Source: an uncultured euryarchaeote
Lineage (GTDB): Archaea > Thermoplasmatota > Poseidoniia > Poseidoniales > Poseidoniaceae
Assembly (NCBI GenBank): GCA_937892945.1
Contig: CALBIL010000032.1
Span: 1 to 52,982, forward strand
Length of the DNA: 52,982 nt
Reading direction: 5' to 3'
Shown here: one piece after another, positions 1 to 52,982 of the stretch
How positions within the stretch are numbered: position 1 is the stretch's first letter
How the letters are laid out: each line of letters begins with the position of its first letter
Notes under the pieces: model-generated
Databases searched by the model: none
What the model was told of the DNA's origin: nothing
The model's input: only the letters and a program-made list of their open reading frames with translations
Program-made: the position numbers and the translations under genes

Positions 1-1
1 G

Positions 2-400
2 TCACATTTGAACTGCGTTTGGATGGAGACTCCACGTGGGTTCATCAGCGGTTGCATCGGTATGGAAGGGGAGAACATCGTGAAGCACTTTGGGAATGTT
101 AACACACCATAACATCTCAAACAGGGGTGATTCAGGGGTGCCGATTTTGTCGGTCAATTTCTTCCACATCTTGATGATGCCTTGGGTCTTTTGTCGCTCA
201 TATTGCAACATAAGAGCTGTCGTCTGGATGAGGCCTTGGATGCCGAGGATGTATCGCTGCTCAACTTCCCTGGCTTTGAGTGACTTCCACATCTCTTCCC
301 AGTCCTCATGGGCATGCCAGTAACGACCTGTATTGAACTTGATAATGCCGGCATCAAGCCACCTTTGCTCGTGTTGAGAAAGTGGGGGGTTCACCTCCAT
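2..400 (-). CDS. DUF309 family protein
   Basis: A complete 132-aa protein; its stop codon lies at the very edge of the window. Residues about 28-40 carry the signature of the DUF309 family (histidine plus HEDWEEMW), followed by a helical segment with YILGIQGLIQ. That pattern is typical of this small all-helical family found in bacteria and archaea. The biochemical function of DUF309 is not established, so none is assigned. The C-terminal 30 residues are less conserved in character. It has no same-strand partner in the window, and the next gene to the right runs the other way with about 157 bp of intergenic sequence between. Family recognition is fairly sure, function is unknown. Confidence 0.8.
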   Translation of the reverse strand: MEVNPPLSQHEQRWLDAGIIKFNTGRYWHAHEDWEEMWKSLKAREVEQRYILGIQGLIQTTALMLQYERQKTQGIIKMWKKLTDKIGTPESPLFEMLWCVNIPKVLHDVLPFHTDATADEPTWSLHPNAVQM

Positions 401-557
401 AGTTGGCGCTTTACTTGTTTGCTTTCAAGTTACGCCCCTTACAGACCTTTCTTGGTGAACGTTTGACAAGATTCTTGTGTGCCGAAACCCTTTGAATCTA
501 TAACCATAATTACGCTTAGGGATAGTGAGTTGATAAAGGGTAGAATGCAGTCTTATT

Positions 558-878
558 ATGGAAAGAAGTGAAGATCTGAAGGGACTGCTGAACGAGAAGA
601 GAGCGAATTTAGAGACACATATTTTGACCACCTTTGATGGCAAAGAAATGTGGTATCAAGAGAAGAGATTACAATTCAAAGGCATAGCCAATATTACCAC
701 AGATGAGTGGGGTGTCAGTATTCGATTTGAGTGTGAAAATCAGAAAACAAGAAGTTTATCTGGACGCTGGGATGTAATCATTGCTTATGCCGATCATATT
801 GGCGCACAGTATTGTGGGTGGAGTTTAGATTTTGAATGCCCTTACCCAGAATGGGAATTGGATGAAAATAAAGAATAA
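558..878 (+). CDS. hypothetical protein, 106 aa
   Basis: A short soluble protein I do not recognise. It begins with a charged helical stretch (residues 1-20) and continues as alternating polar and aromatic segments that suggest a small beta-rich fold (GKEMWYQEKRLQFKG, then WGVSIRFECENQ, then CGWSLDFECPYPEWELD near the C-terminus). It contains three cysteines (residues 59, 86 and 92) but no CxxC pair, no signal peptide and no membrane segment. It stands alone between the DUF309 gene (opposite strand) and a tRNA gene (opposite strand). The frame is open throughout and the codon use resembles its neighbours, so I think it is real, but nothing indicates its job. Confidence 0.6.
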   Translation: MERSEDLKGLLNEKRANLETHILTTFDGKEMWYQEKRLQFKGIANITTDEWGVSIRFECENQKTRSLSGRWDVIIAYADHIGAQYCGWSLDFECPYPEWELDENKE

Positions 879-986
879 AACTGGCATCCATTGCAGATTT
901 TGGAATGATTGAAACAACAAAGGGTTCAAAATCTCAGATGCTCATGCATCGCAGTGATGCGTGCGCAGGTTTGAACTCGGGCAGGG

Positions 987-1062
987 TGGTGGACGTTGGG
1001 GGATTTGAACCCCCGACATCTTGGTTGCAAACCAAGCACTCTTCCAACTGAGCTAAACGCCC
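987..1062 (-). tRNA. tRNA-Ala (anticodon TGC)
   Basis: The reverse strand folds into a full cloverleaf. The acceptor stem GGGCGTT/AACGTCC is seven pairs with the G3-U70 wobble that identifies alanine tRNAs. The D arm is GCTC...GAGT, and the anticodon stem CTTGG/CCAAG encloses loop TTTGCAA with anticodon TGC. The T arm is GGGGG-TTCAAAT-CCCCC. The discriminator A73 is followed by genomically encoded CCA (reverse complement of 987-989). No intron is seen. The gene reads in the same direction as purA's neighbours but ends well before the 106-aa gene. Confidence 0.96.
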
Positions 1063-1119
1063 CTGTATTCATGGCGTCGAGTCAATCCTTTTTGAGTCTT
1101 CACCTCAAAGCGACTCGTT

Positions 1120-2421
1120 TCAAACTGCATCAATCGTTGCATCACGGTCGGGGCCTACACCAATACTGGTGCAAGGAACACCGACAAGGGCTTCGACCTT
1201 CTTGATGTACAATTGAGCTGCTGAAGGCAAGGCAGAGTAGCCAATACCCTCATCATTTGCTTTCTTTGCGATTCCGAGCCATTCTTCAAGTGAATACGAA
1301 GGGAAACCAGGCATGGAGACATAGATTGGCTTGCACCGTTCAAGAGCTGTTGCACTCGAAGGCATTTCCAAAATCTCTTTTCCATCCAACTCGTAAGCCA
1401 CACAGATCTTGATTTCATCGAGTCCACCGAGAACATCCAGTTTTGTCAATGCAAGTCCTGTGAATCCGTTGATTCGATTTGCATGGCGCATGACCACTGC
1501 ATCAAACCAACCGCAACGACGCTTACGGCCTGTGGTTGTACCAAATTCATGGCCGACTGTTCCAAGGTGTACCCCGTTTTCATCATCAAGTTCAGTTGGC
1601 ATGGAACCATGCCCAACACGAGTGATGTAGGCTTTGGTAATTCCAATGACTTCTTGGACATGGCCTGGGTGAATTCCAGCCCCGTGTGAGGCGTTACCAC
1701 GGCACGTGATTGAAGAGGTGACGTAGGGGAATGTTCCTTGGTCGATATCCAAAAGACAGCCTTGAGCACCTTCGAGGATAATGTGCTCTCCAAGTTTCAA
1801 TGCATTGTCAAGCATAAGACCAGTGTTCTGAATAGAAGTGCAGTATGCATTCCAAATCCATTCAACATCAGCCTTCAAACCTGATACTGTGATTGTATCT
1901 TCACTTCCTGCTGCTGACAGGGTTGAGTTCATTCGAGCAGTGGTTGCATCCATCCAGTCATCATCGCCCATAACTTCAGAGAGGTCTCCAAAGCGCAAAC
2001 CAATTCGGTTGGTTTTGTCGGCATAGGTAGGACCAATACCCCGACCGGTTGTTCCGATTTTCTTATCCAAACTGTCGAGATAACGATGGAAGGGAAGAAT
2101 AATGTGGGCTCGTTCACTGATGTACAAGCGTTCTCCACGAGGGTCTTCACCGGTTGATTCTTGCCATCCAGTTAATTCTGTATTGAGGACCCAGGGGTCG
2201 ATGACCATTCCGTCCCCGAGGACAAGGTTGCATTCTTTTCGAGTGATTCCTGAAGGTAAAAGATGGAATTTCAAGACTTGATCACCGATGACGACGGTGT
2301 GGCCTGCATTGTTTCCGCCTTGGAATCGAGCAACCCATGTTGCCTGTTCGGCAATACGATCGACAATCTTTCCTTTTCCTTCATCTCCCCATTGGGCTCC
2401 AAGAACTACGGTGGCTGGCAC
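1120..2421 (-). CDS. purA: adenylosuccinate synthetase PurA
   Basis: Catalyses GTP-dependent condensation of IMP with aspartate to adenylosuccinate, the first committed step from IMP to AMP. At 433 aa it is normal length. The phosphate-binding loop WGDEGKGK (residues 11-18) includes the catalytic Asp13, and GGNNAGHT (34-42) supplies the catalytic His41. Further family blocks are TTGRGIGPTYADKTNRIGLR, then GTFPYVTSS, then VGHEFGTTTGRKRRCGWFDAV. The start is a GTG, chosen because the protein must begin just before the strand leading into the P-loop and because the purine-rich GAGGAGAGG lies a few bases upstream. A single gene; the transcript would end just before the tRNA-Ala gene. A TATA-like element on this strand lies about 120 bp upstream (near 2540-2549), implying a long leader if used. 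Confidence 0.98.
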   Translation of the reverse strand: MPATVVLGAQWGDEGKGKIVDRIAEQATWVARFQGGNNAGHTVVIGDQVLKFHLLPSGITRKECNLVLGDGMVIDPWVLNTELTGWQESTGEDPRGERLYISERAHIILPFHRYLDSLDKKIGTTGRGIGPTYADKTNRIGLRFGDLSEVMGDDDWMDATTARMNSTLSAAGSEDTITVSGLKADVEWIWNAYCTSIQNTGLMLDNALKLGEHIILEGAQGCLLDIDQGTFPYVTSSITCRGNASHGAGIHPGHVQEVIGITKAYITRVGHGSMPTELDDENGVHLGTVGHEFGTTTGRKRRCGWFDAVVMRHANRINGFTGLALTKLDVLGGLDEIKICVAYELDGKEILEMPSSATALERCKPIYVSMPGFPSYSLEEWLGIAKKANDEGIGYSALPSAAQLYIKKVEALVGVPCTSIGVGPDRDATIDAV

Positions 2422-2643
2422 TTTCCTCTCCTCACCCCAATGCCCTCGCGTACCGTCTTTGAACTATGTGTTTGTTCACTGTGGTTTTTTCAACATCTTG
2501 ACCATCGAAAGAAGATGAGATGAGGCCATGGAAACAACCCTTTATATCCGCTACATCATTCTTCCTGTTTGTAGCCAACCAAGGTAACCACAGTGTAAAA
2601 CCGCACCACGCAGTTTCAGCCACGGTGAGCATCCCCTCACGGG

Positions 2644-2653
2644 ATTTATATAC
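2644..2653 (+). promoter_or_regulatory. TATA box of tfb
   Basis: TTTATATACT is a good archaeal TATA element centred about 41 nt before the ATG of the tfb gene. With initiation about 25 nt downstream, the mRNA would have a leader of roughly 15 nt containing the purine-rich AAGAGG. Confidence 0.6.
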
Positions 2654-2688
2654 TCTGGGTACCGACTACATAACAAGAGGTTAAGAAG

Positions 2689-3702
2689 ATGAAAATGAAT
2701 CCGGAAGGAAATGCTGGCGAAGAGCCAGATCGCAAACAAAGGGCTGATTCAAACCGCAGTGGGAACGATGTTATTCGTAGAACACTGGAAGGCCACACTC
2801 GATCGTGTGTCGATTGTGGAGTCACCGACTGGCAAATGGATGACGCTCGTGGCGAGATCATTTGCAACACCTGTGGACTCGTTGTCGAAGAGAATGTCAT
2901 TGACCCAGGGGCTGAATGGACAAACAGAGACCGTAGTCAAGACCGTTCACGTGTTGGCCAACCGCTCACCTATACACTCGCTGACAAGGGATTGAATACG
3001 ACCATTGATGTTCGTGACCTTAACTCTGGAAGTGCAGGGCGTCACGGAATTTCCTCTCAATCACGCCGAGATTGGCGTCGCCGTCGTGTCGTCGATGAAC
3101 GCTCAAAAACTCGAAAGAGTCGAGAACGTAACCTCGTTCGTGCAAATCAATTCATTCGAGACCATTCGGGATTACCTAAGCCACTCCAAGAAGAAACTGC
3201 ACGCCTCTACCGCAGACTCTCTGGTGAAGGTTTCGTGACTGGTCGCTCAATTGCAGGTGTTACTGCAGCTTGTGCTTACTTGGTTGCCCGGCAAGAAAAC
3301 TTACCTCGGCAAATCGTTGAAGTCTCTGAAGCATTTGACGTTAAAGAGAAAGAACTCTCACGCCTCATTCGTCAAGTCTCTCGTAAGTTGAACCTTCACA
3401 AGATCTCCTCTCCTGACCAATACTTTGACAAGTTCATCTCCGATTTGCAACTTCCTCCAAGTATCCATACACAAATTGAACACCTTTGGTCTGCGATCAA
3501 ACCACATGATGAACTGTGGCAAGGGAAGAAACCAATGGGTGTTGCTGCTGCACTGATTTACAAGGTCTCGAACGAAGCCGGTTCACCTCGAACTCAATCC
3601 GAAGTGTGTAAAATTGCCAATGTATCTGAAGTGACATTGCGTGGTTTACTCCGCTTGATTGAAGGCTTGCTCAGTCAACTTGGTGAAGTTTCAAAACAGT
3701 GA
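2689..3702 (+). CDS. tfb: transcription initiation factor B (TFB)
   Basis: The archaeal homologue of TFIIB: it binds the TBP-TATA complex, reads the BRE and recruits RNA polymerase. The 337 aa start with a charged tail of about 35 residues. An N-terminal zinc ribbon follows with ligands Cys40, Cys43, Cys59 and Cys62 (CVDC...CNTC), leading into GLVVEENVIDPGAEWTN. Then come the B-reader/linker and two cyclin-like repeats, first around 145-230 (ITGVTAACAYLVAR-like block) and second around 240-330 (GVAAALIYKV...NVSEVTLR). The linker is rich in Arg (RRDWRRRRVVDERSKTRKSR). Start ATG is preceded by a TATA box and a short leader. The long charged N-terminus before the ribbon is slightly unusual. Marine Group II genomes may carry several TFBs; only one is here. 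Confidence 0.97.
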   Translation: MKMNPEGNAGEEPDRKQRADSNRSGNDVIRRTLEGHTRSCVDCGVTDWQMDDARGEIICNTCGLVVEENVIDPGAEWTNRDRSQDRSRVGQPLTYTLADKGLNTTIDVRDLNSGSAGRHGISSQSRRDWRRRRVVDERSKTRKSRERNLVRANQFIRDHSGLPKPLQEETARLYRRLSGEGFVTGRSIAGVTAACAYLVARQENLPRQIVEVSEAFDVKEKELSRLIRQVSRKLNLHKISSPDQYFDKFISDLQLPPSIHTQIEHLWSAIKPHDELWQGKKPMGVAAALIYKVSNEAGSPRTQSEVCKIANVSEVTLRGLLRLIEGLLSQLGEVSKQ

Positions 3703-3756
3703 TTTCAAACAGTTGGTAGGCGAACCTTGAAAGATTACCTCCACTGCCATTGGACC

Positions 3757-4035
3757 ATGGGATTCAAAGCGAAGGCTCGTAAGCACAAGCCTGATTCTGA
3801 AAACGATTCTGATTCAACAAAGAAGTCTTCGACCAAAGAAGGCGAGATTCCGTGTGGTGTCAAAACCTGCGATGGCTATGCTGACAAAAGCTTCGGCGGG
3901 CGTTCACTCTCACTTGACAATGCAATCGACGTATGGGGCGATAGCGGCTATGTCGAACGCAAGGGCCGAGTCCGAGTCTGCAAAAGTTGTTACCGTAAGT
4001 GGAAGAAGGATAACAAATCTGAAGACTCTTACTGA
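3757..4035 (+). CDS. small lysine-rich protein with two Cys pairs
   Basis: About 92 aa, starting at the ATG giving MGFKAKARKHKP. An in-frame TTG 30 nt upstream would add ten residues but has little support. The first 35 residues are low-complexity, Lys/Ser/Asp-rich and probably disordered. The rest holds a cysteine pair of the form CxxxxC (CGVKTC) and a second pair CKSC followed by YRKWKK, separated by about 45 residues. This resembles a small zinc-binding domain, possibly nucleic-acid associated given the basic ends. It starts only 54 nt after tfb on the same strand, so co-transcription is likely. No family was recognised; zinc binding is inference from cysteine spacing. Confidence 0.6.
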   Translation: MGFKAKARKHKPDSENDSDSTKKSSTKEGEIPCGVKTCDGYADKSFGGRSLSLDNAIDVWGDSGYVERKGRVRVCKSCYRKWKKDNKSEDSY

Positions 4036-4040
4036 TGTTC

Positions 4041-4077
4041 TTCACTTTCAGTTTTACTGAAGGGTGTTAGAAAAGAA
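4041..4077 (+). repeat. intergenic repeat element, copy 1
   Basis: TTCACTTTCA at 4041-4050 is followed 10 nt later by AGGGTGTTAGAAAAGAA (4061-4077). The same two blocks, 16/17 identical in the second, occur downstream of rfcS at 51691-51728. Both copies begin within 6 nt after a stop codon and end about 30 nt before the next possible start. This could be a 3'-end/terminator element or a shared promoter element; the sequence does not decide. Confidence 0.45.
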
Positions 4078-4106
4078 GGTATACCGACGACTATGCTTTC
4101 GAATGT

Positions 4107-4724
4107 ATGAACAACAGAGTAGTGATTCGAAGTTTAGTTACTCCAGAGGGTTGTCTAGTAGCAATGGATGATGGAGCCATTGTGTGGAGACCTACGCATG
4201 GAACACGCAGCCAACTCAAACTTGATGCCATTGCAACGGTGTTACTCGCACTGAAAGGTCCTACGGGATGCTACGACATCGCAGCCATTGGTGATTCGAA
4301 TGGTGGGGTTACGCTTCTTTCTCTTCCACGGCTTGAAGAGATCGAGAAGTTTTCCATCGGTGGTGGAATTGTTCGCTCACTCACTGCTGTACAAGGGTCC
4401 TTAGGGAAATACCTTGCAGCCACACAAGATGGTAGCGTGTGGGTAATTGGCACCGAAGTACCTGGTCGAACACTCCATCTTTTCACACACTCAAGCCCGA
4501 TTACAAGTTTGCGACTCCTCGAAGATAAGATTCTTATTCAAAGTGGATGGAACCGCCAGACCTATGATTGGACAGGAGCTACAACAGATGAATTTGATGG
4601 TCAACACCAATTCAAGGTTAAGGCAACAAACCGAGCGAACCGAAGAGCACGAATACTTGAATCTGAACAGCTCCGTATTCAACAAACTCAGCCTTTGATG
4701 CTTGATTTACCTGCATTTGGTTAA
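4107..4724 (+). CDS. beta-propeller-like protein, 205 aa
   Basis: A cytosolic protein of alternating short beta strands with recurring motifs such as LVAMDDGAIVWRP, AAIGDSNGGVTLLSLP, LAATQDGSVWVIG and LLEDKILIQSGWNRQTYDW. These resemble blades of a WD40/PQQ-type propeller, each ending in a hydrophobic-W/V-hydrophobic strand. At 205 aa there is room for about four blades, fewer than a closed propeller, so it may dimerise or be a shortened relative. The C-terminal 45 residues are charged and helical (TNRANRRARILESEQLRIQQ). The stop overlaps the stop of the convergent MBL-fold gene by 4 nt. No signal peptide. Role unknown. Confidence 0.6.
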   Translation: MNNRVVIRSLVTPEGCLVAMDDGAIVWRPTHGTRSQLKLDAIATVLLALKGPTGCYDIAAIGDSNGGVTLLSLPRLEEIEKFSIGGGIVRSLTAVQGSLGKYLAATQDGSVWVIGTEVPGRTLHLFTHSSPITSLRLLEDKILIQSGWNRQTYDWTGATTDEFDGQHQFKVKATNRANRRARILESEQLRIQQTQPLMLDLPAFG

Positions 4725-5518
4725 ATTTGTTCTTGTTCATCCAACGGCCACGGTGGATGTGGAGAATACCACAGTGCTGTTTTGGCAGGTTTTGGAACGG
4801 AAAGAGAGACTTTACCATCATTCGCTAGACAGGTTTCAAGGAAATCAATATGGCGTTCAAGTACTTCTTTAACATGCCGTACACCTTTGATAGCAGGTCC
4901 TTGAAGCGGAATAATCGACTTTGGTTTGTAACCCGCCACACGCTTGAGGCTCTCTAAGAGATTAGGCAAACAGCCGCCAGGTAGATCCCAACGTGTTGGG
5001 CGGTCTGCACGAGGCAGTAAAGTACCAAGAATCATCATCTTTTGGTCAGGAATCCAATAGCCCATCCCATCTAGTGAATGACCTGGAAGTGCAAGTGATT
5101 CTACTTGACCATCTCCGAGGGCAAAGACATCGCCTTCATCGACGGATTGAGAATCAGTCGGAGGCATGTCTGAATCGAAACGATTCGCCCATGTTGTAAA
5201 GAAATCACCGATTTCAAGTGCTGCCTGACCATCCGGATGAATGTGAACACTGCAGTTTGAAAATGATTCGGAAAGATGCTTCGCTCCACCAGAACATGGA
5301 TACCTTTTGCTGGTGAGTATGATACGGTCAAGACGATTCTCATCACTAAGAACCCCTTTTATTCGTTCGACTTGCAGACTTTGGTACCATGAGGTTCCTG
5401 CATCGATGAGCAAATTACCAGCCGAACCTTCAACGACGACTAAGTTGGCATCGTGGTGGATTGCAGGCAAGCGTAACACACGCATGTTCACTGCTAAGGC
5501 TTGTACTCCTTGAACCAT
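4721..5518 (-). CDS. metallo-beta-lactamase-fold protein lacking metal ligands
   Basis: The 265-aa protein has the order of an MBL-fold hydrolase: an N-terminal strand pair, NLLIDAGT at the position of the conserved Asp-Gly turn, then the motif-2 region, then LALPGHSLDGMGYWIPD (motif 3), and a C-terminal helix region. Motif 2, normally THxHxDHxGG, reads TSKRYPCSGG: His, His, Asp and His are replaced by Ser, Arg, Pro and Cys. The motif-4 Asp (usually GDxLF) is Thr in ILGTLLPR, and the last His (usually GHGP) is Gln in LQGPAI. Only the GHS histidine remains. It therefore probably does not hold a dinuclear zinc or iron site and may be a binding or structural relative. It converges on the propeller-like gene with a 4-nt overlap. 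Confidence 0.8.
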   Translation of the reverse strand: MVQGVQALAVNMRVLRLPAIHHDANLVVVEGSAGNLLIDAGTSWYQSLQVERIKGVLSDENRLDRIILTSKRYPCSGGAKHLSESFSNCSVHIHPDGQAALEIGDFFTTWANRFDSDMPPTDSQSVDEGDVFALGDGQVESLALPGHSLDGMGYWIPDQKMMILGTLLPRADRPTRWDLPGGCLPNLLESLKRVAGYKPKSIIPLQGPAIKGVRHVKEVLERHIDFLETCLANDGKVSLSVPKPAKTALWYSPHPPWPLDEQEQI

Positions 5519-5613
5519 ACTCTTGATTTGAAAGCCGATGTTCGGAGAAAAGCAGCGATGTATCCTTTTTACTCATTGGTTGCGATTAAATAGGGGGAGT
5601 GAGTCGCAAACCC

Positions 5614-5763
5614 ATGGCACGATTCCCTGAGGCTGAAGTCCGTTTACTTCATCGTAAAATTTGCATGCGCTGCAATGCACGCAATGCGGTCCGTGCTCTT
5701 CGCTGCCGAAAGTGCAGTTACAAAGGTCTTCGACCAAAGAATATCGAGCGCAAGGGTGCATGA
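5614..5763 (+). CDS. rpl40e: 50S ribosomal protein eL40
   Basis: A 49-aa basic protein, starting [20 protein letters not shown] and ending PKNIERKGA. This is the archaeal form of eL40, free of the ubiquitin fusion found in eukaryotes. Zinc ligands are Cys17, Cys20, Cys31 and Cys34 (CMRC...CRKC), and the conserved CMRCNARN and LRCRKC blocks are intact. It binds the large subunit near the sarcin-ricin loop. It is divergent from the MBL-fold gene (96 bp between starts), and its stop lies 30 nt before the convergent prepilin-peptidase stop. The gene is short and easily missed. Confidence 0.95.
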
Positions 5764-5792
5764 TTTTCACCTTTTCTCGACTTGTGTCCACC

Positions 5793-6794
5793 TTACTCTA
5801 ATCCCAACATTGGCATAATTAGTGCCATTGGGTCTCCAAGAAGAATCATTGGAATGATTGCTGGAAACAGGAATACTAACAGAGGAAGTTTTTGACTTAC
5901 CCACACCTGCTCGATTCCTGCCTCTTCTAATTCGAACAGATCTGAGCGAAGCTGTTCATCACTTGGCGTTTTACGAGGCGCTCTCTTTCGATGGTATACT
6001 TCGACGGAACCATTTGGCTTCTCGATGAGAGTCGTCAACAACCACACATGCCGGTCCATGACTTCGGACCGTGGCAGTTGACTCGCATGCCATGCGAGCA
6101 TAAGATCACTAACATTCCGAACATGCCCTCTGGAGATATTCAGCAGAAGTAGAATTATCGGAATCAACAAGAAAGAGAGGCCACCCCACATCAAGAGGGA
6201 AAAAGTAGGGGGCAATGCAAACAAGGCATCGGATGTTGCTGATGAAAAGGTAAGAGGAACGGACGACCAATTCGGAAGAAGCAGTGCCACCCACATCAGT
6301 GCCTTTGCATCAGCACCACCGTGAAGCATCCGAAGCCGCCATGCGACATCGATGAGAATGATGATTGGAAGTACTGCAAAAGTAGACCACCATAAGGCAC
6401 CTAAGCCCACCGCATTTCCAAGTACAACATCAAGCGGATTCACTGATTGGTACTGTACCGCACCAAAAATGAGTCCACAAAGGCTGGCTAAATACCAAAC
6501 AACTACCGCTTGGTCCATTCTGGAACCTCCTTTGAGGTCAGAAAGTGTAGGACGTCCAAGAACAGCACCGCTCGCATACGCCACCGCTGCTGAAGCAGTG
6601 AGATAGATGGTCCAATCAGCACCCAGGTACATCAATTCCAAAGTCCATAGGAAGAGTGCTGGTTTCACCCATACAAGCCAATGTTCATTTTTGACACGGC
6701 GTTCCTTTTGGTCCATCCAAGCAGCCCAACCCATACCGAGAAGAAGTGCTGAGATTCTTGACCAGCCTAAGATTTCAATTTCTGTGAGGCTCAT
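5793..6794 (-). CDS. A24-family prepilin peptidase (FlaK/PibD-like)
   Basis: A polytopic membrane aspartyl protease of the class that cleaves class III signal peptides of archaellins and type IV pilins. The first catalytic Asp is Asp28, at the end of the first helix in AAWMDQKERRV. The second is Asp162 in the GxGD motif variant GGAD (159-162), followed by AKAL. Predicted helices lie at about 12-27, 44-78, 95-115, 128-152, 163-180, 195-218 and 302-330. A cytosolic domain at about 220-300 contains an HRKRAP segment. At 333 aa it is longer than minimal FlaK because of this C-terminal extension. No pilin or archaellin gene sits beside it in this window. Family assignment is firm, substrate is inferred. 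Confidence 0.85.
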   Translation of the reverse strand: MSLTEIEILGWSRISALLLGMGWAAWMDQKERRVKNEHWLVWVKPALFLWTLELMYLGADWTIYLTASAAVAYASGAVLGRPTLSDLKGGSRMDQAVVVWYLASLCGLIFGAVQYQSVNPLDVVLGNAVGLGALWWSTFAVLPIIILIDVAWRLRMLHGGADAKALMWVALLLPNWSSVPLTFSSATSDALFALPPTFSLLMWGGLSFLLIPIILLLLNISRGHVRNVSDLMLAWHASQLPRSEVMDRHVWLLTTLIEKPNGSVEVYHRKRAPRKTPSDEQLRSDLFELEEAGIEQVWVSQKLPLLVFLFPAIIPMILLGDPMALIMPMLGLE

Positions 6795-6868
6795 GACCTG
6801 CGGATAGTGGCAATGAACTTAAAGACGGCCTCCACGCAGGACAGAGTACGACCAATGAGGCTGTAAAT

Positions 6869-7135
6869 ATGGATATCGAAACCCGTCTTCTACAAGTTGC
6901 TTCCGTTATCAATCAAATTGATGACCCGAAAGTACCTCGGAACATCCGCCGTCAAGCTAAGGAAACATGCGAACAATGGCTGTTGAATAAAGCCAAGAAG
7001 TTGGATGTCCGTATCGCTATGTCTCAATCCAAGTTAGAAGAACTCTACGAAGACCCGAACATTCCTCCGGAATTCGGGACACTCATCTTGATGATTAACA
7101 CCGAACTCGAAAAGATTCTTACCGAAGTTCTCTGA
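6869..7135 (+). CDS. UPF0147 family protein
   Basis: An 88-aa all-helical protein of an archaeal conserved family of unknown function. Diagnostic is DDPKVPRNIRRQAKE (residues 18-32), followed by LDVRIAMSQSKLEELYEDPNIP and a final ILMINTELEKIL helix. These are the same landmarks as UPF0147 proteins across Euryarchaeota. It starts with ATG 74 nt beyond the divergent prepilin-peptidase start, and its stop lies 1 nt from the convergent AI-2E-family gene stop. No function can be given. Confidence 0.88.
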   Translation: MDIETRLLQVASVINQIDDPKVPRNIRRQAKETCEQWLLNKAKKLDVRIAMSQSKLEELYEDPNIPPEFGTLILMINTELEKILTEVL

Positions 7136-7136
7136 A

Positions 7137-8564
7137 TCACTCTTCTTCTTCCAACGCAATGATGAATTGAGCGAGCAATGGACGCAAGTCTTTGTCCAAT
7201 TTACCTTCCGATAGAAGAGAAACCACATTTGATGCAATTGAGTTCTGCTCACCAAGAGCAGCAGCTGCTGAAAGAATAATCTCGATTTGGTCATCTGAAA
7301 CCTTGTTCTTTCGAAGAACACGTTGCGATGCAACACGCCCAGCAATGAGTGTTATGTGATGGTCGGAATATCCCAGCAAGTGTTGTAATTGGTTCAAGGA
7401 TTGGCTTTCAAAGTTGGAGATCTTACCATCACGGATGGCATCAATCCATGCTTCATCAATCGAGGGAGCACGTTCCGACATGAGAATGGAAAAGGGGCGT
7501 GTTGCTTCGATATTCTCTAAAACGATCTTGATGATTACAGCAAATGGAACTGCCAGTATCATTCCGAGAATCCCCCAACCGGCGAAAGAGATAGCAGTCA
7601 CGAGCAGAAGGAGCACTGGAGAAAGGTCAAGGGCCCGACCTGCCCATTTGGTCTCAATGATTTGCCCCCAAATTTGCTGGTTAGCAAGCAGTAGGAGCGT
7701 TAACAGAATCAATGTATTCGGTTCCAAGAGAATGAGCCCGAGAATAATTGGAGGGACCGTTGCAATCAACGAACCAATGTAAGGTACATAGTTGAACAGG
7801 AAGGTCAATAATGCCCAAGTAAACCACAAATCAATGTCAAAAGTAAGCATGATTAATCCTGCACAAAGTGCTGTACCTGCACCTACGCCGGTTTTTACGA
7901 TAATGTATGTGTTCACACTTGATTCAATTTTAGAGCGGATGATTTGCACTTTTTCATTTCCTCCATCTGGCCAAGCCCTTTCGATTCGACCCGGTAGCAA
8001 ACTTGCTTCAAAAATGATGAAGATAAGGAAAAACATCACGGTGATACTGGTTGTGATGAAACCCCCTACATTCGCCAGCATACCTAATGCTACATCGGAG
8101 AGTTTTTGTTCATCTTCGAGAAGACCCATTGCGGCAAGATCTTCAACAAGTGTGCTGTTTGTGGTTTCATCATCATCGCTCAACATTGCACCCATAAGCG
8201 GTGATTGTTTGATTTCACTCCATCTCTGTTCGAGTTGAGTATTGTACAAATCCATTTTATCTTCATCTTGAACTAAATCATTGGCTTGTTGGAAGGCAAC
8301 AAATGAAGCTGCTGTCACAACCATCAGTGTGAAGAGAACCATGGTGAGGTACGATAGAATGAGTGGAAAGCCATTGTTTGAAAGCATGTCTGAACCGGGC
8401 TTGAGGACAAAATAAATCCCGAGAGCAATGAAAAATGGTTGGAGGACACCTTTGAGAACAATCAGCCAAATAACCATCAATGTGATGAGTAAAGAAATGT
8501 AAGCAAAGGTCGAAACTCGACGATTAAATCGACCTGAATCCCATGCAGGTGAGGCGACTTCCAT
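7137..8564 (-). CDS. AI-2E family transporter
   Basis: A polytopic membrane protein of the PF01594 type. Helices cluster in two N-terminal pairs (about residues 15-60 with WLIVLKGVLQPFFIALGIYF), one at about 70-90, then a soluble loop. A C-terminal helical block follows with FITTSITVMFFLIFIIFEA, LLTFLFNYVPYIGSLIATVPP, GQIIETKWAGRALDLSP and GWGILGMILAVPF. FNYVPYIGS and the GxxxAVP segment near the end are family hallmarks. A cytosolic tail of about 120 residues follows. Family members export small molecules or exchange Na+/H+; the substrate is not predictable. I start at the ATG giving MEVASPAW (475 aa, 40 nt after the upstream MFS stop). A longer frame reaching 8642 would overlap that gene by 38 nt. 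It forms an operon with the MFS gene. Confidence 0.85.
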   Translation of the reverse strand: MEVASPAWDSGRFNRRVSTFAYISLLITLMVIWLIVLKGVLQPFFIALGIYFVLKPGSDMLSNNGFPLILSYLTMVLFTLMVVTAASFVAFQQANDLVQDEDKMDLYNTQLEQRWSEIKQSPLMGAMLSDDDETTNSTLVEDLAAMGLLEDEQKLSDVALGMLANVGGFITTSITVMFFLIFIIFEASLLPGRIERAWPDGGNEKVQIIRSKIESSVNTYIIVKTGVGAGTALCAGLIMLTFDIDLWFTWALLTFLFNYVPYIGSLIATVPPIILGLILLEPNTLILLTLLLLANQQIWGQIIETKWAGRALDLSPVLLLLVTAISFAGWGILGMILAVPFAVIIKIVLENIEATRPFSILMSERAPSIDEAWIDAIRDGKISNFESQSLNQLQHLLGYSDHHITLIAGRVASQRVLRKNKVSDDQIEIILSAAAALGEQNSIASNVVSLLSEGKLDKDLRPLLAQFIIALEEEE

Positions 8565-8604
8565 ACTTCCGGGGAAGTGTTCGTCCTCTTGATTGTTTAG
8601 GCGA

Positions 8605-9969
8605 CTATTCACCTTCAAGAAGAGAAGTTTCTGTTTCTTCATCTAAAGCAGGCAAACGGAATGCCAAAAGCGATGCAATCAGCATCATTATGCCACATAA
8701 ATGAAAGGCAGTGTGGTAATCAAAGGGCCAATCGCCTGAAGCGGTTAACGTCCAAACTAAACCACCTGTGAGAGGTCCGAGAATTCGAGCGAATGCACCG
8801 AGAGATTCTTGCGCCCCCATCACAATACCAAGTTCATATCCGTTGGATTTTGCAATACGAGTCAAAAAGGAGGAAGATGAGGGTTGAAAGATTCCATTGC
8901 CAATGGCAATAAGAACAGCGACAACCAAAACATGAGCCCATGCGCTTTCAGCTTGCGTATAGGGGACCAGCACCAAACCAAGACCTGTGATTGCACTGGC
9001 CATGGGGATAAGGCGCCGTGAACCAAATCGCCGTGAAAGTGGGCCAATGAGAAATCCTTGTGTCACAATTCCAGTGATTCCAATCATCGCAAAGACACGG
9101 CCATTATCTGCTTCAGAGAAACCAAGTCCGCCATCGGCAATACCCATTTCAGTGTAGAGAATGAAAACTGCATGCATAATCGTAAACCCGAATGTGAACA
9201 ACATTGAAACCCAAATTACCACTGATATGTTGTTGGCTTTGAGCATTGAAGCTGAATTCTTCATAATCCCTACCATCCCCTTGATCCATGGTTCTGGTGT
9301 TTTCTGTGTTCGTGATTCAACAGGGAGTGATTCTGGGAGTGAACGGAATGCAATAAGTAAAGAAAAAATAGACAGAGCGCTAGCAACTGCACACGGTAAA
9401 AGATACGGATGCGTATCGAAAATGGTGTTTTGAAACAAATCCCAGCGTGCTGCTGGGTTTGATAATTCGCCTCCAATAAAAGGACCAAAGGTAAACCCAA
9501 GTCCAAATGCTGCACCGATGATACCCATTCGAGTTGCCAGTTGTTGAGGTGTACTTACGTCCCCGATATAGGCACGAGCAACGGCAATGTTTCCGTTGAA
9601 TACGCCTGCAAGGAATCGAGCAATGAAAGCGATGATAAGCGTATTTGCAAGCCCAAACATGGTGAAAAAGACGGTATTACCAACCAAACCAACCATCAAA
9701 ACGGGGCGACGACCGATTCGGTCGGAAAGCGAGCCCCAAAACGGTGCAAACAAAAATTGGGCTGCGGAATACGAAGTCATCAGTAAACCAACCCACAGGC
9801 CTATGTTTGCAGTTTGGTTAGCGGGAGTCAAATCTTCGACCAAGTACGTCAAGAAAGGAATGACAATTCCGAACCCAATCAGATCAATCATCGTCACAAG
9901 GAAAAGAACGAGTAAGGCACCTTTGCCTGCATCGCGAACCGAGGACGGCTCCGTTGAAGTCTGTTCCAT
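8605..9969 (-). CDS. MFS transporter, TetA-like
   Basis: A 454-aa twelve-helix major facilitator. Motif A between helices 2 and 3 is intact (GSLSDRIGRRPVLM), and the second-half copy is degenerate (GPLSRRFGSRRLIPM). DLIGFGIVIPFLTYL in helix 1 is typical of the drug:H+ antiporter-1 branch related to TetA, and GAAFGLGFTFGPFIGG in helix 5 is the antiporter motif C region. A role in proton-driven export of a small molecule is inferred; the substrate cannot be read. The ATG giving MEQTSTEPS is preferred over one 42 nt upstream, which would add a short polar leader. It precedes the AI-2E family gene in the same direction. Confidence 0.88.
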   Translation of the reverse strand: MEQTSTEPSSVRDAGKGALLVLFLVTMIDLIGFGIVIPFLTYLVEDLTPANQTANIGLWVGLLMTSYSAAQFLFAPFWGSLSDRIGRRPVLMVGLVGNTVFFTMFGLANTLIIAFIARFLAGVFNGNIAVARAYIGDVSTPQQLATRMGIIGAAFGLGFTFGPFIGGELSNPAARWDLFQNTIFDTHPYLLPCAVASALSIFSLLIAFRSLPESLPVESRTQKTPEPWIKGMVGIMKNSASMLKANNISVVIWVSMLFTFGFTIMHAVFILYTEMGIADGGLGFSEADNGRVFAMIGITGIVTQGFLIGPLSRRFGSRRLIPMASAITGLGLVLVPYTQAESAWAHVLVVAVLIAIGNGIFQPSSSSFLTRIAKSNGYELGIVMGAQESLGAFARILGPLTGGLVWTLTASGDWPFDYHTAFHLCGIMMLIASLLAFRLPALDEETETSLLEGE

Positions 9970-10051
9970 ACTTTGCCCACTACCACTTTCTTTTAGTATG
10001 CCATGTATCAATATTCAAGCGATTGAACTGTATTGTATCCAAAGGATAAGT

Positions 10052-12127
10052 TCAAGCTGAAGTCGTCTTGCTTGGAAGAGGTGTCAAACGGTCGATAACT
10101 GCGCTTAGACGCTCGACTAAACCTTCTTTCTCAGCATGTTTGATGAGGGCGAACTCCATGACTTCATCGAGTGAATCAACGGGTACTACGGTCACCATCT
10201 TCTCGTATTTCTCATCCAAGAGAACGTCTTGCATATTGGCTCGAGGAATAACGATAGTTTTGATTCCAGAACGTGCAGCGGCTTCGATTTTAGCTGTGAC
10301 GCCACCAATAGGTAAAACTTCACCGCGGACCGAAAGTGAGCCGGTCATTGCCAGATTTTGATGAATCGGGATGTTTTCAAGAGCAGAAATAATAGCTGTT
10401 GCGATGGTAATTGAGGCTGAATCGCCATCGACTCCATGTGTATCAACAAATTGGATGTGGATATCATAATCAGAGATGTTCTTCCCAGTCAATTTCTTGA
10501 TAACTGCACTGACATTGGTTACACTTTCCTTTGCCAGGTCCGAGAGTCCACCAGTGGCATGTATTTTCCCGCCACCACCTTGCGAGGGGGTAACAAGCGC
10601 TTCAACAGGAAGCATAATTCCACTGAAATCAGAAAGACCAGAATTGGCTCCAAGTACGGCAAGACCATTGACTCGGCCAACACGTTCTCCTGAATTAACC
10701 ACCATTGCGTAATCTTGACGACGTTCGATCATTCGGTCAGCAACTTGTTGTTCAAGTGGCTTGGCAATGTTACGTGCACCAAGGACATGGGCTGCTGTAG
10801 CGACTGGTGCGCCTTCTTCCATAGCCAAGTCTCCAGCAATTCGAACTAATCCACCGAGTTCACGCAATCGAAGTGAAAGTTTTCCACGACGACCAGCACG
10901 GCGTTGAGCCTCACGAAGGATAATAGCGACTGCAGATTTATCGAAGTGAGGAATCTCACGTGAAGTTCCCATGTCACGGCGTACTTCTTGTGCAATAAAT
11001 CGAATGAGTCGACGACGGTTTCGGGCAGTGTCCGGCATTTCGGAATTCACGTACACTTCATATCCGTAACCTCGAATTCGACTTCGAAGGGCAGGATGCA
11101 TACCCTGAATGGCATCGAGGTTACCCGCTGCAATTAATATGAAATCACAAGGAACCGGTTCGGTCTTGGTCAATGCACCCGATGAACGCTCTGAGCGACC
11201 AGAGATTGGGAAGGCTCGCTCTTGCATTGCAGTGAGCAAGGCTTGTTGCTCCTCAAGGCGGAGCAAATTGACTTCATCAATGTAGAGTACACCTTTGTGA
11301 GCACGATGAATTGCACCAGGCTCAACACGGTCATGCGCTGGAGTTTCCATACCACCCGATTGGAACGGGTCGTGACGTACGTCCCCAAGAAGTGAACCGG
11401 ACAAGGTAGCAGTTGCATCGACAAATGGTGGCAATGCCTTACTGTCATGCTTCACCAATACTTTGGGAATTCGGCTTTCATCACCAGAACTCAATCGGCC
11501 ACGAATAAACATGTAACCGAACATAAGTAGGAATCCACCAAACAACAAAGTGAGTATATCACCGCTTTGAATGGTCGCAATAACAAGAAGGAAACCAACT
11601 GCTGCAAATGCGATGAGGAGCATCTTTTGCGAGCGTTCCCTTTGAGTGCGCATCGATTCTTTCTGAAGTTTAACAATACGATCGCCTCGGCCAGCAGGAA
11701 CTGAACGAACACGAGGTTCATTCTCATCGTCTTCATTTGGGTAAATGAGAAGGTCTTCAAGAGATTCTTTTGGAAGCAAGTCAGTCATTGAACGGGCAAG
11801 CATCGATTTCCCAGTTCCGGGGTCACCAATCATCAGCATGTGGCGGCGTTGCTCAGCTGCTTTTTTTATGACAACAGAGCCTGCTTCTTGTCCAATCACT
11901 TGGTCAACGAGACGATCCGGAATGGGTACATCTTCAGTTGAAATGAAATCTACGGTCTGAATCCATTCATCAACACTGAGTGAGACAATGTCATCCGAAT
12001 CTGGACCTGGTTCTGGAGCCCAAATAGTGATTTCTTCAATGTCCTCTGAAACAGGTACATCTTCATCGGTGAGTTGATTCTTGAACTCATCGAAAGGCGA
12101 ATCTTCAGTCACATCAGTGTCGCTCAT
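10052..12127 (-). CDS. lonB: archaeal membrane-anchored ATP-dependent protease LonB
   Basis: The 691-aa hexameric AAA+ protease anchored to the cytoplasmic membrane degrades misfolded and regulatory proteins. Walker A is GDPGTGKS (101-108). Two helices inserted in the ATPase domain (about 168-187 and 190-207) give the anchor that distinguishes archaeal LonB from bacterial LonA. Walker B/sensor region is [10 protein letters not shown] (280-289). The protease domain holds the Ser-Lys dyad Ser570 (GVDGDSAS) and Lys613 ([10 protein letters not shown]), 43 residues apart as in other Lon proteins. The N-terminal 60 residues are acidic and longer than usual. It is transcribed alone, followed after 40 nt by the MFS gene start region. 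Confidence 0.97.
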
Positions 12128-12209
12128 AGATATCCCTCCGCGTCGCTCCCCTTTATGGGTTTACAATCGACCATGTTTGAACATGGGCCAAATCTCCCCA
12201 TTGAGAACA

Positions 12210-15200
12210 TCAAAGTGTTCCGTCAAGGTATTGTTGACCGTAGTAAGACCATTGCTCAGCAGTCCATCCCGCAGGAAGGCCGCCAGAAGGCAATGGTGGG
12301 CCAGCAAGTGGAGGTGCTGGTGCAATTGCTACAGGTTGTTGGAACATCTCTTGAGTTCCACCGTACATTGAATTTGCAACGGAGTCACCAGCAGGAACCA
12401 TATTTGGGTTCCATGCAGTGTCGTTCCAAGCATCAGGCTTTTCACTGCCTCGGCTACGTCGAGTAATCATCAAGGTAAGCAAAAGACCGAGGAGAATTAC
12501 TCCACCAATAATGCCAATCAATGTTAGGTTCAATTCACTTGAATCAGTGAGTGTGTTCGTACCTGATTGTGAATCATTAATACACTCAGCCCGAGGATCA
12601 TCACATGCTGTTTCAAGTTCAACTTCGACGGCAGTCAGTTTCACTTCGAGTGAAGAAGTGTCATCTCCCTCAACCGCAGATTCAATCTGGGCCATAATCT
12701 CAGCTTTTTCTGCTGTCAAATCTTCAAGATAATCGGTGAACATTGCATCATCCATGTCTTCAATGGCTGGAAGTTCTTCAGTAATGTTCCACTGTGTAGT
12801 GGACATCGTCTTGTATTCTGAAGCCCCATCAGATGCAACAATCGAGAGTTGGTAATAATCCTTGTATTGTGAACCATCTTCACGAGCAAAGCCTTCATCG
12901 ATTACCGAAGGAATAAGCAATTTGTTGTTCCAGCTTGTGGCGGACTGTGACACATCTAAGTTTTCTTGGAAAGAACCGTCGCATGTACCTGTTAATTTAC
13001 TGCAAACATTCCATGTCACAGAGATGTAAGTGAAGATAGGTGCAACCGGGGTGAGTTTCATTGTAACCGTTGGTGTTTGACCAATGTACAGGTCCTCAAG
13101 GCCTACAAACATGTATCCACTTCCATCGTCACTAAGTGAGAGGAGGAATGGGTAGGCATCGAAAACATCAACATTCATCACGTAGATATTGGTGTCGTAC
13201 TTGTCGATAACTGAAATAGTCACCGTCTGCATACCTGTGTTTTCAAATTGAAGAGTAAGGCTTCCATCGATGAAGCTGTATCTTGCAGCACCAGCTTCAG
13301 AGGATGAAACACTAATGAATGCTTCAGAAGCAGGATTATCTACATCGGTAACTCGACTGCTAAGGTCAACCACAAATTGTGTGTTACGCTTCAAAGTAAT
13401 CGTTTCGAGGTCGTCGAAAGGAGTAATACGAGGCGCATCATTAACAGGTTGAATATTGACGGTTAAGGTCGTATCAGAAGTCTTTACACCATCGCTTGCA
13501 CGAATTGTAAGGATTGCCACACCGTTTACATCATCATCCATTGTTTCAAAACCAATATTCTTTCCGTTGAGAGTGGCCATGATTGCTTCTTCATTGGAAT
13601 TGCTGACCAGTTCAAGAGTCAGAGTACTGGCATCAGCTGGTTGCCCTGAATCATCGGTGTCTTTGAGATATGGGAGAAGAGCCAACAGCCCGCTTCCACC
13701 TTCAACGACTGATTGTGTCGGCAAACCGACCCATCTTGGCTGTCCATTTTCAATGACGTTAAAGAGTAAAGTTCCGTAAGGTAGCTCACCTGTAGCAGAG
13801 TAATCTCCTCCATCATCCACTTGAACTTCTATGCCTTGTTGACCAATAGGGCAAGCATTGAGTTCGGTCCCTTGGAAATTGACTTCCAATTCTTTAGTCG
13901 ATGCGTGCCATGCGACAAAGGATTCTGATGAGGATGTAACGATAAGGTTCTCAAGAGAAGTTTCTGGGTCAACGATGTGTCCAGCCATGGAAACCAAAGT
14001 GGGGGTGTTGCACATGACGGACGGAATCGGGTCTGAAATGACTTGAGGTAATCCGTTTTGGAGTTCAAATCCAGAGTTCCCGGTCGTAACCATCCATGAA
14101 CCAGTTTGTCCACGTGAATCAACAGCTTGTGCCCGAATGTCATACCATCCGGCAGACATGACTGAAGTTGGAGTCACAACATATTCTCGACCTTCATTTG
14201 TCGTTCCTGTGTAGACAACATTTTGCCCACCAGAAACAGCACTGCTGGTCCATTGGTTGAGGCCGGTAGGTGACACTTCGATGTTGAAGGTAATTGAATC
14301 TGTGGTGTCAAGAGTATCGTCTGGGTCAGCCTTCGCTAAAATAAGGGCATGGCTACTACGATCAATGGATTGATCACCCATGACTTGTGGTTTCTTTGAA
14401 ACAGGAGGGCGATCTTGGTCGATTTCTTTCATACCGACGTTATTGGCACCGTTTCCATCAGCGATTAAACCGGTTAATCGAGCACCAAAGGTGTTCTTCC
14501 AGCCGCTCGAGAGTGAGGAGGTATCAAAGGTCGTTTGAGCAGTTTGAGATGAAAGTGAGTTCAAGTTGTTCAATGCAACCGAACTAATGGATACTTCATT
14601 CACTCCATCCTTGTAGAAGAATTGAATTGTACCACCATCGGTATAGTCCAGGTCACCTACATTGGCTGCAGTTACATCAAGAGTGATAGTATCACCAATG
14701 ACAAAGCCACTGTTGGATGAAGATGGATTCGTTACGGTAACAGTCGAGATGGCAAGGTCCAATACAGGAGCCATAGTTGAGTCGGCAGCAGCGTACACAT
14801 CAGCTTGGAAAGAAGTGGTACTCCAAGTGGAATACAATGCAGCTACAGTGTTCATGTTACTTGCTCCGCCGTTTACCAAGCTTGTTGGGACGGTCCAGGT
14901 TTTTACTGCTTGGCCGGAATTGAGGTTCACTGTTTCAAAGCCAGTTCCGCTTCCGACGTTACCGCCGTTGTGAGCATAAGCACCGCTGTTGAGAAGCCAT
15001 GCTTCCCAGCAATTGTGACCCTTTGAGTTGTCAGCATAAACGTGTGAATTGCAGACTTTTTCAGTGACTGCAGCGTAAAGTGTGATACTTGAAGGCGCAG
15101 TCCCTGAGCCGACGTAACTTGCACTGACTGAAACATCAACGGTTCCGTCACCGTTGTCAATTTGAGTGACAGACATCGAGTAATCCGCTGCTGTGCTGTG

Positions 15201-15653
15201 CATGTTTCCGCCGCTTGTGATGAATGAGTCCCAACATGTGTTTGAACCGCAACCAGTATTCAGTGTTGCATCACCAAAAGAGGTCTTTGGTGCTCCGCCA
15301 GATTCACCAAGGTGTTGAACACCGTAGATAGGCGCAATGTTTCCAGATTCTGCATCTGCAGTATTGCCGAAACTTTGACTATGGTAGGAGATGTAGACGT
15401 ATCGGTCAGGCAAGGAGGTCTTTGCTTGGTCGTGTGCAGGACTTCCGAATTGATAGCAGTAGCCACAGTTATCAGAAGTGACATATTGTGCGAAAACAGT
15501 ATGACCAGGGTCATTTGGAGCATTTTGAATCATCAATTCTTCCAACGGATCGGGTTCATTTTCAGCATTCATTTCATTGGTAAAACCAATCATAAGACTA
15601 CTCAAAAAGAGCAGTACAAGCGCAGGGGCAAGAAGGCGAGTAGTCATCTTCAT
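12210..15653 (-). CDS. secreted membrane-anchored protein with thioredoxin-like CxxC domain and Ig/cadherin-like repeats
   Basis: About 1147 aa. The ATG giving MKMTTRLLAPALVLLFLSSL is chosen because it puts a signal peptide at the N-terminus and has GGTGA just upstream; a frame 39 nt longer exists. Residues about 45-200 look like a thioredoxin-fold/Omp28-type domain: QYVTSDNCGYC with the pair Cys63/Cys66, then SYHSQSF and the cis-Pro-like GGAPKTSFGD. After this come CARDB-like and cadherin-like beta domains (VTVTNPSSSNSGF, PVNDAPRITPFDDLETITL). A Lys/Glu helical stretch follows, then a transmembrane helix LTLIGIIGGVILLGLLLTLM with an RRSRG stop-transfer. The tail is Pro-rich and cytosolic, ending in GWTAEQWSYYGQQYL. 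Probably a cell-surface protein with a redox or disulfide function; this is inference. Confidence 0.75.
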   Translation of the reverse strand: MKMTTRLLAPALVLLFLSSLMIGFTNEMNAENEPDPLEELMIQNAPNDPGHTVFAQYVTSDNCGYCYQFGSPAHDQAKTSLPDRYVYISYHSQSFGNTADAESGNIAPIYGVQHLGESGGAPKTSFGDATLNTGCGSNTCWDSFITSGGNMHSTAADYSMSVTQIDNGDGTVDVSVSASYVGSGTAPSSITLYAAVTEKVCNSHVYADNSKGHNCWEAWLLNSGAYAHNGGNVGSGTGFETVNLNSGQAVKTWTVPTSLVNGGASNMNTVAALYSTWSTTSFQADVYAAADSTMAPVLDLAISTVTVTNPSSSNSGFVIGDTITLDVTAANVGDLDYTDGGTIQFFYKDGVNEVSISSVALNNLNSLSSQTAQTTFDTSSLSSGWKNTFGARLTGLIADGNGANNVGMKEIDQDRPPVSKKPQVMGDQSIDRSSHALILAKADPDDTLDTTDSITFNIEVSPTGLNQWTSSAVSGGQNVVYTGTTNEGREYVVTPTSVMSAGWYDIRAQAVDSRGQTGSWMVTTGNSGFELQNGLPQVISDPIPSVMCNTPTLVSMAGHIVDPETSLENLIVTSSSESFVAWHASTKELEVNFQGTELNACPIGQQGIEVQVDDGGDYSATGELPYGTLLFNVIENGQPRWVGLPTQSVVEGGSGLLALLPYLKDTDDSGQPADASTLTLELVSNSNEEAIMATLNGKNIGFETMDDDVNGVAILTIRASDGVKTSDTTLTVNIQPVNDAPRITPFDDLETITLKRNTQFVVDLSSRVTDVDNPASEAFISVSSSEAGAARYSFIDGSLTLQFENTGMQTVTISVIDKYDTNIYVMNVDVFDAYPFLLSLSDDGSGYMFVGLEDLYIGQTPTVTMKLTPVAPIFTYISVTWNVCSKLTGTCDGSFQENLDVSQSATSWNNKLLIPSVIDEGFAREDGSQYKDYYQLSIVASDGASEYKTMSTTQWNITEELPAIEDMDDAMFTDYLEDLTAEKAEIMAQIESAVEGDDTSSLEVKLTAVEVELETACDDPRAECINDSQSGTNTLTDSSELNLTLIGIIGGVILLGLLLTLMITRRSRGSEKPDAWNDTAWNPNMVPAGDSVANSMYGGTQEMFQQPVAIAPAPPLAGPPLPSGGLPAGWTAEQWSYYGQQYLDGTL

Positions 15654-15742
15654 GACTTCACCACGACAGAGACAGTATATGAAACCCTCCATTTGCGGTG
15701 AGGAAACACACGTTCGTCAGAAGATGCATTTGAACCCCGGAT

Positions 15743-15751
15743 GATTATATT
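15743..15751 (+). promoter_or_regulatory. TATA-like element of trmI
   Basis: GATTATATTT lies about 44 nt before the ATG at 15792. It falls inside the first codons of a longer possible reading frame starting at 15741, which argues that the real translation start is 15792. Confidence 0.4.
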
Positions 15752-15791
15752 TCAACGGCAAGGTTTAGACTGTCAAGTGAGTGCCCGAAAC

Positions 15792-16580
15792 ATGAACCAA
15801 TCGCAGTGGTCCGCTTTTATCGAAGGCGAAGGAAAAGTTCACATTATCGAACTCATACCAGGTGTTCGTAAAATAAAAGGATTGGGTGTTTTGGATGCAT
15901 TTGAAACGTTTTCTAAAATAAAATTTGGTGAAGAAGTTCTCGTCGGCCAGAAAATATTGTCTCGCGTTCCTTTACGGTTACCGGAATTAAGTAAGGGCAT
16001 GCTTCGCAGAGCCCAAACAATCAGTGCAAAAGATGCTGGATTCATGACCTCACGACTTGGGATCGGAGCAGAGGACAGAATTCTCGAAGCAGGGATTGGA
16101 AGCGGTGGGCTCTCGATGTATATTGCTCGGGTTCTCGGTAATTCGGGAATTCATGTTACGGTTGAGCCACGGAATGAACATGCCGAAGTTGCACTCGAAA
16201 ACCTTCGACGAGCAAAAGATGGATGGGGTGAATTTCCAACGCACCACCACATTGAAGGTGCAATTGAAGATGTGGTTGATCAAATTCAACTCGCATCTCC
16301 CGAATATGATGGCATCATCCTCGATTTACCTGAGCATACAAGTGCCATCGAGGCGGTTGCCCCACTGCTCAGTATTGGTGGACGCATCGCATGTTACTGT
16401 CCTGTAACAAGCCAACTTGAAGCCGCTTGGGTTGCATGTGAAGAATTCGGTTTTGAAATCGAATGGGCTGGTGAACTCATTGAACGGCAATGGGGTAAGG
16501 CATCAAAGGGTGGCATGAGGCCTGTAAATGGTCCATTTGGACACACTGCCTTTTTGCTCGTCGCTTATCGACGGAATTGA
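15792..16580 (+). CDS. trmI: tRNA (adenine-58-N1)-methyltransferase, TrmI family
   Basis: An S-adenosylmethionine-dependent tRNA methyltransferase that in archaea makes m1A at position 58 (and sometimes 57). The 262-aa protein has a small N-terminal beta domain (FIEGEGKVHIIEL). Then comes the family block MLRRAQTISAKDAGFMTSRLGIG, the SAM motif I ILEAGIGSGGLSMYIAR, the acidic post-I VTVEPR, and motif IV DGIILDLPEHTSA. The C-terminal substrate region WGKASKGGMRPVNGPFGHTAFL is typical of TrmI/GCD14. The SAM loop has one substitution (GIGSGG for GTGSGA). The gene is divergent from the CxxC surface protein and converges on the SGNH surface protein with only 1 nt between stops. The start is chosen as explained for the upstream TATA element. 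Confidence 0.88.
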   Translation: MNQSQWSAFIEGEGKVHIIELIPGVRKIKGLGVLDAFETFSKIKFGEEVLVGQKILSRVPLRLPELSKGMLRRAQTISAKDAGFMTSRLGIGAEDRILEAGIGSGGLSMYIARVLGNSGIHVTVEPRNEHAEVALENLRRAKDGWGEFPTHHHIEGAIEDVVDQIQLASPEYDGIILDLPEHTSAIEAVAPLLSIGGRIACYCPVTSQLEAAWVACEEFGFEIEWAGELIERQWGKASKGGMRPVNGPFGHTAFLLVAYRRN

Positions 16581-16581
16581 A

Positions 16582-19500
16582 TCATTCAACAACACGAATC
16601 ATTGTCGAACATTTCGGACAAGTGAATCTGAACGGTGGCTCGCTTCCACGAGGGACACCTAATCGTGCTTCACAAGAAGGACATGAGACTTTTCCATCTT
16701 CCATCCGGCATTCATTAAAACCGAGTGGAGTCTCTTTGACGTCCTCTTCTTTCTCTTCTTCTTCAACTTCAGCATCTTGCTTCTTTCCTCGAATCAAATA
16801 TAAAACGGCGAGAAGAAGGAATGAAACACCCCAACCTCCAAACAAAGCATTGATTGAATTCGATTGACTCAATTCCATTCCAAAGGGTAATCGAACACCG
16901 TTTGGAGGAACTGCAGGCCCTTCGATTTCAACTTCAAACTCATTTGATGTATCTGAAGAAGTACTTCCCTCGATATTCCAAATGCCACGAACACGCAAGG
17001 TTGCAGATTGTGAAGTCGAGACCAAAGAAGTAAGCGTAAGAGAATACTCTGCGGAAGAACCGGGGCTAAGCGTCAAGGCATTGCTGGATGTGTTATCGGA
17101 GAAACGTAGCCACTCAGCAGCTAACAAGCCATCACCGTATCCTTCGATAGAGAGAAGCCCCGTCACTTGTGCATTGGCAAGATTCTTCACCGTAACCATG
17201 ACGGTCGAGCCACCTGATGAAGGAAGTGAAAGAGAGGGTTCTGAAAAGGTGATTTCCAAAACACCCGAACTTCCCCAAACCGGTTCAATGGTATAGATCT
17301 CGCTGCTTGAAGCCGAGAATGAAGTTCGCGAAGAACTGGTCACACGGAACTTCAATTCAGACAAACCTGCTTCCGCATCTTCACCAATGATACAAGACCA
17401 CGGAAGGGCTGACGATGATTCACCAGCTTCGAGTGAGAGAACGGTTGAAACTCCACAATCGAGACCCACGGTACTCAAGAGCAACTGGTCAGTTCCCGTC
17501 CCAGTATTGGTGACAACGACAGTTCCGTGAATACTCTGAGATGGCTCTGCTGAATCATCATCTGCGAGAACGAGTATTTCCGCACCTGCAACCAACGATT
17601 CTATCGAGACATTCAGATGTGAAGTAATCGAATCATCACTCGAGGAGCGTGCTATGAGAGAAATGTCTGCACCACTACTTGGGGCACCTTGGGATGTTTC
17701 TCGAACACTCAATGTAACCATAGAAGATTGCCCTGATGTAAGGAGAAGAGATGTTGCCGACAATTCGAAATCAAACCAAGTCGAAGCACCGTTGTCAAGA
17801 AGGCTAAGATGAAGAGTATCAGAAGCAGTTCCAAGATTGGTCACTTCAAATGAATACACAGCATTCGAACTCGGTCCTGCTACAATTCGACTTCCTGTTG
17901 AACTCATAAGCAAAGCAATACGTTCTTGAATTTGCAACGAAAGTGAGAGTTCAACTGAGACACCTGAACTTCCGTAAGCAAAGGAGATGTCATGGGTGCC
18001 CGCAGATGATGAAGTAGCAATGGTCAAAGAAACATTGACCACAACGCTCTGGCCTACGCTGAGAGTGACGGAAGGATGACTCAAAGTGGCTTCTGCTTCA
18101 ACCGGTAGACCAAGAAGACTTGCAACCAATGAAAGATCAGCAGTCCCTGTATTTTCCAATGTAAAAGAAGTCATCACCGTTTCACCAGGTCGAACGATAA
18201 TCCGTCCGTCTAAGGGTCCTGAAAGGGATGCTGCACCGACTCCAAGTACATCGAAATCTATTGATGCCGACACTGTATCTCCACCATAGGATACCGTAAA
18301 AGATTGAGTCATAACACCTGATTGTCCGGCATCTGCATCTGTTGAGAGCGACCAGATCCCGGCTTCTCCAGCCAAAACAGTGACGCTCGAAGAGGATTGA
18401 AGCGAAGTGCTCAAACCACTGCTCGAGTCGTGATCAAGATAGAATGTCACCGTTTCACTGCCGTTGTTTTGAACTCTCATCTCATACGATACGGGTGAGC
18501 CAGGCGTGAGTTGAAGGTCGCCAAGAGGTGCAAGCAAGGTGTACGATACGAGTTCATCGACATCAACGGTGAAATCGAATGGCATGATTGAATGTTGTTC
18601 CGTGAATGAGGTCCCAATACCGTTCAGTTGCAAGTCGCAAACATTCGATTTTGTTGCTTCGCTATGTACTGAGAGTTGGAACTCTAAATCAACAACATCA
18701 TCGGGAGCAAAGGAAGTGGTTGTTGACATGATTAAAGCAGCAGTACAAGGCCCATTGATGACATCAAGTGACCAGTCATAATCGACTACGGCGTTTCCAG
18801 AATTCGTGAGTTGAAGTGATGTGCTGGTTGATTGGCCTGGAATGAACAAAGCACTTTGCTCGAGGAAAGACACGCTTAGGTTGTGTTCTTCATCAACATG
18901 AACGACGAGCGTGGTCGAGGAGGACACATTGCCGCCTGTCGAAGCACTAAAGAGCCTAAATCCGTAATAGTCAGGAGCGGCATTACTCGGGACACTGACA
19001 TGTAAACTGGCAGATTGTGATGAGCCTGCGGGCATGTTTGCGAATTCATCATCGACCCATTGGACATTCCAACCGGCAGGAATTCCTCCACCCAATCCTT
19101 TCGGGGATTGCATCGACATACTCGAAGACGTGGTTACGGATTCCCAAGGGTACGACAAGTGAGAAGTTTCGTTGAATACCGTTGCAGCAGCGGCCTGTTG
19201 CAACTCAAGTTTGAGGGTGTTGTTTAGCGATACGGTATCGTTTGAACCAACTGGTGAATCGCCAGTCATGGTCGCATACAGAACACACGCAGCGAGATAA
19301 CTCCCTGCCAATGAAGGATGACTTCCATCGGCGTTGTAGAGATCGTAGAATGTATTTCCAGACAAGGTTGGATTTGTCCCTGAAGCTTCAACGCTGTCAT
19401 GGATGAGGGCAAAAGCAAGACCCACTGGAGCAATCCATACGGTATTGCCTGCAGCAGTCATGTTGTCATGGTAATCGATGTATCCCGATTCTAAACGTTC

Positions 19501-20604
19501 TTGCATGATGGTGAAATTGCTGTAAAGAACTGGATTTGTCGCATCCCCGTTTCGACGACCCCATGTCATCAAGAGAACTGATTCTGCACCTTCATCTTCA
19601 ATGGCCCCTGATAATCCAACTGCTCCGTTCATACTGGCCAACCATTCACTGTTGGTGCGAGGGAATCCAGGGACTTGACTCTGGTCTTGAAGAACAACAT
19701 AGTCCCAATCAAACGTTGTACGCAAGGTTGTATTCGAAGCATGCCCAGAGGTATTGACATCAGTCCAATGGGCTGATAATTTCTTCCCACCACCAGTAAT
19801 TGCATCTGCATTCTGGACCCCAACATTCTCAAGAAGAGTGTGTAAGGAATTAAACGAAGTGTAACTGTTACCATACATCAGCGTATTATTCACAATCAGC
19901 GTACTGGAAGAGTTTCCAGTTCCGTTGCCACTGTTATTTCCGCTGTTGTTACCGGAGTTATTGCCACTGTTATTACCAGAGTTATTTCCGCTGTTATTGC
20001 TGGAAACGTTGGTGTAATTCGCCCACCATGAAGCCAAATCAGGTTGATATTCGACATCTAAGAGAAGGGTGTCCTCAACAGAACCTAAATTTTCAACATC
20101 GATTGTAAACGTGGCATTCGTCCCAGAATCCATTGACGTTAATGCACCACCCATTGGTGAAAGATTGAGAGAGGTTTGATAGGATGGGGCGACTGAAACA
20201 TAGATCGTTATTGAACTGCTGATATTCTGATCCGGCTCAGTCACGATAATTTCAAACGAACCACTATCGGAAGGCACTGCCCCTTCAATAAGCCGTACAA
20301 CGATGGTCGTGTTTTTCGACCAAGTAGGAAAAACATTGTCGACTGTTTCTTCGCTTGGAATGATATCCCAAACAGAAGACAAACCTGTCACATCGACTGA
20401 AACATTGAATGTTTCAATGGCTGATGCATTATTTTCAATATTCAAGGTGATATTGCCGGAATCTCCGCCCGTGAGCACGAGATGAGTGGTATCTGCGGAC
20501 AAAAGGATGCTCGGATGTGCACTGGCCTGGAACGCCAAAGGTGACATGCTTGCAAACAACAATACGAGGACAAAGGTGACGGCGCGAACTGGACGAGACG
20601 ACAT
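16582..20604 (-). CDS. secreted surface protein with SGNH-hydrolase-like domain, NNSG linker, repeat domains and zinc-ribbon tail
   Basis: A 1340-aa exported protein. A signal peptide occupies residues 1-29 (VTFVLVLLFASMSPLAFQASA), and beta-sandwich (CARDB/NEW3-like) domains cover about 30-195. Six copies of NNSG follow (203-226). Residues about 240-450 form an SGNH/GDSL-type hydrolase-like domain: block I is MYGNSYTS with Ser247, a middle block is YVVLQDQS, and block V is NADGSHPSLAG with Asp426 and His429. Many further sandwich repeats follow with Ser/Thr-rich sequence. Near the end are a helix FGGWGVSFLLLAVLYLI, a Glu-rich stretch and a small cytosolic domain with two CxxC pairs (CPSC and CPKC) that should bind zinc. 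It probably sits on the cell surface, anchored at its C-terminus, and might hydrolyse esters or acetylated glycans; the substrate is unknown. Confidence 0.78.
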   Translation of the reverse strand: MSSRPVRAVTFVLVLLFASMSPLAFQASAHPSILLSADTTHLVLTGGDSGNITLNIENNASAIETFNVSVDVTGLSSVWDIIPSEETVDNVFPTWSKNTTIVVRLIEGAVPSDSGSFEIIVTEPDQNISSSITIYVSVAPSYQTSLNLSPMGGALTSMDSGTNATFTIDVENLGSVEDTLLLDVEYQPDLASWWANYTNVSSNNSGNNSGNNSGNNSGNNSGNNSGNGTGNSSSTLIVNNTLMYGNSYTSFNSLHTLLENVGVQNADAITGGGKKLSAHWTDVNTSGHASNTTLRTTFDWDYVVLQDQSQVPGFPRTNSEWLASMNGAVGLSGAIEDEGAESVLLMTWGRRNGDATNPVLYSNFTIMQERLESGYIDYHDNMTAAGNTVWIAPVGLAFALIHDSVEASGTNPTLSGNTFYDLYNADGSHPSLAGSYLAACVLYATMTGDSPVGSNDTVSLNNTLKLELQQAAAATVFNETSHLSYPWESVTTSSSMSMQSPKGLGGGIPAGWNVQWVDDEFANMPAGSSQSASLHVSVPSNAAPDYYGFRLFSASTGGNVSSSTTLVVHVDEEHNLSVSFLEQSALFIPGQSTSTSLQLTNSGNAVVDYDWSLDVINGPCTAALIMSTTTSFAPDDVVDLEFQLSVHSEATKSNVCDLQLNGIGTSFTEQHSIMPFDFTVDVDELVSYTLLAPLGDLQLTPGSPVSYEMRVQNNGSETVTFYLDHDSSSGLSTSLQSSSSVTVLAGEAGIWSLSTDADAGQSGVMTQSFTVSYGGDTVSASIDFDVLGVGAASLSGPLDGRIIVRPGETVMTSFTLENTGTADLSLVASLLGLPVEAEATLSHPSVTLSVGQSVVVNVSLTIATSSSAGTHDISFAYGSSGVSVELSLSLQIQERIALLMSSTGSRIVAGPSSNAVYSFEVTNLGTASDTLHLSLLDNGASTWFDFELSATSLLLTSGQSSMVTLSVRETSQGAPSSGADISLIARSSSDDSITSHLNVSIESLVAGAEILVLADDDSAEPSQSIHGTVVVTNTGTGTDQLLLSTVGLDCGVSTVLSLEAGESSSALPWSCIIGEDAEAGLSELKFRVTSSSRTSFSASSSEIYTIEPVWGSSGVLEITFSEPSLSLPSSGGSTVMVTVKNLANAQVTGLLSIEGYGDGLLAAEWLRFSDNTSSNALTLSPGSSAEYSLTLTSLVSTSQSATLRVRGIWNIEGSTSSDTSNEFEVEIEGPAVPPNGVRLPFGMELSQSNSINALFGGWGVSFLLLAVLYLIRGKKQDAEVEEEEKEEDVKETPLGFNECRMEDGKVSCPSCEARLGVPRGSEPPFRFTCPKCSTMIRVVE
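19927..19998 (-). repeat. 12-bp tandem repeat encoding (NNSG)x6
   Basis: Six units of 12 bp, differing only at third positions, encode Asn-Asn-Ser-Gly repeats between the N-terminal sandwich domains and the SGNH-like domain. Each unit contains an Asn-x-Ser/Thr sequon, so this linker could be densely N-glycosylated in an archaeon. Copy number is likely to vary by slippage. Confidence 0.85.
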
Positions 20605-20676
20605 AAGACCAAGTCAAGCCACCCGTGCATACCACTTGAGTGAATCGGCCCTGAGGACCGTTGCGAAGGCTATCGT

Positions 20677-21915
20677 TCAGTTACGAAGTGAGGTGATTCG
20701 TTCTTGCTCGATTTTCTCCCATGGGAAGGTTCCACCTTCACCAGGAGTTCGACCAAAATGGCCGCCAGAAGCGGTGACGGAGTAAATTGGGTTGAGCAAA
20801 TTCAAATCACGTGCGATTGCACCTGGTCGGAAATCAAACGTTGATTTCACACGCTCTGCCAGTTCACGGTCAGAAAGTTGGGAAGTTCCGAATGTTTCAA
20901 CTCGAACACTCACGGGTTGAGCAATGCCAATCACGTAAGCTAATTGAATTTCACAGCGACTTGCAAGGCCAGCAGCGACGACGTGCTTAGCGGCCCAGCG
21001 CGATGCATAGGCTGCTGAACGGTCGACCTTTGAAGGGTCCTTTCCAGAGAATGCACCGCCACCATGCCGGCCCATGCCGCCATAGGTATCAACAATGATT
21101 TTTCGTCCAGTGAGTCCAGCGTCAGCATAGGGGCCTCCAGGGTCGGCGAATCGCCCAGTTCCGTTGACAACAAGTGTGTAGTCGCCTTTGCGCAAATCTG
21201 CAGGAATCACATATTCAACGACGTGTTCCTTAATCTGTTGATTGACGTATTCCAGTTCTGCCACTTCAGAACCGTTGAATTGGTCTTTGAGATCTTTATC
21301 GTGTTGAATAGCGATAATGACTGTATGAACATTTGAAACTTCGCCATCCTCATCATATTCCACGGTTACTTGCGACTTTCCATCTGGGCGAGCCCAAGGC
21401 AAAATCCCTTGTTCACGAACGGCGGTTAGGCGGCGGGTTAGGCGCTGAGAAAGGGCTGCTGCAAGAGGGAAAAACCGACCTTCAAGTTCTGAATAAGCTT
21501 CGGTTTCAGTGCAAGCATAACCAAACATGAGGCCTTGGTCACCTGCACCTTGGGACAACAGATCTTTATTGACACCTTGAGCAATGTATGACGATTGGGT
21601 TGTAATGTGAACTTGAACTTCAGTGTATTTTGATGAAGTTGCATCCATGCCAATAGAATGAGAAGTATAGCCAACACCTGCTGCTGCTTCTCGTGCAACT
21701 GCTTCATAATCAGGTGCAGAACCACTCAAAGAAACTTCACCTGCAAGGACAATCAGTCCCATGTCTTCTTTGCCTTTCACACATGTTTCGACCGCAACTC
21801 GAGCATTGGAATCGACTGCAAGACAAGCATCGACAATTGCATCAGAAATCGCATCACACAATTTGTCAGGATGGCCGCGGGTTACGGATTCGGATGAGAA
21901 GAGGTCACCAGTCAT
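20677..21915 (-). CDS. metK: S-adenosylmethionine synthetase, bacterial type
   Basis: Makes SAM from methionine and ATP. The 412-aa protein is of the bacterial/eukaryotic class, not the divergent archaeal MAT class. It begins LFSSESVTRGHPDKLCDAIS (ATP/methionine-binding His and Asp), and has GAGDQGLMFGYA (the conserved GAGDQG loop) and GGGAFSGKDPSKVDRSAAYA (the P-loop-like signature). It ends with FGRTPGEGGTFPWEK. All expected signature residues are present. It stands alone, transcribed towards the SGNH surface protein and divergent from aspS. The presence of a bacterial-type enzyme in an archaeon indicates past transfer, though this may be ancestral to the lineage. Confidence 0.96.
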   Translation of the reverse strand: MTGDLFSSESVTRGHPDKLCDAISDAIVDACLAVDSNARVAVETCVKGKEDMGLIVLAGEVSLSGSAPDYEAVAREAAAGVGYTSHSIGMDATSSKYTEVQVHITTQSSYIAQGVNKDLLSQGAGDQGLMFGYACTETEAYSELEGRFFPLAAALSQRLTRRLTAVREQGILPWARPDGKSQVTVEYDEDGEVSNVHTVIIAIQHDKDLKDQFNGSEVAELEYVNQQIKEHVVEYVIPADLRKGDYTLVVNGTGRFADPGGPYADAGLTGRKIIVDTYGGMGRHGGGAFSGKDPSKVDRSAAYASRWAAKHVVAAGLASRCEIQLAYVIGIAQPVSVRVETFGTSQLSDRELAERVKSTFDFRPGAIARDLNLLNPIYSVTASGGHFGRTPGEGGTFPWEKIEQERITSLRN

Positions 21916-22074
21916 GTCTTTGGCGCCAATCCCCGCCTATATGAATAAACCGCTTATTTGAAGGGCCAATAATTCTCAAAAGGAATAATAAAGCGGAAAA
22001 TAGCCCACAGAAGTGGTTTGAATTGGAACGATTCAAACGAATGGTTGATGTTCTCAGCCTGTCCCCCCCCAATC

Positions 22075-23481
22075 ATGAGCACTTGGGTACCGACTGCATA
22101 CCGCACCCACACACTGGGCGAAATTCAAAACATTGGCGCCGATTTAATCGGCCAAGAAGTCACCGTGTCTGGATTCATGGAAGCAAATCGTGGCAAAGGA
22201 GCCATCTGTTTTGTTGACCTGAGAGATGGAACAGGAATCACACAGATCTTCCTGAAAGGCGACAATGTTGGCGATGAAGCATTGGACATGGTTCAACGTA
22301 TGACCCGTGAATCGACTCTCCAATTTACTGGAACTGTTTCTGAAAAGAGGCCCCCGAAAGCCAAGGAAGGCGAACCAGTCCCCCCTCCAGCCTACGAAGT
22401 AATCGCGACCTCAGTGAATTTGATTGCACGAGCCGTTGCTCCACTCCCACTTGGCGTCACCGATACGGTACACGTCGCACTCGATACACGACTTGACAAC
22501 CGATTCCTCGACTTACGCCGTTCACACGTCAATGCTATGTTCCATTTGCGAGGAAAGATTTTGCAATACGGCCGAGAAGCCTTGATTAAAGAAGGATTCT
22601 TTGAAACCCATACTCCAAAGATTGTCGCCACAGCAACTGAAGGCGGAACTGATTTGTTTCCAATGATGTATTTTGACACGCCCGCTTTCCTCAATCAATC
22701 TCCGCAACTCTACAAGCAATTATGCATGTCAGGTGGACTCGAGCGTGTGTTCGAAATCGGTCCAGCATTCCGAGCTGAGAAGCACGATACGTATCGACAT
22801 TTGAATGAATTTATTTCTTTTGACATCGAATGTTCTTGGGCAAACGATGAAGACGTCATGGGCGTACTTGAACGTATGATTCATCACATGTGGAAGTCAG
22901 TTGCTGAAGACTCCGAATCCCAAAAGCACATCAGCACTATCAATGCTTTCCGAGCCACACAAGACGAGGAAGCCATCGAAGTAATTGTACCTGAATTACC
23001 GTTTCCTCGGCTGTCGTATTGTGATGCTATTGCTACAATTCAACGGAAAGGTGGAACAATTGAATGGGGTGCCGACATCGATGCTGAAAACTCGGACCTC
23101 TTAGCCGAGGACCTTCCACAATTCTACTTCCTACCACGCTGGCCAATGGAACTGAAACCCTTCTACATCCATCATGTCGAAGGTGAAGATGGAAGCACAG
23201 GCCGACAACTCAGCCGTGGATTTGACCTCAACTTTGGCAGAGATGAATTAACCTCTGGCGGACAACGTGAACACCGTATTGATGTCTTGATTGAAAACCT
23301 CAAAGCAATGGCATTAGATCCTGAAGAATTTGAATTCTACGTGGCTGGTTTCCGGCACGGAGTACCACCTCATGCAGGTTGGGGGCTTGGTGTTGAACGG
23401 ATTTTAATGAAACTCACCGGCTCCAAGAATGTCCGTGAAACGGTCTTATTCCCTCGAGACCGTCGCCGTGTCAGCCCTTGA
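22075..23481 (+). CDS. aspS: aspartyl-tRNA synthetase, archaeal type
   Basis: Class II synthetase, 468 aa. An N-terminal OB-fold anticodon-binding domain covers about 1-120 (VTVSGFMEANRGKGAICFVDLRD), followed by the catalytic core. RFLDLRR and TEGGTDLFPMMYF precede FLNQSPQLYKQ (aspartate-site region). Motif 2 is FEIGPAFRAEKHDTYRHLNE (226-245), and motif 3 near the end includes GWGLGVERILMKL, closing with ETVLFPRDRRR. The short archaeal/eukaryotic architecture, without the bacterial GAD insertion, is clear. It could be the non-discriminating form that also charges tRNA-Asn; that cannot be decided here. The ATG at the coordinates given fits the OB-fold start; an in-frame TTG 57 nt upstream is less likely. 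Confidence 0.95.
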   Translation: MSTWVPTAYRTHTLGEIQNIGADLIGQEVTVSGFMEANRGKGAICFVDLRDGTGITQIFLKGDNVGDEALDMVQRMTRESTLQFTGTVSEKRPPKAKEGEPVPPPAYEVIATSVNLIARAVAPLPLGVTDTVHVALDTRLDNRFLDLRRSHVNAMFHLRGKILQYGREALIKEGFFETHTPKIVATATEGGTDLFPMMYFDTPAFLNQSPQLYKQLCMSGGLERVFEIGPAFRAEKHDTYRHLNEFISFDIECSWANDEDVMGVLERMIHHMWKSVAEDSESQKHISTINAFRATQDEEAIEVIVPELPFPRLSYCDAIATIQRKGGTIEWGADIDAENSDLLAEDLPQFYFLPRWPMELKPFYIHHVEGEDGSTGRQLSRGFDLNFGRDELTSGGQREHRIDVLIENLKAMALDPEEFEFYVAGFRHGVPPHAGWGLGVERILMKLTGSKNVRETVLFPRDRRRVSP

Positions 23482-23495
23482 GTTCTGGGTCAAGA

Positions 23496-23505
23496 TTCAT
23501 ATAGA
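23496..23505 (+). promoter_or_regulatory. TATA box of the GST-like gene
   Basis: TTCATATAGA is centred about 25 nt before the ATG at 23526, immediately after the aspS stop. With the usual archaeal spacing the transcript would start at or next to the start codon, giving a leaderless mRNA. Confidence 0.6.
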
Positions 23506-23525
23506 CCGAGATTGGCGTCAAAGTT

Positions 23526-24209
23526 ATGCATGAAGTTGTTTATTTTGACTCGCCAGGTTTTGCCGAAGTATCCCGATTCTGTCTTGGCATATCCGGACTT
23601 GAATGGAAGAATACCGTTGTCGATTGGGACGGATACCTTGAACTCAAAAATAAAGGAGAACTACCTTGGGGCTATTTGCCAATTATTCGCACACCTCAAG
23701 GAACAATTGCAGAATCAAATGCATTGCTTCGCTATACGGGCGCCTTAGCTGGAATGGAACCTAAAGACCTCTATGTTCGAGCCAAAGTAGACGAACTTGT
23801 CGAAGTCATCAACGGGTGGAGATCCGCCTTTATACCTACTTTTTCAATCGATGACCTCGATGAAAAGATTGCTGCACGACAAGCATTATTTGCAGAAGGT
23901 GGAAAAATGGACCAGGCAATGAGGGCCATGTCGAAAATATTTGAGCAATCGACAACCGGCTGGCTGGCAAACACAGAGTCGATGAGTATTGCAGATGTCA
24001 AAGGCTTCATGGACACCTTCATGATGTTCTCAGGACAATTTGATGGAATTACAGCAGATATGCTCGCTCATTATCCATCATTGCTCGCCTTTCATGAAAA
24101 AATGTCAAACGAGCCTTTGGTCAAGAACTACTATGAGGATGCCAATGAAGCACGATGGGTGTTCCGTCCGAACGCCTTTGAAGACGTTGGAACTTCACAA
24201 CATATCTGA
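23526..24209 (+). CDS. glutathione S-transferase-like protein
   Basis: The 227 aa have a GST fold. An N-terminal thioredoxin-like domain holds Tyr6 in VVYFDSPGFAEVSRFCL, placed like the catalytic Tyr of sigma-type GSTs. The cis-Pro motif is PWGYLPIIRT, and AESNALLRYTGALAGM matches the glutathione-contact block (usually QSNAILRYL). An all-helical C-terminal domain covers about 85-215. GSTs are common in bacteria and eukaryotes and rare in archaea. Whether this organism makes glutathione or uses another thiol is not shown by the window. Its last 15 nt overlap the 3' end of the convergent GPx-family gene, so the two thiol-related genes are neighbours. Confidence 0.85.
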   Translation: MHEVVYFDSPGFAEVSRFCLGISGLEWKNTVVDWDGYLELKNKGELPWGYLPIIRTPQGTIAESNALLRYTGALAGMEPKDLYVRAKVDELVEVINGWRSAFIPTFSIDDLDEKIAARQALFAEGGKMDQAMRAMSKIFEQSTTGWLANTESMSIADVKGFMDTFMMFSGQFDGITADMLAHYPSLLAFHEKMSNEPLVKNYYEDANEARWVFRPNAFEDVGTSQHI

Positions 24210-24692
24210 GGGCAAGTCTTTCGATGAGAAGCGAGAAACTGAGCCGTCTTTGGATACGAGAAACTTTTCGAAGTTCCAGCGAATATCTCCCGTGTGTTCA
24301 TCTGAACCTGTCGATTGACTCAGTTCTGTGAAAAGTGGATGTTGATTCTCTCCCTTTACTTCGATTTTCGACATTAATGGAAAGGTAACCTCGTATTTCG
24401 CGGAAGTGAAGTCACAAATTTCTTGATGAGTTCCAGGCTCTTGGGCTCCAAATTGATTGCAAGGGAAACCAACAACAGTGATTCCATCAAGAACTGAGGC
24501 TTCTTGCAATTGTGTGTATTGCTTGGTAAATCCGCAAGCACTAGCGACATTCACAACAATCCATTGCTCGTTATTTGATTCGCCGAGTGCCCGTAGAGTG
24601 GTGTGTTCGCCGTTCATATCTTCAAATTCAATATCCAATGGATTGCCCATGCAGTGCTCACACGGCCTCTCGTCTTCAATTCTTGTATTCAT
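24195..24692 (-). CDS. glutathione peroxidase-family thiol peroxidase
   Basis: A cytosolic hydroperoxide reductase, 165 aa. The peroxidatic Cys53 is in NVASACGFTKQY. Cys78 is in GFPCNQFGAQEPG with catalytic Gln84. Cys93 in EICDF is placed before VTFPLM, where yeast and plant GPx-like enzymes keep the resolving cysteine. The active-site Trp and Asn are in WNFEKFLV. With a resolving cysteine present the enzyme more likely uses thioredoxin than glutathione. Unusual is an N-terminal extension of about 18 residues bearing a second pair, Cys11 and Cys14 (CEHC). It is convergent with, and overlaps, the GST-like gene, and divergent from the alpha/beta hydrolase (16 nt between starts). Confidence 0.9.
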   Translation of the reverse strand: MNTRIEDERPCEHCMGNPLDIEFEDMNGEHTTLRALGESNNEQWIVVNVASACGFTKQYTQLQEASVLDGITVVGFPCNQFGAQEPGTHQEICDFTSAKYEVTFPLMSKIEVKGENQHPLFTELSQSTGSDEHTGDIRWNFEKFLVSKDGSVSRFSSKDLPSDML

Positions 24693-24708
24693 CTAAGAAG
24701 GAGTAAGG

Positions 24709-25485
24709 GTGATAGATGGAGTGCTTTACCATTTGATTATGGCAGTCGACCGTATGCAATGGGGAGCCGAAGAATGGCAATATGCAGACTTGTACATGCC
24801 TGATGACCCATCGCCGTACCAAAACGATGCTGGCCTTCCATGCGTCATGCTGATTCATGGTGGTTTTTGGAAGAGTTCATGGACAAGTGAACTCATGAAA
24901 CCCATTGCCCAAGATCTCGCTGAAGCAGGTGTAGCGACTTGGAATATTGAATTCAAAGGTTGGAGCGAAGGGGACGAGGGAGTATGGATGGATACACTTT
25001 CTGATGTACTACGTGCATGGGGGCAACTGGCTCTACTACCCGGAATTGACATCACCCGTTCAATGGTCATGGGCCATTCGGCAGGCGGCCAACTTGCACT
25101 CTTGTTGGCTGCAAATGCTGAGAGAAAACCTTGGCTCGTTATTGCTCAAGCTCCGATTACCGACCTGAGAGGTGCTGATGAAGCCAAACTTTCCGATGGA
25201 GGGGATGCTGTTCGACGATGGATCGGATGCAGTCCTGAAGACAATCCGACCTTGTGGGATCGGTTAAATCCAATCAAACACCCACCAATCGTACCGGTGT
25301 TACTCGTTCATGGTGAACGAGACACAGATGTTCCAAAAGAACAATCCGAAGCATATGCAGACATTATGTCTGCAAAAGGTATCGATGTACAAAAATTATG
25401 GCTTCCCGGCGACCATTACTCGATTATTGATGTTGCATCGGATGATTGGTTGGTCGAATTAGATTCAATTCTACAATGGCTTTGA
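24709..25485 (+). CDS. alpha/beta hydrolase, arylformamidase/BD-FAE-like
   Basis: A 258-aa serine hydrolase. The oxyanion-hole motif is HGGFW, the nucleophile elbow is MGHSAGGQLAL, the acidic residue is the Asp in HGERDTDVP, and the catalytic His is in LPGDHYSIID. HGGxW with GHSAGG is the pattern of kynurenine formamidases (arylformamidase/AFMID) and related feruloyl-esterase-like enzymes. Hydrolysis of an aryl formamide or small ester is therefore inferred, not proven. The GTG start has AAGGAG a few bases upstream; an ATG 30 nt downstream (MAVDRMQW) is an alternative. The SDR gene follows on the same strand after 40 nt, so the two are probably co-transcribed. Confidence 0.8.
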   Translation: MIDGVLYHLIMAVDRMQWGAEEWQYADLYMPDDPSPYQNDAGLPCVMLIHGGFWKSSWTSELMKPIAQDLAEAGVATWNIEFKGWSEGDEGVWMDTLSDVLRAWGQLALLPGIDITRSMVMGHSAGGQLALLLAANAERKPWLVIAQAPITDLRGADEAKLSDGGDAVRRWIGCSPEDNPTLWDRLNPIKHPPIVPVLLVHGERDTDVPKEQSEAYADIMSAKGIDVQKLWLPGDHYSIIDVASDDWLVELDSILQWL

Positions 25486-25525
25486 AGAACAGAAGACCCT
25501 TTGAGGAGTACCTTCTGCCCCACAC

Positions 25526-26341
25526 ATGGACCTCCTTGGTAGTGACTACCCGTATTCGACAACCGCCCTTGTTGGCAAGCATGCATTGGTATGCGGAGCA
25601 AGTAAGGGAATTGGCGCTGCTACAGCAAAAATGCTGGCAAAAGCAGGCGCTAACGTAACAGTTTGTGCCCGAAATGGAGAAGCGCTGGCTGCCCTTTGCC
25701 AAGAATTATCAGAACTTGGGAAAGGCAAACACGTATCACTTGTCCTCGACCTTGAAGATACATCTGGACTTGAACCAGCAATCACGACATTGTTGCAACA
25801 GCGTGGACCAGTCCACATACTCATCAATAACGCAGGTGGACCACCTGGTGGCCCCTTGCTTGGTAATTCAATCGAGGATTTTGAAGCGCCCTTCAAGCGA
25901 CATCTCCATGCTGCGCATACCCTCACACAGTTACTCGTCCCTTCGATGGAGTCTGAAGGCTATGGCCGTATTATCCAAATCATTTCGACTTCGGTCAAGG
26001 AACCAATTCCAAACATTGGACTTTCCAACACCCTTCGAGGAGCTATGGCATCATGGGCGAAGAGTTTGTCGAGTGAACTTGCTCCATGTATTACCATCAA
26101 CAATGTGCTACCTGGTTTCACCAACACAGAACGATTGGGCTCTCTTGCTTCATCGATCAATCAGAGAACCGGGAAAAGCCTCGAAGAAGTGCATCATGGA
26201 TGGATGAGTCAAGTACCAATTGAACGATTAATTGAGCCATTGGAAACAGCATCAGCGATTACGTTCCTCGCACTTCCTGCCTCAAGTGGCATTCGAGGCG
26301 TTAGTCTTGCAGTTGACGGTGGCCGTTTGCGAAGTATTTGA
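25526..26341 (+). CDS. atypical short-chain dehydrogenase/reductase-like protein
   Basis: The 271 aa form a Rossmann fold of SDR type. The nucleotide loop is CGASKGIGAAT, then LINNAGGPPGGPL (NNAG motif). The catalytic-serine strand is IIQIISTSVKEPIPNIG, followed by LSNTLRGAMASWAKSLSSEL, then INNVLPGFTNTERL and a C-terminal GVSLAVDGG. Where classical SDRs have YxxxK this one has SxxxR (SNTLR), so the proton-donor Tyr and its Lys are missing. This matches a known atypical branch related to 3-oxoacyl-ACP reductases. NADPH binding is likely; the reaction is uncertain. It follows the arylformamidase-like gene by 40 nt, and its stop abuts the convergent nuclease gene. Confidence 0.82.
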   Translation: MDLLGSDYPYSTTALVGKHALVCGASKGIGAATAKMLAKAGANVTVCARNGEALAALCQELSELGKGKHVSLVLDLEDTSGLEPAITTLLQQRGPVHILINNAGGPPGGPLLGNSIEDFEAPFKRHLHAAHTLTQLLVPSMESEGYGRIIQIISTSVKEPIPNIGLSNTLRGAMASWAKSLSSELAPCITINNVLPGFTNTERLGSLASSINQRTGKSLEEVHHGWMSQVPIERLIEPLETASAITFLALPASSGIRGVSLAVDGGRLRSI

Positions 26342-27319
26342 TTACTTTTGGACATCAAACCAAACGGGATAATGGTCAGAGACATTGTTGTCTGAAAACG
26401 AAGTATCGACACCCCAAGTGCCGACCAGACGACCGTCCAAGTCGCCATTTGTGACGATGCGATCGTAGGCACAATAACTGTCTGACACCGTCGTATCGAC
26501 GTTGTTTTCAATCAACCAAGTGTAATTCGAATGGGCTAACGGTGAATTCGACAATTCATTCGAGGAGACATAGGAACACGCTGCATTGAAATCACCAAGA
26601 ATTACGATTTCCGATTCGTTGGGGTGCTGTTCGAGATAGGTATCAACGACATGGGGTAATGCATTGATTTCACTCAAAGCAGCTCCTGGTTTCGTGTGTA
26701 TCGTTACAAGGCTCAAATCGAAGCCTGTACCCGTTCCATTCTGGTGTAGAACTTCAAATTGAGCGATGAACGGCTCTCTTTGGAATGAATCATCAACGCT
26801 GTCATTGTGTAAAGTTCCGTTCCCCATCGAACGGAAAACCGAAGTATTGTAGTAAAAGGCGTATTGCTCTTGTGAGTTTTGGTCATCATCCTGTAATCCA
26901 CTCCGGGGGCTCAGCACCATGTCCCATGTGGAAAATGATTTGTTATTGAGCGCATCAAGGAAATCATAGGGTACAGTTTGGTCCATGTCTTTTATTTCTT
27001 GAACTGCCACTAAATCATACTGTAGAACGGTGTCGACAAGAATATCAACAATTGCTGGTTTCCCCATTTTAGTTTCACCGAATACTTTGATGTTGAACGT
27101 TGCAATGCGAGCCACTTCGCTCCGGTTTAATTCTGGAGCACGAGCATCATCACTCGAAGTATTATTTTCAATGTAGACGGTTGTGGTTTCATCTTCACCC
27201 GGTACGAAGACATACACGACATCAGCGTCGTCGGTCAGCAGTGAATGTAATGCAATGGGGGCAAGGACAAGAATTGCTGCAAGACTCAAACCTTGCAAAT
27301 ATCCGTTATAGTCTCCCAT
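26342..27319 (-). CDS. secreted or membrane-tethered DNase I-like endonuclease/phosphatase
   Basis: About 325 aa from the ATG giving MGDYNGYLQGLSLAAILVLA. That start puts a single N-terminal hydrophobic helix (signal anchor or signal peptide) first; a frame 57 nt longer exists. The rest is an endonuclease/exonuclease/phosphatase domain: ATFNIKVFG, then LVAVQEIKDMD (metal-binding Glu), VTIHTKPG, then ILGDFNAACSY (Asp/Asn) and SDNNVSDHYPVWFDV (catalytic Asp-His). FNIKVFGETK and the QEIKD block resemble DNase I and bacterial secreted nucleases more than AP endonucleases. There are several Asn-x-Ser/Thr sites. A role in extracellular DNA use, giving phosphate and nucleosides to a marine heterotroph, is plausible but inferred. 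Confidence 0.82.
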   Translation of the reverse strand: MGDYNGYLQGLSLAAILVLAPIALHSLLTDDADVVYVFVPGEDETTTVYIENNTSSDDARAPELNRSEVARIATFNIKVFGETKMGKPAIVDILVDTVLQYDLVAVQEIKDMDQTVPYDFLDALNNKSFSTWDMVLSPRSGLQDDDQNSQEQYAFYYNTSVFRSMGNGTLHNDSVDDSFQREPFIAQFEVLHQNGTGTGFDLSLVTIHTKPGAALSEINALPHVVDTYLEQHPNESEIVILGDFNAACSYVSSNELSNSPLAHSNYTWLIENNVDTTVSDSYCAYDRIVTNGDLDGRLVGTWGVDTSFSDNNVSDHYPVWFDVQK

Positions 27320-27408
27320 ATTGTGCGGTATACAGTTCGGGTTATCAAATTTTAACTCCAAAGAAAGTAAACACATAGGTTCTTGACGCGAAGGGGTAGC
27401 GCACAGAT

Positions 27409-28257
27409 ATGAGCGGAGAAGTGGATGCTGAACAAGCTCGACGAATTCTTGACATGCTTACTGCAGGTGGAGCGATGGATGACATCAATACTGCACTTGC
27501 TCTGAGATTGATGCCTTTGGCATTGGAATTGGAAGACATCGAACTTGCTGAGCGTCTACTCAAACATGCACAAGACAACTCAACCGACGACCTTGAACGC
27601 GGATGGGCTGATTTTGAGGGTTTCAAGCATACTGGGAAAAGTATTGATGCTTTTGCCGAATTAGGTGCACGATCAGAAGTGATGGAGGGGGGTTCTCCGC
27701 TAGCTGCAGCGGTATCGCATCACATCGCTTTGATGCATATGAGTAAAGACGAATATGAAGAAGCACAAACCTTTGCCACACGTTCACTTCGGCTTCGAGA
27801 AAGTATTGATGATTTGAATGGGATTGCATACGGCCTTGCTGTCCTTGAAACCTGTTCAAAGAAATTAAACGACCATGACAATGCTTTGGTTCACGGTACA
27901 CGTCGTATCGAACTTGCCATGCAAATGAAAGACGAAGAAGCACAAGTTGAGGCGCTTGCAGATTTAGCACACACTCAAGCCACAATTGGTAATTTTGTAG
28001 CTGCTAAAGAATTGTATGAGCAATCACTCAATCTTTCGGTTGAACTTGAAGACTTATCTGGACAACTCGTGGCACGGTGGGGGCTTGCGGATATTGCAGA
28101 AATATCTGAAGATTATGAAACGGCCATGCTCCAACTTTCAGATTGCCTTCATTCCTTCCTCAATGTAGGCCTACCTACCCCTTTGGCTGTTCGTCAACGC
28201 ATTGAAGACCTTGCTGATTTTAACACGACGAATATACAGCAAAAAGCGAAAAAGTGA
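27409..28257 (+). CDS. TPR-repeat protein
   Basis: A 282-aa all-helical cytosolic protein. Helical pairs fit tetratricopeptide repeats: ALALRLMPLALELEDIELAERLLKHA, then AVSHHIALMHMSKDEYEEAQTFATRSLRL, then GIAYGLAVLETCSKKLNDHDNALVHGTRRIEL, then ALADLAHTQATIGNFVAAKELYEQSLNL, then ARWGLADIAEISEDYETAMLQL. That is at least five repeats, with the A/G/Y positions of TPRs visible in each. It should be a protein-protein interaction scaffold; the partner is unknown. It is divergent from the nuclease gene (89 nt) and lies just upstream of the flavin-monooxygenase gene on the same strand. Confidence 0.75.
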   Translation: MSGEVDAEQARRILDMLTAGGAMDDINTALALRLMPLALELEDIELAERLLKHAQDNSTDDLERGWADFEGFKHTGKSIDAFAELGARSEVMEGGSPLAAAVSHHIALMHMSKDEYEEAQTFATRSLRLRESIDDLNGIAYGLAVLETCSKKLNDHDNALVHGTRRIELAMQMKDEEAQVEALADLAHTQATIGNFVAAKELYEQSLNLSVELEDLSGQLVARWGLADIAEISEDYETAMLQLSDCLHSFLNVGLPTPLAVRQRIEDLADFNTTNIQQKAKK

Positions 28258-28317
28258 CCATCGTTATGAGCCACACTCGTTATGATGTGGTTTCAACTGG
28301 AAGGATTGGTGCCACCC

Positions 28318-29568
28318 ATGGAGCATGACATATTCTTCTCTATCAGTCAAACTCCGGATGCAACGGGTTTGATTCCAAGCGAGCAAGAGATGTTTGCTAA
28401 TTATTTTCAACAACTCGAGTGTGCAGACACACTCGGTTTTGGGGTCGGATGGCTTGCACAAGCCCATTTATCTACCGAAGTTCAAAAATCGAATTCAAAA
28501 CCGGTTGTCCCCCACTGGGTTGGAGAAGTTGGACTTTGTACTGATTTTCCACAATTAGCCATGGAATCATTTCGAAGAACGAAATCCATCGAAATGGGCA
28601 GTGCTGTCGTCTCAATATTAGCATCAGGCGGACCGATTGCACAAGCTGAACGAATCGCGAACACCCTTCAACTGCATGGACTCAATCCCAATGAGACTCG
28701 CAAACTGCATGTTGGTTTCTCAGCAGGGCGCTTTGAATTTATGGCACGCCCGTACGGAATCGTCCCTCGGAATTCAATTGAAGAGGCTGCATGGCCAGCA
28801 CTTCGTGGCCAAATCTTCATCGAAGCAGGCGACATCTTTTTGCGACTCTTACGCGGCGATGTCGTCAATTCTGAAATGACTCATCCAACCGTTCTTCGAC
28901 GTGAAAACTTCCGGAGTGATGAAGATTGGGAGAAGGTTCAACGCGCAGCAATTGAATTTGAAAACCTAGAATCTGCACCTGATGAAATTGAAATCCCGAG
29001 ACGCTATGTTTTCGAAGATTTGAAAATCATACCTCAAAACTTCCGACGTGAATTATTAGTGATGGTTGCAGGTACGCATGACCCAAAGGCGCAGGTGTTT
29101 CTCAACACGATCTTACCGGTCAAAGTATTCAATCTTTCAATAACGAAACCTGAAATCATCGACGCTACGCATGACCGTATGCGTGAGGCTTTCAACCCAT
29201 CAGGTGGGGCGTGGAAACGCAGTGACATGCCTCGAACTTCGTTCGTATTCCTCAATGCCGAAGAAGGATTGTCATCCGAACAACAAAGTGAATCCGCAAA
29301 GAAAGAAGCAAAGGCTGCTCTTGGTGCCTATTGGAATGCTTTGGAAGGAACGATCGACCCCTCGAAAGTTGCAAACGCTGCCCAGAATGCCTTAATCGGA
29401 AACATTGAAGAAGTCGCCCAACAGATTCTGGAACGGTTCCATCCTGAAGACAGAATCATGGCTTGGTTTGATTTCTTTAATCACGACTCTGACCGAGTCT
29501 GCAGAGACATGACTGCTTACATGAAGCACGTTGTTCCTCGAGTTGAAGAACTGCTTGAATCGAGGTGA
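28318..29568 (+). CDS. luciferase-like (LLM class) flavin-dependent monooxygenase
   Basis: About 416 aa with the TIM-barrel layout of bacterial-luciferase-type enzymes. The first strand is MEHDIFFSIS; then ECADTLGFGVGWLAQAHL, VGLCTDFPQLAMESFRRTKSI, MGSAVVSILASGGPIAQAER and the diagnostic LHVGFSAGRFEFMARPYGIV. The C-terminal third (from about 230) is unlike classic luciferases and contains EDRIMAWFDFFNHDSDRV near the end. Such enzymes use reduced FMN or F420; which one cannot be read. The start is at MEHDIFF; frames from 28282 or 28285 would add up to 12 residues. The asparaginase-family gene follows after 4 nt, so they share an operon. A ring or side-chain oxygenation upstream of the ring-cleavage genes is possible but unproven. 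Confidence 0.8.
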   Translation: MEHDIFFSISQTPDATGLIPSEQEMFANYFQQLECADTLGFGVGWLAQAHLSTEVQKSNSKPVVPHWVGEVGLCTDFPQLAMESFRRTKSIEMGSAVVSILASGGPIAQAERIANTLQLHGLNPNETRKLHVGFSAGRFEFMARPYGIVPRNSIEEAAWPALRGQIFIEAGDIFLRLLRGDVVNSEMTHPTVLRRENFRSDEDWEKVQRAAIEFENLESAPDEIEIPRRYVFEDLKIIPQNFRRELLVMVAGTHDPKAQVFLNTILPVKVFNLSITKPEIIDATHDRMREAFNPSGGAWKRSDMPRTSFVFLNAEEGLSSEQQSESAKKEAKAALGAYWNALEGTIDPSKVANAAQNALIGNIEEVAQQILERFHPEDRIMAWFDFFNHDSDRVCRDMTAYMKHVVPRVEELLESR

Positions 29569-29572
29569 ACCT

Positions 29573-30688
29573 ATGGCGATTCGACATGATACTCCTTCCG
29601 CTGTTGAACCAGGAAAACCAGGGAGTTCATTGTTCCCAGACTCACCACTCGGTGAAAAAGTCGAAGGAATCCCTACTGGCCGAGAAGTGGCATGGGAACC
29701 TTTGGTTGATTATCGCAGAAACGGTGTATCCGAAACCACTATTCACGGCGCAATCGCTTGGTCACATGGTGATGAAGTGATTCATTCCTTTGGTGGAAAT
29801 GTGTTATGTTACGGTCGCTCAATGATGAAGCCATTTATGCTCAAGGCCTTCACTGAAGAATTAAAGGATACTTCATGGGAACAAAAGGCGATTGCTGTTG
29901 CATCCCATAACGGAGATACTGAGCACGTTGCTGCAGCACAATCACTTCTTTCAGAGGAAGAATGGCCACTCATGCTCACGCCATTGGATGTTCCACTGAT
30001 TCAATTTGGACGTCAAGTGCGTCGACCCCGGCGTTGGTTCCATACCTGCTCTGGTGAACACGCTGCAATTCTTCATGGATGCCGTAAGAAAGGATGGAAT
30101 CGCGCAGGATACACATTACCAACTCACGAAGTATTCGACGCATACATGGTTGAATTGCGAACCTATCTTGGTGAAGACTGGAAACCGTTACGAATTGCAA
30201 AGGATGGATGTGGACTGCCTACGGTCTCCAATACGGTTGCTGAACTCGCGCAAATCTATGCCGGTTTAGTTCGAGATAAGGACAACGATTGGATTTGGGA
30301 AGCAATGGTTCGAAGCCCAGATTTAGTTGGAGGTTTCAATCGACTTGATTCGACCGTACTCAAAGCCGGTGGTGGCAAAGTCATTGCCAAAGAAGGGGCG
30401 GATGGACTACTGGGACTTGCGATTGAGCACCCAGATTACCCCAAAGGTTTGGGAATTGTTGTCAAAATTGCACATGGATGGAATTCACAAGCCATGTGGT
30501 ATGTTGCCCGTGCCGTCTTAGGGGTCTTAGGAATCGATTTGCGAAACCCCTACCCATTGCATCGACAAAAAGCATTCATCGTCCCAGGTATCGTTCCTGA
30601 ACATTATCTGCCTCAACTTGAGACATTACCTACATGGGATGAATGGGACCCCGACCAAGACCGTTGGTTGTATGATGTTGAGGTGTGA
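29573..30688 (+). CDS. asparaginase II family (PF06089-type) amidohydrolase
   Basis: A 371-aa cytosolic protein of the rhizobial/thermolabile asparaginase type, which is unrelated to the classic L-asparaginase I/II fold. Family blocks are CYGRSMMKPFMLKA (usually RSxxKP), AVASHNGDTEHVAAAQ (SHxGxxxH), HTCSGEHAAIL (CSGxH) and KDGCGLPTVSN (DGCGxP). The two Ser/Lys pairs and Cys residues thought to be catalytic are present. It may hydrolyse asparagine, but its place in a probable amino-aromatic cluster leaves open another amide. The start has GAGGTGA just before ATG, within 4 nt of the preceding stop. The last codons overlap the first possible GTG of the ALDH gene. The N-terminal 40 residues before the core are longer than usual. 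Confidence 0.85.
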   Translation: MAIRHDTPSAVEPGKPGSSLFPDSPLGEKVEGIPTGREVAWEPLVDYRRNGVSETTIHGAIAWSHGDEVIHSFGGNVLCYGRSMMKPFMLKAFTEELKDTSWEQKAIAVASHNGDTEHVAAAQSLLSEEEWPLMLTPLDVPLIQFGRQVRRPRRWFHTCSGEHAAILHGCRKKGWNRAGYTLPTHEVFDAYMVELRTYLGEDWKPLRIAKDGCGLPTVSNTVAELAQIYAGLVRDKDNDWIWEAMVRSPDLVGGFNRLDSTVLKAGGGKVIAKEGADGLLGLAIEHPDYPKGLGIVVKIAHGWNSQAMWYVARAVLGVLGIDLRNPYPLHRQKAFIVPGIVPEHYLPQLETLPTWDEWDPDQDRWLYDVEV

Positions 30689-30690
30689 AC

Positions 30691-32148
30691 ATGCTTGACA
30701 TCCAGAATTTCATCGATGGATCGTTTACACATGCCATCAATGGTGAATCCATCAAGGACTTCAATCCGGCAACTGCTCAATGCATTGCCACAATCCCTCG
30801 TTCACAATCAGAAGATGTTGAACTCGCAGTATCAGCAGCACAATCCGCACAACCTGCTTGGACTGCCTTGACATTGGAACAACGAGCAGATTGGTTGGAC
30901 CGAATCGCTGATGCTCTGGAAAAGAAAACTGAAGACATTGCCCACACCGAATCAATTGACACGGGCAAACCAATTGCATTAGCACGAAGCGTCGATGCTG
31001 CTCGATCTGTGAGTAACTTTCGCTTTTTCGCTTCATTTGGGCGACAACAAACTGAAATGACATTCGAAATGGAAGATGCAATGAATTATGTTCATCGCTC
31101 ACCCGTTGGAACGGTCGGCTTAATCACACCTTGGAATCTTCCACTCTATCTTTTAACTTGGAAAGTTGCACCAGCATTGCTCATGGGCAATACAATCATC
31201 GCTAAGCCAAGTGAGGTCACTCCACTTACTGCCAACCTTTTGGCTGAAACATTACTCGAACTTGAGTTGCCGAAAGGCGTGTTTAATCTCGTTCACGGAT
31301 TAGGCCCAGAAGTCGGCCAAGCGATCTTAGAACATACAAAAATCAAGGCTATTTCCTTCACAGGTGGTACTGAAACTGGGCGGATTGTTGCCCGTACTGC
31401 TGCTCCAATGTTCAAGAAATTATCACTTGAATTAGGTGGTAAAAATGCGACTATTATCTTGAAGGATGCTGAACTTGAGAACGCTGTAGATGGTGCAGTT
31501 CGTGCTGCATTTAGCAATTCGGGACAAGTATGTCTTTGTGGTTCTCGGATTTTCATTGATGCAAGTATCGCAGAACAATTCACACACAAATTTGTCGAGA
31601 AGGTCAATGCCATACACATTGGTGACCCAATGGATGAAAATACGGTCATGGGTTCGGTCATCTCACCTGAACATCTGCTGAAAGTGGAATCCTATATTGA
31701 ACTGGCAATTGAAGAAGGAGGCACTGTATTAACCGGTGGAACCCGTGAAATGACTGGGTTCAAGGGACCGCAGGGCATTGGAGCATTTTTGCTACCGACC
31801 GTTGTCGGAGATCTGCCTCATACCTCTCGTTGTGCTACCGAAGAAATTTTTGGACCAATGGTGACCGTACATACATTCACATCAGAAACAGAGGCACTGA
31901 AAATGGTCAATGCTTCTGAATACGGTCTTGCAGGTTCAGTTTGGACCAAGGACTTAGAGCGTGGACGAGCGTTTTCCGAAAAGATCGACTCCGGAATTGT
32001 CTGGGTCAACACATGGCTTCACAGGGATTTACGCACTCCTTTTGGTGGAGTAAAGAATTCGGGTGTCGGTCGAGAAGGAGGCCAATGGTCCCTCGATTTC
32101 TTTTCAGAGATGACCAATGTCTGTGTTAAAAACCAAGAGACTGTTTGA
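30691..32148 (+). CDS. aldehyde dehydrogenase, 2-aminomuconate-semialdehyde (ALDH8/AmnC) type
   Basis: A 485-aa NAD-dependent dehydrogenase. Co-substrate and catalytic landmarks: TPWNLPLYLLTWKVAPAL (oxyanion Asn), TGGTETGR (NAD fold), LELGGKNATI (general-base Glu) and SGQVCLCGSRIF (catalytic Cys), with EEIFGPMV near the C-terminus. The CLCxSRIF variant after the catalytic Cys is typical of the branch that oxidises 2-aminomuconate 6-semialdehyde and 2-hydroxymuconic semialdehyde (ALDH8A1, AmnC). Most other ALDHs have different residues there. Start at ATG preceded by GAGGTG; an alternative GTG 6 nt upstream overlaps the asparaginase stop as GTGA. It is third in a three-gene tight operon and 2.2 kb from the ring-cleavage genes, which fits a role in the same route. 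Confidence 0.88.
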   Translation: MLDIQNFIDGSFTHAINGESIKDFNPATAQCIATIPRSQSEDVELAVSAAQSAQPAWTALTLEQRADWLDRIADALEKKTEDIAHTESIDTGKPIALARSVDAARSVSNFRFFASFGRQQTEMTFEMEDAMNYVHRSPVGTVGLITPWNLPLYLLTWKVAPALLMGNTIIAKPSEVTPLTANLLAETLLELELPKGVFNLVHGLGPEVGQAILEHTKIKAISFTGGTETGRIVARTAAPMFKKLSLELGGKNATIILKDAELENAVDGAVRAAFSNSGQVCLCGSRIFIDASIAEQFTHKFVEKVNAIHIGDPMDENTVMGSVISPEHLLKVESYIELAIEEGGTVLTGGTREMTGFKGPQGIGAFLLPTVVGDLPHTSRCATEEIFGPMVTVHTFTSETEALKMVNASEYGLAGSVWTKDLERGRAFSEKIDSGIVWVNTWLHRDLRTPFGGVKNSGVGREGGQWSLDFFSEMTNVCVKNQETV

Positions 32149-32187
32149 CAAACATATCTTCAAATGCAAGAGAGGTGATTTCGTAGC

Positions 32188-32910
32188 ATGGAAGCATTGC
32201 CTCTGTTTGTTTTACCCATGGTTTTAATGCCTGGTGAGGTCCAAGAATTACGTATTTTTGAGCCACGCTATCGGCAAATGCTTGATGATTGCTTACTGGA
32301 TGAGAAGAATTTCGGCTTGGTAATGAATGACCCGTTTGAACCAATAAACGCATGGGATGGACCCCGACAACATGGCTGTGAAGTCGAAATATTGCATCAC
32401 GAAACTAAAGGCAGCAACCACTTCATCCAGATTATTGGACGTCGAAAGTTCACGGTTCGCAAAGTGATTGCTCCCGCATTACCACCAATGAGTCATCCAA
32501 TGTTTGAATCCCATATTGAAGAAGATGGTCTGTTCCCCGACTTACAGACACTCCTCGAATTAATTCCTGAGGACGTCGGCCACTCAAAACTCTACATCAG
32601 TGCTGAAGTTGAATACCACCCTCATGAGGATTCAACTTCTGTTGAATTACAAGAGGTCCTCAAAGATATCTTGAATCATGTGTTAACGCGCATCGGAACT
32701 CTCCTTCGTATCGAAGAAGATGTACTGGGACAATGGATCACTGAACGAATTGGGAATTCGGTCACTGAAAGTCCCTTTTCGGCCTACACAGTCGCTGCAT
32801 TAGTCCTGAGTGAATTAGAAGCAAAGCAACAGATGCTCGCATGTGATACGATTGAAGAAGCCGTTGAAGAACTCGTCCACCACGTCTCGATGGTTGAAGA
32901 GGAAGAATAA
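32188..32910 (+). CDS. stand-alone LON substrate-binding (Lon N-terminal) domain protein
   Basis: The 240 aa are one PUA-like LON N domain without the ATPase or protease parts. They begin [20 protein letters not shown] and [15 protein letters not shown], the signature of Lon N-terminal domains. NFGLVM follows, and a helical region covers about 140-230 ([18 protein letters not shown]). Free LON-domain proteins exist in bacteria and archaea; their role is poorly defined, possibly substrate recruitment or ligand binding. The archaeal LonB elsewhere in this window lacks this domain. It follows the ALDH gene after 39 nt and precedes panB after 46 nt, same strand. The end is very acidic. Confidence 0.85.
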
Positions 32911-32956
32911 GACTCGCCGGCGAGGGTTTCAAAACAAACATGACCGTCGCACAACC

Positions 32957-33778
32957 ATGTCAGTTCACAGCGAAGCGCGGAAAATCACCACGCATACCCT
33001 CCAAGGGATGAAGCAAGCGGGTGAAAAAATCACCATGCTCACTGCGTATGATTATTCATTAGCCAAACTTGTTGACCAAGCTGGCGTCGATGTCATTTTA
33101 GTTGGTGATTCTGCTTCAAATGTGATGGCTGGACAGGTGACAACAGTTCCAATCACTCTTGAACATATGATTTATCATGCACAATGTGTGCAACGCGCAG
33201 TAGATCGAGCATTGATTGTCGTTGACATGCCGTTTGGGACCTATCAAGGGAATTCTGCAATTGCACTGGAATCAGCGATTCGAATTATGAAGGAATCCGA
33301 AGGTCATGCGGTCAAACTTGAAGGTGGGGCAGAAATCCTTCAATCTGTTGAACGTATCCTCACTGCCGGAATACCGGTTATGGGACACTTAGGACTGACA
33401 CCTCAATCGATTTACAAATTCGGAACCTATACGGTACGGGCCAAAGAAGACGATGAGGCTGAAAAGTTGATTGAAGACGCAAAATTGCTGGAGAAAGCAG
33501 GTTGCTTTGCCATCGTTCTTGAAAAAATACCACGTGAATTGGCATTGAAAGTCAGTCAAGCCCTCACCATTCCAACCATTGGTATTGGCGCAGGGCCTGA
33601 TTGTGACGGTCAAGTCTTGGTCTTGCATGATTTACTCGGTATTACAATGGACTTCTCTCCTCGCTTCCTTCGACGTTACCTTAATCTCGCTGAAGAAATC
33701 GATGGCGCTATCAAAAACTACTGCCAAGATGTGCGTTCAGGTGACTTCCCGAGCGATGAAGAAAGTTACACTTCGTAA
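32957..33778 (+). CDS. panB: 3-methyl-2-oxobutanoate hydroxymethyltransferase PanB
   Basis: Transfers hydroxymethyl from methylene-tetrahydropterin to ketoisovalerate, giving ketopantoate, the first step to pantothenate/CoA. The 273-aa TIM barrel starts at ATG ([20 protein letters not shown]) and has [19 protein letters not shown]. The metal site is [11 protein letters not shown] (Asp), with [10 protein letters not shown] (second Asp), AVKLEGG (catalytic Lys region) and [10 protein letters not shown]. It ends with [23 protein letters not shown] (Glu/Asp and product site). The VGDS loop varies from the usual SLGMVxxG. A frame extending upstream into the LON gene is not used. The stop abuts the convergent membrane-protein stop with no gap. 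Confidence 0.95.
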
Positions 33779-34270
33779 TCAAAGCAATTGGTAAGCCAAT
33801 ACGCTGCCTGCAAGGGCACCTAAATTGATTCCAAAGGCATGCCATAAACCATATCGGAACGGGGGGAACTCATAACGACCCCAGTCCGTACTGATCCAGA
33901 CCCACACCAGTAAAGCACCGTAACCACCACAAAACATTGCAGCCCAGCCAGATAACCAAATTATTGAGAACACCAATCCAAGTGCTGAAAGTCCGAGCGT
34001 GTATTCGTACCACCGAGATGATTTATTGTCAAGGAGAATTCGATATAACAACGGTGACAAAAGAATACTAACAATGAAAGCACCGTGTATTGGATTTGGC
34101 AAGTTGATTTCACCAATGCCCGGCATGACTTTCCATTGCCAAACCCCTCCAAGAATGGCTCCTAAAAATGCGGGGGCTAAGATGTGTTTCAATCCCGTTT
34201 CCAGATCGACTGCACGCATCAGGAATGGTGCATCTATTGGAACTTCAAGGCTGCCCTTTTCCTCGTCCAT
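33779..34270 (-). CDS. four-helix membrane protein of unknown function
   Basis: About 163 aa, starting at the second of two close in-frame ATGs (MDEEKGSLEVPID). Hydrophobic segments lie at about 31-45 (LAPAFLGAILGGVW), 62-76 (IHGAFIVSILLSPLL), 90-125 (YTLGLSALGLVFSIIWLSG and FCGGYGALLVWVWI) and 140-160 (FGINLGALAGSVLAYQLL). Trp and Gly are frequent. No family was recognised. The gene lies between panB (convergent) and the dioxygenase operon (divergent), so it is not part of either transcript. A longer frame extends to 34369 into the dioxygenase promoter and is unlikely. Confidence 0.65.
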   Translation of the reverse strand: MDEEKGSLEVPIDAPFLMRAVDLETGLKHILAPAFLGAILGGVWQWKVMPGIGEINLPNPIHGAFIVSILLSPLLYRILLDNKSSRWYEYTLGLSALGLVFSIIWLSGWAAMFCGGYGALLVWVWISTDWGRYEFPPFRYGLWHAFGINLGALAGSVLAYQLL

Positions 34271-34340
34271 ACACATGCCAAGTTGTGGAGTTGTTTGAGG
34301 GTTCGGGCACGAACCGCTGTGAAGACAGATGCTCCGATGC

Positions 34341-34349
34341 CGATATAAT
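34341..34349 (+). promoter_or_regulatory. TATA box of the dioxygenase operon
   Basis: CGATATAAT is centred about 26 nt before the ATG at 34372, placing the transcript start at or beside the start codon. The dioxygenase/deaminase pair thus has its own promoter, probably with a leaderless message, separate from the ALDH operon upstream. Confidence 0.6.
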
Positions 34350-34371
34350 CCCCCGATGCATCGGTTCATTC

Positions 34372-35274
34372 ATGTCGAAGGGCGAAATTGTCGCAGGTTG
34401 TTTAGCCCCTCACCCACCTCACTTGGTCTATGCAGAGAATCCTCCACAGAATGAGCCCATTGCTGAAGGTGGTTGGGAACAGTTACGTTGGGGATATGAA
34501 CGACTGCGAGAATCACTTGCTGGAGTCGACTATGATGCGATTGTTCTGCTTTCACCCCACTGGCAAACCTATGTAGGAACCCACTTCCTTGGACTTCCGA
34601 AATTCAAGAATCTCTCGGTTGACCCTGTGTTTCCTAACCTGTTCCGCTATCACTATGACCTCGATATTGATGTTGAACTTGCACAACAAATTCACGACCG
34701 CGCTGCTGATGCTGGATTGGCAGTTACAATGATGAAAAACCCTGACTTCCGCGTCGATTATGGTGCAATCACCACTGGACACATGTTTAATCCTTCTTGG
34801 GATAAACCCTTAGTGGTCATTTCAAGCAATCGCTCTCGAGACTATTACTCGGTTGAAGTGATGCAAGAAATGATGATTGAATTAGGACGTGTCACCCGCG
34901 AGGCAATTCTTGCAAGTGGGAAGAAAGTTGTCGTCATTGCAAGTAATTCGCTCTCACATCGTCACTTCACTACTGAATCTGCAATACCTGAAGACATGAG
35001 TAAAGAACACATCACCAGTCATGCAATGCATTTGTGGGACATGCGTATGATTGAATATTTCCGTACAGGCCAAGCACAACGAATTCTCGATGAAATGCCA
35101 GAATTTACTGAACAAGCCATCGCAGAAAGTGATGGTGGAGGGCTTTCATGGCTTCTTTCAACCCTTGATGTCCCAACGTATCCAGGAATTCTTCATGGCT
35201 ATGGGACCATCATCGGAACAGGGAACGCCATTGTCGAATGGCCTGCTCGCAACCACAAGGAGGCGAGTGAATGA
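34372..35274 (+). CDS. extradiol ring-cleavage dioxygenase, LigB-type catalytic subunit (2-aminophenol 1,6-dioxygenase-like)
   Basis: The 300-aa class III (LigB superfamily) ring-cleaving dioxygenase uses non-heme Fe(II). The expected ligands are present and spaced as in LigB: His14 in LAPHPPHLVY, His63 in LSPHWQ and Glu252 in QAIAESDGG. The likely acid-base His is His196 in SNSLSHRHFT. The length and the presence of a matching second subunit immediately downstream fit 2-aminophenol/2-amino-5-chlorophenol 1,6-dioxygenases more than protocatechuate 4,5-dioxygenase. The product would be a 2-aminomuconate semialdehyde. The start is set by the leaderless TATA spacing. Its stop overlaps the next start as ATGA. 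The substrate is inferred from context; a catechol-type substrate is the main alternative. Confidence 0.85.
   Translation: MSKGEIVAGCLAPHPPHLVYAENPPQNEPIAEGGWEQLRWGYERLRESLAGVDYDAIVLLSPHWQTYVGTHFLGLPKFKNLSVDPVFPNLFRYHYDLDIDVELAQQIHDRAADAGLAVTMMKNPDFRVDYGAITTGHMFNPSWDKPLVVISSNRSRDYYSVEVMQEMMIELGRVTREAILASGKKVVVIASNSLSHRHFTTESAIPEDMSKEHITSHAMHLWDMRMIEYFRTGQAQRILDEMPEFTEQAIAESDGGGLSWLLSTLDVPTYPGILHGYGTIIGTGNAIVEWPARNHKEASE
35257..35263 (+). promoter_or_regulatory. Shine-Dalgarno of the alpha/RidA fusion gene
   Basis: AAGGAGG lies 7 nt before the ATG at 35271, a perfect ribosome-binding site inside the end of the upstream gene. With the ATGA stop/start overlap it indicates translational coupling of the two dioxygenase subunits. 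Confidence 0.7.
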
Positions 35275-36707
35275 GTGATGGAGAATTAATCGGTTCCTAT
35301 ATTGTTCCTGTTCATCCCCACACGGTGTTAGCCCCTGAACAAAATGAAGGCTGGGGACGCTTACGCGCAGCCTATGATGCCGCTGCACAACGTATTAAGG
35401 AAAGTGAGGCAGACCTTCTGATCATCTATTCAACCACTTGGCCAAGTATTATTGGACACCAAATTATTGCAGATCCAAATCCAGAATGGGTCATGGTCGA
35501 CCATGATTTCCATGAATTGGGTTCAATTCCTTATTCATTCAATATTGATGAGAAGTTTGCACACGCTTGGAACGAAGCAAATGAAAAGCGTGGCCTCAAA
35601 AGTAGAACCGTTGCTTACCATGGATTCCCAATTGATGTCGGGTCAGTCGTTGCACTGAAACTTTTGAACCCCGACAATGCCATCCCTGCAGTCATCGTTT
35701 CTTCCAACGTCTATGCAAACCGTGCTGAAACAACCGTTCTTTCAAAAGCGTGCATGGATGTTGTCAAAGCAACCGGAAGAAAGGCCGTTGCAATTACAGC
35801 AATGTCCCTTTCCAATCGAATGTTTACCAAACCGATTGAACCCAAGGATGACCGAATTCATTCACTCAAAGATGATGAATGGAATCGAAAGATTCTCGAG
35901 CTGTTAGGCGAAGGACGACTTGAAGATGTTGGCCAACTCTCACGCACTATTCATCGACAAATCCGTGTCAATAAAGTCGTAGCATTCAAACCAATGTGGT
36001 GGCTTTCAGGAATGAATTCAAATCGAAACAACTTAACTGGAGAGGTACTTGCCTATGAAGCACTGCACGGTGCTGGTGGAGCTGTTGTCCATCTCGACCC
36101 GACACCTTCTGGAGCGGGAGACATCGAATACGATGAAGATGACGTCGAATATTTCGCGGGTGAACGAAACGTATTGGACGGTGACCAAAGTGAGAATCAA
36201 TACATTGAATCTTTGAGTGAGGAATCTCCCGTGGAAGTACCACAAAAAAATGGTCCTGCTTTGTGGGAGCCGACTGAAAGTAAGGATTCAGTCAACAGTG
36301 AGGCTGCTCCAAAACCAGTGGGCGCTTATCCGCATGCTCGACGTGTTGGAGACTTGCTCTACCTCTCGGGCGTGGGCCCACGCCAACCAGGAACCAATGC
36401 AATACCGGGTGGACCCATCCATGACAAAGATGGAAAACCCCTCAATTATGACATTAAAGCACAAACTCAAGCTGTCGTCGACAACATTACTCGGATTCTT
36501 GAAGAAGCGGGAGGGACAATCGATGATGTTCTCGATGTCACTTCTTTCCTCGTCGATATGGATCGAGACTTCCAAGGCTACAATGAAGTCTGGGCAGAAA
36601 CTCTTGGGCAAGTTGGACCGACACGAACAACATTGGCCGTTCGTGCCCTCCCTACACCGATTGCTGTCGAAATGAAGGTCATCGCCAAAGCCCCGAAGAC
36701 AGAGTAA
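35271..36707 (+). CDS. LigB-like non-catalytic dioxygenase subunit fused to RidA/2-aminomuconate-deaminase domain
   Basis: The 478 aa are two proteins in one. Residues 1-285 are a LigB-superfamily domain: IVPVHPHTVLAPEQNEGWGR keeps the first His region, but the second ligand motif SPHW is STTW (residues 54-57), and SLSHRH is SLSNRM (179-184). This domain should therefore not bind iron itself, like the alpha subunits of two-subunit aminophenol dioxygenases. Residues about 286-345 are an acidic linker. Residues 348-476 are a RidA/YjgF domain: GAYPHARRVGDLLYLSGVGP, DIKAQTQAVVDNITRILEEAGG, GPTRTTLAVRALP with Arg452, and VEMKVIA with Glu467. It is closest in pattern to 2-aminomuconate deaminase (AmnD). 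The fusion would couple ring cleavage to the later deamination step. Coupled to the catalytic subunit by ATGA overlap. Confidence 0.85.
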   Translation: MSDGELIGSYIVPVHPHTVLAPEQNEGWGRLRAAYDAAAQRIKESEADLLIIYSTTWPSIIGHQIIADPNPEWVMVDHDFHELGSIPYSFNIDEKFAHAWNEANEKRGLKSRTVAYHGFPIDVGSVVALKLLNPDNAIPAVIVSSNVYANRAETTVLSKACMDVVKATGRKAVAITAMSLSNRMFTKPIEPKDDRIHSLKDDEWNRKILELLGEGRLEDVGQLSRTIHRQIRVNKVVAFKPMWWLSGMNSNRNNLTGEVLAYEALHGAGGAVVHLDPTPSGAGDIEYDEDDVEYFAGERNVLDGDQSENQYIESLSEESPVEVPQKNGPALWEPTESKDSVNSEAAPKPVGAYPHARRVGDLLYLSGVGPRQPGTNAIPGGPIHDKDGKPLNYDIKAQTQAVVDNITRILEEAGGTIDDVLDVTSFLVDMDRDFQGYNEVWAETLGQVGPTRTTLAVRALPTPIAVEMKVIAKAPKTE

Positions 36708-36748
36708 GTTTCCGCTTTCCGGAACTTCGCATCGGAAAGACGCCACAA

Positions 36749-36758
36749 ACCTATATGA
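36749..36758 (+). promoter_or_regulatory. TATA box of the APC-family permease
   Basis: ACCTATATGA is centred about 30 nt before a GTG at 36784 and 60 nt before the ATG at 36814. It could give a nearly leaderless GTG start or a 30-nt leader containing GGTGA before the ATG. Confidence 0.5.
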
Positions 36759-36813
36759 TGCGGCGGTTTACCCTCCAATACTAGTGAAATACTGGTACTT
36801 TTCCGGTGATGAG

Positions 36814-38484
36814 ATGGATTTAAAAAGCACAGCAGGGAAACTCATCCATGGTGATGTTCGAGGCGTAATGGATGACATTTCCAAAACGATTGAACGGACG
36901 ATTGGCCTTTCCGGTATCGTCATCATATCATTGTCCTCGATGCTTGGTTCAGGTCTTTTTGTAATGCCTGCTTTTGCCGCCCAAATGATGGGTCCCGGTA
37001 TTTGGTTGGCATTCTTACTTGCGGCAACAGTCGTACTCCCAGGGGCGCTTTCTAAATCCGAACTCGCCTCTGCTATGCCTTCGAGCGGTGGATCTTATGT
37101 TTACCTTGAACGAACCTATGGCCCCTTGTTTGGAACCATCAGCGGACTTGGTTTATGGGCTTCATTCCTCCTCAAAGCGTCCTTTGCTTTGATTGGATTC
37201 TCAGCATATATGTATGCACTCACAACCTACTTTGGATTTGAACTTACCAAAAATAACCTTCTTTGGATCTCGGTTGGCGCTCTTATTCTCATCACCGTGG
37301 TGAACATTTTCGGTGTAAAAAAGGTGAAAGCCATTCAAACACCAATCCTTGCCCTTACAATGTTGCTCTTGGGCATTATCTGTATCGTTGCCTTATTTGA
37401 CCCGCAAACCGACTTTTCACGTCCTATTAACGGTGGAAACGGTGCTTTTGACCAGTCACTGGCCACCATTGCAGAAACAGCGGCATTTGTATTCGTAGCT
37501 TATGCGGGTGTCACGAAGGTGGCTGCCATCGGTGGTGAAGTGAAAGAACCGGGGCGTAATCTCCCACTTGGAATTATGATTTCATTGCTCATTGCAACTA
37601 TTCTCTACTGTGTAGTGACTTTTATGATGATGGCTGCACTCCCCGACATGTGGTACATCCAAAACGGTGAACCAATCGAAGACCCAGTGTATTATTTCGT
37701 CAAAGTCATTGCTGGTTCTAAGGTTGGTGCGCTTGCAGCAGCATTGGCGGTGCTAACAATGATCTCCATGGCGCTCGCTGGTATTCTGGCAGCATCGCGC
37801 TTTTTGTTTGCAATGGCACGTGACAACCTCCTCCCCCAGTCTCTCGAAACGGTGAACGCAAAATATGAAACTCCACATTGGCCAATTATCATTACTGGAT
37901 TAGCAATGCTACTTGCCATACTGTTCTTGCCTGTGAAAGATGTTGCCAAATTGGCATCTGGTTTCAAAATCATGGTGTTCATGATGATTAATTCCTGCGT
38001 CATTGTACTTCGACGCTCACCTCAAGCACAAACATGGTACAAACCTGAATACAAATCTCACTTGTACCCATGGATTCAGGTTTGGGGCATCGTTGCAGGT
38101 ATTGCTCTGATTTACCTCATGGGGAGTAAAGCATTCATTGGTGCAGGAGCCGCTGTTGGACTTGGGACAATAACCTACTATGGCTATGGTAGAAAGCACA
38201 GCCAAATCCGTACTACACCATTCCAAAGCCTCCGCCTGCAGTTCTCAAATCCAACTGAAGCAGAACACAAGCTCCGTCTTGCTGCGTTCAAGGCTGCAGA
38301 CCTTGGTCAAAAGAACCACCTCACTGTGCCGGAGTTCATCAATGCACTCAAGGCCCTTGACTTCAATTATTCAAATGATGAATACCGCGACATATTCCAC
38401 AAATCGGATGCAGATGAAAATGGAGTGATCGATATTGATGAGTTCATCACAACGTTTGAAAATGATTTCTCTGAAGAAGGATGA
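36814..38484 (+). CDS. APC-superfamily amino-acid permease with C-terminal EF-hand domain
   Basis: About 556 aa. Residues 25-460 form a 12-helix amino acid-polyamine-organocation transporter with the family signature SSMLGSGLFVMPAFAAQMMGP in helix 1, then ELASAMPSSGGSYVYLERTYGP and ETAAFVFVAYAGVTKVAAIGGEVKEPGRNLP. The remaining cytosolic tail is an EF-hand pair. The first loop (about 493-505, around DLGQKNHLTVPEF) is degenerate. The second, DADENGVIDIDE at about 532-543, has every calcium ligand position filled (D1, D3, N5, D9, E12 with G6 and I8). Calcium or another ion may therefore gate uptake; inference. The ATG preceded by GGTGA is preferred; a GTG start 30 nt upstream is possible. It follows the deaminase fusion after about 100 nt and could import the pathway substrate. 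Confidence 0.88.
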   Translation: MDLKSTAGKLIHGDVRGVMDDISKTIERTIGLSGIVIISLSSMLGSGLFVMPAFAAQMMGPGIWLAFLLAATVVLPGALSKSELASAMPSSGGSYVYLERTYGPLFGTISGLGLWASFLLKASFALIGFSAYMYALTTYFGFELTKNNLLWISVGALILITVVNIFGVKKVKAIQTPILALTMLLLGIICIVALFDPQTDFSRPINGGNGAFDQSLATIAETAAFVFVAYAGVTKVAAIGGEVKEPGRNLPLGIMISLLIATILYCVVTFMMMAALPDMWYIQNGEPIEDPVYYFVKVIAGSKVGALAAALAVLTMISMALAGILAASRFLFAMARDNLLPQSLETVNAKYETPHWPIIITGLAMLLAILFLPVKDVAKLASGFKIMVFMMINSCVIVLRRSPQAQTWYKPEYKSHLYPWIQVWGIVAGIALIYLMGSKAFIGAGAAVGLGTITYYGYGRKHSQIRTTPFQSLRLQFSNPTEAEHKLRLAAFKAADLGQKNHLTVPEFINALKALDFNYSNDEYRDIFHKSDADENGVIDIDEFITTFENDFSEEG

Positions 38485-38653
38485 TCAAGTCAAAAATGGC
38501 CTGAACAGAACACTTAGATTCAGTAATGGTACGACAAGTTCGCTTATGACAAGTGAAGAAAAGGAATGCCCTTGCCAGCAAACAACTATTGGAAACAGCC
38601 ACAAGGTTTGCATCAAGTCATCTGAATCAAGAAGTGGCGTAGAGTCCGTCACA

Positions 38654-41326
38654 CTACTCGCCTCGAGTCCAAGAGCCATCAGCACCTACATTCCAGTACT
38701 GCACTTCACTGCTGACATCGACATACCAGCCGCTTGAGCCTTGTTCTGTCCCAGGAGCTGCTTGCATGACGCCAACATCAGACGCCTGTTGAGCAAGAGA
38801 GGCCCGTAATTTATCGCTTAGCGTTACCGAACCCGATGCAGCAGTTTCATCCTCTTTTGGAGAAAGTGGTTCGCTTGTCGTTTCTTTCTCTATCGATTCA
38901 TCTTGAGTCTCTTCTTCAGATTCGTCTTCGTCTTCCTTTTCATACTCGCCTTCATCTTCAAACGCATCCTCGACCCATTCCTCATCGTGTTGATTGGCTC
39001 GGCGAACGAGGACCACTAAAGTGACGAGAATGAGCGTGAGCAAAAAGATACCAAGACCCATAGCAGTGTTGGTTGAACCCACGGCACCTCCCAGAAGAAC
39101 CGCTTCGACATCAAAGTAATTCTGTGAGATGAGCCGATTTCCGCCCTGGGTCCAATAAATATTACAAGAGCGGTCAGTTCCTGCAGCCGAAACATCCAGC
39201 TCCCAAGTATCAGAAGTCACATGCACAGCCGAACCTGAAGTACAACTTACCGTCGTGTTTTTGGCATCGACCGTAACACTATTGTCAAAGAGATCGACGC
39301 CTTGAACCCTAAGAAGAACTGTATCTCCTTGAGCGATACTTTGGTCTTCAATGGAAGATACGAGCCGCACAGCATCACCCGGCTCAACAGTGAGTGGGAT
39401 ACTATGGCTTGCTCCATCTTGAACGAGTTGAAGCGTATAAGTTCCTGAAGTCTGACCAACCAAGTTCCAATAACCATTCCCTGATGAAGATGCTTCCAAT
39501 GTACCATATTGAGTTTCCAATGTTGTTGTGACATTGGTTGAAGGAGCCAAGTTCCCATGTGCATCAATCGATTGAATAAACAGTTCACTCGCAATGCCTG
39601 CTTGAACAGTCAAACCGTCTTCCGCATCGGTGACCAAGTTCCGAGCATCACCTGTGACAACCGTCAAGCGAATCGTTGCAAAAACTCCATCAGCGTTTGC
39701 TCTGATTTCATGCCCTCCGACATCTGTTGGAATCCAATGGAGGTCGGAAAGAAGGATGTCGACGGTTGCATCTAAACCATCAACCGTCCAATTCAATCCA
39801 ATCTCATCGAGAGAATTCGAATAAGCATCAAAAAAGAGCGGTTCAAGAGAGAGTGCAGTATCGGAAGGCAAAATCTCACCTTCACCGTTGAGTTGGATAA
39901 AGGCGAGTCGACCGGGTTGTGATTGCATTTGGAAAACGGATTCAAACCGAGTGTCAGTCGCTAAATCGAACCAAGAACCTTCAACTCTCCATGTCATGGC
40001 TTGCTGTGGAGTGATCGTTGCATAGCCATCGTATTCAAGGAACTGAGAGTCGTTTCCGTTCACCATTGTCAAAGAACCATTCACCATCCATTGGTTACCG
40101 ACAACATCAATCGCAGTAAATACGACTGTACTCTGCTCCCCTGCTATCAAAGTTTGCGGCGTAAGTTGAAGCGATGTATCGATTGCTTTACCATGAATGA
40201 CTTCTATTTCAAGAGTTGAAACGACCCCATCATCGACAACACGTAACTGGTGTATACCCATTGCACCTGGTGTCCAATAGACAGCATCATTCATCGTGGT
40301 TAATCCACCACTGGTAACGCTAAAATTCTCAAGAGGTGGGGTAATCGTTCCCGTGTATCCTTGAGAATCGGTACGCATGGCTGCAAGTTCATATGAGGCC
40401 CCTGCGGTGAATTTCTGATCATTGGACAGGACTACGATGTGTGAAAGTGCTGCATCTGCAGGTACGACTCGAATCGTACCTGAACCTGAAACATTTCCTG
40501 CAGTGACGCTTAAGTTCCAATATCCTGGATGCGACCCGGTGAACCAGCCTGATGGAAGAATACTACCGTTTTCAACTGCCCAAATGCGATTACCCGCTTC
40601 GGTGATATTCATTTCAAAGCCATTGATATCCAGCAGTTGTGGTGAGATGAAGAGAGAATGCCCACTTCGAACTTGTAAGCCTTCATCAAAAATAAATTCA
40701 TACGGATTTCCCGCTGTGACTACCAGTGTTGCTGTGTGTTCCATCTGGTGAAGACGAGCACGGAGAAGGTACGTACCCACATCTTCAGGTGTCCATGAAG
40801 GAGTTCCAACACCAACATAGATTCCATCAACAGTCCAGACCACATTTGGTGCTGATTGAGCATTCTGACGCGCATCGAGAAGATTCGATGAAAGTGAAAG
40901 TGGAACAAGTGCATGGCCACTCAAGCTTGTAATTTCGAGAGATTGCCCAACACCTGCAGTCACTGTAATGTTAAGTGAACCAATCAAACCATTATGAGAT
41001 GCTTGTATCATGACGACACCCGAACTCCAGGGGTAAAACATTCCATCGGTGGAGATTGAGCCATTTGAACAACTCCAAGTCACCTCCCCTGTTGCAAGGT
41101 TATTCACTGAATCATACAATTCGGCTGTGAACATCGTCACTTCATCCGTCGTAAGTGTCGTCACATCGGCAATTACTTCCACTCGAACGGGTGTTCCAGC
41201 TCGAGCAAGAAGTTGCGTTTCATCCAGTGATGAGGTCATGAGAGCAGGGTGAAGTCCGTGAAATGTAAACAATACAATGCAAAGCATGCTAAGCATGCAT
41301 GTTCGGAAATTGTTAACGGTTCGCAT
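38654..41326 (-). CDS. secreted surface protein with bacterial Ig-like repeats and Trp-containing tail
   Basis: About 890 aa from the ATG giving MRTVNNFRTCMLSMLCIVLF, which puts a signal peptide first; a frame 30 nt longer exists. The ectodomain is a run of Ig-like (Big-type) repeats with the recurring cores VTWSCSNGSISTDGMFYPWSSG and IWAVENGSILPSGWF, and ITVTAG/VVTAGNP linkers at regular intervals. One transmembrane helix (TAMGLGIFLLTLILVTLVVLV) is followed by RR, then a long acidic segment. The end is GWYVDVSSEVQYWNVGADGS, a short Trp-rich motif on the cytosolic side. The same Ig-like core occurs in the 3076-aa neighbour, which lies 43 nt upstream on the same strand, so the two are probably paralogous surface proteins. 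No enzyme domain is seen. Confidence 0.75.
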   Translation of the reverse strand: MRTVNNFRTCMLSMLCIVLFTFHGLHPALMTSSLDETQLLARAGTPVRVEVIADVTTLTTDEVTMFTAELYDSVNNLATGEVTWSCSNGSISTDGMFYPWSSGVVMIQASHNGLIGSLNITVTAGVGQSLEITSLSGHALVPLSLSSNLLDARQNAQSAPNVVWTVDGIYVGVGTPSWTPEDVGTYLLRARLHQMEHTATLVVTAGNPYEFIFDEGLQVRSGHSLFISPQLLDINGFEMNITEAGNRIWAVENGSILPSGWFTGSHPGYWNLSVTAGNVSGSGTIRVVPADAALSHIVVLSNDQKFTAGASYELAAMRTDSQGYTGTITPPLENFSVTSGGLTTMNDAVYWTPGAMGIHQLRVVDDGVVSTLEIEVIHGKAIDTSLQLTPQTLIAGEQSTVVFTAIDVVGNQWMVNGSLTMVNGNDSQFLEYDGYATITPQQAMTWRVEGSWFDLATDTRFESVFQMQSQPGRLAFIQLNGEGEILPSDTALSLEPLFFDAYSNSLDEIGLNWTVDGLDATVDILLSDLHWIPTDVGGHEIRANADGVFATIRLTVVTGDARNLVTDAEDGLTVQAGIASELFIQSIDAHGNLAPSTNVTTTLETQYGTLEASSSGNGYWNLVGQTSGTYTLQLVQDGASHSIPLTVEPGDAVRLVSSIEDQSIAQGDTVLLRVQGVDLFDNSVTVDAKNTTVSCTSGSAVHVTSDTWELDVSAAGTDRSCNIYWTQGGNRLISQNYFDVEAVLLGGAVGSTNTAMGLGIFLLTLILVTLVVLVRRANQHDEEWVEDAFEDEGEYEKEDEDESEEETQDESIEKETTSEPLSPKEDETAASGSVTLSDKLRASLAQQASDVGVMQAAPGTEQGSSGWYVDVSSEVQYWNVGADGSWTRGE

Positions 41327-41368
41327 AAGATCACATTGACTTTCAACATTTATCAAAGATATGGGAGA

Positions 41369-44300
41369 TTAATCCGTCCATTCGCCCCATTCGCTTTCGC
41401 CTTCTTGACGGAAATACCAGACTTCATTTTCATCTTGGGCCCATTCAGTACCATCTTCATCAACACGATGGTCAACTTGCCAAGAAGTGTCTTCGGTCAC
41501 TGCCTCAATTACTATTTCCGGGACTGCTTTGGTCTCCGGCGCAGGACCGCTTGGTCCAGGTGTCGTGCCAGGCGCAGGACCGCTTGGTCCAGGTGTCGTG
41601 CCAGGCGCAGGACCGCTTGGTCCAGGTGCAGGGCCAGAAGGTGTATTGTCATCATCGTATGAATCGTCATCATCATCTTCATCATCGTAGTCAGATTCAC
41701 CACCGCGTAACGCTGCAACAAGCAACCCAACAATCACAAGACTCACAAGAGCTATGAGAACTGCACCAACGTAGTAAAGGGCGCCTCCTGCTTTGAAGAA
41801 TCCACCGATATTTCCTGTAACATCAACCGAACGTTCTTCTGAAACCTTTCCAGCAGTGATTGTGACGGTTTGAGGACCATCATCGAGAGTCACGATGTTC
41901 CATACCCCTTGGCCTTGATTCAAGACTTCAGCACGACCTGTCGCATCGACATTTGCACTCGATGGTATTGGAATCGGGTTGAGATATTTGTCGAATGCTT
42001 TGACAGTAACTGTGAAATTACCCAATTGGTCGATTGAATCGGAAGAGAGTTCAACGGTGAGTGAATGAACGACTTGCAATGGGTCAACCGAAATATTCGC
42101 AAAACCTTCTGCATCTCCAGTCGAGAAGTCCAAAGTGTGAGGTCCAGCAAGAGTTGCAGTATAGACATAGGTTCCTTCATCTTGGCCTGCAGAAATATTC
42201 TCAACTCGGACGGCATTTTCAGTCCATTCTACGAGTTGTGGGAATGTGTTTCCATCGGCATCTTCTCCAGTCACGAGAATGGCAATCTCTCCACCAGCAG
42301 TTTGCTCAGCAGTATCAAGTTCAGCAGTAAGGAGAATCGCTTCACCATGATGAACAATCATCGTAACACTGTCACTGACATTGTAACCAGCATCGTTGAC
42401 TGCTGAGGCTGAAATACTCCAATTACCAACGTGTGAGGCATCCCAACGCATATTGGAACTGAGAAGAGAATCAGTGATGATTTCGAACTCACCCGAATCG
42501 AGGTTCGTCAAATACCAGACCACGATGGTTGAATCAATCGGATTTGTATCGAGGTCTGAAAGTTCTACTGAGAAGTCAAGATATTCGTCCGCAGTCATAT
42601 CAAAGGCCGTGTTTGCAGTACCGGTTGAATCCGTAACAGTTAACAGAACTGAATTCAAATCACCGTGTGATACGGTGACATTGATAGCAACTTCATGAAG
42701 AGAGAAACCATCGTTATATGAGGCTGTAATCGAATAAGGTTCGGTAGATGCCAAGTAGGGGACAAAGGTTGTTTCATCTCCAACAAGTTGTTCAAGAGCA
42801 GATTGTGAACTCCATTCCGAATGGGTGATGGTCCAATTCGCAGATATAATCCAGCGGTTATCTTTCTGGTCATATGCTTTGACCTTGATCTCAAGAAGAT
42901 CATCTGCTGTAATATCAAACGATTCCCAAGTTGAAACGTTATTGTCAACAAGGAGAATCAAAGAAACAATGGCACCTTCTTGAACCGTAATGGTGATTTG
43001 AGAAGAAACCGTCTCATAATACGCTTCAATTACTTTAGCACCACGTGATGTAGGAGTCCATATTGCTGGAGCGCCAACCATCAACTGGCCGTCTTGAATC
43101 TGAACCCAGTTTTCACTTGGAAGAAGAACTGGCAATCGGTTTCCACGGATATCAACACGAGTCGTGTTAATCCAAACATGTTCATCAGCTGTAATCGAAG
43201 TGGTCGATGCATCGAGTTCTAAACTCGCCATTTCACCGTGCCCGACTGTCAGCATCAAAGAACCTGCGGCACCTGATGTTGAGGTGAGATTCAAATGCCA
43301 GATCCCAACTTGGTCAGGGAAGTATTCGCCTGAAGCTTCACTGTAATTGCCGTTGGTATTTGTCCAAGTGAGGTCCCCTGCTTCGGAGATCTCGGTGATT
43401 TCATTACCAAATTGGTCGAACAGTGTATGCGTGACTGCACACAAAATACCTGCAGGAATTGTCCCTTGGCAGCCATCCAATTCAAAGTAGGACGGAGCGC
43501 CGGTTTCGACTGTTATTGAAACAACAGTCGTTTGCGTGGTACTTGTCAAATCAACCCAAGAGACTTGAACGGTTTGAATACCGCTTGCATAAGGAATAAA
43601 CAAGCCTTCTGTGAACACAGCCATGCTACCATTACTCGGCAGATAAGTGATTGATTGTCCAGATACGGTGTTGCCATGTTGGTCAACAACATAGGCAGTA
43701 ATTTGCAATGTCTCATCAGCGGAAAGAGTTGCGGATTCCGGTAGAACCACTAACGTTGTCGGAGCACCTGGAGTCACCGTGACGATTTCAGATGAACAAA
43801 TGATGCCAAAGCATGCAGTGACGGTCTGTTGTCCAGATGCAAAGGGTGTAAAGATTCCCGTTTGAGAGATGCTTCCATTGGTTGCACTCCAAGTAACTGG
43901 TGCGTTAATAGGCAACGTCAAATGATCATAGGAAACATAGGAAAAGGTCACAGAAGTATCAGCATCCGTAGTTGGAGCAGTCGGAGTTAAATTGATCGTG
44001 GTCACATTGGTGTGATTCAACAGAATCTGTGGACGGTAACTCTGTAAGCCATTTTCACTGGACATAAAGTTTGCAAGTAAACTACCTCGATTTGGAGTTG
44101 CAATAATAATCCAAGCATTGTTGTTATCAATGAACATTCCATCGACGCCAATATCAAACCAAATCCAACGTTGGTCACTCATATCGGTTTCAACCAAAGT
44201 CGAAATTGGTGTAGCATCATAATCGACTCCTGCTTGCATACCCGGTGCACCCCATGCACCAGTTGAGGAACTCGAGGATGCGTTCCAAGTCGAAGACGAT

Positions 44301-47300
44301 TGTGCCCATTGGCCATTGAGAACTCGGTGAACGCTGAATGACATTTCATTCGCCCCACCAGTAGCAACCCATGAATCAAGATAAAGTCCAAGACTCGCCG
44401 AATGAATGTTTGCATAGGCAGGAAGAGGCACTTGACTGTTATCTAACGCAAGGGTAAGACGTGATTCCATTCCGGCGTTCGCCCCAGAATACGTACCTAA
44501 TTCTGCGAGGACTGTATCTCCATAATTGGTTGAAGGTGAGGCTTCGCTTAGGTGGGTGTCTCGGATATTGGTGTGTCCGAATTGAATCACCTCATTACCT
44601 GTTTGGAACGTATAGGTGTAGGTCAAATCATTGTTATCAGTATGGTGTGGATCCCCAATAGCAAAACTCCAACGTGAGGACGAAGGACCAGGGATAGATT
44701 GGTTGACCCCTTGTACCCACCAGGTGAACACTTCTCCGGTCGTAACAGAGTTGGTAAATCTGAAGGTCGTCCCAGTAATCTGACTTGATTCCCAAGATTT
44801 AAATTTGTAGACACCTGTTTCGTTTGCAATTGTGACGACATATCCGTTCGCACCTGTTACAGGGGACCAAGAAAGTACTGGCTTATCATCTGCTTGTAAA
44901 GTAGAAGCACTAAGATTGTAGAGTACTTGACCATCTTGAGGAGAGGTCAATACCGGTTGAGCCGGAGGTTGAATTCCATTCACATTGTCGACATAGCCCA
45001 ATACTAATCGTGGTCGCAACGTTTCAGTGCTTGCTTCCGAGGAAGCAAAGGCATGATTTGTTACAGGCGTACCAACCGATTTCAATAAAATGGTCATCGT
45101 AAAGTTACCATTCGCCACATTATCCTGGGCAAGACTGGTGAGGTCCCATTCCATCCAACCCGAAGCAGGAGAGAGAGTAAGCGTCGAACGGGTAATTTCA
45201 CTTGTCATGCATGCTACATTCGAATTCCAAGTTACGGACGATTCTGTGAATGGTGCGCAAGCATGTGCTGAAATGGTAGTGGAGGATGTACCAGTCACTC
45301 CAGTACGATACAATCCAAGGAGCATCGATGTTGGAGTCATGGTTGATGGCCAAGGCATTGAACTCAAGTCGTATTCAATATAAATTTGACTTTCCCCTGT
45401 ACCAGAGGCAGAAGTGCCAAGGTTCAATTGAGTTGAGGACCCAAGACTACCCGTTGCTGAAGAAGAGATTTCAGCATCAGGAACTCGAGGGAGGAGTCCT
45501 GTTTGAGTGAAAATTGAACCACGGTTGAGGGCAACAGTATAATTTCCTAAACCGTCGTCAAACCCTTGATTTTCAGGAATACGGAACTTATTGACACTTG
45601 ACCAGTGCCCAATTCGACCGTCTTGGTCACCACGAACTCGCCAGTATTGCCATTCATCACCTTTCAATGAATCAGTGCGTGTTACCGTAAGGTTGGGTTC
45701 ATCCCAAGTCGTATTGGTAATGTTTCCTGAACTCATTGCGCCACTGTCTGCACATTCTAAATCTTCAACCATTCGAGGTTCGCTTGCAGCACATACAAAC
45801 CATTGAGTTTGATTTGTTGAAGAACTTGACCAGTTGGTACTGTATTGGTCGGCACCACTTGGAACTGCAGCAGAGAGGTTCCAAAGTGTAGAACCATCAA
45901 CGGGTCCGATATTGCTCGGACTCGAAGGTGACCATGGAGTGGTTAATTCATACGTCATTGTCAATTTCGGCCGCTGTGAAACTCCAGTATATTCACTGCT
46001 TGCGATGTAATAGGTACCATCAACGGTACCAGCTATTTCTTCAGGCTGAATCAGAATGTTCAAGCTTTCTTGGCCTCGTTCAATTGCATGTTGAAGCAAG
46101 GAGGTGATGTTGACTTCAAAGACACCCGTTCCGTTAATCCAAAATCCATTGGTTTCAGGTATTTGAGAGTCAGCAGAATGGTAAGCACCCGTGCCTGCCC
46201 ATGAAGTTGTGTTGTTCCCTGGATAAGCCCAGTTTGACGCTTCATTCCAGCCGGTGATCATTTCTGAAACGGTAACGAATATATCGTCCGAACCAGAGAG
46301 AACGGTCAATTCCAATGTGGCATTATTCACTTCATATGAAGTGGGAAGAGGAAGTGATGAGAAATCAATTTCAATCAAACTCGTAGAACGTAGAATGCTG
46401 TTACTCGAACTTTGTCCAACGGCAAGATATCCTGAACTTCCTTGATTGGCGAGTATGTTGCCTCCATCTAAGAAGGTGTCTTGGGTAAGAAGTGGATAGT
46501 TTTGCGATTCAACAATCGCGCCTTCTTGAAGCGAAACCCATGCGTGGGTTGAATCTATTTCTCCAGAGTCTGTATCAGGGATATGGAAGAGTGTTGAAAC
46601 ACTTTGTGGACCAATCATCCCCGCCTGAATCGGCTGTACAGTCCAACGAATGGTTTGGGCTTGGTTGATGGATGTCGAAGGAGTAAAGGTAAAGTTTAGT
46701 AAATCAAACAACGCAGAAGAATCTCGAGAATCGTACGTCGTACGTCCAGCCATATCATCATCAGCATCTTCAAAAATGTGAATTCGCCAAGCATCCACTG
46801 AATTTGCTGAACCATGGGACCAACTAAATTCGGGAGTGTCATTTGGCAACAATGCATGAGAATCCGTATCCCACGAAAGTGAATTATTTGCTGGGCCGCT
46901 ATTGACCCCAGTTGTAGTCGGAACTGGACTTGTGCCGTTTGACCATGTCAAGTTCAGCCATGGATGTTGAGAGGTAAGCCCTTCAGTGGAAGTAAAGGTT
47001 ACAACATTCGGACCGTTCGAATATGCAGTTATATCGTTCGAAGCATACAATGCCAGCGAAAGGGTCGAAAAACCTGCATCCAATGATGCTTGAACCGCCT
47101 CACTAACATCCCATGTCATCCATCCAGCACTTACAGAATCTTGCAAATCAACATACGGACCGAGGTCGACACCAAGATCACGTCCTCCAAGTTGTGACCA
47201 ATTATTGATGCCATCATAGGTGGTACCATTTGCATCGACAGTCCAATTCTGATAAACTGGTCGGACTGCAATAGGTTCTGCTGTTGGGGATGAAAATTCA

Positions 47301-50300
47301 GAATAGAGATTGATTTGAGCAGAAGTAACTCGAGCATTTACGGGTTGTGGAATTGAGTCGAGCGGAATTCGAATGAGCGAAATCGCTTGTCGGTTAAATC
47401 CAACTGCACCGACTTTCATTTGTGATGAATCGTCGTAGGTACTTGATGCACCACTACCAGATTCAATCACGTATGTATCGAGGAAGTTCGGGAGATTCAT
47501 ACTAGGCATTGCTTCTCTATGATGAAGTTCAACCGATGCACACGAGCCATCAGGGCATGTTTGCCAAGTGGTCAAATCAAGTACCGTGAAAGAAAAGGAA
47601 TTCGACCAATTACCAATTTGGTTGGTTGAAGAAATTGCTCGAACTCTCCAATACCATGTCTTGCCGTCATCCAAATCAGAAGTAGGCGTATACGAAAGAT
47701 TTGCAGCATCAAATCCACCATCGTTCCAAGAGGTCTTCGTTTGAAGCGCAGTCGAGTCAAAGGTTGGTTCAGTATCGAGTTGAACAGCCCAACCACCGAC
47801 AGCAAGATTGCTTCCAAACGACCAGGTGAGTGAAGGGCGTTTCTCCGGAGTTTGGTCAACACCAGATCCCATGGACCAAGAAGCATTGAGAGGTGTCAAA
47901 GGGGCCGGATCAAGTGGGACAACATTTGAGCCGGGCACATAAACGAAACTCAATTCGGGCTTTTGTGCATCTTGAGACAAGCCAGGGTACAATTGAACTT
48001 CACGACTTTGCCCGGTTCCTGACCCAAGTATACCAATGAGGAAATCAACACTACGGTTTTCACGCATTGCATTTTGAACACCTAACGTGACATTCCAATC
48101 GATTCGGTCACCGTCCATGTAGGTCGTATTCAGTTGGACGGAATCAAGTAAAGAAGAACGCTCCCAACCTTTAGCACCAGACATCCCCCAGCTGTTAGAG
48201 CCATCATAGGTAGCCCATGTTGCTCCTTCAGCGGTCCAATTATGTTGACGACTTTCCCATACGGCTACACTCGGGGAGTTTGATGGAGAACTTCCAATCA
48301 TCATGGAGAGGTGTGCAGATTCAACAGCGTAACCAACTGGTAAAAGGTTGGAACGTAAATTACAACTCAGAAGGCCAACTGCTTCGATCGGATATGTGTT
48401 ATAGGAGATCATTAGTTTCGATTCATCATTGTAATTCTGAGAAGGCGTTCCACTGTCCAAATAGGTATCAAGACATTCAGGATAAAGACCGTCATTGGTT
48501 CCATTTCCATGCTTCATTCGGAATTCATATCGGTCAGCGCCGAGCCAAGTACTTTCAAGTGAACTGACAAGGAAATTCGATGTCGACCAAGGTCCATATC
48601 GACCGTCTGAATCAAGATATGCCATTCTCCAAAAATACATATTCCCTGCTGTTAAAGCGAGGTTTCCAGTCATGTTAAGAATACCATCAGAAGGTGTGAA
48701 GTCGCTGTCTGAAACTGTGTTGGATACCAACACGAGGTCACGGAATTGTTCATCGGTTGCAAGTTGGAGAACCATGTCATACGAGAAGGTCGTTGGCATC
48801 CATGTAATTGATGGAGTCAAGTTCCCAGTGAAGTTGTGACCCGATTGATTCCAAACGGCCTCATCTGGAAGAGGTGCTGTGAGCGTTGTGTTGGACAAAG
48901 GAGTTTGTGAACCCCAAGCATAGGTGATTGAAACTGATGGCTTCTTTGCGTCATCAAGAACATCAGATGAAAAGAAGACAGCATTTTTGGTACCCGTTGT
49001 GGAGTATGCTTCGTTTAGACCTCGAGCTGTGATCATGAAATCAGCGCTGGTGGTTGAGCCACTTTCGACCCAAGTTTGAAGAACATCTGCAAATCCAAAA
49101 CTAAACTTAGAACTTGTTTGTGAGCCGTTGACCCCTGTGTCAGAGGCAGTTGACGAAAAGATACGCCCACCGTCAGACCAACTGTTCGCATTCGAGCCCC
49201 GATTCCAAGTGACTTCACTTTCAATCCACTGGTTAGGAGTCATTTCGTGCATAGAAAGAAGAGCATTATTTGATGAGGAATCACGAGTTAAATTCACTTG
49301 TGCATCAAGAATAGTAGCGTTGGAAGGAAGACCGAGTAAACCGAGATTGAAACGGAGATGAATAAGTGATTCTTTACTCGAAGTGACACTTGTCTCCATG
49401 ACATCAGCAGAACCATATTTTGAATTCTTACTCAATTGATTCGAATAAGAGTCTTCGATGAAAGAACCGATTAAACCAAGATCGTCGATGTCGACTTCAA
49501 TACTTGCAGTGCCATCTCCATTGTCGGTCACATCATGAGTTGGTAGAAGGAAATTTTGGGTGACAGACCAATCGCTCAGAGCGTCAGTCGAGTCAATACT
49601 CCTAATTCGATAATAAATCTGAGTTCCATTCGTGAATTGTTCACTCACTGGAAGAGAATATGTTCCGCTGGTTGAGGTTGTCGTGAATGTATCCCAGAGT
49701 GTAGAATAATGCCATTCAAGGTCGCTATCAGTTTTGAATTCAGGGTCGAGTGAAAGTTGATACTCGACATGTTCCCCAATTAAGGAGTTATACGAAAGTG
49801 TAGGTGTTGTGTCTGCGGTCAAGATCAAATCTCCACTCATCAATGGCATACCATCGACTGCAAAATCCGAAGTAACCGAGCCACCGTCACCTGCAGATGA
49901 GGCCGATGTCACAAGAACCAGTTCGGGGCGACTCAAAGGATTTATCGATTCAGAGAGAGAACAATCGTATTGTGAACCGAGGCCTGAAAGAAGCAGAGTC
50001 ACAGAGGATTGATTCGTTGAAGCTGCCTCCTGTGCGATTGCCGTGACATTCAGAGCAAACGAGCCACTGGCAGATGAACGGAATGGAGGCTCCCAATCGC
50101 CACGGTCAGTGGAACCATCTGCACCGGGGGAACTCCAAGCAACGCCATTGTCAGATTGAGTCCATGTAGCAGTTGTCGAATTCCATGATGATGGAGTCGT
50201 CGCATAAACCGAAAGATCGGTAGAAAGAAGAGAGTCCTCAACACATGCAATGTTTAACGTTGCAGAATGAATCGAATCTGATGATGAGTAATTCAATGGG

Positions 50301-50599
50301 AATTCGAACAAAAGTCGACTCTCCTCTCCGGCATCAGATATTCCGAGGAGTCCGGCTCCACTTTGATTATAATTTGAAGTAGGGTTTGATTCATCAAGCG
50401 AGGTATCATTCGAAGCAGAAACCGTTGAAGTCACCAGAGAAACGTGATGCTGCTCAGCGAGTTCCACATCAAAGTCTAATGTTTGCGGCAACAATAAATC
50501 TGCAAATATGAACATCAAAACGAGGAAGATGGTCAAGGTGGTCCGACGGGGGGGAGTCTCGCGTAGCATGGGGCTCAAAGCGTTCAAGTCCTGCGCCAT
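41369..50599 (-). CDS. giant surface protein (3076 aa) with DNRLRE/Fn3-like and Ig-like repeats
   Basis: One open frame of 9.2 kb. A signal segment (TIFLVLMFIFADLLL) covers about 20-36. Up to about residue 2200 the protein alternates seven DNRLRE (CBM96)-like domains with Fn3-like domains. The DNRLRE-like cores read like NWTAEGATWATYDGSNSW or QWAQSSSTWNASSSSSTGAW, each followed by W-hydrophobic-D-hydrophobic. The Fn3-like domains have WAVQLDTEPTFDS-type strands and W.WRV cores. Residues about 2200-2930 are Ig-like repeats (VTWSATNGSISQTGIFTPFASG). A transmembrane helix (GAVLIALVSLVIVGLLVAAL) leads into an Asp-rich segment, a Pro/Gly repeat and a Trp-rich end (DGTEWAQDENEVWYFRQEGE). It is probably the largest cell-surface fibre or adhesin of the cell. 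CBM96-like domains suggest polysaccharide binding; this is inferred. Confidence 0.8.
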   Translation of the reverse strand: MAQDLNALSPMLRETPPRRTTLTIFLVLMFIFADLLLPQTLDFDVELAEQHHVSLVTSTVSASNDTSLDESNPTSNYNQSGAGLLGISDAGEESRLLFEFPLNYSSSDSIHSATLNIACVEDSLLSTDLSVYATTPSSWNSTTATWTQSDNGVAWSSPGADGSTDRGDWEPPFRSSASGSFALNVTAIAQEAASTNQSSVTLLLSGLGSQYDCSLSESINPLSRPELVLVTSASSAGDGGSVTSDFAVDGMPLMSGDLILTADTTPTLSYNSLIGEHVEYQLSLDPEFKTDSDLEWHYSTLWDTFTTTSTSGTYSLPVSEQFTNGTQIYYRIRSIDSTDALSDWSVTQNFLLPTHDVTDNGDGTASIEVDIDDLGLIGSFIEDSYSNQLSKNSKYGSADVMETSVTSSKESLIHLRFNLGLLGLPSNATILDAQVNLTRDSSSNNALLSMHEMTPNQWIESEVTWNRGSNANSWSDGGRIFSSTASDTGVNGSQTSSKFSFGFADVLQTWVESGSTTSADFMITARGLNEAYSTTGTKNAVFFSSDVLDDAKKPSVSITYAWGSQTPLSNTTLTAPLPDEAVWNQSGHNFTGNLTPSITWMPTTFSYDMVLQLATDEQFRDLVLVSNTVSDSDFTPSDGILNMTGNLALTAGNMYFWRMAYLDSDGRYGPWSTSNFLVSSLESTWLGADRYEFRMKHGNGTNDGLYPECLDTYLDSGTPSQNYNDESKLMISYNTYPIEAVGLLSCNLRSNLLPVGYAVESAHLSMMIGSSPSNSPSVAVWESRQHNWTAEGATWATYDGSNSWGMSGAKGWERSSLLDSVQLNTTYMDGDRIDWNVTLGVQNAMRENRSVDFLIGILGSGTGQSREVQLYPGLSQDAQKPELSFVYVPGSNVVPLDPAPLTPLNASWSMGSGVDQTPEKRPSLTWSFGSNLAVGGWAVQLDTEPTFDSTALQTKTSWNDGGFDAANLSYTPTSDLDDGKTWYWRVRAISSTNQIGNWSNSFSFTVLDLTTWQTCPDGSCASVELHHREAMPSMNLPNFLDTYVIESGSGASSTYDDSSQMKVGAVGFNRQAISLIRIPLDSIPQPVNARVTSAQINLYSEFSSPTAEPIAVRPVYQNWTVDANGTTYDGINNWSQLGGRDLGVDLGPYVDLQDSVSAGWMTWDVSEAVQASLDAGFSTLSLALYASNDITAYSNGPNVVTFTSTEGLTSQHPWLNLTWSNGTSPVPTTTGVNSGPANNSLSWDTDSHALLPNDTPEFSWSHGSANSVDAWRIHIFEDADDDMAGRTTYDSRDSSALFDLLNFTFTPSTSINQAQTIRWTVQPIQAGMIGPQSVSTLFHIPDTDSGEIDSTHAWVSLQEGAIVESQNYPLLTQDTFLDGGNILANQGSSGYLAVGQSSSNSILRSTSLIEIDFSSLPLPTSYEVNNATLELTVLSGSDDIFVTVSEMITGWNEASNWAYPGNNTTSWAGTGAYHSADSQIPETNGFWINGTGVFEVNITSLLQHAIERGQESLNILIQPEEIAGTVDGTYYIASSEYTGVSQRPKLTMTYELTTPWSPSSPSNIGPVDGSTLWNLSAAVPSGADQYSTNWSSSSTNQTQWFVCAASEPRMVEDLECADSGAMSSGNITNTTWDEPNLTVTRTDSLKGDEWQYWRVRGDQDGRIGHWSSVNKFRIPENQGFDDGLGNYTVALNRGSIFTQTGLLPRVPDAEISSSATGSLGSSTQLNLGTSASGTGESQIYIEYDLSSMPWPSTMTPTSMLLGLYRTGVTGTSSTTISAHACAPFTESSVTWNSNVACMTSEITRSTLTLSPASGWMEWDLTSLAQDNVANGNFTMTILLKSVGTPVTNHAFASSEASTETLRPRLVLGYVDNVNGIQPPAQPVLTSPQDGQVLYNLSASTLQADDKPVLSWSPVTGANGYVVTIANETGVYKFKSWESSQITGTTFRFTNSVTTGEVFTWWVQGVNQSIPGPSSSRWSFAIGDPHHTDNNDLTYTYTFQTGNEVIQFGHTNIRDTHLSEASPSTNYGDTVLAELGTYSGANAGMESRLTLALDNSQVPLPAYANIHSASLGLYLDSWVATGGANEMSFSVHRVLNGQWAQSSSTWNASSSSSTGAWGAPGMQAGVDYDATPISTLVETDMSDQRWIWFDIGVDGMFIDNNNAWIIIATPNRGSLLANFMSSENGLQSYRPQILLNHTNVTTINLTPTAPTTDADTSVTFSYVSYDHLTLPINAPVTWSATNGSISQTGIFTPFASGQQTVTACFGIICSSEIVTVTPGAPTTLVVLPESATLSADETLQITAYVVDQHGNTVSGQSITYLPSNGSMAVFTEGLFIPYASGIQTVQVSWVDLTSTTQTTVVSITVETGAPSYFELDGCQGTIPAGILCAVTHTLFDQFGNEITEISEAGDLTWTNTNGNYSEASGEYFPDQVGIWHLNLTSTSGAAGSLMLTVGHGEMASLELDASTTSITADEHVWINTTRVDIRGNRLPVLLPSENWVQIQDGQLMVGAPAIWTPTSRGAKVIEAYYETVSSQITITVQEGAIVSLILLVDNNVSTWESFDITADDLLEIKVKAYDQKDNRWIISANWTITHSEWSSQSALEQLVGDETTFVPYLASTEPYSITASYNDGFSLHEVAINVTVSHGDLNSVLLTVTDSTGTANTAFDMTADEYLDFSVELSDLDTNPIDSTIVVWYLTNLDSGEFEIITDSLLSSNMRWDASHVGNWSISASAVNDAGYNVSDSVTMIVHHGEAILLTAELDTAEQTAGGEIAILVTGEDADGNTFPQLVEWTENAVRVENISAGQDEGTYVYTATLAGPHTLDFSTGDAEGFANISVDPLQVVHSLTVELSSDSIDQLGNFTVTVKAFDKYLNPIPIPSSANVDATGRAEVLNQGQGVWNIVTLDDGPQTVTITAGKVSEERSVDVTGNIGGFFKAGGALYYVGAVLIALVSLVIVGLLVAALRGGESDYDDEDDDDDSYDDDNTPSGPAPGPSGPAPGTTPGPSGPAPGTTPGPSGPAPETKAVPEIVIEAVTEDTSWQVDHRVDEDGTEWAQDENEVWYFRQEGESEWGEWTD
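41538..41630 (-). repeat. 33-bp tandem repeat encoding GPSGPAPGTTP
   Basis: Two perfect 33-bp units (41538-41570 and 41571-41603) and a partial third encode an 11-residue Pro/Gly repeat in the cytosolic tail of the 3076-aa protein, between the Asp-rich segment and the Trp-rich end. Nucleotide identity is complete even at third positions, so the duplication is recent or being homogenised. Confidence 0.9.
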
Positions 50600-50705
50600 A
50601 TACTGTCTTTTCCCTTCACGGGTATGAATCTCAATATGTGGAACTGGAATTCATTGTTAAATCAAAATCCTTACAGGTATTTCTTCAAATGAAAGGAGAA
50701 TGTTC

Positions 50706-50752
50706 AAGGAGGCTCGTCAATGACATCATCCCATGAGCGAACTTTGGGTTGA
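50706..50752 (+). promoter_or_regulatory. Shine-Dalgarno with 10-codon upstream reading frame overlapping rfcS start
   Basis: AAGGAGG at 50706-50712 sits 7 nt before an ATG at 50720 but 20 nt before the rfcS ATG at 50733. The upstream ATG opens a 10-codon frame (MTSSHERTLG) in another phase that ends at 50752, inside rfcS. This arrangement could make rfcS translation depend on termination-reinitiation. It may also be chance. Confidence 0.35.
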
Positions 50753-51689
50753 AAGGCACCGGCCCCAGTCCGTCAACCAAATACGCGGTCAAACAGCAGT
50801 TGTGCAACGGTTGACAATCTATTCCGAGAAGAAAGAGTTTCCACACTTACTGTTTGCCGGTCCGCCAGGGACTGGTAAAACAACTGCAGCAATGGCGTTG
50901 ACAAAAGACGTGTTTGGAGTTGAATACAGAAGAAACCTCCTCGAGATGAACGCATCTGATGAACGGAAACTGGAAAGTATACGCACGAAAGTCAAGCAAT
51001 TCGCTCGAACTGCTCCTTACGGTAGCGCTTCATTCAAAATTATATTTCTCGACGAAGCCGATGCGCTTACCAATGATGCGCAAGGAGCCTTGCGGCGAAT
51101 CATGGAACAATATGCTGAAACATGCAGATTCATTTTGTCATGCAATTATTCTTCGAAAATTATTGAGCCGATTCAATCCCGCTGCGCAGTATTCCGGTTT
51201 CGACCACTCGCTGACACAGATGTAAATGCTCAAATCCATCACGTCGCCAAAGAAGAAGGCGTGCAATTGGCAGAAGATGCTGGAGAGGCATTGACTCGGA
51301 TCTCACAAGGCGACCTACGTAAAGCAATTACTGGACTACAAGTTGCGGCAGCTCTTGACATGAAAGTAACACGTGAGTTGATTTACGAAACTTCGGCGAC
51401 TGCCCCTCCTGAAGCACTGCATCAATTTCTTATGGCCTGCCGAGATGATGGATTTCATGCAGCACGACGGCGTTTGAGAGAACTCTTGGACAAGTATGGC
51501 CTTGCTGGAACTGATTTCGTAAATCAATTGCATCGTGAACTGTACACGGCTGACTTCCTCACCGAAGATGCCAAATTAGACATGACTGAATGGATGGCTG
51601 AAGTCGATTACCGCTTGGTAGAAGGTGGCGGAGAGCAAATTCAATTGGACGCACTTACTGCACGTCTTGTGATTCATTTGCGAACCTAA
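50733..51689 (+). CDS. rfcS: replication factor C small subunit
   Basis: A clamp-loader ATPase subunit that loads PCNA during replication and repair. The 318-aa protein has Walker A GPPGTGKT (43-50), Walker B FLDEADAL, the arginine-finger motif SRC (SKIIEPIQSRCAVFRF) and NASDERKLESIRTKV. A C-terminal collar domain covers about 235-318. The start MSELWVERHRP is the typical N-terminus of archaeal RfcS. The first 40 nt upstream hold an SD not placed for this ATG (see the upstream frame). The gene is divergent from the 3076-aa surface protein (133 nt). The large subunit RfcL is not in this window. Confidence 0.97.
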   Translation: MSELWVERHRPQSVNQIRGQTAVVQRLTIYSEKKEFPHLLFAGPPGTGKTTAAMALTKDVFGVEYRRNLLEMNASDERKLESIRTKVKQFARTAPYGSASFKIIFLDEADALTNDAQGALRRIMEQYAETCRFILSCNYSSKIIEPIQSRCAVFRFRPLADTDVNAQIHHVAKEEGVQLAEDAGEALTRISQGDLRKAITGLQVAAALDMKVTRELIYETSATAPPEALHQFLMACRDDGFHAARRRLRELLDKYGLAGTDFVNQLHRELYTADFLTEDAKLDMTEWMAEVDYRLVEGGGEQIQLDALTARLVIHLRT

Positions 51690-51690
51690 C

Positions 51691-51728
51691 TTCACTTTCA
51701 CTTTCACCTATAGGGCGTTAGAAAAGAA
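51691..51728 (+). repeat. intergenic repeat element, copy 2
   Basis: TTCACTTTCA (51691-51700) and AGGGCGTTAGAAAAGAA (51712-51728) repeat the element at 4041-4077 with one substitution in the 17-nt block. This copy starts 2 nt after the rfcS stop and ends 28 nt before the next possible start codon. Confidence 0.45.
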
Positions 51729-51755
51729 CTCCTTGCTGACGCCGTCGGAAAGAAT

Positions 51756-51932
51756 ATGACGACCTTTACGAATCGATGTCTCGACTTGATGTGCTGGACT
51801 GCAGCTGCCCCTTTGATCCATGTGCTACGGAAAAAACAATTACAAAAACAAACACAAGAACAGCGTGATGTTCACCGAATAAGTCGTTTACTCAACACGA
51901 TATTGTTGGCACACAGCGACTTACTTTCATGA
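51756..51932 (+). CDS. possible small protein, 58 aa
   Basis: An open frame from ATG, MTTFTNRCLDLMCWTAAAPLI..., ending LLNTILLAHSDLLS, lies 66 nt downstream of rfcS. The middle is rich in Lys/Gln (LRKKQLQKQTQEQRDVHRISR) and should be a charged helix. Both ends are hydrophobic. No family was recognised. Its end overlaps the convergent three-helix protein by 6 nt. It is supported only by its open frame in an otherwise empty stretch and by the repeat element that precedes it, as another copy precedes the propeller-like gene. Confidence 0.35.
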   Translation: MTTFTNRCLDLMCWTAAAPLIHVLRKKQLQKQTQEQRDVHRISRLLNTILLAHSDLLS

Positions 51933-52850
51933 TGCTAAAACTTCAGGAAGTTGTTCGACGACTTTCAAGGTCCAAGTGTAGACTCGGCTGTTTTCCCATG
52001 GGTCGCCTTGTTCAACAATCGTGACGGTGATGAGATGTTCACCTACTGCGAGGTTTGAGCCGAGAAGTATTGCAAAGTCTTGGTCCAACTGCCCATGCGG
52101 CAATAGGATGGAGGAAGATTGAGTATCGGAAACCTCTCCTGTAGCATTCGAGATGACTTCGGAGTGATTCCCCCAAAAGTCGGCATTACTCACTAATTCG
52201 AAGATTCCGCCATTATTGGTCAACTGAACGGTCACTTCTGCTCCTTCGACATTCACGTTGTCCGCCAGTCCGAAAAGGAGCCAAATGTCCCCCGTTAATT
52301 TAGCATCTTGTTGAACTTCCCAGGTGACAGTACCGGATTCACTTGCACCTTTGGAGAAATTAAATTCATCCCCCTCATTCTGAACTAAAACCCATTTATC
52401 AGCCAATTGCGGTGCAACGATATCACCTAACGGTGGATTCACAAGTAGGAATGCCATAGCCAAGAACGTAAACGTGTGAAGGAAACCTGCTTTGAACCAT
52501 GTTCCTTTCGTGTATAATTCATTGAAATCTGCTGGCATGATCATCCGATGTATCTGAGGAATAAGGAAGATTGCAGCCAATGGAGCCAGATAAAGTATGT
52601 CTGATTTTTCAACTGTCGTTCTTGGCATCAAGACATACCGCATTAAGAGCGAAACGGTAACTGAAAAGGCAATGACGAGCCACATCGATGCAGTTTCGGC
52701 TTTTTCTTTTGAAACGTGTTTGACAGGGTCAAAAGCTTCGATTCCAAGGTCGCGCCCACTGCGTCGCTTCATACGCTCTTTGCCTTCATCAGCCACTCGC
52801 TTTTGGCGATCGACAGAAGCGGCGGACATAGCAGTATTGAGGTCAACCAT
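51927..52850 (-). CDS. membrane protein with extracytosolic beta domain, 307 aa
   Basis: A cytosolic N-terminus of about 50 residues (RQKRVADEGKERMKRRSGRD) precedes three hydrophobic segments: about 55-75 (MWLVIAFSVTVSLLMRYVL), 84-98 (ILYLAPLAAIFLIP) and 119-137 (AGFLHTFTFLAMAFLLVNPP). Residues about 140-307 form an all-beta domain with GTVTWEVQQDAKLTGDIWLL, VEGAEVTVQLTNNG and LAVGEHLITVTIVEQGDPW. That part looks like an Ig/CARDB-like sandwich facing outward. The family was not recognised. A role at the envelope beside the large surface proteins is possible. It starts at ATG with GGAGGC closely upstream, and diverges from the tRNA at the window end. Confidence 0.7.
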   Translation of the reverse strand: MVDLNTAMSAASVDRQKRVADEGKERMKRRSGRDLGIEAFDPVKHVSKEKAETASMWLVIAFSVTVSLLMRYVLMPRTTVEKSDILYLAPLAAIFLIPQIHRMIMPADFNELYTKGTWFKAGFLHTFTFLAMAFLLVNPPLGDIVAPQLADKWVLVQNEGDEFNFSKGASESGTVTWEVQQDAKLTGDIWLLFGLADNVNVEGAEVTVQLTNNGGIFELVSNADFWGNHSEVISNATGEVSDTQSSSILLPHGQLDQDFAILLGSNLAVGEHLITVTIVEQGDPWENSRVYTWTLKVVEQLPEVLAS

Positions 52851-52948
52851 ACTGCCTCCTAAGGAGTGGAGTGCATGAAACCTACGGTGAAGTTACATCA
52901 CTTTCCAGCCGTATGGTTGAAATGGGTAACGCGACAGGCGAGAGATAA

Positions 52949-52982
52949 GCCGGGGTGGCGTAGTTGGTGGCGCGTCGGACTC
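52949..52982 (+). tRNA. partial tRNA, probably elongator Met (CAT), cut by window end
   Basis: GCCGGGG acceptor strand, TG, D arm GCGT...GCGC with AGTTGGTG loop, then the 5' half of the anticodon stem TCGGA and loop start CTC. The anticodon begins with C. Acceptor and D arm resemble archaeal elongator tRNA-Met, but the rest of the anticodon is outside the window, so the amino acid is not certain. Confidence 0.65.

Follow-up and report, generated by a model that had tools for sequence, protein, structure and literature searches.

A candidate kynureninase-independent route of tryptophan catabolism through 2-aminophenol in an abundant order of marine archaea

We analyzed a 52,982-nt stretch of DNA (the window) from an uncultured archaeon of the order Poseidoniales, in which two groups of enzyme genes and their neighbors are arranged as follows:

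24709..25485, + strand: candidate N-formylkynurenine formamidase, an alpha/beta hydrolase with an HGGFW motif (Pfam BD-FAE and other alpha/beta hydrolase models)
25526..26341, + strand: SDR-fold protein with Ser167 and Arg171 in place of the usual catalytic Tyr/Lys (adh_short, 132 bits)
28318..29568, + strand: candidate kynurenine Baeyer-Villiger monooxygenase of the luciferase-like (LLM) flavin type (fold; PF00296 in orthologues)
29573..30688, + strand: candidate hydrolase of a beta-aspartyl ester or anilide, a class 3 asparaginase homologue (Pfam Asparaginase_II, PF06089, 157 bits)
30691..32148, + strand: aldehyde dehydrogenase (ALDH) of the 2-aminomuconate 6-semialdehyde dehydrogenase type (best PDB match 4u3w, 2e-140)
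32188..32910, + strand: protein with a Lon substrate-binding domain, located between the enzyme groups and outside the assigned pathway (PF02190, 67.3 bits)
32954..33778, + strand: PanB ketopantoate hydroxymethyltransferase, a neighbor outside the assigned pathway (TIGR00222, 333.9 bits, above cut-off)
33779..34369, − strand: small reading frame between PanB and AmnB (by position), membrane-like by reading
34372..35274, + strand: AmnB, 2-aminophenol 1,6-dioxygenase-type catalytic subunit (PDB matches, Fe ligands)
35271..36707, + strand: AmnA partner subunit fused to a RidA domain of the 2-aminomuconate deaminase type (PDB matches)
36784..38484, + strand: candidate substrate importer, an APC-family amino acid permease whose C-terminus carries an EF-hand pair (AA_permease_2, 154.8 bits; EF-hand_7, 33.4 bits)

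The start of AmnA-RidA overlaps the stop of AmnB by 4 bases, and the permease adjoins AmnA-RidA in 10 of 13 f1 loci. The small minus-strand frame had no family match in Pfam or NCBIfam, and its homologues occupy the same position in seven f1 loci. For the ALDH, an in-frame GTG is present at 30685, and the ATG at 30691 was chosen as the likelier start.

Both subunits of a paired LigB-type dioxygenase, catalytic and partner, are present at the locus, and the best PDB matches of the AmnB-like protein were 8ihg_A (1.6e-103) and 3vsg_B (5.9e-103). In the known 2-aminophenol dioxygenase beta subunit, we take His13, His62 and Glu251 to be the iron ligands and His195 the acid-base residue; with AmnB numbered onto this enzyme through the PDB-match alignment, all four sites were identical in 53 of 53 rows, bearing out the first-pass annotation of a LigB-type dioxygenase with its iron ligands. 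The second subunit and RidA domain that it had also named proved to be a single fusion protein, whose AmnA half matched 3vsg_A (4.6e-40) and whose RidA half had the 2-aminomuconate deaminase 6izh as its best match (1.5e-26). AmnB was 50–54% identical to five plasmid-borne classical amn versions, from which the cluster AmnB separated in a tree with 100/100 support. Judged by these relationships, AmnBA is a 2-aminophenol-type ring-opening enzyme, and cleavage of 2-aminophenol is predicted.

The top seven PDB sequences for the ALDH were all named 2-aminomuconate 6-semialdehyde dehydrogenase, several of them being variants of one protein, in agreement with the type first proposed from its active site. 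Among the 42 NCBIfam models matching this protein the best was TIGR03216 (2-hydroxymuconic semialdehyde dehydrogenase), at 551.2 bits and below the cut-off of 693.25. Alignment to 4i1w placed R107 and R447 (counted in the frame from 30685) at Arg120 and Arg464 of the Pseudomonas enzyme, which bind substrate according to an excerpt of its description (PMC4286809). The best solved relatives of AmnB, AmnA-RidA and the ALDH are accordingly 2-aminophenol enzymes, as the first-pass annotation had suggested.

Tryptophan 2,3-dioxygenase (TDO) was found in 12 of 12 and 38 of 41 genomes of the order, with matches in 2 of 14 control genomes. Within the order it is located outside the locus, and in the genome of the window it lies on another contig (C44). 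For kynureninase (TIGR01814), none of the 12 genomes of the order and two of the 14 controls gave a match above cut-off. A single cluster, TDO-SDR-LLM-asparaginase homologue-ALDH-AmnB-AmnA-RidA, unites the genes in MGIII archaea and in bacteria from several phyla, so the gene set is not peculiar to archaea. Of the loci with ample flank, 6 of 29 bacterial and all four MGIII ones show this eight-gene order on one strand; locus L140 carries the same eight genes with SDR shifted to the end, and TDO was absent from the stretch in 18 other bacterial loci with ample flank. The one cluster TDO tested scored 174.8 against TIGR03036 (cut-off 390.7) and was above the Pfam cut-off.

Among 45 bacterial genomes with LLM, TDO was present in 44, the asparaginase homologue in 39 and AmnB in 38, the last two co-occurring in 37 genomes, with 5 holding neither and 3 only one (Fisher p = 1e-4, uncorrected for kinship). 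Five bacterial genomes encode LLM and TDO with neither asparaginase homologue nor AmnB, indicating that LLM can act outside the proposed route. Two of 30 LLM genomes had a kynureninase above cut-off, and both lack the asparaginase homologue as well as AmnB; the genome of locus L129 has AmnB together with a likely kynureninase just under the cut-off (235.5 bits vs 246.4), and no asparaginase homologue at E <= 1e-60. In 20 of the 35 genomes of the order that lack AmnB, TDO (18/20) and LLM (16/20) persist, and we put this down to incomplete assemblies.

Of 20 loci examined in the order, 14 had the LLM gene and AmnB or AmnA on one fetched stretch (10–20 kb), which upholds the view that the two operons are neighbors in related genomes; of the remaining six, L044 stops at a contig end, and L043, L051, L053, L054 and L057 show AmnB/AmnA without a nearby LLM. 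We regard the cluster as more than chance, since the gene order is seen again in further genera, a second family and additional phyla. The first-pass annotation can be read as an amn-like route in which 2-aminophenol or some other amino-aromatic compound is taken up from seawater by the APC permease, and in which the LLM protein and the hydrolase prepare the substrate. Although this fits the enzyme families and the operon neighborhood, we consider it quite improbable: TDO and KynB-like genes lie within the cluster in other lineages, the AmnB branch is separate from the plasmid-borne amn genes examined, and AmnB occurs in 257 of the order's 292 genomes, which is easier to reconcile with a common metabolite than with a rare aromatic. 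Because TDO is so widespread in the order, and is clustered with these genes in bacteria and MGIII, the substrate probably arises from tryptophan inside the cell, and the link of the gene set to tryptophan is well supported.

The window LLM protein (28318–29568) had no match in Pfam, in NCBIfam or among single PDB sequences. Its initial naming as an LLM flavin monooxygenase stood at the superfamily level, through its fold and its orthologues (4 of 4 bacterial orthologues tested passed the PF00296 cut-off), and found no footing in a Pfam match of its own. An AF2 model (pLDDT 92.5) displayed a luciferase-like fold, and its best Foldseek matches were members of the LLM superfamily at 11–16% identity; the type II Baeyer-Villiger monooxygenase 4uwm appeared only at rank 32, so Baeyer-Villiger members were not singled out among LLM enzymes. 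Going by this model, the protein belongs to the luciferase superfamily, of which luciferases and diketocamphane monooxygenases are described as Baeyer-Villiger enzymes in an excerpt of PMC8706424. We infer from pathway logic that it acts as a kynurenine Baeyer-Villiger monooxygenase.

The adjacent gene, initially called an amidohydrolase, in fact encodes a class 3 asparaginase homologue, with fold matches to ReAV and ReAIV (E 3.5e-17 to 4.5e-15, 20–25% identity). With sites placed by motif on the alignment to ReAIV, Arg47 and both Ser-Lys tandems (Ser48-Lys51, Ser80-Lys263) were kept in 33 of 33 homologues, and Cys135 and Cys189 of the zinc site in 29 of 33 each. The zinc ligand Lys138 was Lys in 0 of 33 (Glu in 29, Gln in 4), and Asp replaces Cys249. 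These residue roles follow an excerpt of PMC12292245, in which class 3 asparaginases act through a beta-acyl enzyme on Ser48, the mechanism that a beta-aspartyl substrate would need. As the position of ReAV Lys138 is never Lys here, the substrate of the homologue presumably differs from asparagine, and as the class 3 zinc site is incomplete, we do not class the protein as an asparaginase. It may still hydrolyze a beta-aspartyl bond, and its class 3 kinship suggests a beta-aspartyl intermediate.

Classical SDR dehydrogenases have a Tyr-x3-Lys catalytic motif; in orthologues of the SDR, Ser replaces the Tyr (37/38) and Arg the Lys (38/38). In 60 of 75 loci the gene is found upstream of LLM at a distance of no more than 600 bases, and our guess is that this position ties the protein to the LLM step, possibly as a flavin partner. 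The alpha/beta hydrolase, whose HGGFW corresponds to the formamidase motif HGGxW, immediately precedes the SDR in 6 of 8 related loci holding it, and no NCBIfam model names it a formamidase. An arylformamidase-like KynB gene was present in 15 of 45 bacterial loci, immediately 3′ of RidA in 12 of the 15 (that of L126 scored 194.5 bits against TIGR03035, below the cut-off of 223.05), and the archaeal deformylase candidate Formyl_trans_N follows RidA in 5 MGIII loci and precedes SDR in 32 MGII loci. No two of these three candidates occurred together in any of 100 loci.

We consider it probable that these genes encode a tryptophan catabolic pathway that bypasses kynureninase via 2-aminophenol. Going by gene content, TDO would convert tryptophan to N-formylkynurenine, from which a deformylase would yield kynurenine. 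The LLM flavoprotein would then insert oxygen between kynurenine's aromatic ring and its ketone in a Baeyer-Villiger reaction, giving a 2-aminophenyl ester of aspartate that could rearrange to N-(2-hydroxyphenyl)asparagine, and the asparaginase homologue would cleave the beta-aspartyl bond to release aspartate and 2-aminophenol. Ring opening by AmnBA, oxidation by the ALDH and deamination by RidA are predicted to turn 2-aminophenol into 4-oxalocrotonate and ammonia. The classical amn/cnb route needs a decarboxylase and a hydratase. In 12 genomes of the order, the classical lower pathway (aldolase plus decarboxylase/hydratase pair) was not found, and the three enzymes looked for beyond the window thus failed to appear as a set: 4-hydroxy-2-oxovalerate aldolase (TIGR03217) was above cut-off in 0 of 12, and the FAA_hydrolase family (PF01557) gave one match per genome in 12 of 12.

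AmnBA might instead serve biosynthesis, by making 2-aminomuconate semialdehyde that closes to picolinate or a related pyridine; for B. xenovorans, an excerpt of PMC3790839 describes how this intermediate rearranges chemically to picolinic acid. We deem such a role very improbable, since the clusters also encode the ALDH and RidA, which would draw the intermediate to 4-oxalocrotonate, and since in 29 of 41 examined pairs AmnA and RidA are one fused protein.

Cleavage could also proceed through 3-hydroxykynurenine or 3-hydroxyanthranilate, with the LLM protein taking the place of kynurenine 3-monooxygenase and adding a hydroxyl group at the ring position ortho to the amino group, an unrecognized enzyme (perhaps the asparaginase homologue) removing the side chain, and AmnBA opening the ring. 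LLM enzymes can hydroxylate, both compounds have the ortho-aminophenol pattern recognized by AmnBA-type enzymes, and TDO and KynB-like genes lie within the clusters; a fungal 3-hydroxyanthranilate cluster with 2-aminomuconate enzymes is also described in an excerpt of PMC7842363. However, with a 3-carboxylated ring product a decarboxylase would have to act ahead of the ALDH, and none was recognized among the recurring cluster genes; moreover, C-C hydrolysis is not an obvious activity for an asparaginase fold, and AmnB is >50% identical to enzymes for 2-aminophenol itself. This route therefore appears unlikely to us.

With slightly less confidence than in the kynureninase bypass as such, we favor a new pathway in which kynurenine is cut by a luciferase-type Baeyer-Villiger enzyme and a class 3 asparaginase homologue to aspartate and 2-aminophenol, core to this abundant surface-ocean order and found also in several bacterial phyla and MGIII, making 2-aminophenol a normal intermediate of amino acid metabolism and not a pollutant. 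Tryptophan breakdown is textbook metabolism, and kynureninase is regarded as its ring-freeing step. If true, our proposal would add a second ring-freeing solution, with new chemistry on two known folds, and a tryptophan route yielding aspartate rather than alanine. It would also explain why TDO is common without kynureninase in these archaea, assign roles to a luciferase-like family with 407 relatives in our scan and to a conserved asparaginase-like family, and show how uncultured marine archaea use protein-derived amino acids.

Among known systems, the gene set resembles the amn/cnb 2-aminophenol meta-cleavage pathways (Comamonas CNB-1, Burkholderia LB400 and others) in AmnB, AmnA, the semialdehyde dehydrogenase and the RidA deaminase, but here AmnB is on a separate branch, AmnA and RidA are often fused, and the aldolase is above cut-off in none of the 12 genomes; the five plasmid amn loci examined had no LLM or asparaginase homologue at E <= 1e-4. 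With the kynurenine pathway (TDO, KynB, KynU) it shares TDO and, in bacterial clusters, a KynB-like arylformamidase, whereas kynureninase was not above cut-off in 12/12 genomes of the order and 28/30 LLM genomes, and the predicted products are aspartate and 2-aminophenol instead of alanine and anthranilate. The 3-hydroxyanthranilate pathway opens the ring by a cupin dioxygenase and a decarboxylase, unlike AmnBA here. Its form with 2-aminomuconate semialdehyde dehydrogenase, as excerpted in PMC4286809, is matched in ALDH substrate type, with Arg120/Arg464 kept. The 3-hydroxyanthranilate cluster of Aspergillus and other Ascomycota offers a striking parallel in its 2-aminomuconate semialdehyde dehydrogenase and RidA-family deaminase, but the excerpted description (PMC7842363) gives ring opening by 3HAO with ACMSD instead of AmnBA and an FAD-type monooxygenase with the classical motif instead of LLM, and that excerpt does not mention an asparaginase-like gene. 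The LLM protein shares its fold with type II Baeyer-Villiger monooxygenases (diketocamphane monooxygenases, bacterial luciferase), from which it differs in its low identity in fold matches and in its proposed substrate, an amino acid aryl ketone. Finally, the asparaginase homologue is like the Rhizobium etli class 3 L-asparaginases ReAV and ReAIV in fold and in both Ser-Lys tandems, and unlike them in the change of Lys138 to Glu/Gln, in the Asp in place of Cys249 and in its 20–25% identity.

The window contains two groups of enzyme genes, both on the forward strand, together with a short-chain dehydrogenase-fold protein (SDR) and an alpha/beta hydrolase; these two turn out to be part of one gene set with the luciferase-like flavin monooxygenase candidate (LLM) and the dioxygenase subunits AmnB and AmnA (AmnBA).

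Genes of the two enzyme groups and their neighbours in the window
24709–25485: alpha/beta hydrolase, 5′ of the SDR
25526–26341: SDR, 5′ of the LLM group
28318–29568, + strand: LLM, first enzyme group
29573–30688, + strand: asparaginase-II homologue (Pfam Asparaginase_II), first enzyme group
end at 32148, + strand: aldehyde dehydrogenase (ALDH; Pfam Aldedh), first enzyme group
between ALDH and AmnB: Lon-domain gene, panB and a small opposite-strand frame, separating the two enzyme groups
34372–35274, + strand: AmnB, catalytic subunit (Pfam LigB)
35271–36707, + strand: AmnA, partner subunit, fused to RidA (Pfam LigB + Ribonuc_L-PSP)
36784–38484, + strand: APC permease (Pfam amino acid permease)

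The AmnB stop and the AmnA start overlap by 4 bases. Against solved structures, AmnB matched the beta subunits of 2-aminophenol (1.6e-103) and 2-amino-5-chlorophenol (5.9e-103) 1,6-dioxygenase, the AmnA part matched the alpha subunit of the dioxygenase (4.6e-40), the RidA part matched 2-aminomuconate deaminase (1.5e-26), and every one of the seven top solved sequences for ALDH was named 2-aminomuconate 6-semialdehyde dehydrogenase. The first-pass annotation had placed the dioxygenase, RidA and ALDH in the 2-aminophenol type, and this held, since their closest solved structures were 2-aminophenol pathway enzymes; the “amidohydrolase” that it had paired with the LLM in preparing the substrate turned out to be the Asparaginase_II homologue. 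Passages of PMC4286809 name Arg120 and Arg464 as the substrate-holding residues of the Pseudomonas 2-aminomuconate 6-semialdehyde dehydrogenase, and in our alignment both equivalents are kept in the window ALDH. The top ALDH model for this protein was the NCBIfam 2-hydroxymuconic enzyme model, yet its score fell below the cut-off (551.2 vs. 693.25). At the C-terminus of the permease is a pair of EF-hands (EF-hand_7 33.4 bits, cut-off 30), a hint that calcium may regulate this archaeal transporter, and at 41369–50599 on the minus strand there is a single reading frame of 3076 codons, relatives of which lie 3′ of the permease in related genomes.

An alignment scan for the LLM, with one genome per species across 84,980 species, returned 407 relatives, of which we kept the best 80 ranked by likeness to an actinobacterial sequence, a ranking that leaves relatives of the window's own kind under-represented. 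These 80 loci (45 bacterial, 27 MGII, 7 MGIII and 1 other archaeal) were sorted by record title or, where this was a generic “Euryarchaeota”, by gene order, with the AmnB tree as a further guide for L151 and L178. The bacterial count includes L122, whose record title is Klebsiella pneumoniae (MAG); this contig of 5.3 kb carries SDR-LLM-ALDH of this family and probably represents a mislabelled bin. L047 and L139 come from one genome, which is thus represented two times both among the 100 loci and among the 41 AmnA/RidA pairs. For a gene to be scored as present in a locus, its tblastn match had to reach 50 bits (45 when checking for two deformylases in one locus), a threshold that short, split or diverged genes can escape.

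Among these best 80 of 407 loci, a recurring gene order emerged, namely TDO (tryptophan 2,3-dioxygenase)-SDR-LLM-asparaginase homologue-ALDH-AmnB-AmnA-RidA. Of the 75 loci with enough sequence, 60 have the SDR no more than 600 bases 5′ of the LLM and 61 have the asparaginase homologue no more than 600 bases 3′ of it. Twenty-nine bacterial loci of the 80 were ample (more than 3 kb of sequence 5′ of the LLM and 6.5 kb 3′ of it), and in these we found SDR in 23, asparaginase homologue in 21, ALDH in 22, AmnB in 15, AmnA in 15, RidA in 13, TDO in 11 and a KynB-like (arylformamidase-like) gene in 12. All eight genes of the recurring order were present in six of them (L109, L119, L126, L132, L141 and L156) and in 4/4 ample MGIII loci (L148, L151, L170 and L178), and these ten complete loci share an identical order on one strand; L140, titled Thermoplasmata archaeon, also has all eight, with the SDR last. 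Read at the level of sequence, these loci establish the enzyme families, the cluster order and the links to TDO and the KynB-like gene. AmnA and RidA were fused in 29/41 pairs (bacteria and MGII) and separate in 12/41 (MGIII, some genomes of the MGII group f2 and three bacteria), and therefore fusion or fission occurred more than once or inheritance was uneven. Just before TDO, two loci carry a cysteine-dioxygenase-like cupin (L126 7409–7978, PF05995; L132 7444–8037).

The link to tryptophan extends to whole genomes. Within the order of the window (taken to be Poseidoniales, MGII, partly because named records share its gene order), TDO (PF03301) was found in 12/12 genomes and then in 38/41 further ones, compared with 2/14 control genomes; the TDO of the window genome lies on contig C44 and matches solved TDOs at 2.6e-44. 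By profile score, most genomes tested have no kynureninase over the cut-off. In the same 12 genomes of the order, one of them a single-contig genome, kynureninase (TIGR01814) passed the cut-off in 0/12, with weak matches in 3/12 (≤50.5 bits). Among 30 LLM genomes searched (26 from bacteria, 4 from archaea), it passed in those of L106 and L107, two actinobacteria that lack both AmnB and the asparaginase homologue; the L129 genome scored 235.5 against a cut-off of 246.4. Most LLM genomes were assembled from metagenomes and their completeness is not stated, which is why the absence of any one gene means little. We considered a hidden kynureninase and rejected it, as TIGR01814 gave only weak matches (≤42.7 bits) in the others of the 30. 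The TDO neighbourhood differs between two groups within the order, f1 (L085, from the genome of the window) and f2 (L088): in f1, TDO lies beside what we take to be heme A synthase/farnesyltransferase-like genes and a gene presumably resembling formate-dependent PurP, and in f2 it lies near an HMGL-like gene, matched by a model, and, from reading the sequence, presumably a thiolase.

Kynurenine is an aryl ketone. The LLM, as a flavin monooxygenase, would insert oxygen between its ring and carbonyl, yielding the 2-aminophenyl ester of the aspartate beta-carboxyl. Such 2-aminophenyl esters readily shift their acyl group to the adjacent amine, which here would give N-(2-hydroxyphenyl)asparagine, and the asparaginase-fold hydrolase would then release aspartate and 2-aminophenol, the latter being a substrate of the enzyme family that contains AmnBA. 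We infer every reaction of this scheme, oxygen insertion and hydrolysis most of all, and we consider these two steps, by the LLM and the asparaginase homologue, the most likely route: they would link the steps of TDO and AmnBA, which would explain why both genes lie between them, and they would account for the missing kynureninase. The alpha/beta hydrolase of the window may serve as formamidase, and the permease may import the substrate.

Two kinds of LLM-superfamily enzyme, the luciferases and the diketocamphane monooxygenases, are described as Baeyer-Villiger enzymes in PMC8706424. Single-sequence searches with the window LLM gave no match, and a profile built from 44 orthologues matched luciferases weakly; the LLM model (pLDDT 92.5) matched folds across the superfamily broadly, with Baeyer-Villiger members not singled out within it. 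The asparaginase homologue (model pLDDT 81.7) matched the folds of ReAV and ReAIV, the class 3 asparaginases of Rhizobium etli. The mechanism of this class, as described in part of PMC12292245, proceeds through a beta-acyl enzyme on Ser48, and equivalents of Arg47, Ser48, Lys51, Ser80 and Lys263 are kept in 33/33 homologues; in place of the zinc ligand Lys138, all 33 have Glu or Gln, as would fit a changed substrate. In the SDR, Ser and Arg occupy the places of the dehydrogenase Tyr and Lys.

Three unrelated proteins are candidates for deformylation. The protein at L126 16234–16860 scored 194.5 bits with the arylformamidase model TIGR03035 (cut-off 223.05) and passes PF04199; its KynB-like relatives occur in 15/45 bacterial loci of the best 80 of 407, plus L140, and in 12 of the 15 follow RidA by about 40 bases or less (1.9 kb in L113; after AmnA, with RidA not seen, in L124 and L159). 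A Formyl_trans_N protein follows RidA in 5/7 MGIII loci and precedes the SDR in 26/27 MGII loci of the same best 80, and also in 6/20 loci fetched from the order. The alpha/beta hydrolase was found in 8/20 of the fetched loci, six times directly before the SDR. The candidates thus occupy two places in the cluster, after RidA and before the SDR, and two of the three were found together in 0/100 loci (tblastn ≥45 bits). This alternation of unrelated proteins suggests a shared job, the deformylation of N-formylkynurenine, a role that would fall to the alpha/beta hydrolase and the formyltransferase-like protein by position. The Formyl_trans_N protein of the archaeal clusters (L148 15280–15993, L170 and L178; f2 loci, e.g., L050 2913–3644) might pass the formyl group to a cofactor rather than lose it as formate.

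Genome-wide, TDO was present in 44/45 bacterial LLM genomes of the best 80 of 407, the asparaginase homologue (E ≤ 1e-60) in 39/45, AmnB (E ≤ 1e-40) in 38/45 and the latter two together in 37/45. Five genomes had neither (L106, L107, L117, L120 and L127), two the asparaginase homologue alone (L142 and L164) and one AmnB alone (L129), an association with Fisher p = 1e-4, uncorrected for kinship. L117, L120 and L127 keep LLM and TDO without the other two. Actinobacterial LLM relatives (L105 Streptomyces clavuligerus, L106 Paractinoplanes and L107 Amycolatopsis) share 44–47% identity with the window LLM and perhaps perform the same oxygen insertion in secondary metabolism; L107 has a TDO match beside the LLM, and no other query gene lay within 15 kb of the S. 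clavuligerus LLM (47% identity) at E ≤ 1e-3.

At E ≤ 1e-10, 257/292 genomes within the order matched AmnB (or, in a few cases, the paralogue AmnA alone), as did 35/35 genomes with at least 90% completeness and at most 5% contamination and 22/22 genera. The neighbourhood that the first-pass annotation expected to be conserved was recovered in 14/20 fetched loci, where LLM and AmnB or AmnA share a stretch; of the other six, one ends at a contig edge, and five (four from f2, one from f1) have AmnB/AmnA with no LLM close by. In 20 of the 35 genomes without AmnB, TDO and LLM are mostly retained (18/20 and 16/20; the counts in controls that have AmnB are 20/21 and 21/21), which makes phylogenetic profiling inside the order uninformative.

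On present evidence, we rate the gene set as a new variant of tryptophan catabolism; it would be a new pathway if both linking reactions were confirmed. By the titles and beginnings of abstracts listed in full-text searches, within a scope that excluded bioRxiv and most subscription journals, we found neither the cluster nor a Baeyer-Villiger conversion of kynurenine to 2-aminophenol, although a published account of either may exist. A term search of the text available from PMC10470539, on an actinobacterial 2-aminophenol microcompartment, found no kynurenine, tryptophan or asparaginase, and the portions of PMC9723583 and PMC11237513 seen hold no passage on aminophenol or dioxygenase.

The first-pass annotation had read the cluster as an amn-like pathway. 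Of the classical lower pathway, which would process 4-oxalocrotonate further, the aldolase model passed its cut-off in 0/12 genomes of the order, and each of the 12 has one FAA_hydrolase-family match. A classical amn origin, in nitro- or chloro-aromatic degradation, was rejected as the main reading because the five plasmid amn loci examined, unlike the clusters here, have no LLM or asparaginase homologue, and because AmnB here forms a branch separate from plasmid amn AmnB (support 100/100). A fungal parallel to the cluster is described in PMC7842363.
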